A DNA stretch of 32,417 nt. It comes from Clostridiales bacterium GWF2_38_85 (lineage in GTDB: Bacteria; Bacillota; Clostridia; Oscillospirales; CAG-382). The translations under genes were made by a program, and so were the position numbers. Shown one piece after another: positions 1-32,417 of this stretch. The notes below the pieces were generated by a model. It was not told the origin of the DNA, made no database searches, and worked only from the letters and a program-made list of their open reading frames with translations. The stretch's first letter is position 1. Each line of letters begins with the position of its first letter. Location: assembly GCA_001797275.1 (NCBI GenBank), contig MGOY01000015.1:1-32417 (forward strand), given 5' to 3'.

Positions 1-40
1 CAGACCAATTACACTCTTATTATTGGCTTAAACAACAAGC

Positions 41-76
41 ATGATACTTCAAATTTTCGCTACGCCGAAGTATCAT
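41..76 (+). promoter_or_regulatory. Inverted repeat just upstream of the first GNAT gene
   Basis: A perfect 10-base inverted repeat, ATGATACTTC at 41-50 and GAAGTATCAT at 67-76, encloses a 16-base loop. It ends about 20 bases before the GGAGG ribosome binding site of the acetyltransferase at 104. There is no T-run after it, so it is unlikely to be a plain terminator. A 5'-UTR regulatory hairpin or an operator are both possible. The window edge hides any promoter or leader further upstream. Confidence 0.45.
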
Positions 77-103
77 AATCTTATAGTAGCAATGGAGGTT
101 AGT

Positions 104-826
104 ATGTTTTTATTAGAAAAAAATGCATATAGTAAAGTAATATCGATTTTTTCAAACATGTTTGACTACGATATAACTGTAAAAATGGCATTAACGAACA
201 ACCAAGGATTTATATATGTCGATGATTTAGTAAATCCTGAAACTGCGTACATAGAAATGGAATGGGGCTTTTATTATCTTAGTGGTAAATATAACGACCA
301 ATTTTTGAATACTGTAATTAACCATATTTTAATAGATATTGTACCAAAACAAACAATTCATGATATGGCGTTTATTTTCTCAGATAGTGATATTTGGTTA
401 AATGTTATTGATCAGAAACTAGTAGATTATGAACACAGTAAATCGAAACGTTTAAACTTGAAGTTGAATAAAGAAAAATTTTTACAACAAAAATCTACAT
501 TTGAAAAGTTACCTGAAAATTATGAATTGCAATTAAATACAGAAGAAGAAAAAGTAGATGTTTTATACATGGGTAATTGGATTGGTTGTTGTGAGAGAGG
601 TTCTACTGGTACAATAGCAGAATGTGATGTGTTTCTTAAAGAAAACCACAGACAAAAAGGAATTGCGACTTTAATGTGTACTAAGTTCATTGAATATCAC
701 CTCTCTCAAGGTAATGAACTAACTTGGTCATGCTGGGAAGCAAATGTTCCTTCATGTAAACTTGCTATAAAGTTGGGATTCGAATTATATAAAGAATCAT
801 ATGCGATAACAGCGAAAGTAAAATAA
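104..826 (+). CDS. GNAT-family N-acetyltransferase
   Basis: The 240-residue product ends in a GNAT acetyl-CoA-binding fold. The segment with ENHRQKGIAT (motif A, the R/Q-x-x-G-I/L-A pyrophosphate loop) is followed by WEANVPSCKLAIKLGFELYK (motif B, where late-folding GNATs read N-x-x-S-x-x-L-x-x-K-x-G-F). The N-terminal ~130 residues are less conserved, as in the GNAT_acetyltran (PF12746-like) family of Firmicutes. The ATG at 104 is chosen because GGAGG lies 5 bases before it; the frame stays open upstream to 41 but runs through an inverted repeat. The acyl acceptor is unknown; small amines or antibiotics are possible. The gene is much more AT-rich than the neighbouring phage genes and is oriented against them, so it is probably an independently acquired accessory gene. 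Confidence 0.8.
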   Translation: MFLLEKNAYSKVISIFSNMFDYDITVKMALTNNQGFIYVDDLVNPETAYIEMEWGFYYLSGKYNDQFLNTVINHILIDIVPKQTIHDMAFIFSDSDIWLNVIDQKLVDYEHSKSKRLNLKLNKEKFLQQKSTFEKLPENYELQLNTEEEKVDVLYMGNWIGCCERGSTGTIAECDVFLKENHRQKGIATLMCTKFIEYHLSQGNELTWSCWEANVPSCKLAIKLGFELYKESYAITAKVK

Positions 827-988
827 AATATTTTTCTAAAAAGGTTGTGTAAAAAGCAACGGTAATCAGATGAGATTTCAACTACACCACCAAGAAGTGA
901 ACGTGATTTATGAAAATTATGCACTGACCAAAACGAGGTCGATTTAACCAAATATATGAGGTCAATATGATACTGGAGATTGCGTAAA

Positions 989-1471
989 ATGACATTTTAT
1001 CATGGAAGTCCTATTGCTAACATCACAGAACTTGGAACACGCTCTTTTACCCACGACGAGATCAAATCATCAATGGTATATCTTACACAGAGTCGAGCTT
1101 ATGCGTTGTTCTACATACGGGATCTTGATGTGAATTATGTAACTTGTGATATGACGAAAGAAGGCTATGTCCGTTATTACGAGCGGTTTTCGGAGCAACT
1201 AAAAACTCTTTACAGGGATCGAAGCGGTTATCTGTATAAATGTGTTGATAATGGTGGTTTTGAACAGACCCCAACTCGCAATGTATGGGTATCAAAGAAT
1301 CCGGTTATCATTGAATCAGTTGAGTTTATTCCTGATGTTTATAAAGAAATACTTAAATATGAAGAAACCGGAGATATTAAAGTAATTCGTTATGAAATCC
1401 TAACTGATGAAGAAAAACAAGATGTTTATGAAATGATTGTATGCTCCCTATATAAATCAGGACTGAGATAA
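989..1471 (+). CDS. Uncharacterised YHGS-motif protein
   Basis: A 160-residue protein beginning MTFYHGSPIANITEL, followed near residue 30 by VYLTQSRAYALFYI. This pattern (an early Y-H-G-S, then a Y-L-T/A-x-x-R-x-x-A-L block) occurs in a family of uncharacterised Clostridia proteins and is loosely reminiscent of small ADP-ribosyltransferase folds with an N-terminal YHGS/YHGT. That functional link is inference only. The ATG at 989 follows GGAG at 975-978; an in-frame TTG at 980 is the alternative. After the stop, another frame continues with protein-like sequence (ADFYRNNFPKA, TAG, then EYVKSHPEEKQAYIDEWNKM), so the original protein was probably about 35-40 residues longer and this copy may be damaged. 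Confidence 0.6.
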   Translation: MTFYHGSPIANITELGTRSFTHDEIKSSMVYLTQSRAYALFYIRDLDVNYVTCDMTKEGYVRYYERFSEQLKTLYRDRSGYLYKCVDNGGFEQTPTRNVWVSKNPVIIESVEFIPDVYKEILKYEETGDIKVIRYEILTDEEKQDVYEMIVCSLYKSGLR

Positions 1472-1589
1472 AAATACTACTAAAGCTGACTTTTACCGTA
1501 ATAATTTCCCCAAAGCATAGGAGTATGTTAAATCTCATCCGGAAGAAAAACAAGCATATATTGATGAATGGAATAAGATGCATAGATGA
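1472..1589 (+). pseudogene. Out-of-frame 3' tail of the YHGS protein gene
   Basis: Immediately after the stop at 1471 a different frame encodes charged, protein-like sequence: ADFYRNNFPKA, a TAG, then EYVKSHPEEKQAYIDEWNKM and a TGA at 1587-1589. The TAG falls where a tryptophan (TGG) would suit the context. The simplest reading is a frameshift plus a nonsense mutation that removed the C-terminal helix of the upstream gene. Homologues would settle it. Confidence 0.4.
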
Positions 1590-1608
1590 TAATATGAAAT
1601 TCTAATTC

Positions 1609-3126
1609 TTACCCCCTCGAGAACTGCACCGAGAAGCCGAAATCCAGCACCCAGTTCTCGTTCTTGAGCGGTTGGTTTATTTTACAGTCCATCTCGATGG
1701 AAGCACCTGCAGCTGGTGGTGTTGTAAAAGTCAGTCCCTTGCTGACATAACCAAACATAATTCTGCTCGAGCTTGAACCACCGAATCCGTTTACTGAGCT
1801 TGTAGTTAACCGCCAGTATCGTGCTGTTATAGTAGGTGTTAACCATTGATCTGTGCTTATTGTGGAATAGTCTATTACAGGTGAAGTATAAATATTAGTC
1901 CAACTTTCACCATCGGTTGAATAATCAACACCAATACTTGCCGTAGTTGTGCCGTAAGAAGAAAAGTTTTTTGACAAACATCCAGCTTGTATTATAAGCT
2001 TGTTCACAAGTATCGGCGAGCCAAAATCATATATAATTGGACTTCCGGATTTTATGCCACGGCTTGGGTCTACCGACTCACCCCACACAACAAACGGTAC
2101 TCTACTGTATGAAGCATTATAACCTCCCGATACTTCACAGTTGTTGGGGTTAGCAGAAATAAATAACTCAGGGTATTCTGTTGAGTTGTTATTAAAATCT
2201 ATTGTGTAGTCAATATCCTTTGTTAGCAGAACACCATTTACTCGAATTGACTCAGAGCTTGGTACTACCTTGGGTATTGGACAAGCAAACTCGGTTGTTG
2301 TTCCATCACCAGTTCCCACGGCTATATTCGACAGCATTATCTGTGGAAATATATCCGGATTGGGTAACTGCCATACAGCATAGTTCGGACTGCCTACAGC
2401 ACTGACTATGTGTGAATTTCCAGCATTATAATCCCAGCGTGAGGTTGGTATTGTCCACTTTCTGTTAACCAGGTCAGCTGTAGGTGTTAGTCCGCCTTTT
2501 GTTGCATAGTACTTACCCTTTATCTCATCTGCGGTAAGGTAGTCTCCGAACGCTCCGATGTAATTGGTTACAGTAGTATAGCTGTCCTCAAGTACAGCTG
2601 CTATTATTGCGTTGTTTCCCGGAGCAGGCAGAAGATAACCACCCGACTGCGAGTTGCTAAAGGTGAGATAAAATGTTGCATACACAGTAAGCACATCGGT
2701 ATCTGTTTTGTTTATTGCTATCTGGTTACCCTCGCTGTCCTTCAGCATTGAGTGTGTTACTGCTGTGGAAGATGATGTGCTGTACCCAAATCCAACCTCT
2801 GTTATACGGGAGCCAACGAAATCCGAAGGTGCGAGAACTATCTTCTTTCGTACATAGCTTACCGGGTATTCCTTTACCACCTCTTCTATTGTACAAGCTC
2901 TTGCTCCGAGAAAAGCAAACATCGAGATTCTATCAACAACAGGAACACCTTCACCTGTACCGAGGTGTATATAACCAAGCTTCGCTGCTCTGGACAGCAG
3001 CTTTGTGAAGAACTGGTCGAGCACTATATTATAAGAGGTAACCTTCTGCTTAACCTTCCCGGTCACTGCGTCGGTTACCTCTATATCAAAGCGGTTATGT
3101 ACTTTTGGGGTTATTGTGTTGTGCAT
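1609..3126 (-). CDS. Phage tail fibre / receptor-binding-like protein with discoidin-like domain
   Basis: A 505-residue phage structural protein. The N-terminal ~170 residues (VTGKVKQKVTSYNIVLDQFF, then HLGTGEG) resemble the conserved collar of tail-fibre proteins in Clostridia prophages. The middle is rich in Gly, Ser, Thr and Asn. Residues ~335-470 look like an F5/8 type C (discoidin) fold, with VVWGESVDPSRG, YDFGSPILVNKLIIQ, STDGESWTNIY and ARYWRLTTSSV. Discoidin domains commonly bind sugars, so a role in receptor recognition is a reasonable inference. AAGGAG lies 7 bases before the ATG at 3126. Higher in GC than the flanking accessory genes, it belongs with the other minus-strand phage genes but is separated from them by a methyltransferase gene. 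Confidence 0.65.
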   Translation of the reverse strand: MHNTITPKVHNRFDIEVTDAVTGKVKQKVTSYNIVLDQFFTKLLSRAAKLGYIHLGTGEGVPVVDRISMFAFLGARACTIEEVVKEYPVSYVRKKIVLAPSDFVGSRITEVGFGYSTSSSTAVTHSMLKDSEGNQIAINKTDTDVLTVYATFYLTFSNSQSGGYLLPAPGNNAIIAAVLEDSYTTVTNYIGAFGDYLTADEIKGKYYATKGGLTPTADLVNRKWTIPTSRWDYNAGNSHIVSAVGSPNYAVWQLPNPDIFPQIMLSNIAVGTGDGTTTEFACPIPKVVPSSESIRVNGVLLTKDIDYTIDFNNNSTEYPELFISANPNNCEVSGGYNASYSRVPFVVWGESVDPSRGIKSGSPIIYDFGSPILVNKLIIQAGCLSKNFSSYGTTTASIGVDYSTDGESWTNIYTSPVIDYSTISTDQWLTPTITARYWRLTTSSVNGFGGSSSSRIMFGYVSKGLTFTTPPAAGASIEMDCKINQPLKNENWVLDFGFSVQFSRG

Positions 3127-3171
3127 GTGATGGCTCCTTATAGTTATCTCTTATAATATTATTTGGATAAG

Positions 3172-3199
3172 AAAATCGAGCCATATTTGGCTCGATTTT
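3172..3199. terminator. Bidirectional intrinsic terminator
   Basis: A perfect 11-base stem, AAAATCGAGCC at 3172-3182 and GGCTCGATTTT at 3189-3199, with the 6-base loop ATATTT. Because the stem ends in A-run/T-run, it can terminate in both directions. It lies between the 3' end of the methyltransferase and the 5' end of the tail-fibre gene, both on the minus strand, so it insulates the phage gene from the methyltransferase transcript. Confidence 0.8.
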
Positions 3200-3236
3200 T
3201 GATAGTGATAAGTTCGCTAATAAATATTTAATACAG

Positions 3237-4034
3237 TTATATTTTAACTGCCCATATCGTAACACGATGTGTAGATTGGGCGATTGGTTGTGGTACAGGG
3301 TTATCAGTATAGTTTTCGTAAGTTTTTTCAATTGAAAATCCTGATTTCTGAATCCAATCGTAAATCTGAGCTTGCGTGGGTATATGCTTATACCAGCGTT
3401 TAGAACATATTATGGATTCACCATTATTGGTTTTTAGCTCTAAATGGTTCGCTCCGGCACATATTTGTGTTACCGGATCGTATACGCTTCCATAACTAAC
3501 TGTTTTCCCGGTTGTCCCTAACTCGTCAGTTCCATGAAAATAATTACTTTCACGTAAACAATTGAATACAGCAGCAGGATCAAAGTGCAAATCAAAATCA
3601 AGATATAAATGACCGCCCTTTTTTAACGCTTTCGCAGCCTTGCCGATAATAAGTGCTTGAGCTTCTGCATAATCGCACTCACTCTCAATGTTTATCAGAA
3701 AATTCCCCGCGATAACAACTACATCATATTCTTTACCCCAATCTTCATTAATTGCATCGGCTTTATAGCAACGAAGATTTTGTAAATCTTTTATATGATT
3801 ATAACATCTAATAAGCATGTATTCATCCAAATCGAAGCCAGTCACATTATACCCTGCTTTTGCAAGAGGAATACTGATACGTCCGCCGCCACAAGCGACT
3901 TCCAGTATATTTTGAATTGTTCCGTTTGTTTGCTGTGCAAGCACATTAAGCAGAAACTCAACATCATTAGTTTGATTCTCGAACTGTTCATACACACTTG
4001 CATACCAATGTTTTGCTATGAAATTTTTATCCAC
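3237..4034 (-). CDS. Class I SAM-dependent methyltransferase
   Basis: A 265-residue Rossmann-fold methyltransferase. Motif I is ILEVACGGGRISIPLAKAG (residues ~43-61), with the acidic ribose-binding residues in TGFDLDEYM (~65-73). The DVVVIAGNFL strand is motif IV-like, and LKKGGHLYLDFDLHFD is the post-motif region of UbiE/small-molecule methyltransferases. The substrate cannot be read from the sequence. The GTG start at 4034 is fixed by GGAGG six bases upstream. Upstream lie a consensus-like promoter, a 17-codon leader ORF and a hairpin whose 3' arm can pair with this gene's ribosome binding site. That layout is typical of drug-inducible resistance methyltransferases such as the Erm genes, although this protein is not an Erm by its motifs. 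Its own terminator follows at 3172-3199. Confidence 0.85.
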   Translation of the reverse strand: MDKNFIAKHWYASVYEQFENQTNDVEFLLNVLAQQTNGTIQNILEVACGGGRISIPLAKAGYNVTGFDLDEYMLIRCYNHIKDLQNLRCYKADAINEDWGKEYDVVVIAGNFLINIESECDYAEAQALIIGKAAKALKKGGHLYLDFDLHFDPAAVFNCLRESNYFHGTDELGTTGKTVSYGSVYDPVTQICAGANHLELKTNNGESIICSKRWYKHIPTQAQIYDWIQKSGFSIEKTYENYTDNPVPQPIAQSTHRVTIWAVKI

Positions 4035-4040
4035 GATTAA

Positions 4041-4081
4041 CCTCCATATTGCAGGAGGGTTAAAGTATAGTCGCCCTCCTG
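4041..4081 (-). promoter_or_regulatory. Translational attenuator of the methyltransferase
   Basis: On the minus strand the leader ORF's 3' end carries CAGGAGGG (4081-4074). Fourteen bases later comes the complement CCCTCCTG (4059-4052), then GGAGG, the methyltransferase ribosome binding site (4045-4041). CCTCC of the second element can pair either with the leader arm (8 bp) or with the GGAGG site (5 bp, plus AA:UU across one bulged C). A ribosome that finishes the leader would cover the first arm and let the site be masked. A ribosome stalled early would leave the first arm free and expose the site. The pairings are seen directly; the mechanism is inferred from ErmC-type attenuation. Confidence 0.65.
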
Positions 4082-4113
4082 TTGATTGTAATACTAATAA
4101 TTATATTTTTCAT
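4060..4113 (-). CDS. Leader peptide MKNIIISITINRRATIL
   Basis: A 17-codon ORF (ATG at 4113-4111, TAA at 4062-4060) with AAAGGG nine bases before the start. Its last codons (AAC AGG AGG GCG) form the 5' arm of the attenuator hairpin, and its stop codon is the last element before the 3' arm. Such placement is characteristic of regulatory leader peptides whose translation is sensed. The III run and the Arg-Arg near the end could be stalling sites. It is too short to suggest any other function. Confidence 0.6.
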   Translation of the reverse strand: MKNIIISITINRRATIL

Positions 4114-4164
4114 ATGATAACACCCTTTCTATTGTTATTAGCACAACACAATGTTGTAAAATTT

Positions 4165-4193
4165 ATGTTACCATTATTATTTAGTATTGTCAA
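4165..4193 (-). promoter_or_regulatory. Promoter of the leader/methyltransferase unit
   Basis: On the minus strand, TTGACA (4193-4188) and TAACAT (4170-4165) are separated by exactly 17 bases. The -35 box is perfect and the -10 box has four of six consensus bases. It reads into the leader ORF and then the methyltransferase. Confidence 0.7.
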
Positions 4194-4298
4194 CCATATT
4201 TTTATATTCTACTAAAGATATATCATACAAGTAAATTCTCAAAGTAAGTTCCATGGAAGAAATTACGGTGGAAGTTAGTGCGAAAATTTACGGATATA

Positions 4299-4451
4299 TC
4301 ATATCGGCACACTACCTACCATCGTTGCTGCGATCACGCAGGTGTATGGCGTGTCCAATATCAGGCTCTCGTCCTGGCGCTGGGTTGTATATGTCAATAG
4401 CTTCGCAGATAATAGCTCAATATTCGGTGTGACTATGGTATAGCTCTCACG
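4299..4451 (-). pseudogene. Degraded phage baseplate-gene fragment
   Basis: Directly after the stop of the preceding phage gene, one minus-strand frame encodes about 45 residues of plausible protein, including VTPNIELLSAKLLTYTTQ and DTPYTCVIAATMVGSVP, and then stops at 4299. No start codon or ribosome binding site is present; the position where an overlapping start would lie reads ACGTGAG. The GC content matches the phage genes. It is best read as the remains of the next gene of the tail operon. A competing plus-strand ORF from 4253 lacks a ribosome binding site. Confidence 0.4.
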
Positions 4452-4788
4452 TGGTCAGCTCCTCTTTTACAAGTGTAAGTGTAGCTTCGAACCTATCGCC
4501 TGCCATACGCTCCGAGAACTTAAGTTCTGTTATCCTACCGTAATAGGTTCCATGCTGGACGATGACTTTCAGTAACGCTATGGTATCCTCAGCATCCATC
4601 AACTGAGCTTTACCGGCTCTGTCAACATACACAACAACATTATAATACACAGTCGGCTCACCGATGCGTTGTATATATACTTCACCTGAAAGCAACTTTT
4701 GTTCTGTTCGGATAAGCTCCTGCCCTACCTCAAGGCTGACGAAGGTTGTTATATTTATATTTGTATCGATGTTATGTAGTAAAGGCAT
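4447..4788 (-). CDS. Phage tail/baseplate-associated protein
   Basis: A 113-residue protein beginning MPLLHNIDTNINITTFVSLE, with a region reading TVYYNVVVYVDRAGKAQLMD and LTLVKEELTT at the C-terminus. The all-beta pattern and length resemble small tail proteins encoded beside baseplate genes in Clostridia siphophages. I cannot assign a precise role. AAGGAG lies 7 bases before the ATG at 4788. In an intact phage the genes between this one and the tape measure would include the distal tail and tail-associated lysin proteins. Those are absent here and an adenosine deaminase gene on the other strand takes their place. Confidence 0.5.
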   Translation of the reverse strand: MPLLHNIDTNINITTFVSLEVGQELIRTEQKLLSGEVYIQRIGEPTVYYNVVVYVDRAGKAQLMDAEDTIALLKVIVQHGTYYGRITELKFSERMAGDRFEATLTLVKEELTT

Positions 4789-4837
4789 TTAGGTGCTCCT
4801 TGTTTATATAAAGACAGCATGGTTTTGTTTATCTACA

Positions 4838-4866
4838 TTGACACATTTTTATTATCATTGTATAAT
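4838..4866 (+). promoter_or_regulatory. Consensus promoter of the adenosine deaminase gene
   Basis: TTGACA at 4838-4843 and TATAAT at 4861-4866 are separated by exactly 17 bases: a perfect sigma-A-type promoter. It is 23 bases upstream of the deaminase ribosome binding site region, so the gene is expressed independently of the surrounding phage genes. Confidence 0.85.
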
Positions 4867-4892
4867 ATAAAAAACTAATTTTGGAGAGTATG

Positions 4893-5840
4893 ATGAGTGA
4901 AGCTAAATTTATACAAGCATTAAAAAACAATTCAATAGTTGAGATGCAATGTATTCCAAAAAGCGATTTACATAGCCACTCAGGACGAGGTGGTTCTATT
5001 GTTTATATAGAACAATGGGCAAATGTTAAGATCACCCCTCCAATTGAACCGTTTAACTCTTTAATGGATATGAATCAATGGATGTATGATAATGTAAGGT
5101 GTCACTGCCCTGGTTTTATGGGATATTTAAAGAGGATTGAAGCGGCATTTGCACAAGCAAATACAGATAATATTGCCGTCTTAGCGCTTAGTTACTCAAC
5201 TGATGAAATTTGGGCGTGTGGAACATTAGATAATTTCATTCAAATTATGAATGATCTTCGCAAGAATTTTGCACCAAATACAACATTTTTGCCCGATTTA
5301 GCATTGGGCTATAACCTTAATGAACAAAATGAAATTGATGAGATTTTTAATGCAAATTGGTTCAAGGGTATTGATATTTGTAACTACTCAAATATTTACT
5401 CTATGAGCGAATTAAAAAAAGTATGTCAAAAGGCACATGAATCAAAACTTATTGTTAAAGCTCATATAGGGGAATTCGGCAGTGCTGATGATGTTATGAG
5501 ATATGCTGAAGTATTGGAACTTGATCAAATTCAACATGGTATCGCAGCAGTTGATTCAATACAGGTTATGAAATGGTTAGCAGATCATAAAATACAATTG
5601 AATGTTTGCCCCACAAGTAATGTTATGTTGAGAAATACAAAAAATTATCAATCCCATCAAATCAGAAAATTATTTGATTATGGCATTCCTGTTACCATTA
5701 ATTCTGATGATTTAATTATTTTTAATGCTTCTGTTTCTCAGGAATACTTAAATTTATATAATGCGGGACTTATGACTGCTGAAGAGCTTAATGTAATCCG
5801 TGAAATTGGTTTAGAATCCATTGGTTGTTATCCAGTATAA
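4893..5840 (+). CDS. Adenosine deaminase-family protein
   Basis: A 315-residue amidohydrolase of the adenosine/adenine deaminase family, predicted to deaminate adenosine or a related purine to the 6-oxo form in the cytoplasm. Metal and catalytic motifs are present in order: KSDLHSHSG (the HxH zinc ligands), VKAHIGEFG (HxGE with the zinc His and catalytic Glu), IQHGIAA (catalytic His), CPTSN and ITINSDDL (zinc Asp and its partner). Its length suits this family (about 330-350 in classical enzymes). The ATG at 4893 is preferred because GGAG ends six bases before it; ATG at 4890 and TTG at 4881 are alternatives. It has its own promoter, faces against the phage genes and is AT-rich, so it looks like acquired cargo. 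Purine salvage, or depletion of a signalling nucleoside, are both possible roles. Confidence 0.88.
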   Translation: MSEAKFIQALKNNSIVEMQCIPKSDLHSHSGRGGSIVYIEQWANVKITPPIEPFNSLMDMNQWMYDNVRCHCPGFMGYLKRIEAAFAQANTDNIAVLALSYSTDEIWACGTLDNFIQIMNDLRKNFAPNTTFLPDLALGYNLNEQNEIDEIFNANWFKGIDICNYSNIYSMSELKKVCQKAHESKLIVKAHIGEFGSADDVMRYAEVLELDQIQHGIAAVDSIQVMKWLADHKIQLNVCPTSNVMLRNTKNYQSHQIRKLFDYGIPVTINSDDLIIFNASVSQEYLNLYNAGLMTAEELNVIREIGLESIGCYPV

Positions 5841-5927
5841 ATATAAGGGTAGAATAAGGAGTTTAACAAAAACAGGTATACGCATATATATATCATTTAT
5901 TTCAAACATAGATAAGAAGACGTCATT

Positions 5928-8032
5928 TCACACCCTGACCTCCCGTCTTAGCTCACCCATGATTATGTCAACAACCCCGGTGAGCATCCCGCTGTCGCTG
6001 ACACCCTCGACACGGATCGTACCGGTGTGGGTTACTGTGTTGTTTCGGCTTGAGACGGCGTCATATTCACCTATACCACCGACTATGTTACCCTTGATGT
6101 CAAAGTCGGTTGGGATGGACTTCTTCATGTCCTTCTCGATGTCCTTCATGGCTTCTGTAAAACCTACTCCTACACCTGCTCCCATGTTGCCGCCTATGTC
6201 AGCAAATACAGTTGAGGGTGAGTTTATGCCGAGCAGTCCTTTTACTCCGTCTACAATACCACCGAAGAAATCCGAGACCTTGTCTTTTATCCAGGACCCC
6301 ATGGACTTGATACCTTCCCAGAGTCCTTCTATTATATTAATACCTATCTCTCCCACAGAAAGAACAGCCTTACCTAACCCGCCAAGGATAGCTGCTATTA
6401 TCTCAGGCAGCTTTGCGACTAACTGCGGGATAGCTTGTATCAGTCCTGCTGCAAGCTGTACTGTAAGCTGGATTCCCATATCTATTATCATAGGAAAGTT
6501 CTCTGTTATGAAGTTTACTATACTCATTATTATCTGAGGAAGCGCGTCAATAAGAAGCGGTAACGCGTTGAGTAACCCTGATATTAGTCCCTGCATGATA
6601 GCGAACGCTGCCTCAAGGATTCTGTCAAGGTTAGCGATCAGTGTATTCACAATCAGAATAATGGCTTCCACAATAGCTGGGATCAGTTCGGGGACGCTGC
6701 TCCTATACCTTCTACCAAAGCAAGTATAAGCTGTACAGCTGCATCAATGAGCAGAGGAAGGTTATCTACAAGTGTACCGACTATCGTCATCACTGCATCA
6801 ACCGCAGCGGGTATGAGTTCCGGCAGCAGGTTCAGCAGTGTTTCAAGCACCTGAGTGAACAGCTCTGTTACTGTCGTAAGCAGCATGGGCAGCATATCCC
6901 CTATAGCTGACAGTATTGCACCTGCTGCTGTTGGGAGAGCTGTAACAATGTTCTCCAACACCGGGACGATGTTCTTTACCACAGAGCCAAAAGCGTCAAC
7001 AAGGTTCTGTGTCAGGTTGGTCATATCAGCATCAGCGTTACCTAACTCTGTTGTAAACGAACCGAGTGCAGCTTGGAGCAGACCGATTGAGCCGGATATG
7101 GTTTGTGTTGACTCACGTGCGAAGTTACCTGCGTACTGCTGTGTATTCTCAAAGAACATCTGCATAGCTATCTCGGCTTTTTCTGCCTGTGTAGCGGTGT
7201 TCCAGGTGAAATCCAGACCTTTTGCGGGCGCGTATGCTTCGATGTTAGTTGCGTTCATGGCAACACCGAGGTTATCCATCATAGTGAAGTTGCCCTTAGC
7301 TGCACCTGCAACCGAGTCAAGTACAACCTGCATATCTATACCCATGACAGACGCCATGTCAGCTGCCCGCTGCATTGCCTTCTCGGTAAGTTCCAAGCTT
7401 TTCTGTTGTTCTATCCCTGAGCCCTGAAACAGCGCACCCATTTTATTTGCTGTAGCTAAGTAATCGCTTTGGGAAACGCCGAGGTTCTTATATGCATCCT
7501 CACCGGTTTTCTGGATTGATGCAGCATACTCACCGAACACAGCTTCCGAGCCGCCAAGGTTCTGCTCGAGCTCGCCGAAGCTTTGGACGACTTCTTTACC
7601 CAGCTTATCGAACTTCGGCCCCGACTTCTCTGCGACATCACTTGTTTCATTCAGCTCATCACCGAGGTCATCCGCGTTGTCCGCAGACTGCTCCAGTTCC
7701 CGTTCCATACCGTTGAGTTCAGCTTTGGCGTTATTAAGCTGGACAGCCCAGTTCTGGGTACGGCGGTCGTTCTCACCAAATGAGTCGGAGGCGTTCTTAA
7801 GAGCTGAATCGAGGGCAGCAATTTTATCTTTCTGAGCATCAATTGTTTTACTTAAGACTTCATGTCGAGCTGCAACTGCCTGAACACTCTTATCATTTTT
7901 ATCGAACTCAGAGGAGACCAGTTTCATCTCGCTGCCGAGGACTTTGAACGACTGATTTATATCATAGAGCGCTTTCTTGAAGTCGCGCTCACCCTCGACG
8001 CCTATACGCAGGCCGAAATTGTCATATCCCAT
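5928..8032 (-). pseudogene. Phage tail tape measure protein, frameshifted
   Basis: Two adjoining minus-strand frames encode one tape measure protein. The first part (8032 to 6683) starts MGYDNFGLRIGVEGERDFKK, has a long Gln/Glu/Lys-rich coiled coil (residues ~25-150) and a conserved segment with MDNLGVAMNA, and ends LALVEGIGAASPN. The second part (continuous from ~6700 to 5928) resumes at ELIPAIVEAIILIVNTL with repeated amphipathic LLIDALPQ / LIQAIPQL units, then a conserved end with LLGINSPSTVF. The two join if one base is restored near 6690-6700, so this copy cannot make the full ~700-residue protein, the ruler that sets tail length. The start at 8032 is preferred over the longer frame because GGAGG lies 12 bases upstream and homologous N-termini begin this way. 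Confidence 0.8.
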
Positions 8033-8224
8033 AAATATAGTTATCCTCCTTCCTCCACATTGGTTTAGTAATATCAAGGGTTTCAATACTAACTTCTCGG
8101 TTAATTAATGATTGCATTTAAGTTTGCTCGTGTTTTTCAAAGTCTCAATTATCGCTGCTTTACAGTAAAAAGCTCTGAATGAGTTTCGCATAAATAATCA
8201 CAACCACTGTTAACTACAAAAAAT

Positions 8225-8262
8225 AATCCGAGGAGTTCCTAATGAATTCCCCGGATTTTATT
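8225..8262. terminator. Imperfect hairpin with T-runs on both sides
   Basis: AATCCG (8225-8230) pairs with CGGATT (8252-8257), and inside it GGAGTTC pairs largely with GAATTCC. TTTATTATAATTT follows on the plus strand, and on the minus strand the stem is followed by ATTATTTTTTG. It probably acts as an intrinsic terminator at the border between the tape measure gene and the inserted accessory block. Confidence 0.5.
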
Positions 8263-8305
8263 ATAATTTCAGAGAGTTAGGAGAATAACAAAACTCATGG
8301 GATAT

Positions 8306-8337
8306 GACAACTTATCTGAGAACTCGGATAAATTGTC
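8306..8337. promoter_or_regulatory. Operator-like palindrome upstream of the GNAT leader
   Basis: Two 15-base arms, GACAACTTATCTGAG and CTCGGATAAATTGTC, are separated by AA and match as inverted repeats at 13 of 15 positions. The palindrome ends 18 bases before the -35 box at 8356. This is where a repressor or activator dimer would bind. It is also followed by TGACATTTTTATT, so a weak terminator is the alternative. Confidence 0.45.
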
Positions 8338-8355
8338 TGACATTTTTATTGAGTA

Positions 8356-8384
8356 TTGATTTTTTACAAATAATCTGCTATAAT
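8356..8384 (+). promoter_or_regulatory. Promoter of the leader/GNAT unit
   Basis: TTGATT (8356-8361) and a perfect TATAAT (8379-8384) are separated by exactly 17 bases. The unit then reads GAGGAG at 8394-8399 and an ATG at 8409. Confidence 0.75.
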
Positions 8385-8408
8385 TAAGTTGTAGAGGAGT
8401 GTGACACC

Positions 8409-8495
8409 ATGTTTTACATATCAGGCGTCATGAAATTAGATCGACTGGTTTGCTCCGCAATAAAGAATAACGACGAGACATTGTGCGGAGCTTAA
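8409..8495 (+). CDS. 28-codon leader peptide
   Basis: ATG at 8409 and TAA at 8493-8495 bound a 28-residue ORF starting MFYISGVMKLDRLVC and ending DETLCGA. It has a strong GAGGAG ribosome binding site nine bases upstream and follows closely on a good promoter. The ORF contains both arms of an 8-bp hairpin (8452-8459 with 8484-8491), so its translation would directly change folding of the leader RNA. It lies about 250 bases before an acetyltransferase gene, with a strong terminator between. It resembles leader peptides controlling resistance genes by attenuation, but I do not recognise the peptide. Confidence 0.6.
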   Translation: MFYISGVMKLDRLVCSAIKNNDETLCGA

Positions 8496-8645
8496 AAACA
8501 GAGTTATTCTCTGAATTCGTCGGTAATAACAGCATTATAAGTGTAGATTTTTGCTATGCTTTATTAAGTGTTGCCATTTACCGGCAATAAAGAATGTTTC
8601 CATTCTTATTAAGCTTTATAGGTCACGGATGTTTCGTCCGTGGCC
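8452..8645 (+). promoter_or_regulatory. Structured leader RNA with four hairpins
   Basis: Between the promoter and the GNAT terminator the leader can fold into several stems: GCTCCGCA (8452) with TGCGGAGC (8484), CGGTAA (8521) with TTACCG (~8578), AATAAAGAATG (8587) with CATTCTTATT (8601), and GGTCACGGA (8621) with TCCGTGGCC (8637). The string GCAATAAAGAAT occurs twice (8457 and 8584), once in the leader ORF and once in the third hairpin, so it could switch between pairing partners. This could be a ribosome-sensing attenuator or an unrecognised riboswitch; no known riboswitch signature (T-box, SAM, purine) was seen. Confidence 0.55.
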
Positions 8646-8671
8646 TTCTTGTTTGCATCGGAGCATGACAA

Positions 8672-8735
8672 ACGGTAAGGCCGTAATCCCCCGCAGGGAT
8701 TATACCTTACCGTAATTTTTATATTTTTTTTAACG
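8672..8735 (+). terminator. Strong intrinsic terminator inside the GNAT leader
   Basis: ACGGTAAGG (8672-8680) pairs perfectly with CCTTACCGT (8705-8713). Inside, GTAATCCC pairs with GGGATTAT around the loop CCGCA. The run AATTTTTATATTTTTTTT follows. The GNAT ribosome binding site comes immediately after, so this terminator must be bypassed for expression from the upstream promoter, which is the hallmark of transcriptional attenuation. Confidence 0.8.
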
Positions 8736-8747
8736 GAGGAATTAGAA

Positions 8748-9212
8748 ATGGATTATATTATAAAATACGTGAAAAACGAATATGAGCTTGAAAATATTCT
8801 CAACTTTGCCGAAAAGATATTCGGTTATCATGAAAATCAATTTAACCGCCAATACTGGTCACAACACATGAAAACTCATCCTGAGCTTTTGATTTATGCT
8901 GAATCAGATGGCGAAGTAATTGGCATAACACCTTCCCATCTCGAAAGCGACGGCAACATCACCATCGGTATTGTAGCCGTGGACGAAAGGTATAGAAAAA
9001 TCGGAATTGCACGAAAACTGATGTCTGAAGTGGAAAGACAGGCAAAGAAGCTCGATGTGCATTTACTTGCACTCGGTTCAGTAGAGAGTGCTGAGGGTTT
9101 CTATGAAAAAATCGGCTATACGGGGCAGCTGCTAATCCAATCCGAGATGCATTCGATAGATCAGCTTCTCGAGTTGAATCCGGGTTATCCGGTTGTTTAT
9201 ACAAATGTATAA
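8748..9212 (+). CDS. GNAT-family N-acetyltransferase
   Basis: A 154-residue single-domain GNAT enzyme. It has the beta4 strand ITIGIVAVDERYRKIGIARK (motif A, R-x-x-G-I-A acetyl-CoA loop), the alpha-3 helix LMSEVERQAKKL, and LGSVESAEGFYEKIGY, the motif B region with the Tyr often used as general acid. The length is normal for the family. GGAGG lies eight bases before the ATG. The gene sits behind a promoter, leader peptide and terminator, so its expression is conditional. Inducible acetyltransferases in Clostridia often modify drugs or toxic amines, but the acceptor here cannot be determined. Confidence 0.85.
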   Translation: MDYIIKYVKNEYELENILNFAEKIFGYHENQFNRQYWSQHMKTHPELLIYAESDGEVIGITPSHLESDGNITIGIVAVDERYRKIGIARKLMSEVERQAKKLDVHLLALGSVESAEGFYEKIGYTGQLLIQSEMHSIDQLLELNPGYPVVYTNV

Positions 9213-9276
9213 GACGGAAAAATCAATCAGCTCTGCTTAAAGCTTGACAAACCCGACCTTGAGTTGCAAAGGAGAT

Positions 9277-10029
9277 ATGAAAACACTCTTGAAAAATGTT
9301 ACACCCATACAATGTTCTGGAAGAAAATATGAAGAAAGATGTGATTTTGAAATGAAAGAAAAATACTTTTACATTGAATCCGAAAAAGCAAGGGAATTAT
9401 TATCTCAAGTTGAAAATATGAAAGCAGCGAAACGAGGTATTGACAGACATGCATACTTTATTGATGATTATGTAGTTTTGTCAACGCAAAGAATCAAACT
9501 AAGGAATGTTACAACGCGTGATGATAACCTAATTTATTTTGATGAATTGATAAAAATTCTTATGAGTTTACGGGAGCAAGGTATCGCGGTTATTCCTATT
9601 TTGGGCTATTGCTTTGAACCAGACAGCGAAAATGGAACCGGATATATATTTCAACTGCGGGCAAAAGGCGAAGAACTCTATGATGATGCAATTATGAAAA
9701 AATATTATGTCTGGACACAAAATAATCTTGACAATAAATATCTTCCAGGCGATATTGATGCGAAAGAATACATTATTTGCAGGACAAAATTTATATCCGA
9801 AGTACCACAAAAACACTTTGATAAATTCATAAGCGATATTATCACTTTAATTGATAATGATGTTTTGATTGACTTCATGGGAAAAAGCAATTTTTTCTAT
9901 GAAGATTCAGTAGGCTTTCAATTTATTGACATTGATTCACATACCGATTATAAGTATGGATTATCCGAATATAAACCTGACGGTAGATTAACCGATTCAA
10001 TGAACTGGCACAATGCTTCATCACAATAA
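9277..10029 (+). CDS. Kinase-like (phosphotransferase-fold) uncharacterised protein
   Basis: A 250-residue protein I do not recognise by name. The order of elements suggests a minimal protein-kinase-like or aminoglycoside-phosphotransferase-like fold. There is a strand pair around YFIDDYVVLSTQRIKL where the ATP-anchoring Lys would lie, a helix DELIKILMSLREQGIAVIPI, then PILGYCF and GYIFQLRAKGEELYDD as a hinge-like segment. Late in the chain come VLIDFMGKSNFFYEDSVG and FQFIDIDSHTDYK, the second resembling the metal-binding D of such folds. No canonical HxDxxxxN loop is visible, so it could be inactive or divergent. AAGGAG lies just before the ATG at 9277 with a short gap; TTG at 9244 or ATG at 9352 are alternatives. 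It lies 64 bases after the GNAT gene and may be co-transcribed with it. Confidence 0.5.
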   Translation: MKTLLKNVTPIQCSGRKYEERCDFEMKEKYFYIESEKARELLSQVENMKAAKRGIDRHAYFIDDYVVLSTQRIKLRNVTTRDDNLIYFDELIKILMSLREQGIAVIPILGYCFEPDSENGTGYIFQLRAKGEELYDDAIMKKYYVWTQNNLDNKYLPGDIDAKEYIICRTKFISEVPQKHFDKFISDIITLIDNDVLIDFMGKSNFFYEDSVGFQFIDIDSHTDYKYGLSEYKPDGRLTDSMNWHNASSQ

Positions 10030-10130
10030 TCTCCAAATAAAACCCACCGTGCCTCTAAGAATATAATAATTTTTCTTGCCACACTTCTTTGTGTGTCTGC
10101 GGGATTCCATGAAACTCCGAATACAGGATA

Positions 10131-10463
10131 TTAATTCCCACAAATAACATCCTTTCTTTGCTTTTTTAAACTTAAATGTAATATAAAAATGAGAAAAACA
10201 ATGTAAATGGCAGATATAATATAAAGCAGGTAATTTATATTATTTGCTTGAATACCATAAATATCTCCAAAGTTTTTTAACCTAAAGTAATAATCTATAC
10301 CATTTTCTTTAGCAAAATAGAATAAAACCATACCATAAAATAATACAATTCCAGAAGAAATTCCAGAGCCAATACTTAATATTACTTTATGAGATAAATG
10401 CATATCGACAAAAATTAAAAACACTAATGATACATATATCATTGTAAATCCAACACAAAGCAC
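10131..10463 (-). CDS. Small membrane protein, probably truncated
   Basis: A 110-residue hydrophobic protein with three likely membrane segments: FTMIYVSLVFLIFV, then SSGIVLFYGMVLFYFA, then NYLLYIISAIYIVFLIFILH, and a basic tail KKQRKD. The frame remains open upstream of the GTG at 10463, through KRIKLTETVLCV, with no good ribosome binding site, and it collides with the plus-strand gene at 10488. It is therefore likely the C-terminal part of a longer integral membrane protein. No family could be assigned. It is AT-rich like the other accessory genes. Confidence 0.4.
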   Translation of the reverse strand: MLCVGFTMIYVSLVFLIFVDMHLSHKVILSIGSGISSGIVLFYGMVLFYFAKENGIDYYFRLKNFGDIYGIQANNINYLLYIISAIYIVFLIFILHLSLKKQRKDVICGN

Positions 10464-10487
10464 TGTCTCGGTGAGCTTAATGCGTTT

Positions 10488-10999
10488 TTGGAGCTGATGA
10501 TGGAATATAATATTACAGAATTCTTCATCGGAGGAATATCACCTGAGGGATGCGGATATGAGCTTGAGAACGAACGTTTGGAACAAACTGATTTACCTTT
10601 TATACCAAACGAAATGATATCGCTCAGCAGAGATGGTATCGAAATGCTGGGATATCCGGAGTGTTGCCTACTTGATAATTTGTTATATGATGATAATCCT
10701 CCAAATATCAGTGCGAGTTTCCCCTGCGTTTTAGTTGACGCGGATTACAATGTCTACCCGAATATTGCAGAACCCACCGAGTGGTGGAAATTGGGCAATC
10801 TCAAGACCGACGGTATTGACATGGTCATGAATGCTATTGCGACAGCTTAACGCCCGGAATGAAAGCTAATAAAACAATACCTATATCAGAACTTGCGCGG
10901 TGTTACGGTAACCCCAGTAGTATGAAATTATACGATATGAACGACCTCATCTGCCGCTTTATGCACCAGTGGGGAGTTAATCAGAATACCAAACTATAA
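10488..10999 (+). pseudogene. Radical-SAM/SPASM-like protein fragment, frameshifted
   Basis: The first 120 residues include YPECCLLDNLLYDD, PCVLVDADYNVYPN and WWKLGNLKTDGID. These resemble the C-terminal end of radical-SAM proteins, where a D-x-D-G-x-V-Y-P strand is followed by L-G-N-L. The frame stops at 10850. A second frame continues directly with LTPGMKANKTIPISELARCY and MNDLICRFMHQWG to a stop at 10999, so one frameshift near 10840 separates two parts of the same protein. The radical-SAM CxxxCxxC domain is absent, so the 5' part is lost unless the ATG at 10497/10500 (GGAG upstream) now serves as start. Family assignment is moderate at best. Confidence 0.45.
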
Positions 11000-11090
11000 A
11001 TCATTTATAAAATGCTATATATAGGAAGAGGTGATTACGCATCCTCCTCACTCAATACCGCTTGATATATTATAATTAGCTGTTCATACC

Positions 11091-11710
11091 CTACAACGCA
11101 TCATATGGCAAAATCTCATCAATATACCACTCTCGCTTCACTTTCACCATCCCATGGAACTGCTTGTATACCTCCCATTGGTCGAGCAGATGGCCCAGCG
11201 GCATCAGCCAGACCTCTTGCTCAGACCGATGGAGTAGTGATACACCATAAAAAATAAGCCGAGCAAATAGTTCATAATCAGAAAGGGCAGATTTTGACTC
11301 TGCCCTTACGAGTTTTTTGATTTGATGCTGTTCTCGCTCTCGATGTTTCGTTTTGTGCCTTTGAGCATCGATTCTGTGATAGCGTTTTTGTATTCGGATA
11401 ACTCAAGCGGCGAGGTGAGTAACTCAACTACCTCTTCGGTAAGCAGCTCATGCTTGTCATCCTGGTTGTGTAGGTTGTGTATAAGAATACTCTGGTTGGC
11501 AAGTAGGGTAATCAACCAAATAATCTCGTCCAGTGCTAACTCGAAATTCTCAGACTTCATAAGCTTGTCACCAAGATTGGATAAACCACCATATCTGGTG
11601 GATATCTCTTTTGTAGCTCTCGTCGTAAGTATAAGCTCATATTCCTGGCCACCGATTATTATCTTTGAACCTCTGTCGGAGATCGTTGGTAATATGTTGT
11701 TGTTATTCAT
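11091..11710 (-). CDS. Phage tail assembly chaperone GT (frameshift product)
   Basis: Slippage at 11318-11312 joins the 134-codon upstream frame to a downstream frame that begins LVRAESKSALSDYELFARLI and ends VKREWYIDEILPYDAL, stopping at 11091. The downstream segment matches the T domain seen in Clostridia siphophages, with a W-x-x-x-P-x-G-x-L-x-D-x-W-E/L-x-x-K-Q-F core (here WLMPLGHLLDQWEVYKQF). In lambda-like assembly, G coats the tape measure and T recruits tail-tube subunits. The GT fusion is made at a few percent of G. Unlike its neighbours, this gene pair appears intact. Confidence 0.75.
11285..11318 (-). promoter_or_regulatory. Programmed -1 ribosomal frameshift signal
   Basis: On the minus strand the heptamer A AAA AAC (11318-11312) sits in the correct phase (TCA AAA AAC) near the 3' end of the chaperone gene. 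After six bases (TCG TAA) comes a perfect 7-bp hairpin, GGGCAGA/TCTGCCC with a 7-base loop (11305-11285). Slippery site, spacer and stem-loop are all present, and the -1 frame runs open for a further 70 or so codons of conserved-looking sequence. Confidence 0.85.
11306..11710 (-). CDS. Phage tail assembly chaperone G
   Basis: The unshifted 134-residue product starts MNNNNILPTISDRGSKIIIG and contains YELILTTRATKEISTRYGGL, a segment typical of the tail chaperones that follow phi13-type major tail proteins. It ends in a basic tail (NSIKSKNS) at the frameshift site. The ATG at 11710 has GGAGG 13 bases upstream, which is long. It lies directly downstream of the major tail protein gene, its usual position. 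The tape measure gene that should follow is displaced by about 3 kb of inserted accessory genes. Confidence 0.75.
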   Translation of the reverse strand: MNNNNILPTISDRGSKIIIGGQEYELILTTRATKEISTRYGGLSNLGDKLMKSENFELALDEIIWLITLLANQSILIHNLHNQDDKHELLTEEVVELLTSPLELSEYKNAITESMLKGTKRNIESENSIKSKNS

Positions 11711-11730
11711 ATAAAATGTTTATCCTCCAT

Positions 11731-12320
11731 TACGGACTAACTGTAAAAGTCGGCTCGTACACTTGGGTGTACCAGCCTGTGATAACACTTGCAGGGACAC
11801 CGGTATCATCTTCGTTCACTTCTGACTTCCATGGATGCTTGTTGTTGGTGTCAGGCTTGTTCCTTCTCATAACCGTTCCTTCTATTGTGGGTGTCGAGAA
11901 GTTTATCGCGTCACCCTTTGTCTGAAGGTTTGTTGCAGGGACACCGAATATAATCCTGTACAGCTAAAAGTATCTGTACCTGCCGTTCGACTTCAGTGCT
12001 CTGAACCCTATAGCTACGGGTGAGCCTGTGTCCTCGCTTCCTGAGATAACAACCCCGTTGACATCTATCTCAGCACCAGTAAGGTCCTTTGCTGCTGCTG
12101 TTCCTATATCTGCTATACCGAGTGAGAGCGTACCTTTCTTGAACTCCTTTACAACCTCAGCAGGTGCGTTATCTGCATACAGTGTTGCTTCAGCCAGTTC
12201 AACAGACAGATCCGCTTGTATTGCTTTCGCAAGAGCTACAGGAGTATCATAGGTTTCATCACCGCTTGAGTCCTCTGTTATCTTAGCGTAAAAAAGCTTG
12301 TCGAGCCCTATCAGTGCCAT
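11731..12320 (-). pseudogene. Phage major tail protein (phi13 family), amber-interrupted
   Basis: The first 118 codons encode MALIGLDKLFYAKITEDSSG through KSNGRYRYF, typical of the phi13/TP901-1-like major tail tube protein, including LAKAIQADLS and LSLGIADIGTAAAKDLTGAE. A TAG then interrupts the frame, which continues uninterrupted as LYRIIFGVPATNLQTKGD, STPTIEGTVMRRNK and DTGVPASVITGWYTQVYEP to a TAA at 11731. Homologues have Trp where the TAG is (YRYxWLYR), so a TGG to TAG change is the likely event. Intact length would be about 195 residues, normal for the family. GGAGG lies eight bases before the ATG. Confidence 0.8.
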
Positions 12321-12333
12321 TTATTTATCCTCC

Positions 12334-12669
12334 TCAAGTTATATCCTCGCAGGTAGCGACATCAATAGCATAATGGTGGTACCCAGTATCGTCTTCATGT
12401 CCTATATACCTGCGGTCTGTTATTGTTATATCTGCTGTCAACAGCAGCTGTGTTATCTGGTTCCTTATCTTTATGTAGTTGCCTTTATCATACAAGGAGA
12501 GCCGAGCTTCCTGTATCTCCTTTTCAGGTTTGTTATCTGCGTACAACTCAAGTGTATCTGTAAGCGGTGTTATAACAATATATCTATCAGGAGCTTTACC
12601 TGTAAACAAACCTGTTTCAACAGGCAGTATTGGTGTAAGCAGTGTATTCAGTCTTTCGAGTAAGCTCAC
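12334..12669 (-). CDS. Phage tail completion/terminator-like protein
   Basis: A 111-residue protein, MSLLERLNTLLTPILPVETG followed by PDRYIVITPL and ADITITDRRYIGHEDDTGYH. Position (after the gp10-like gene, before the major tail protein), length and the Y-I-V-I-T-P strand match the small tail-completion proteins of siphophages with phi13-type tails. The GTG start at 12669 overlaps the TGA of the upstream gene by four bases (GTGA), showing translational coupling in the phage operon. Confidence 0.6.
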   Translation of the reverse strand: MSLLERLNTLLTPILPVETGLFTGKAPDRYIVITPLTDTLELYADNKPEKEIQEARLSLYDKGNYIKIRNQITQLLLTADITITDRRYIGHEDDTGYHHYAIDVATCEDIT

Positions 12670-12870
12670 AGCTTTTTGACCTCCTCCTCAAGCTTTTTTT
12701 GCATAGCTTCTATACATGGTTTCCTGCTTGTTCGTTTTGCCGGCTGCATAAACGGCTTTGGTTGCTGTCCATGCTTGCCATACTCCAGGACACCGGCTAT
12801 AAGTGAGTTACTCTTGCCGTCGCTTCTTTTATCTGAGAACCCCACCTTTACATTAAAATTCCCGTTCTTA
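12666..12870 (-). pseudogene. HK97 gp10-like head-tail joining protein, N-terminus deleted
   Basis: The remaining ~68 residues, with VKVGFSDKRSDGKSNSLIAG and EYGKHGQQPKPFMQPA, form the C-terminal half of an HK97 gp10-like protein (normally ~125-140 residues). The N-terminal half is missing. Immediately upstream the same frame reads FGLRWLLRRFN, which belongs to the IS3 transposase OrfB, so an IS insertion followed by a deletion joined the two. There is no proper start codon; the TTG at 12884 lies within IS sequence. Confidence 0.65.
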
Positions 12871-13290
12871 TTAAATCTTCTCAAAAGCCACCTTAATCCG
12901 AAATGTTTGTGATTGTCTTGAATAAATCGATAAACCTCTAATCGATTTTCTTCGCGAAAAACGCCGCTGCTTTTTTTAAGAATTCGTTCTCCTTTTTAGC
13001 TTCATCAAGTTGTTTACGGAGCTTGCAGTTTTCTTCCATTAAATCATATTCTTCTTTTGTTTTTGGGTTTAATTGGCATTCTTCGCGGTAAAGGCTTACC
13101 CAATTTGATCTGCTTGCGTGGCATAGCCCATATTCACTGGCTAAACTTTTGATTGTTCATCCTTTTTCTAAGTGAAGTCGAACTATTCTTTCTTTGAATT
13201 ATTTTTCGTATTGTTGCATTTTTTCTTTCCTCTTTCCTTCTATAGTTATTATTCTACATTAGGTCAAGGTGTTATAACTTTATTATACCA
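12870..13290 (-). mobile_element. Truncated IS3-family element (left end, orfA, start of orfB)
   Basis: The element's left terminus is at 13290 (minus-strand TGGTATAATAAAGTTATAAC), followed by its promoter (TTGACC, 17 bases, TATAGA), orfA, and the first ~30 codons of orfB (RFIQDNHKHFGLRWLLRRFN). The rest of orfB and the right end are gone. The same terminus occurs at 32330 with the same following bases apart from a few changes, which fixes the boundary. The element interrupts one phage gene at 13290 and abuts a beheaded gp10-like gene at ~12870, so it likely mediated an adjacent deletion of phage DNA. Confidence 0.75.
12938..13219 (-). pseudogene. IS3-family transposase OrfA with two nonsense codons
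   Basis: From the ATG at 13219 the frame reads MQQYEK, TAA, FKERIVRLHLEKG, TGA, TIKSLASEYGLCHASRSNWV, then a leucine-zipper-like helix with EENCKLRKQLDEAKKENEFL and KKAAAFFAKKID before a TAG at 12938. This is a helix-turn-helix OrfA of 93 codons with stops at codons 7 and 21. The copy at 32399 begins MQQYEK followed by a codon starting with G, consistent with GAA to TAA here. The element is dead. Confidence 0.75.
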
Positions 13291-13755
13291 CAACAACTCA
13301 AGCTTTGTATTGGGTGACACAAGTGAACGATACCTGCGGAGCAGTATGCCTTTTTCATTAATAAAGCTGAATGAAGCGCTTGATACCGGACTGTCTTTTG
13401 AATAAGTAATATTACCCTCATTAAACGTCCTGGATATATCTGTTGGTAACATATACATAACAAAACGGTGGTCACTGCCACCGTTTGTTTCGCTCTCTGC
13501 GCTCCAGAACCCGTATACTCCGTAATGAGATACCTTCTTAAGGCTCGGGCAAGACACCCCGTCATCCGGAGACAACCGCTTTTTCTCTTTCCATACCAAT
13601 GAATCATACAATCCATATGACGGAGCAACTGAACGTCCTTTGGACCATGCTGAATCATCAGTATATATAATGGTAAAGGAATTATCCATCATATGTACCG
13701 CTTGCGGTGAACAGCCTTCTCCGACTTCGGATGTGTATTCGAATTCGAGTATCAT
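13291..13755 (-). pseudogene. Phage tail/baseplate protein truncated by IS insertion
   Basis: About 155 residues beginning MILEFEYTSEVGEG remain, with DDGVSCPSLKKVSHYGVYGF and DSPVSSASFSFINEKGILLR. The latter resembles beta-rich segments of baseplate or tail-endopeptidase proteins (V-S-S-A-S-x-x-x-x-N-x-x-x-x-L). GAGG lies upstream of the ATG at 13755 with a suitable gap. The coding sequence ends at the IS terminus at 13290, and the last ~9 residues of the frame are IS-encoded. If it is a baseplate protein it should lie downstream of the tape measure, so its position upstream of the head-tail gene points to rearrangement. Confidence 0.5.
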
Positions 13756-13896
13756 AAAATATACCTCATTGCATAATTATAAAAGATACGATGTTATTAA
13801 TAATATTTTTCATATAATCATAATATTACATTTAATACACAATTATATAATTTTCTTCAATTAATTTTAAAAAAATTAAAAAATTCAATATAACTA

Positions 13897-13925
13897 TTGA
13901 CAAATCTGAAAATGTACTATACAAT
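13897..13925 (+). promoter_or_regulatory. Promoter candidate reading toward the GH20 locus
   Basis: TTGACA (13897-13902) and TACAAT (13920-13925) with 17 bases between them. It lies 650 bases before the first GH20 gene, beyond an IS30 remnant. No closer equally good promoter was seen, so it may drive the operon through a long leader, or be a relic. Confidence 0.5.
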
Positions 13926-14089
13926 GCAATTGAGTTCAAATAAACTTTTAAAAATTATAAATATTTAATTAACCTAAATAATAAATTAAATAGATTTTAT
14001 ATTATATAATGAAATAACTTATATATTAGACAACATTCGATTAAATATAATATTATTATTTATCACCACCATATTAACATATTTGAACG

Positions 14090-14455
14090 TGTGATATTGA
14101 AGCATTACACAAAATTGGTTACAACACACGAGAAATTGGAAAGAAAATTGGATGTCATCGTTCGGCTATTGCAAGTGAATACATCATAGAAAACACGATA
14201 ATAGTTATTATTTGAATCAATATGGTCGCCTGAGGTAATATCTCACATTATAATCGTGGTAAAAGTCAGTTTTATAAACAATCTATTTATGGCAGTAAAG
14301 GAAAATTATCTTAAGGTCATTTAAAGGTACTTCGAAAAAATTGAAAAAGCCGAAAGCCTTCAAAACAAGGTACTTTTGTTCATAATATTTGTCGTTGTGA
14401 GCCGGATACAGTTATGTCAAGTCAAGGGAAAATCAACTAGCACCTCTGCTTTCTA
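14090..14455 (+). pseudogene. Heavily degraded IS30-family transposase
   Basis: In the otherwise gene-free 13.76-14.57 kb stretch, one frame reads DIEALHKIGYNTREIGKKIG followed by CHRSAIASE, the helix-turn-helix of IS30 transposases (L-x-x-x-G-x-S-x-R-x-I-A-x-x-L-G-x-x-x-S-T-I). About 250 bases later another frame reads EPDTVMSSQGK, resembling the W-E-x-D-T-V-x-S-S-R-G-K start of the DDE catalytic domain. Stops and frameshifts separate these pieces. The remaining 800 bases are very AT-rich with no other recognisable content. Confidence 0.5.
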
Positions 14456-14571
14456 ATCTACGGCTTATTAACAAAAAACTAATCCATAAAACAACAATTA
14501 ATGTTAAATATATTTTTATATATTTAATAAAGTCAAATAATAAATTAATATTAGGGAGAGAATAGTTAGTT

Positions 14572-17472
14572 ATGAATACACAAAATTTAAATTTGGATAT
14601 ATTAAAAGATGTTATACCAAAAATATCAAAAAATAAAAAACGTTTAATAATGCCTAATAGTCCCTTTGAAGGATATTATATAGAAATATATGGAACAGAT
14701 AATATTCAAACAGTTGATATTCATGGTAATGTTTATCTTCCATTAATAGATACAATAGTAAATATAATATATAAAGTAGTTGATATAAATAATGAAAATG
14801 TTTTTATAAAAGCGAATTTTAATACTGCAATATTAATTAAAGGAAGATTTAAACAAGAACAAGGAGATAACGAAACTCCAGAAGTATTACCGACTTTGAG
14901 AGAATGGAAAGGTGGCAAAGAAACATTTGTTCTTCAAAATTCTGCTACAATAGTTATAAACAATAAAATATTAAAAGAAAAAGCTGGTATGTTAACGGAA
15001 TTTTTTATAAAACTCTTAAATATAAAAATAAATGTAGAAGAACGAAAATCGAAGAAAGGGGATATTTGTTTAGATTTAAATAATGATAATCTTGAACTCG
15101 GTGATGAAGGTTATTACCTTAAAATAACTCCTAATAGAGTATTTATTAGTTCATCTAGTGTAAAAGGTATTTTATATGGTGGGATAACAGTTTTACAAAT
15201 TATGTATACAAGCGATGACAAACGCACTTTGCCTTCAGGTATTGCTCGTGATTATCCAAAATATTGTGTTCGTTCAATAATGCTGGATATCGCAAGAGCA
15301 TGGATACCATTACAATATCTTGTCGATATTACAAAATATATGGCATATTTCAAGCTAAATAATTTGCATCTTCATATTAATGATTGGGGTGGTAATGGGT
15401 ATGAAGCATTCAGATTAGAGAGCGATTTCGAGGGCTTAGCTGCAGATGATGGTTATTATACAAAAGATGAATACAGAGCTTATCAGAAACTTGCATTAAA
15501 ATATAACATCGAAATTGTAACAGAAATTGATACTCCTGCACATAGTAAGTGCTTTAAAAAAATTAATCCAGTGCTTCCAATGATAAACGATACTCTTTTA
15601 GATATTAGAAAGCCTGAAATACTTGAATTTACAAAAAAATTAATTGATGAATATATTACCGGTGAAGATCCTGTTTTTACAACTCGCATTTTTGATATTG
15701 GTACTGATGAATTTCCTCGTGAATATTCAAAAGAAATGCGTGTTTATTGTGATGAATTGATACGATATATAAACGAAAAGGGTGGAAGGGCACAATTATG
15801 GGCATCATTTGGCGGTATTGACGGATATAACGGTGATACAGCAGTTTGCGGTAAAGCTAGAGCAAGTTACGCTGCTCCCGGTATGCAGGATTATGAAGTC
15901 CTTTTAAAATACGGATTTGATGTTATTAATGCTATTATGTTTCCGTTATATATTGTACCTGGTGGGAATTGGAACTTTGCTGATTATCTTGATTATGAAT
16001 GTGTATATAAATCATGGGAAGCAAATTGGTTTGATTCACAAGGCGAAATTAAAGCTTTACTTGGCGATCCACAATTTATCGGTGCTAAGGTCTGCTTATG
16101 GAATGACTTATATAATATGAACAGTGGTTTTTCAATATTTGATATATTTGACAGATTAAAAGGAGGAATTGTTTTAATATCCGAAAAAACATGGAGTGGT
16201 GAAAAAAGGAACGATCAATCATCAATCAAATTCGTACAAAAGGTTAGACAGTTTTGGAATTGTGCTCCAAGTGTTAATCCAGGAAGATGTGTTCAATCCA
16301 ATACAGAATTAATTTGTTCATATAATTTTACATATTGCAAAAACGGATTAATTACTGATCTATCTGAAAATGGATATGATGCAACTGCAATAAATACAAA
16401 GCAGATGCCGAATTCAATAATTCTCGATAAATCAGGATATATTTCACTACCATTTAATAGCATAGGCTTTCCTTATACTATATCAATTGATATGAAAATA
16501 AATATTGAACCAGGAATTAATGCTCTGCTTTTTAGTAGTATTGATGGCAAATTTTTTATTAATATAGATGGATCAAGTAAGTGTGGATTTAAACGAGAAA
16601 AATATTGCTTCATTTTTGATTGTGAGTTACCAATAAGTCAGATTTTTAATTTTAAGCTGAGTTGCAGCCAACGTGAAATAAAACTAATAATAAATGATGC
16701 TTATGTATATGATGCTATAAATCAATTACCACATACCAGAGAAGACTCATCAACATTTGTTTTACCTGTTGAAAAAATCGGGGTTGGACTAAATATTGAA
16801 TTAATTAAATTAAAAATATTAAATAAATATATGTCATATGATAATTTATTGGCAAATCAAAATTATGCACTTTTTTGTAAAGCAGAAGCATCAAGTTATC
16901 TTACTAATGACGGAAGATTTACTGCAGAAAAGGCTGTTGATGGAGTTGTAAACCGTGATAATCAACTTCAATTTTCCAAAGGGCATAATCAATGGTTGAG
17001 ACTTGATCTTGATCAAATAAGAGATATTAATAAATTTATAATAACATTTTCAGAGCATATACCTGAATATAAAATTTATATTTCATTGACCGGTGAAGAA
17101 GAAGATTGGCATGAAATATACCATCTTGCTGATGGGCTCCAAGGAGTAGAAACTACTGATATAATCGATATACCTTTATCAAAAGCAAGATATATAAAAT
17201 ATGAGCAGATAAGTATGTGGTATGTTGAATCACTCAAAGATTTCTACAGTGGTGGAATCGAAGAATTTGAAGTTTATGGATTCGTTTATGAATATTATTA
17301 TAATCTTATTAAACAAGCAGAAGAAAAGTTATTAATTATGGATAAAGAAGATTATATTTATATAAAAATTAATAAAATTAAAAATCAACTTGTAAAATAT
17401 CTTTTGAATAAAAGAATATATCAACGCATTCTTGATCAATTAACAGAAGCAATAATTGATTTTATAAAATAA
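14572..17472 (+). CDS. GH20 beta-N-acetylhexosaminidase-like enzyme with LamG and discoidin domains, no signal peptide
   Basis: A 966-residue glycoside hydrolase. Residues ~25-220 are a non-catalytic N-terminal region containing an Ig-like segment (GYYIEIYGTDNIQ) and the alpha/beta GH20b domain. The GH20 TIM barrel spans ~230-560: DIARAWIPLQYLVDITKYM, NNLHLHINDWGG, VTEIDTPAHS, and FDIGTDEFPREY with the catalytic Asp379-Glu380 pair of substrate-assisted retaining enzymes. The variant GTDE (not GGDE) is typical of the DspB/LnbB-like branch. A LamG-like sandwich follows (~605-765) and then an F5/8C discoidin domain (~765-905, with ASSYLTNDGRFTAEKAVDG). The likely reaction is release of terminal GlcNAc/GalNAc or an N-acetylhexosamine disaccharide. 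GGGAGAG precedes the ATG and no export signal is visible, unlike its paralogue at 23781. Confidence 0.85.
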   Translation: MNTQNLNLDILKDVIPKISKNKKRLIMPNSPFEGYYIEIYGTDNIQTVDIHGNVYLPLIDTIVNIIYKVVDINNENVFIKANFNTAILIKGRFKQEQGDNETPEVLPTLREWKGGKETFVLQNSATIVINNKILKEKAGMLTEFFIKLLNIKINVEERKSKKGDICLDLNNDNLELGDEGYYLKITPNRVFISSSSVKGILYGGITVLQIMYTSDDKRTLPSGIARDYPKYCVRSIMLDIARAWIPLQYLVDITKYMAYFKLNNLHLHINDWGGNGYEAFRLESDFEGLAADDGYYTKDEYRAYQKLALKYNIEIVTEIDTPAHSKCFKKINPVLPMINDTLLDIRKPEILEFTKKLIDEYITGEDPVFTTRIFDIGTDEFPREYSKEMRVYCDELIRYINEKGGRAQLWASFGGIDGYNGDTAVCGKARASYAAPGMQDYEVLLKYGFDVINAIMFPLYIVPGGNWNFADYLDYECVYKSWEANWFDSQGEIKALLGDPQFIGAKVCLWNDLYNMNSGFSIFDIFDRLKGGIVLISEKTWSGEKRNDQSSIKFVQKVRQFWNCAPSVNPGRCVQSNTELICSYNFTYCKNGLITDLSENGYDATAINTKQMPNSIILDKSGYISLPFNSIGFPYTISIDMKINIEPGINALLFSSIDGKFFINIDGSSKCGFKREKYCFIFDCELPISQIFNFKLSCSQREIKLIINDAYVYDAINQLPHTREDSSTFVLPVEKIGVGLNIELIKLKILNKYMSYDNLLANQNYALFCKAEASSYLTNDGRFTAEKAVDGVVNRDNQLQFSKGHNQWLRLDLDQIRDINKFIITFSEHIPEYKIYISLTGEEEDWHEIYHLADGLQGVETTDIIDIPLSKARYIKYEQISMWYVESLKDFYSGGIEEFEVYGFVYEYYYNLIKQAEEKLLIMDKEDYIYIKINKIKNQLVKYLLNKRIYQRILDQLTEAIIDFIK

Positions 17473-17491
17473 CAGAATTTGAGGTGGTAAA

Positions 17492-18919
17492 GTGTTTGTT
17501 GTAACAAAAAAATTATTTAAAATGTTAATTCCATTTTTATTAATATCAATATTATTAATATTTAATGCATGTTCAATTATTACTAATAAAAATAATAATT
17601 CTGATTTTATGATTGTTTCTCATATTGAATCGGCTGAAAGTATGACTTCCAAACCAAGCGGCGATTATCCTTATGTAACAGGCAGTTTCATTCAGCCATT
17701 TGCTTTAATGAATTTGAGTCAAGACCGTATAGCAATACATCTCAGCACACTTAAAGAAGTTGGTATTGATACAATTATTCTTCAGTGGTCAGCAATTACA
17801 CCTAACGGAATATTCCAAGATGTGTACTATCCATCAGAAAATTCTAAAACAAATCATACTGATAATTTTACTGCAAGTAATATTGCAATGATCGAAAACT
17901 TATTAAGTGCTGCAGAAAAACTTGGTATGAAGGTCTTTATTGGATTAAACAATGCAGATGAATGGTGGAATTTTGGTCCCACTAATAAGGCATGGAATGA
18001 AAAGCAAGCAGAAACAGGGCTTATTATAGCTCAAGAAATTTATGATTTGTATAAAATAAAATATCCAAATGCTTTACATGGTTGGTATTATGTTTGGGAA
18101 ATGTCAAATGGAAACATAATTAAATGGCCACAAGCTAATGGCGAATTGCTTAATCTATATCTCAATGGATTAACAAAGATCGACAGTTCTATGCCGATGA
18201 TGCTTTCTCCGTTCATTTGTGAAGTTGATGGAAGTGCAGAACAAACAGGAAACAAACTAAAAGAAATGCTTGAAGTTGCAAATTTTAGAAATGGTGATAT
18301 ATATTGTAGTCAAGATTCTATCGGTGCTGGATATATGAGTATAGATAAATTAGATAAATATTTTTCAGCAATAAACGATGCAATAAAGAATGAAGTTGGG
18401 CTTCAATTCTGGGCAAATAATGAAAATTTCATTCAAGCTACTTGGTCTGCTGCTTCAATTGATCGATTTGTTGCGCAATTAAAAATTGCATCTAAATATG
18501 TTACAGGATATGTTACTTTTTCATATTCACATTATTATTCACCTGATTTCGCTTCAACCAGTATTTATCACGAGATATATAAAAAATATTATTTGACGGG
18601 GAATTTACCTATTATTGATTGTCCTAGTACACCTGAGATAGCTATTAATATTATTAATGGTCGTGATGCTATTGCTGTTTCTATGACAATAATGCAAAAT
18701 ACATATGGCATAAAAGCAGTAGAAATTTTTATTAATGATAAGTTAATAGATACTATAACAAATGATCATATTGAAAGTAATTCTGAAATAAAATTAAGTT
18801 CATATATAAATTTAAGTGACATTGAGAAAAACGAATCCATACAAATCACAGCGATTGCTTATGATTTGAATAAAAATAAATCTCAAATAGGAAAGACAGA
18901 ATATACAAAAATAAATTAA
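17492..18919 (+). CDS. DUF4434 lipoprotein (putative TIM-barrel glycosidase-like), copy 1
   Basis: A 475-residue lipoprotein. The N-terminus has a basic start, a long hydrophobic stretch (MLIPFLLISILLIF) and the lipobox FNAC, with Cys as the acylation site. The body matches the DUF4434 family of glycosidase-like TIM barrels: GSFIQPFALMNLSQDRIAIH, VGIDTIILQWSAITPNGIF, a YYPS turn, LGMKVFIGLN, HGWYYVWEMSN, IYCSQDSIGAGYM and LQFWANNENF. Acidic residues at the ends of strands (WE, QD, NENF) suit a hydrolase site, but the activity is not established. The C-terminal ~100 residues look like an Ig-like domain (EIFINDKLIDTI, IQITAIAYDLNKNKS). GTG start, with GAGGTGG four bases upstream, 20 bases after the GH20 gene. 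Confidence 0.8.
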   Translation: MFVVTKKLFKMLIPFLLISILLIFNACSIITNKNNNSDFMIVSHIESAESMTSKPSGDYPYVTGSFIQPFALMNLSQDRIAIHLSTLKEVGIDTIILQWSAITPNGIFQDVYYPSENSKTNHTDNFTASNIAMIENLLSAAEKLGMKVFIGLNNADEWWNFGPTNKAWNEKQAETGLIIAQEIYDLYKIKYPNALHGWYYVWEMSNGNIIKWPQANGELLNLYLNGLTKIDSSMPMMLSPFICEVDGSAEQTGNKLKEMLEVANFRNGDIYCSQDSIGAGYMSIDKLDKYFSAINDAIKNEVGLQFWANNENFIQATWSAASIDRFVAQLKIASKYVTGYVTFSYSHYYSPDFASTSIYHEIYKKYYLTGNLPIIDCPSTPEIAINIINGRDAIAVSMTIMQNTYGIKAVEIFINDKLIDTITNDHIESNSEIKLSSYINLSDIEKNESIQITAIAYDLNKNKSQIGKTEYTKIN

Positions 18920-20352
18920 TGAGGATATCAACAATTATGTTATATCAAAATTATAAGTATTTAAATAATAAAAAGTATATGCTAATTTTTATTATATTAA
19001 TAATATGTTTTATATTTTTTTACAGTTGCGGTATTTTTGATAAAATAATTAGTAATGATTTATCAATAGAGCAAAGCAACAATATTATATCAGATGTGAA
19101 AAAAAAGGATTTTGCGATTGTTTCAGTAACTACACTCAGTAGTGAAAGTATTACTAATTTTTCCCGCGATAAGATGGAAACTTATATTCTAAATTTAATT
19201 GATGTAGGGATTGATACAATAATCTTATCAGAAACAGCAACAACACCATATGGTAATTTTAGCAATATATATTATCCATCCATAATGGCTGAATCTAACA
19301 AGCGAAGTGATTTTATATCAAATAAAGATGTAGTTGAAAATTTACTCTATACTGCTGAAAAGTTAAATATAAAAGTGTTTATTGGGCTTAATAATGCTCC
19401 TGAATGGTCAATCATACATGCGTCAAACAGTATATGGAACAGTACTCAATCAGAAATTGCTGCTAAAATGGCAACTGAACTTACTTCACTTTATAAAGCA
19501 AAATATCCAAACGCATTTTATGGATGGTATATACCTTGGATTATGTCAAATTCATATATTGTTTATCAACCGGAGCATAGTGCCGAACTGTTAAACCTGT
19601 ATATGGAAGCGTTACATAAGGTAGACTCAACGATACCTGTACTCTTTTCTACATTGCTCGAAAACAATTTCCCAGCAACAAAAACTGCTGAGGTATTTAA
19701 CACTATTCTACAGTCAGTAAAATTCAGTAATGGAGATATTTATTGTTGTATTGATGCTCTTGGAACTGGGACAATGCGTATTGATAGTCTTGATTATTAT
19801 TATAAAAAAATAGCTGAGATTATAAAAGCGAAGTCTGAGTTATCATTTTGGACTGGCTGTGAGACTTTTAATTATAGTAGTGGTAAGGGTACAGCGCTGG
19901 ACTGCTATGTTAATAAATTAAAAATTGCAAAAAAATATTCAGATATAATAGTCGCATATAGTTATACAAAATATTATGCACCTATAACCGGTGCAATTCC
20001 CTCAATTCACTTTTTATATAAAGATTATTATGAAACAGGAAATGTAGCAAAAACGATTGCCCCGGACATGCCAAAAATAAGTACAACGAAAATAAATGGT
20101 CAAAATGCAATATCTGTTATAATCAATTCTTATCAGCAAACATATTGTATTGATAAGATTGAACTTTATATGAATGATGAACTTATTAAAGTATTTAACA
20201 ATACAACTCGACTTTTATCATTCACAGAGTATAAAGTCAGTTATTTTTTAAGTCTCGATAATTTAAAAGATGGCTCTAAAATAATATTTAAAGCGATAGC
20301 ATATGATATTGCTGGCAATGAATCACAAATTGGTATATATAAATATACTTAG
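18919..20352 (+). CDS. DUF4434 lipoprotein, copy 2
   Basis: A 477-residue paralogue of the preceding gene, starting at TAATG, where the stop and start share one base, so translation is coupled. The N-terminus has a hydrophobic core (MLIFIILIICFIFF) and a lipobox-like YSC. The same landmarks recur in order: VGIDTIILSETATTPYGNF, YYPS, LNIKVFIGLNNAPEW, YGWYIPWIMSN, IYCCIDALGTGTM, LSFWTGCETF, and an Ig-like C-terminal domain (IELYMNDELIKVF, IIFKAIAYDIAGNES). Where copy 1 has WEMSN and QDSIG, copy 2 has WIMSN and IDALG. The possible catalytic Glu (WE) is replaced by Ile, while the final Glu (GCETF) remains, so copy 2 may bind rather than cleave. Confidence 0.8.
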   Translation: MRISTIMLYQNYKYLNNKKYMLIFIILIICFIFFYSCGIFDKIISNDLSIEQSNNIISDVKKKDFAIVSVTTLSSESITNFSRDKMETYILNLIDVGIDTIILSETATTPYGNFSNIYYPSIMAESNKRSDFISNKDVVENLLYTAEKLNIKVFIGLNNAPEWSIIHASNSIWNSTQSEIAAKMATELTSLYKAKYPNAFYGWYIPWIMSNSYIVYQPEHSAELLNLYMEALHKVDSTIPVLFSTLLENNFPATKTAEVFNTILQSVKFSNGDIYCCIDALGTGTMRIDSLDYYYKKIAEIIKAKSELSFWTGCETFNYSSGKGTALDCYVNKLKIAKKYSDIIVAYSYTKYYAPITGAIPSIHFLYKDYYETGNVAKTIAPDMPKISTTKINGQNAISVIINSYQQTYCIDKIELYMNDELIKVFNNTTRLLSFTEYKVSYFLSLDNLKDGSKIIFKAIAYDIAGNESQIGIYKYT

Positions 20353-20474
20353 TAAAACTATTATTGATAATATTAACAACAGATCAATTTAAACAAATAC
20401 ATAGCATTGATAAATTTTCATGGAAGAAATGGTTTCTACATTAAATTATATTTAAAATAAAGGAGTTTAATCAA

Positions 20475-21962
20475 ATGAAAAAAAAATCAAATCTATTCGC
20501 AGGGGTATTAATTTTTTCTATTTTATTTTTTCTAACAACAGCTTGTGTAGATAAAGACACAGAATCTGAAAATAATAATTCAACATCCAGTGAAGCCAGT
20601 GATTCGCTTTCTTTCCTGCCTGATGTTAATTATAACGAAGAAGAAATTATATTTCTTTGTGAAAATGATGGAACATGTAAGGCGATCTACGCCGAAGAAC
20701 TTGATAGTACCCTGATTAATGATTCAGTTTATCAAAGAAACAATATAGTCCAGGAGAAGTTGGGAGTTGTTATTAAATCATATTATGGTGACACTACAAT
20801 TACATGCCTTGATATGCTTAGAAATAGTATAAATAGTGGTTTAGATGAGTATGACATCGTCATGCCATATATGCCTGCAGCTGCAACCATGGCACTTGAT
20901 CAAAACTTATATGATCTTAATGAGATACCGGAACTTAATCTATCAGCACCATATTGGGATCAAAACGCTAATGAAGGTTTATCTATCGGTGGCAAGTTAT
21001 ATTTTACTGTTGGTGCAATGACCTATTCAGACAAGTCATTAACACTCACATATATCTTTAACAAGGATGTTGTTGAAGAAAAAAATCTTGAGAATCCATA
21101 TATACTTGTAAAAGAAGGAAAGTGGACGATAGATAAAATGATTGAACTTGCTAAACAAGTTACAGATGACAGTGATGGCAACGGTGTAATGAACTATAAA
21201 GATACATGGGGACTATTTATGAATACAAGCTGTGCAAGTGTTTATTACCTTGCAGCAGGCGAAAAACTTACATCAAAAGATAAATACGATTTACCTTTGA
21301 TTTCAGTTTATACGAAACGTGGTGTTGAAGTATTTAATAAAATATTTGAAGTGTATACTGATTCTACAGCAACAATTAAAATAGAAGGGTTTCATAGTGA
21401 TGCTATAGCAGCAGGCTATTCTACATGTTATGAAGCTGCAAATATCGCATTTGTAGAAAAACGTGCACTTTTTAAAACAATGAACCTTTCTGATTTAACT
21501 CCACTTGGCGAATATGAAGTAAACTTTGGTATTCTTCCTTACCCCAAATTTGATGAACAACAAACAAATTATTTTTCTCCTGTTAGCCTTTTCTATGTTA
21601 CACCCGTATGTATTCCGATTTCAAATAAAGAACCGGCAAAAGCAGCATATGTTATTGAAGCAATGAGTGCTGCATCTGTCGACACTGTTGAGAAGAGCTA
21701 TTATGATGTACTTTTAAAATTGAGACAAATTCAAGATGCAGAATCCAAAGAAATGCTTGATATCATATTTGCCAACAGAGTTTATGATCTGTCTATGATA
21801 TATAACTGGGGTGGGAATGATATGTTTGATCCAAATGGTGTATTTTGGTTTATGAATCAAATAGCTGATAGTGGCGTAAATACTTTTGCATCAACTTATG
21901 AATCACTTAAAGCTGCTATGGATAAAGGAGTAAGCGATACAATAGCAGCATTTTATTCTTGA
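20475..21962 (+). CDS. Extracellular solute-binding lipoprotein (sugar ABC transporter type)
   Basis: A 495-residue lipoprotein with a basic N-terminus, hydrophobic core and lipobox TTAC, then a Ser/Glu/Asn-rich linker. The body is a family-1-type solute-binding protein of the divergent Clostridia kind: EYDIVMPYMPAAATMALDQ, PYWDQNANEGLSIGGKLYF (the common solvent-cleft motif), TYIFNKDVVEEK, GKWTIDKMIELAKQVT, DGNGVMNYKDTWGLF, and INSNKEP-like ISNKEPAKAAYVIEAMS near the end. It would bind the oligosaccharide released by the surface enzymes and hand it to permeases. AAAGGAG lies nine bases before the ATG. No permease genes follow; an IS110 relic occupies the expected place. Confidence 0.85.
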   Translation: MKKKSNLFAGVLIFSILFFLTTACVDKDTESENNNSTSSEASDSLSFLPDVNYNEEEIIFLCENDGTCKAIYAEELDSTLINDSVYQRNNIVQEKLGVVIKSYYGDTTITCLDMLRNSINSGLDEYDIVMPYMPAAATMALDQNLYDLNEIPELNLSAPYWDQNANEGLSIGGKLYFTVGAMTYSDKSLTLTYIFNKDVVEEKNLENPYILVKEGKWTIDKMIELAKQVTDDSDGNGVMNYKDTWGLFMNTSCASVYYLAAGEKLTSKDKYDLPLISVYTKRGVEVFNKIFEVYTDSTATIKIEGFHSDAIAAGYSTCYEAANIAFVEKRALFKTMNLSDLTPLGEYEVNFGILPYPKFDEQQTNYFSPVSLFYVTPVCIPISNKEPAKAAYVIEAMSAASVDTVEKSYYDVLLKLRQIQDAESKEMLDIIFANRVYDLSMIYNWGGNDMFDPNGVFWFMNQIADSGVNTFASTYESLKAAMDKGVSDTIAAFYS

Positions 21963-22004
21963 ACATTATTATTTTAATAATGAAAATAAAAAAGGAGTAT
22001 TAGC

Positions 22005-22043
22005 TTGAAAGAAGCAACAAACATCACCATAAAAAAGGCATAA
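22005..22043 (+). pseudogene. First codons of a lost downstream gene
   Basis: AAGGAG precedes a TTG start encoding MKEATNITIKKA and then a stop, where IS110-type DNA begins (about 22040). A gene start with a strong ribosome binding site 40 bases after a solute-binding protein gene is what an ABC permease gene would look like, but only 12 codons survive, so this identification is inference from position. Confidence 0.35.
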
Positions 22044-22103
22044 GAAAATAGCCCTGCAATTAAGAAAATTTTGCAGAGTTAAAAGAAAAATCAGAAGTGG
22101 AAT

Positions 22104-22753
22104 CTAAGCGACAGTCAAACCTTGCTTTTCAAGGAATCTTGTAGCTTGCTTCACAGCTATAGACAATTGCTTTTCCTTGAGCATTTCCGGCAGATCAACC
22201 TTGTAAAGGTCGGACGGATTCCAAACCTCTCCGGTAAAAATCATTTGGTAAATTGCAGTGAGAATCATTCGGGCAATAGCAATAATTGGGTAAGGGTGTT
22301 TTGAAATCGGTTTTTCTCACTGCTTTTCATAGAAACCAACTTGTAACGGTAGCGTGTAAACTCCCGAAGAATGCGAATTTCTTTTGATGGAATAAAGCTG
22401 CCGGGAACAAGTCCCAAACGGAACAGGTCGCCAATCCATTTAGAATCCTTGGTATCGTCCTTGTTGCCTTTTACAGCTTTGACCCATTTAGGGTTGGCAA
22501 TTGTCACACGGAGGCCGCGTTCCTCAAGAATGTTGAATACAGGCACCCAATACATTCCAGTAGATTCCATACAAACATCAAGACAGGTATTCATATGAAG
22601 CCAATCTGCGAAGTTGCGAAGGTCACTGTTGTAAGTCGAAAAGCGTTTCTTTTGGTAGCAGGGTTGAACACCATCCGTAGTAGAAATAATAGTTCCCACT
22701 AAAAAGGTTTTATGGACATCCACATCACAGCATACTTGATAAACAACTTTCAA
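22104..22753 (-). pseudogene. IS110-family transposase with large internal deletion
   Basis: The N-terminal RuvC-like DEDD domain is present: VCCDVDVHKTFLVG (first Asp), CMESTGMYWVPVFNIL (Glu), NPKWVKAVKGNKDDTKDSKW (the Asp pair). It runs to NRFQNTLT, where homologues continue for about 200 residues. Here the sequence jumps, out of frame, to IIAIARMILTAIYQMIFTGE and QATRFLEKQGLTVA, the C-terminal end of the same protein. The stop is at 22104. The C-terminal Tnp domain with the catalytic Ser is therefore missing. The TTG start at 22753 is favoured by AAAGGAAG seven bases upstream. A deleted, non-autonomous copy. Confidence 0.8.
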
Positions 22754-23040
22754 TTGTTTTCTTCCTTTAAAAAAATGTGAGTAAGAAGGTAGTGACTGAA
22801 TCATCGCACAATTTAACAGGTGCTAAAACAATTCTTAGTGTACGTGCTTAAAAGCAACACTTATTTGTGCTTGAACAGATGATTCCAACACTGATTGAAA
22901 TACTGTTTTTTGCGAGAAAGTGCATCTACGACTCCTCCTACCATGCGTTGTAGTGTACCTTCCTTCTCAGTAATAATTATATATAATAAAATTCGCTTGT
23001 CAGCACTCTTTCATTACTATTTGTGCTGACGCGTAAGCGG
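22754..23040. other. Non-coding DNA beside the IS110 relic
   Basis: No gene is visible here. In IS110-family elements the bridge RNA that pairs donor and target DNA is encoded in the non-coding end upstream of the transposase, which is this side. The stretch is about the right length to contain it, but I could not identify its two loops. It also contains the 5' region of the next operon. Confidence 0.35.
22994..23039 (+). promoter_or_regulatory. Hairpin upstream of the discoidin-GH20-ROK operon
   Basis: GTCAGCAC (22999-23006) pairs perfectly with GTGCTGAC (23023-23030). An outer CGCTT/AAGCG pair extends the stem across a four-base bulge. It ends only 18 bases before the ATG at 23057 and has no T-run. 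It could be an operator (for example for the ROK regulator) or an IS110 end structure. Confidence 0.4.
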
Positions 23041-23056
23041 TAGAATGGAGATTAAT

Positions 23057-23794
23057 ATGAAAAAATTTGCGAACACATTATTTATTATATTGTTATCTAT
23101 TTGTTTAATAACAATAGGAATCGGAGCGGAAGCAACAGAAGATATTGTTGATAAGGTAGCTGTTTCAATCGGGAAAACATACATATCAACAGGTACTCCA
23201 AGTATTGAGGCTGATGCAACTTACGGAGACTCAGGTAGTGAGATGACAGATGGTGTTGTAGGAGATGATACAAATGGTTCATCTTGGACTGCATACCAGG
23301 GCGAGCCAGCAGAAATTGTTATAGACTTAGAAAAAAGCATTGACAATCTTGTACAGTTTGATTATAATATTTATGTGTGGAAAGCAGCTGGTTTGAATGG
23401 TCCCCAAGATTTCACTATATATGTATCTGAAGATAATATAACTTGGACAAGTATTAATACCAATAATTATACTGATATTGATAACAATGATGTAGTTATT
23501 ACTCCTATATCAATAACACTTTCTGAAGGTGTTACAGCAAGATATATAAAGTTAGCGATAAACAGCCCTGTTTCGTGGACATGTATTGATGAAGTTACTG
23601 TATATCAAGCTTCAGACTCATCGGTAGCTATAGAATCTACTACTTCCACTACCAGTGAGAATGTTATTTCAGATATAAGTGACGCAATAACTCCTACTAC
23701 AGGCGATAATATTATTATATATTCGTCTATAATAATTACTTTATTATTAAGTTCTATTGTTGTAATATATAAAAATAAAAATGAAAAAAGCTAG
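23057..23794 (+). CDS. Secreted discoidin-domain surface protein with C-terminal anchor
   Basis: A 245-residue exported protein. The N-terminal signal (KKFANTLFIILLSICLITIG) is followed by one F5/8C discoidin domain (~residues 30-195): DATYGDSGSEMTDGVVGDDT, SSWTAYQGEPAEIVIDLEKS, DFTIYVSEDNITWTSI and ARYIKLAINSP. A Ser/Thr-rich spacer leads to TPTTGDN, a hydrophobic helix (YSSIIITLLLSSIVVIY) and the basic tail KNKNEK, the layout of a sortase signal although not the LPxTG consensus. The domain probably binds a sugar. The ATG at 23057 has GGAG six bases upstream. Its 3' end overlaps the next gene by 14 bases. Confidence 0.8.
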   Translation: MKKFANTLFIILLSICLITIGIGAEATEDIVDKVAVSIGKTYISTGTPSIEADATYGDSGSEMTDGVVGDDTNGSSWTAYQGEPAEIVIDLEKSIDNLVQFDYNIYVWKAAGLNGPQDFTIYVSEDNITWTSINTNNYTDIDNNDVVITPISITLSEGVTARYIKLAINSPVSWTCIDEVTVYQASDSSVAIESTTSTTSENVISDISDAITPTTGDNIIIYSSIIITLLLSSIVVIYKNKNEKS

Positions 23795-26339
23795 AATAAT
23801 ATCTATTTTTATTTTAATAAACCTATTAATATTAATATTCCCGGTGAGCAGCGTTAGCGCTGCTTCACCGAGCTTAGGTGATTTAGAAAAGACTCCCCCT
23901 ACTATATCAGCAGAGGGAGACAAATTGGTAATGCCAGAAAGCCCACTAAGCGGGTACAAAATTAAACTATTTGGCTCCGATAATTTACAAACTGTGGATT
24001 TAGAGGGCAATATACATACTCCGCTTATTGATACTGTAGTAAATTTAATCTATAAAGCTGTTTCCATTATTGATCCTGATGAATATATTGTTGGTAACTT
24101 CAATGTTAATATTTTAATTAAAGGGCAGTACATTAAAAATGTTGAAGATAATACAGAGCCAATTGTTCTTCCATCACTCCGTGAATGGAAAGGTACACAA
24201 GGCAAAATTTCTTTAGCAGAAACAAGTCGAATTGTTGTGAATAGTTATAAATTGATTGATAAAGCAAAAATACTACATGATAATATTAAAGATATGCTCG
24301 GACTTAACTTGAAAATAATTATTGATGAACCTAATGATAATGATATATATTTATCTCTTACAGACAAAAACCCTGAGTTGGGGAACGAAGGATATTATCT
24401 TGAAGTAGGGAAATATGTTTCTGTTAATGCTTATTCATTAAATGGTATTAGTTATGGTGGAATAAGCCTTATTCAGATTGCATATCAAAGCGAAAGTAAA
24501 TGCGCGTTACCATGTGGAATTGCGAGAGATTATCCTAAATATATAGTTCGCAGTGCACATTTAGATGTTGCACGGGCTTGGATCAATATGGATTATCTTT
24601 CAGAAATAACAAAATATTGTGCATGGTATAAAATCAACGATTTACATTTACATATCAATGATTGGGGTGGCAATGGTTATGAAGCATTCAGACTGGAGAA
24701 CAATTTTAAAGGATTAGCTGCTGATGATGGATATTATACGAAAGATGAATATCGTGAATTTCAAAAAATAGCATTAACATTAGGGATAAATATTGTTACT
24801 GAAATAGATACACCAGCACATGCGACTAGTTTTCAACGAATCATGCCTGAAATTCCAATATTAAGTTGGAGTTATCTTGATATTACATCTCCCCAAACTC
24901 TCGCTTCTATAAAGCAATTACTTGATGAATATCTTGATGGAGATGATCCTGTTTTTGCTTCACATTATGTTGATATTGGAACAGATGAATTTCCAAGAGA
25001 ATATGGTGAATATATGAGAGTGTATATTGCAGAATTACTCAAATATATCAGAAGCAAAGAATTTACTCCAAGATTGTGGGCATTATTTGGTGGAGATGAT
25101 AGTTATGATGGTAACACTACTGTAAAAGGTTATGCTCAGGCATCGTACGCTGTTCCATTAATGCAGGATTCACAGACTTTAATGGATTATGGGTATGATA
25201 TCATTAATGCTATTCAATTACTTTACATTGTCCCGGGTGGGCCTTTCGGTTATGCAGATTATATGGATATAAAATATTTATATAATCATTGGGAAGCAAA
25301 TTACTATTCATACGACGGGGCTTCCAAAGAATTACTCGGCCACCCACAATTTGCTGGCGCAATGTTTTGTTTGTGGAATGATTTATATACCACAAACAGT
25401 GGTTTCTCTATTTTTGATATTTTTAATCGTTTTAAAGATGGTGTAATGTTAATTAGCGAAAAAACTTGGTATGGTGAAAAACGAAGTGATCAAACTGCAG
25501 ATGATTTTACTAAAAAAATCGAAGTGCTTAGTAAAAAGGTACCATTAGTAAATCCTTCTCGGTTAATCGATTCAAAAAATGATATTATTATCGATGTTAA
25601 TTTTGAGAACTGCATAACAGATAATTCTGAAAATGCTTATAATATAAATTTAATCAATACTGAATTAGAATCACAAAATGATAATACCTATTTAAAGTTT
25701 AACGGTAACGGATATATATCCTTACCGTTTGATAGCGTAGGCTTCCCTTATACTATTTCATTCGACTTGTATTTAAATGGAATTCCAGCTCCGGATACAA
25801 CATTATTTGATGGGAAAGATGGTACACTTTATTTAAACATTGACAATACCCGTAAAATAGGATTTCGAAGAGGTATATATACATTTATATATGATTTTTC
25901 GTTACCAGTTGGTCAATGGTATAATATAAAATTAACCTGTGATAGTAAAGATACTATATTAATTGCAAATAATAAATATAAATTTATTGCTAATAATCAA
26001 AAGTATTCAAATGAGAGTAACTCAACGACATTTGTATTACCTGTTGAACAAATAGGAAAAGGATTTATTGGAGCTATTGATAACATATTAATTTTAAAAA
26101 CAAACACTGATACATCATTATATGATTTAAATTATAATATTGATAATACTTCTCAAATAGATAACCAAACGAAAAATGTAGAAAGTATAATAATATCAAA
26201 GTCAGATGAGTTGTCAAGGTCATTAATTAAAAAACCAAAAAATAATGAGAATGTAATTACATTTATCTTGATAGTAATAACATTAATTATTTTTATTATA
26301 ATTCATATCAAAAAAAGAAAAAATGATAGGGGCGCTTAA
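23781..26339 (+). CDS. Secreted, membrane-anchored GH20 beta-N-acetylhexosaminidase-like enzyme
   Basis: An 852-residue paralogue of the enzyme at 14572, here with a clear signal peptide (IISIFILINLLILIFPVSSV, then SAAS). The same Ig-like region (GYKIKLFGSDNLQ) and GH20b domain are followed by the GH20 barrel (~250-575): DVARAWINMDYLSEITKYCA, NDLHLHINDWGG, VTEIDTPAHA, and VDIGTDEFPREY with the catalytic Asp402-Glu403 pair. A LamG-like domain (~600-770) follows. The C-terminus is a membrane helix (VITFILIVITLIIFIIIHI) with the basic tail KKRKN instead of the discoidin domain of the other copy. It would act on the cell surface on N-acetylhexosamine-capped glycans. It has no separate ribosome binding site and overlaps both neighbours, so it depends on translational coupling. 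Confidence 0.88.
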   Translation: MKKARIISIFILINLLILIFPVSSVSAASPSLGDLEKTPPTISAEGDKLVMPESPLSGYKIKLFGSDNLQTVDLEGNIHTPLIDTVVNLIYKAVSIIDPDEYIVGNFNVNILIKGQYIKNVEDNTEPIVLPSLREWKGTQGKISLAETSRIVVNSYKLIDKAKILHDNIKDMLGLNLKIIIDEPNDNDIYLSLTDKNPELGNEGYYLEVGKYVSVNAYSLNGISYGGISLIQIAYQSESKCALPCGIARDYPKYIVRSAHLDVARAWINMDYLSEITKYCAWYKINDLHLHINDWGGNGYEAFRLENNFKGLAADDGYYTKDEYREFQKIALTLGINIVTEIDTPAHATSFQRIMPEIPILSWSYLDITSPQTLASIKQLLDEYLDGDDPVFASHYVDIGTDEFPREYGEYMRVYIAELLKYIRSKEFTPRLWALFGGDDSYDGNTTVKGYAQASYAVPLMQDSQTLMDYGYDIINAIQLLYIVPGGPFGYADYMDIKYLYNHWEANYYSYDGASKELLGHPQFAGAMFCLWNDLYTTNSGFSIFDIFNRFKDGVMLISEKTWYGEKRSDQTADDFTKKIEVLSKKVPLVNPSRLIDSKNDIIIDVNFENCITDNSENAYNINLINTELESQNDNTYLKFNGNGYISLPFDSVGFPYTISFDLYLNGIPAPDTTLFDGKDGTLYLNIDNTRKIGFRRGIYTFIYDFSLPVGQWYNIKLTCDSKDTILIANNKYKFIANNQKYSNESNSTTFVLPVEQIGKGFIGAIDNILILKTNTDTSLYDLNYNIDNTSQIDNQTKNVESIIISKSDELSRSLIKKPKNNENVITFILIVITLIIFIIIHIKKRKNDRGA

Positions 26340-27645
26340 TATTTTATACCTTACAGACAATTGTTTTTTAAAAGAAAAAAGAACAAAATATGTTATTCAA
26401 CAAGATACTAAAGATAAGCATTTAAAAGATATTTTCCTTTATATATTAAAAAATGGTACAGCGACAAGAGCAACACTTGCAAAAACATTAAGAATTAGTG
26501 CGCCAGCTGTTTCTTCACTAGTTGACGAGGAAATAAAAATGGGTCTCCTTAATGAATATATTGAAGGCAAAAATTATAATGTAGGACGTCCTCCTGTTAC
26601 TCTTAAAGTGAATAATAGTGTTATAAATATTCCTGTCATAATATTTAAACGTTCAGGATTTAAATTCACTTTATATGATTTAAGCTTTAATGAACTTGAA
26701 ACATTTTTCGTACCATATATATCTGATTTTACTGATGGAATAAATTATGATGAAAACATTGTTACTCCACCCAAATTAATACCAACTAATATCGTGGTAG
26801 ATTCGATCATTGATATTTTAGATAAACGTTCAAAAATATTCGTAAAATCTAAAATGAATGCACTTATTATTTCATTCCCTGGAAATATATGCGAAGGCAG
26901 TAAATTTTTTGTTTCGATTCCTATGCGTGCTCAAATTTCTTATGATGTACTTGAAAAATTACAGAAATATTATGATAATAAACCATTATTATTTGGTAAT
27001 GATTCATTATTTTATGCGTACGCTGAACGAAACTTTAATAATACTTCATTAAAAGATAATAAACAGGATGATTTGATTTTTATTAATATTAACATTGGTA
27101 TTGGCGCAGGAATAATATATAATGGAGAATTGGTTACTGATTTAATTACATCAGAAATAGGGCACATAACAATTAATTATAATGGTGTACAATGTCAATG
27201 TGGAAGTCGTGGATGCCTTGAACGCTATATAAATATTAATATTTTAATTAATGAAGTAAAAAATGAAATAAAAAATGGTCGTGACAGCGAAGTAATTCGC
27301 CTAGTTAATTATAATATAAATGCATTAAGCTTGAATGAATTACGTTTAGCATATGAGAACAATGACGAACTTGTATGTGAAATAATAAAAAAAGCAGCAG
27401 AGCAACTTGCATTTGGGATTAGTAATATGGTTTCTATTTTTACAATTAAGAACATAATAATAGGTGGTGGAATAGAAACTTTAGGTAATAAATTTTTAGA
27501 AACGGTTATTGCTAAAAGCAAAGTTGTTGGATTACGTCAATTAATGAATGATATACATATATCATATCCCCAAAAAGGTGTTAATGGTGAAAGCATAGGC
27601 GCTATCAGGTATTATATTGAAAAGTATTTAAAAATCGATAATTAA
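26323..27645 (+). CDS. ROK-family transcriptional regulator
   Basis: A 440-residue NagC/Mlc/XylR-type regulator. A winged helix-turn-helix (~residues 33-85: NGTATRATLAKTLRISAPAV) with the wing motif NVGRPPVTLKV binds DNA. The ROK sugar-binding domain follows, with FGNDSLFYAYAE, NINIGIGAGIIYNGEL and the zinc/ROK signature EIGHITINYNGVQCQCGSRG (His281, Cys291, Cys293, Cys298). The kinase ATP loop (DxGxT) is absent from the expected place, so it is a regulator, not a kinase. The start overlaps the GH20 gene by 17 bases, placing it in the same operon, where it probably represses the locus until the sugar product accumulates. Confidence 0.9.
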   Translation: MIGALNILYLTDNCFLKEKRTKYVIQQDTKDKHLKDIFLYILKNGTATRATLAKTLRISAPAVSSLVDEEIKMGLLNEYIEGKNYNVGRPPVTLKVNNSVINIPVIIFKRSGFKFTLYDLSFNELETFFVPYISDFTDGINYDENIVTPPKLIPTNIVVDSIIDILDKRSKIFVKSKMNALIISFPGNICEGSKFFVSIPMRAQISYDVLEKLQKYYDNKPLLFGNDSLFYAYAERNFNNTSLKDNKQDDLIFININIGIGAGIIYNGELVTDLITSEIGHITINYNGVQCQCGSRGCLERYININILINEVKNEIKNGRDSEVIRLVNYNINALSLNELRLAYENNDELVCEIIKKAAEQLAFGISNMVSIFTIKNIIIGGGIETLGNKFLETVIAKSKVVGLRQLMNDIHISYPQKGVNGESIGAIRYYIEKYLKIDN

Positions 27646-27871
27646 AATATAAGATAGTAAAATTTGAAATGTATTATTAACGGCCGCATTATACTGCTGA
27701 GCCAGATACTTGATGGCATGACAATTTTATTTGAAAAAAAATCATTGATATTATCGAACAGAACGAAGTAAAAAATTATACCGATCTTGAAATAATTGAT
27801 GCAGCAGGGAAATTTGTATGAATGCGTCGGCGCAAACCATGCAGTCGGAGCGGAATGTCCGAGGTGGTGGA

Positions 27872-28153
27872 ATGAATGTAAACGTCATGACGGTGAAGCT
27901 GTATGCCCCTTGGGTGTGCACAGCCTGAAAGAAAAGAGAATGATTGTGAAAAGCCTGTGTGAAAAGCTTCGCAACAAATTCCATGTATCCGTTATTGAAA
28001 GCGATGAACAGGATATTCACCAAACCGTGATCCTGTCCATTGTTCCATTCGAACCAGACCGCGATGGCTGACAATATGAGCGAGGCAATCCGGACCTTCA
28101 TGGAACGCATTACCGACGCGGAAATTGTTGATATTTGGGTGGAGAACAGATGA
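27872..28153 (+). pseudogene. DUF503 (YlxP-like) protein gene with two frameshifts
   Basis: Three frame segments make one ~93-residue DUF503 protein: MNVNVMTVKLYAPWV, then HSLKEKRMIVKSLCEKLRNK with FHVSVIESDEQDIHQTVILS, then MADNMSEAIRTFMERITDAE ending at a TGA at 28151. H-S-L-K-E-K-R is the signature of this family, whose members usually sit near ribosome maturation genes. The first break is an extra TG (GTGTGCAC) near 27918 and the second lies near 28065. A GAGGTGG ribosome binding site precedes the ATG. Between the ROK gene and this one (27646-27871) I see no recognisable gene. Confidence 0.7.
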
Positions 28154-28212
28154 CGAAAGAGCGGGACTTAAGGCGCATTCATAATAAGCATACGTGATAG
28201 TATCGCATTACG

Positions 28213-28449
28213 ATGAATGCTGGCTACCGGGAGGGAACAGAGAAACGCCCAAGTGACCGTGTGCACCTTTTAACGAAAGGTCGGTACCGTGTGCATTTTG
28301 TATCAAACTCGTGTCCTTTGCTAAAAACGCTTTACAGTCAACTTTTTGAGCATGAGAGAATCTGGATTAAACTCCTCGACACAGCAACAGTGATAGCGGA
28401 CAGCAAGATCATGTTTCGTTTCAAAAGCGGAGCGGAGATAAAGGTATAG
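28213..28449 (+). pseudogene. Possible C-terminal remnant of a serine recombinase
   Basis: A 78-residue frame whose last 40 residues, LFEHERIWIKLLDTATVIAD then SKIMFRFKSGAEIKV, resemble the end of large serine recombinases (x-x-W-x-x-L-V-D-K-V-x-V-Y-x-D-x-x-x-x-F-x-F-x-x-G-x-E-I). The front part is not recognisable and there is no ribosome binding site. The truncated recombinase at 29404 lacks exactly such an end but is on the other strand, so a different source element, or an inversion, would be required. Confidence 0.35.
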
Positions 28450-28556
28450 ACGAAAGGTCGCAGGTTGAAAACTGTAAAATATATAAAGGAAGACCACAAA
28501 GTTTAATGATATGCTCCCTGTCAAGTAGACAGACGAAAAAACAAAAATACTGTATC

Positions 28557-28591
28557 AATTCTCCCTGCTGTGCAGCAGGGAGAATTTTTTT
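28557..28591 (+). terminator. Perfect palindrome terminator at the transposase end
   Basis: AATTCTCCCTGCTG (28557-28570) and CAGCAGGGAGAATT (28573-28586) are perfectly complementary with two bases between them, followed by a T-run to 28591. On the plus strand it is a strong intrinsic terminator that would stop transcription entering the antisense side of the transposase. Confidence 0.75.
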
Positions 28592-29447
28592 ACGCTGCGC
28601 AATGAAGTTCCATGGGTGTCATACAACGCAATCGTTTTTGGTAACGGCGTGTATTATAGAAAGAAATATAATTTTCGATGGCGGTTGTCAACTCCTCTAC
28701 GGAAGTGAATTTACGCAGATAGTACATTTCGGATTTCAGAATACCCCAATAACCTTCCATAGGACCGTTGTCTATATAATGTCCGACTCGTGACATACTC
28801 TGCCGCATTTTTGCTGCTTCAAGTTTTGAATGAAATGTTTTACTTGTGTACTGGTAGCCACGGTCACTGTGAAACAGCGGATGTGCGTCCGGATTGGCAG
28901 CAACCGCATCATCAAATGTATCAAAAGCAAGCTGATTGTTGTTGCTTGAGCCTATCCTGTATGCAACGATTCGTCTATCATACAGGTCAAGGATCGCGCT
29001 CAAATACAGCTTTTTTACTTCAACTCCGACATAATATTTGAATTCTGTAACATCTGTCAGCCATTTTTCATTCGGTCTGTCTGCATGAAATTCTCGGTTC
29101 AGAATATTTTCTGCGGTTACCTCTGGCGTTGACCGAATATATGTGTATCGCTTTTTTCGGCATACGGATTTAAGATGAAGAATATTCATAAGACGATATA
29201 TCCGTTTGTGATTGTATTGTACATTATGCCCACGGTTCAGTGCAATTGTCATCTGACGATATCCGAGAATACCATCCTGTTCCTCGTAAAGCTCCTTAAT
29301 CCATTCAACAATCTGTTCATTCAACAACTGACTTTGGATTGGTGCTCTCTTTAACCATTTGTAGTAAGCGGAACGATTCAAATGTATTAATCGACAAAGT
29401 TTCTTAATAGGATATTGTTCTGTATCGTGAAGATATTTTACCGCCAT
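28590..29447 (-). CDS. IS3-family transposase OrfB (N-terminus lost)
   Basis: A 285-residue OrfB with an HTH_21-like region (KKLCRLIHLNRSAYYKWLKR, EEQDGILGYRQMTIALNRGH) and the rve DDE domain. The catalytic residues are visible: NEKWLTDVTEF (first Asp), LFHSDRGYQYTSKTFHSKLE (second Asp), and PMEGYWGILKSEMYY (Glu), ending YQKRLRCMTPMEL. The catalytic core is complete. In intact elements OrfB is made by frameshifting from OrfA, which is missing. The ATG at 29447 is internal sequence at the junction and lacks a ribosome binding site, so expression is doubtful. Confidence 0.8.
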   Translation of the reverse strand: MAVKYLHDTEQYPIKKLCRLIHLNRSAYYKWLKRAPIQSQLLNEQIVEWIKELYEEQDGILGYRQMTIALNRGHNVQYNHKRIYRLMNILHLKSVCRKKRYTYIRSTPEVTAENILNREFHADRPNEKWLTDVTEFKYYVGVEVKKLYLSAILDLYDRRIVAYRIGSSNNNQLAFDTFDDAVAANPDAHPLFHSDRGYQYTSKTFHSKLEAAKMRQSMSRVGHYIDNGPMEGYWGILKSEMYYLRKFTSVEELTTAIENYISFYNTRRYQKRLRCMTPMELHCAA

Positions 29448-30504
29448 ATCGGTTGTTGCAGTACCAGTAAAATCTTCTTTGCGTTCCGGAGTGCGCCGAT
29501 TTCAACCCGTACAAACCGCCACAATCACCGCATATTATTTTTGATGATAGTACAGAGGAGCAACTATAGCGAAGTCCATATTCACTCCGTCTTTTTTGGA
29601 GCAGTTCCTGCGTATAATCAAAAGTTGCTCTTGGTATGATGGCATCGTGACCATCTGTCACATAATATTTTGGGAGCTCTCCCACATTGACTTTTTCCTT
29701 CTTGGTGAGGAAATCAACAACATAGCGTTTTTGTAGAAGCGCGTCACCTTTGTATTTTTCGTTTATAAGAATGCTTATTACGACAGTTTGACTCCATTTG
29801 TTCTTACCAGACGGCGTTGCAATCTCTGCGTTATCAAGATAATGGACGATGGCAATCATGGACTTCCCTTCAAGGAATAGTTTGAAAATGAGCCGAATTA
29901 TGTCTGCTTGCATCTCATTTACCACAAACCCTCCGTTGATGCCACGGTCGTAGCCAAGAAAATTTTTGAATGGAACAGAGTATTTTCCGTCTGCAAATTT
30001 CTTTTGTATGCCCCAAGCTACATTCTCCGATATGGATTGGCTTTCGTCCTGTGCCATACTCGAAAGCAGAGTAAGCATAAACTCACTCTTTGAGTCAAAT
30101 GTCCACAAATCCTCTTTTTCAAAGTAAACCTCGGTCCCAATTTCTTTTAACCTACGTATGTATGTTAAAGAATCTACCGTATTTCGTGCAAAGCGGGATA
30201 TGGACTTTGTAATAATTAAATTGAATTTATGTAATTCTGCATCTGCCATCATCTTATTGAAGCCATCACGATTTTTATGTGACGTTCCGCTTATGCCTTC
30301 ATCAGAATAAAGACCACAAAATTCCCATTCAGATTGGGCAGCTACCAGTTTCGTGTAGTAATCCTTTTGAGCTTCTACACTATTCAACTGCTCATTGCTT
30401 GACGTGGATACTCTGGCATATATTGCAACTTTACGGTAAGTCGGGAGTATTTTGTGTATATCAAGTGTTTTCGGATATGTAGTAATCTTTCGTATTGTCT
30501 TCAT
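29404..30504 (-). CDS. Serine recombinase, C-terminus replaced by IS3 fragment
   Basis: A 366-residue truncated large serine recombinase. The resolvase catalytic domain (~residues 25-165) has VAIYARVSTSSNEQ with the nucleophilic Ser, DEGISGTSHKNRDGFNKMM, and ITKSISRFARNTVDSLTYIR with the active-site Arg. The recombinase domain follows (LGYDRGINGGFVVNEMQADI, ATPSGKNKWSQTVVISILIN), then the zinc ribbon (ICGDCGGLYGLK ... FYWYCNN). After CNNRY the reading frame enters IS3 DNA in the wrong frame and ends. The second half of the zinc ribbon and the coiled coil are missing, so it is probably inactive. ATG at 30504; only a weak ribosome binding site. It closely follows a small companion ORF. Confidence 0.8.
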   Translation of the reverse strand: MKTIRKITTYPKTLDIHKILPTYRKVAIYARVSTSSNEQLNSVEAQKDYYTKLVAAQSEWEFCGLYSDEGISGTSHKNRDGFNKMMADAELHKFNLIITKSISRFARNTVDSLTYIRRLKEIGTEVYFEKEDLWTFDSKSEFMLTLLSSMAQDESQSISENVAWGIQKKFADGKYSVPFKNFLGYDRGINGGFVVNEMQADIIRLIFKLFLEGKSMIAIVHYLDNAEIATPSGKNKWSQTVVISILINEKYKGDALLQKRYVVDFLTKKEKVNVGELPKYYVTDGHDAIIPRATFDYTQELLQKRRSEYGLRYSCSSVLSSKIICGDCGGLYGLKSAHSGTQRRFYWYCNNRYGGKISSRYRTISY

Positions 30505-30508
30505 TGCA

Positions 30509-30706
30509 TCAATCCAAAGAGCCAATGAGTGGCTTTATTTGTTTTTGTGCTCTTTTACGAGCTAATTCGGCTTCTTCAGCAGTAATAAGTCCTGCCCTTT
30601 TCAGATTCAGAAGCAACAGCTTAATAAGTTGGTAATCAATTTCTTTTTTGGCATCTTTCTTGTTTATAAGCAAACCCTCCTTGCTGCGTTTGCTTATAGT
30701 AATCAC
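30509..30706 (-). CDS. Small SHOCT-like ORF upstream of the serine recombinase
   Basis: Up to 65 residues; the conserved part is KEIDYQLIKLLLLNLKRAGL and ITAEEAELARKRAQKQIKP. It resembles the short SHOCT-like proteins often found directly before serine recombinases in Clostridia integrative elements (x-I-x-Y-x-x-x-x-x-L-L-x-x-x-x-x-x-G-L-I-T-x-E-E). The start is unclear: the ATG at 30706 lacks a ribosome binding site, and the obvious AAGGAGG is inside the ORF with only a TTG almost touching it. Its stop overlaps the region of the recombinase start, so the two are coupled. Confidence 0.5.
   Translation of the reverse strand: MITISKRSKEGLLINKKDAKKEIDYQLIKLLLLNLKRAGLITAEEAELARKRAQKQIKPLIGSLD
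30665..30698. repeat. 11-bp inverted repeat enclosing AAGGAGG
   Basis: On the plus strand TATAAGCAAAC (30665-30675) and GTTTGCTTATA (30688-30698) are perfectly complementary around a 12-base loop that carries, on the minus strand, AAGGAGG. It lies at the 5' end of the small SHOCT-like ORF. It may regulate translation by displaying or masking the ribosome binding site, or be a recombinase binding site. Confidence 0.6.
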
Positions 30707-30839
30707 TCTAAATCGATAAAAAGTAAAGTCTATTTTTGCTTTTTTTCTATAATATTAGTTTTTGATTGCATACTGCGTAGAACGATTCATACCTGCGCAG
30801 AACTTTTCCTCTGCCAAAATGCACCCTGTATTAAAGTTA

Positions 30840-32329
30840 TCAGCCTCCACCATCATCAACACACGTTGATTTATCAGAAGAAAACTGCCCGTGAATGTCT
30901 GATCCACATTCACATGAAGGGTGGTTTTCTTTTATTGTATCTTCATCAAGTTCTAAGTTGATACTGGGAAAGAAATTAAAATTAACCATTACATGATCGG
31001 GATATACTATTATCTTTGATATATACATATCAATAACTTGTTGTAAATTCTTTAGCTCTCCTGAAGATAATTGTTCTCGTATTTTTTCAAATACGATTTT
31101 AATATCATCCTCAGTAACAGTAGTTATTTTGTTCTCGTTTTGCAGAGCTTCAATTTTACTCTCAATCTGCACTTTTTCTTTTTCATATCCTTTTAACTTT
31201 TCGAATAGAGCTTGAGATTGAGTTTGCATTAATAGATTAACTAAACTATCAATGTTTTTTGAAACATCGTTTAAGTTGTTTTTATACATTTTCATCTTAC
31301 TCATATAGCCTTTACTTCTCTCTTTAAGAAAACGGTTGTATTCCTCAGTTATAAAAGGTATGAATTTATCATTGAAAACATATTCAGATAATTTACCCAA
31401 AACAGAACTTTCTATATAGTTACGGCTCAAGTCTTTGTTTTGACAGTCTATGCTGTGATTCCTATATCGTTTATTACAAATGTAAGCGACACATTTAGTC
31501 TTATCACCTCTATTTCGATTTGTTCCAATATAAGCACCACCACAAACACCACAAACCATTTTAGTACGCAGTAGATATACTTCCTTTGCTCTACTGCTTT
31601 TCTGTGTTTTCTTACGGTTTTTCAATTTTTTCTGTACCATTTTATAATCATCAACAGATATAATAACAGGTACAGCACCTTCAATACGGACAATATCTTC
31701 AGGATCTTTATATTTATGACCGTTTCTTTTACCATCAACATCCTTAGGAGCAGAGCGATTATAAATATATACACCTGTGTATTTCTCATTCAATAGAATA
31801 CTAAATATTGATGTTTTAGTGAATGGTAGTCCTCTTTTAGTTTTATAACCAATATGATTTAATTCGTCTATAATCTCACTATAACCATAACATTCAAGTG
31901 TTCTTTTGAATATAATTCTGACTGCTTCAGCCTCATACTCATTGATGATAAGTTTTCTTGTATTTGGATCAACATCATATCCTAACGGCGGAGTACCGCC
32001 TGTATGAATGCCTTTATAAGCATTCTCCATCTTGCCTTTTTGCACTTCTCTTGCAAGATTTTTAGAATAGTATTCTGCCATTGCTTCAAGCACAGATTCA
32101 AGAATAATACTTTTCGGACTATCTTCATCTATATTTTCTAAAACACTTATTAAAGAAACATTGTGTCTTTTTAACTCCATTCGATAACCTATACTATCTT
32201 GTCTGTTTCTCGAAAACCGATCCAATTTATGAACTAATACAACATGAAATTTATTTGAAGCTGAATCTTTTATCATTCGTAAAAATTCCGGTCGTTGATC
32301 TGTAGTTGCTGATTTAGCACGATCTGTCA
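30840..32329 (-). pseudogene. Large serine recombinase disrupted in its catalytic domain by an IS
   Basis: About 496 residues of a large serine recombinase remain, beginning DRAKSATTDQRPEFLRMIKD (the D-x-A-x-S-x-T segment after helix B). Then come VVLVHKLDRFSRNRQDSIGY (active-site Arg), the recombinase domain (GGTPPLGYDVDPNTRKLIIN), a complete zinc ribbon (MVCGVCGGAYIGTNRN ... YICNKRYRNHSIDCQNKDL), and a long Lys/Glu-rich coiled coil (~residues 340-430). The first ~50 residues with the nucleophilic Ser are cut away at 32330 by an IS end. Everything before DRAKS in the current frame (MLQLYYT) is IS sequence. The missing codons may lie beyond the IS outside the window. Confidence 0.8.
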
Positions 32330-32417
32330 TGGTATAATAAAGTTGTAACACCTTGACCTAATATAGTATAATAACTATAAAGGAAAGAGGAAAGAAAAAT
32401 GCAACAATACGAAAAGG
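32330..32417 (+). mobile_element. Left end of an IS3-family element (runs off the window)
   Basis: The element begins TGGTATAATAAAGTTGTAAC at 32330, inside a serine recombinase gene. It carries a promoter (TTGACC at 32353, 17 bases, TATAAA at 32376), a ribosome binding site region (AAAGGAAAGAGG) and the first codons of orfA. The same terminus and leader occur, inverted and slightly diverged, at 13290 downwards, which proves the boundary. Confidence 0.8.
32399..32417 (+). CDS. IS3-family transposase OrfA (partial, first 6 codons)
   Basis: ATG at 32399 encodes MQQYEK before the window ends. The first six residues are identical to the OrfA relic at 13219. This copy has a codon starting with G where the relic has TAA, so it may be intact. 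Confidence 0.65.

Follow-up and report, generated by a model that had tools for sequence, protein, structure and literature searches.

A seven-gene GH20 and DUF4434 cluster in Clostridiales bacterium GWF2_38_85 as a candidate amino-sugar glycan operon

Cluster organization and conservation in a sister species

Seven same-strand genes at positions 14572-27645 of the window (the whole 32,417-nucleotide stretch analyzed here) are proposed, with chances a little better than even, to form a two-compartment operon that would process an oligosaccharide or glycoconjugate capped with beta-linked GlcNAc (or GalNAc). The sequences themselves show the order of the genes, its conservation in a second genome, the domains, the catalytic residues and the secretion and anchoring signals. 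The single line of evidence on the substrate is the homology of the two GH20 proteins; both have the Asp-Glu pair, supporting the amino-sugar glycan locus that an earlier note on this DNA had suggested. The genes, and an insertion sequence fragment lying among them, are as follows:

14572..17472, + strand: GH20-1, 966 aa, leaderless beta-N-acetylhexosaminidase-like protein with a C-terminal F5/8C domain and tail, anchor absent
17492..18919, + strand: DUF4434-1, 475 aa, lipoprotein-like, GH-A-like barrel and C-terminal beta domain
18919..20352, + strand: DUF4434-2, 477 aa, lipoprotein-like paralog, 39% identical to DUF4434-1
20475..21962, + strand: SBP, 495 aa, putative sugar-type solute-binding lipoprotein
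22265..22804, - strand: IS110 transposase fragment of 179 aa (the NCBIfam model has a length of 343), between the SBP and F5/8C genes
23045..23794, + strand: F5/8C (discoidin) protein, 249 aa, with a leader and a TPTTG-type sorting signal
23781..26339, + strand: GH20-2, 852 aa, exported, membrane-anchored, four-domain beta-N-acetylhexosaminidase-like protein
26323..27645, + strand: ROK regulator, 440 aa, with a Pfam ROK domain

GH20-1 and DUF4434-1 are separated by 19 bp, the two DUF4434 genes overlap by 1 bp, and 122 bp separate DUF4434-2 from the SBP gene. The F5/8C gene overlaps GH20-2 by 14 bp, which in turn overlaps the ROK gene by 17 bp. The seven parts are thus present on one strand and largely coupled, as the earlier note had claimed, but the IS110 fragment, contained in the 1082 bp between the SBP and F5/8C genes, splits the copy in the window and may impair it. 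This insertion, the missing signal peptide of GH20-1 and the flanking mobile-element genes go beyond what that note described. Promoter-like sites were not in excess (85 against 90.1 in shuffles), and nine terminator-like sites were found against 4.6 in shuffles, eight of them on the minus strand.

G001, the only further genome of the genus that was searched, has all seven genes in identical order and strand, with every gap at 40 bp or less and the IS110 ORF absent. Both bacteria are related and uncultured. The proteins of the two clusters share 52-75% amino-acid identity, and the pairwise dN/dS of the seven genes (0.08-0.23, at dS values of 1.4-2.5 that are near saturation) indicates that all of them are under constraint between the two species. 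Among the GH20 loci compared, none from outside the genus had the full gene set, so that the linkage rests on a single species pair.

The GH20 proteins

The two large ORFs both exceed the Pfam cut-offs for GH20 and GH20b (22.3/26.1 bits), with 75.8/73.4 and 73.4/67.1 bits, which confirms a paralogous GH20 pair. The Asp-Glu catalytic pair corresponds to D379-E380 in GH20-1 and D402-E403 in GH20-2, aligned with D412/E413 of Am2136 from Akkermansia muciniphila (PDB 6jqf, 7ezt), the best solved relative of both proteins (E 1e-69 and 8e-60). Am2136 has the Ig-like domain I, GH20b domain II and GH20 domain III in the same order, and its galectin-like domain IV is also present, collinear, in GH20-2, which matches over 38-592 with a weak second stretch at 652-767 (9.6 bits). 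In GH20-1, domains I-III are matched over 15-550, and domain IV scores -1.0 bits directly and is aligned only via GH20-2. The cluster differs from Am2136 in having a GH20 pair, with one member leaderless, in the F5/8C domain and tail added to GH20-1, and in a Pro at the position aligned with Y415 of Am2136. In the Am2136 study (PMC9673926), the enzyme frees GlcNAc from beta1,2, beta1,3 and beta1,6 substrates and is active on mucin, and the Y415A change about halves kcat/Km. Am2136 is a generalist beta-GlcNAcase.

The earlier note had placed the GH20 proteins in a DspB/LnbB-like branch. This placement is rejected, since, among solved relatives, both proteins are far nearer to Am2136 than to lacto-N-biosidases, of which the best matches reach E 7e-24 and 2e-28; no dispersin-named entry was found among the 48 matches listed of solved GH20 relatives. 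A locus in which the GH20 proteins would free lacto-N-biose for import by the SBP is accordingly very unlikely; the lacto-N-biosidases 4h04 and 8hvb do rank directly after Am2136, but with the far weaker matches just given, and lacto-N-biose phosphorylase is absent among the Pfam families of the window.

GH20-1 lacks a leader and an anchor in the window as well as in the sister species. Its start has an in-frame stop three codons upstream, and an N-terminal hydrophobic stretch is absent in both species; such a stretch occurs in 74 of the 78 GH20 homologs that are complete and distinct. GH20-1 may be cytosolic, judging from this N-terminus. An F5/8C domain on a putatively cytosolic protein is an odd combination.

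The DUF4434 pair

Both tandem DUF4434 proteins are confirmed as such by their Pfam scores (PF14488; 163.1 bits for DUF4434-1 and 112.7 bits for DUF4434-2, cut-off 30), and lipobox-like N-termini are found in the lipoproteins of the window and of the sister species. The predicted model of DUF4434-1, of moderate quality (pLDDT 73.5, built with five sequences), is a (beta/alpha)8 barrel in which E203 lies at the end of strand 4 and E311 at that of strand 7. Enzymes of clan GH-A have such a barrel and carry Glu at the corresponding strand ends. DUF4434-1 is therefore regarded as a putative GH-A-like retaining glycosidase, with E203 as the predicted acid/base and E311 as the predicted nucleophile. 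Among PDB structures, the model matches 4h41 best (Z 25.9), then Cwp19 (Z 19.5), followed by GH42 (18.5), GH5 and GH164 enzymes; it also matches beta-amylase and Agn1p/GH71, which we take to lie outside clan GH-A.

The top structure, 4h41, is BT_0435 of Bacteroides thetaiotaomicron, described as a "putative alpha-L-fucosidase", and it shares the DUF4434-type barrel and, by alignment, both Glu residues. It is 19-23% identical to the DUF4434 proteins described here over structural alignments, and the cluster adds an operon context, a C-terminal beta domain and a tandem copy that lacks the strand-4 Glu. A literature search for BT0435 gave no related paper among the matches listed, 4H41 together with fucosidase gave none, and no paper was found under the DUF4434 name or the Pfam number.

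At the strand-4 position, DUF4434-2 has Ile in the window and Val in the sister species. The loss of this Glu in both species, together with its retention in 33 of 36 readable DUF4434 homologs, indicates that the two genes probably encode an enzyme and a pseudo-enzyme, with DUF4434-2 a probable pseudo-enzyme or binder on sequence grounds. Of the surface glycosidases or binders that the earlier note had envisaged, the lipobox-like N-termini and the GH-A-like barrel of DUF4434-1 are in favor; two new glycosidases are unlikely, since DUF4434-1 is the one member of the pair that keeps both expected Glu residues.

Cwp19 is a cell-wall enzyme of C. difficile with lytic activity. Its second place among the structure matches, as well as the housekeeping genes that by reading lie beside several other DUF4434 genes of the genome, would fit a cluster that trims the wall polymers of the cell itself or of its neighbors, in which the GH20 proteins would strip muropeptides or wall decorations of GlcNAc and the wall strand would be cut by DUF4434-1. 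Such a function is considered unlikely: the Z score of Cwp19 is within 1 of that of the GH42 enzymes and is thus tied with it, the SBP and ROK parts suit uptake, and Am2136 acts on mucin-type oligosaccharides according to PMC9673926.

Solute-binding, surface and regulatory proteins

The SBP of the window has nothing over a Pfam cut-off; its class comes from its ortholog, with SBP_bac_8 at E 3e-4 (below the cut-off), and from two paralogs over the SBP_bac_1 cut-off, which are in keeping with the sugar-type solute-binding lipoprotein of the earlier note. No permease, ATPase, deacetylase, deaminase or separate sugar kinase was found in the cluster by Pfam search. The genome has 15 matches to the SBP family against 10 PF00528 permease matches, and none of the 14 listed places (15 matched) is within 5 kb of any of the latter. 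If true, an SBP family that outnumbers permeases would question the reading of one SBP per transporter in this group. A literature search for "orphan solute-binding proteins" found none.

The F5/8C protein (40.7 bits, cut-off 28.2) stands as an anchored discoidin protein on its leader and TPTTG-type sorting signal; TPxTG tails are present in both species and two sortase matches were found in the genome. The ROK assignment likewise holds, with the domain at 109.5 bits over a cut-off of 22.9. The N-terminal winged helix is weakly matched (MarR_2, E 0.003; HTH_24, E 0.005; both below cut-off). The nearest NCBIfam models are Mlc and NagC, with scores far under their equivalog cut-offs (98.5 against 530 bits and 96.9 against 650 bits, respectively), and an identity as NagC was not adopted.

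Proposed glycan processing

In the proposed operon, the sortase-anchored F5/8C protein and the DUF4434-2 lipoprotein would hold the glycan outside the cell, where the membrane-anchored GH20-2 would take off exposed HexNAc and DUF4434-1, through E203 and E311, would cut a neighboring linkage as a GH-A-like retaining glycosidase. The SBP lipoprotein would catch the fragments and deliver them to a sugar ABC permease whose gene lies outside the cluster; within the cell, the leaderless GH20-1 would strip HexNAc from the imported fragments, and the ROK protein would derepress the operon on sugar binding. We infer every activity, the substrate, the use of a shared permease and the regulation. In Gram-positive glycan-utilization loci, glycosidases occur with an ABC transporter and with a regulator of the ROK or LacI type. 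The cluster resembles them in its glycosidases, SBP and sugar-responsive regulator within a single operon, and differs in being without a permease, with a DUF4434 pair and amid mobile DNA.

A broader proposition, tentative and rather doubtful, is that DUF4434 would be a new GH-A-type family of retaining glycosidases for amino-sugar glycans, represented here by a catalytic lipoprotein and its dedicated, non-catalytic twin, within a mobile cluster whose GH20 pair would be split between surface and cytosol and whose SBP would use a shared permease or serve as a permease-free glycan receptor. The cluster joins known enzymes with an unstudied family, including a copy without one predicted catalytic residue, and offers a testable setting for DUF4434, both for the linkage exposed after GH20 trimming and for the role of the copy lacking the strand-4 Glu.

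Co-occurrence of DUF4434 and GH20 across genomes

In a set of 60 genomes, including that of the window, PF14488 was found in 25 (20 over cut-off): 14 of the 17 with GH20 against 11 of the 43 without, uncorrected for kinship. In a broader sample of 70 GH20 genomes, some of which also belong to the first set, it was present in 33. The 2.8-Mb genome of the window has DUF4434 at 11 places, several of which adjoin, by reading, housekeeping rather than glycan genes.

Among 97 GH20 loci, the two in the sister species carry DUF4434, and the other 95 (11 of them shorter than 10 kb) are without a convincing match. A first DUF4434 profile was too narrow, missing one known DUF4434 protein of the window's own genome (L053). 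A wider profile recovers all nine own-genome controls (L045-L053), a weak control, eight or nine of them having built the profiles, and gave just two weak matches among the 95 loci: one in a 1965-aa ORF of a genome without a PF14488 match (G058; E 5e-8) and one in a partial ORF at one end of locus L063 (G010:C22; E 0.005), which is not among the PF14488 places. The earlier note had proposed as a check that DUF4434 and this GH20 clade should occur together; this holds loosely per genome and fails per locus outside the genus, where adjacency is rejected. In G001, a third GH20 gene and a DUF4434 gene are about 1.8 kb apart, separated by other genes; this proximity was not counted because the counterparts in the window's genome are on different contigs (C32 and C14).

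Mobile DNA and history of the cluster

Besides the IS110 fragment, the following mobile elements were found around the cluster:

12877..13304, strand not assigned: IS3-type fragment (type by reading), upstream, 75% identical in DNA to a fragment upstream of the sister locus
14070..14430, + strand: degenerate remnant of an IS30-type transposase, shortly before the start of GH20-1, by reading of the DNA, no model
28590-29447: IS3-type transposase (IS3 label by reading), downstream, beside the serine recombinases
29404..32351, - strand: two serine recombinases, downstream

The upstream IS3-type fragment has a diverged inverted partner at 32316-32399. Viral contigs contained no confirmed relative of DUF4434, the SBP or GH20. 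In a phage collection, distant GH20 matches occurred in 19 records, of which the five listed are unannotated, of fecal origin and 4-28 kb long, and a plasmid collection gave one distant DUF4434 match; phage or plasmid cargo is rejected on these results. A recent joint acquisition is not favored either, because the cluster proteins are about as similar between the two genomes as other gene pairs are: among reciprocal best hits in the fetched loci, 14 of 21 pairs are 56-91% identical, the remaining seven, at 35-49%, being left out as probable paralogs. In the empty-site comparison, the counterparts of the G001 left flank in the window's genome are 33-46% alike and not clearly orthologous.

The surrounding phage, IS/transposon and recombinase genes, an AT-rich composition relative to the genome in both species, and the lack of DUF4434 beside this GH20 clade elsewhere among the loci compared would suit genes gathered by chance as passengers of mobile DNA, with no joint pathway. 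This is decidedly unlikely, since order, strand and tight spacing are kept across the two species at 52-75% identity despite flanks that differ between them, and the constraint extends to all seven genes.

Cluster organization and proposed pathway

The genome of Clostridiales bacterium GWF2_38_85 (G000; 2.83 Mb, 96% complete), in which the window is one entire contig, C15, of 32,417 bases, has the following cluster:

14572-27645, plus strand: seven ORFs, for GH20-1, DUF4434-1, DUF4434-2, a solute-binding lipoprotein (SBP), an F5/8C protein, GH20-2 and a ROK regulator
Between the SBP and F5/8C genes, minus strand: IS110 fragment, 179 aa

Among the 60 genomes searched, the genus is represented by one further genome, the sister G001 (record JAQWDK01, 'Eubacteriales bacterium isolate STF2_5'), which has all seven genes in identical order and strand, with gaps all ≤40 bp; the IS110 ORF is absent from this copy. 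Best local identities between the two genomes are, in gene order, 67, 63, 61, 75, 52, 69 and 65%, and dN/dS values range from 0.08 to 0.23, with dS near saturation.

The make-up of the cluster is consistent with a pathway that handles a GlcNAc-capped glycan in two compartments; both activities and substrate are inferred. The F5/8C protein, DUF4434-2, GH20-2 and DUF4434-1 would capture and trim the glycan at the surface, the SBP would serve uptake with a permease encoded elsewhere, GH20-1 would finish degradation in the cytosol, and the ROK protein would control the operon. The cluster combines genes in a new way within a known kind of system; its novelty lies in the predicted pairing of a DUF4434 enzyme with a pseudo-enzyme, in the GH20 that lacks a leader and in the orphan SBP family.

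GH20 pair

GH20-1 and GH20-2 share 49-52% identity, and the closest solved relative of both is the Akkermansia muciniphila beta-N-acetylhexosaminidase Am2136 (PDB 6jqf/7ezt; E 1e-69 for GH20-2, 8e-60 for GH20-1), with lacto-N-biosidases a distant second. The published account of Am2136 (PMC9673926) describes the release of GlcNAc from beta1,2, beta1,3 and beta1,6 substrates, a D412A+E413A mutant whose activity was not measurable, and a Y415 alanine mutant that kept about half of kcat/Km. D412 and E413 align with D402-E403 of GH20-2 and D379-E380 of GH20-1; the position of Y415 is occupied by Pro in the GH20 proteins described here.

GH20-2 carries a leader as well as a membrane anchor at its C-terminus. 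Both features are missing from GH20-1 in the two species, and in each an in-frame stop lies three codons ahead of its start. Among complete distinct GH20 homologs of the fetched loci, with ORF starts called mechanically, 74 of 78 have an N-terminal hydrophobic stretch, and of the remaining four, one looks like a miscalled start and another like a leader just under the threshold. A third GH20 of GWF2_38_85, on contig C32, appears from its sequence to consist of a leader, domains I-IV with an F5/8C-like region on either side, a tail and an anchor; GH20-1 thus resembles such a protein lacking the leader, first F5/8C-like region and anchor. In the phage collection, 19 'Bacteriophage sp.' records match GH20. 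All five of those listed are fecal records without annotation; the top two, ~4-5 kb long and with 30-32% identity, may be bacterial DNA.

DUF4434 pair

Both DUF4434 proteins have lipoprotein-like N-termini; for the sister DUF4434-2, the scripted pattern matched a later site and the lipobox was assigned by reading the sequence. The AlphaFold2 model of DUF4434-1 (pLDDT 73.5, pTM 0.68, alignment of five sequences) is an alpha/beta barrel with a C-terminal beta domain. Foldseek against the PDB placed the DUF4434-type barrel 4h41 (BT_0435) on top (E 3e-14), followed by GH157, GH158, Agn1p, Cwp19, GH2 and GH5 proteins. VIA-align, in which rows differing by ≤1 Z are tied, gave Z 25.9 for 4h41 (282 residues, 3.0 Å), 19.5 for Cwp19 (265 residues, 3.6 Å), 18.5 for GH42, 17.9 for GH5, 17.8 for beta-amylase and 17.6 for GH164. 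In clan GH-A enzymes, strands 4 and 7 each carry a glutamate at the end. In the predicted model, E203 and E311, the putative acid/base and nucleophile, sit at the ends of these strands, a placement like that of the clan.

The survey of 37 distinct DUF4434 homologs from fetched loci (36 plus that of locus L053) found the strand-4 glutamate in 33 of 36 readable proteins, one more being truncated there; it is absent from DUF4434-2 (Ile), its sister ortholog (Val) and the distant G056 protein, which is also the exception to the strand-7 glutamate (36/37). The dN/dS of DUF4434-2 (0.23) exceeds that of the other six genes, but its reading frame is intact and under constraint in both species; from the evidence so far it is probably a retained pseudo-enzyme rather than a dying gene. 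At another locus of the same genome (L050, G000:C8:121500-139285), an 817-aa DUF4434 protein adjoins ORFs that read as corrinoid-protein-like and uroporphyrinogen-decarboxylase-like, which suggests a different role for some DUF4434 proteins.

Co-occurrence of DUF4434 and GH20

The co-occurrence of DUF4434 with this GH20 clade, raised in the earlier note, holds loosely for genomes but not for the loci scanned outside the genus. Among 60 genomes (own included), the DUF4434 model PF14488 matches in 14 of 17 with GH20 (E 1e-20) versus 11 of 43 without, or 14/17 versus 6/43 above the family cut-off, counts that ignore kinship; all 14 genomes with both belong to the family of the window organism. 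PF14488 also matches in 33 of the 70 distinct genomes of the collection GH20 loci, several of which overlap the 60-genome set. DUF4434 profiles were scanned over 97 GH20 loci, several places being duplicated (18 around the relatives' matches and 79 from the genome collection). Strong matches were found in both G001 loci, and the other 95 had only two weak ones, neither counted. The collection loci were the best 80 of 422 relatives; therefore, less common or more remote linkages may have escaped the scan.

Solute-binding protein family and permeases

The Pfam search of the cluster SBP gave nothing above the cut-off; its paralogs match SBP_bac_1. This sugar-type family has 15 matches in GWF2_38_85 and 20 in G001, with 10 and 14 matches, respectively, to the permease model PF00528. 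Of the 60 genomes, which include that of the window, 17 have at least 10 members (10-26 copies), and all 17 have fewer than two permease matches per member, although weak permeases may be missed. None of the 14 listed GWF2_38_85 members has a permease match within 5 kb; the nearest member is 5.1 kb away, on contig C32, close to a transporter that appears to have its own SBP. A locus on contig C14 has two permease pairs, both weak matches, together with a further SBP and a DUF5696 protein; that it serves the orphan SBPs is a guess. Family copies with listed neighbourhoods lie mostly amid genes reading as housekeeping, and one orphan SBP gene directly adjoins two sortase genes (L188, G000:C32:172000-190000).

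Base composition and mobile surroundings

The cluster has a G+C content of 30.4%, lower than the 33-42% of 16 further stretches from the same genome. At third codon positions, its seven genes have 15-21% G+C, compared with a median of 32.5 over 136 mechanically called ORFs (minimum 20.0); the G001 genes have 25-31%, compared with a median of 40.2 over 85 ORFs (minimum 22.7). The left part of the window has phage tail genes with unrelated genes interspersed among them (1609-12669), and the right part has two serine recombinases and a gene reading as IS3-type:

1609-12669, minus strand: prophage tail genes (tail fibre, tape measure split into two ORFs, major tail protein, tail terminator)
4881-5840: ORF between tail genes, reading as adenosine-deaminase-like
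13221-13304 and 32316-32399: two diverged inverted 84-nt arms, 79% complementary

The inverted arms, 19 kb apart, bracket the cluster and the recombinases, with the right arm at the contig end. On contig C6 of G001, tail-fibre and tail-protein ORFs lie immediately upstream of the cluster:

~43 kb: tyrosine integrase
57.4-69.3 kb: seven-gene cluster
~88 kb: D12 methyltransferase
~99-109 kb: VirB4-like, coupling and relaxase genes

This copy may sit within an integrated conjugative element. A ParB gene is also found around it (L197, L198, L207 and L208, fetched loci of G001:C6, ~43-131 kb).
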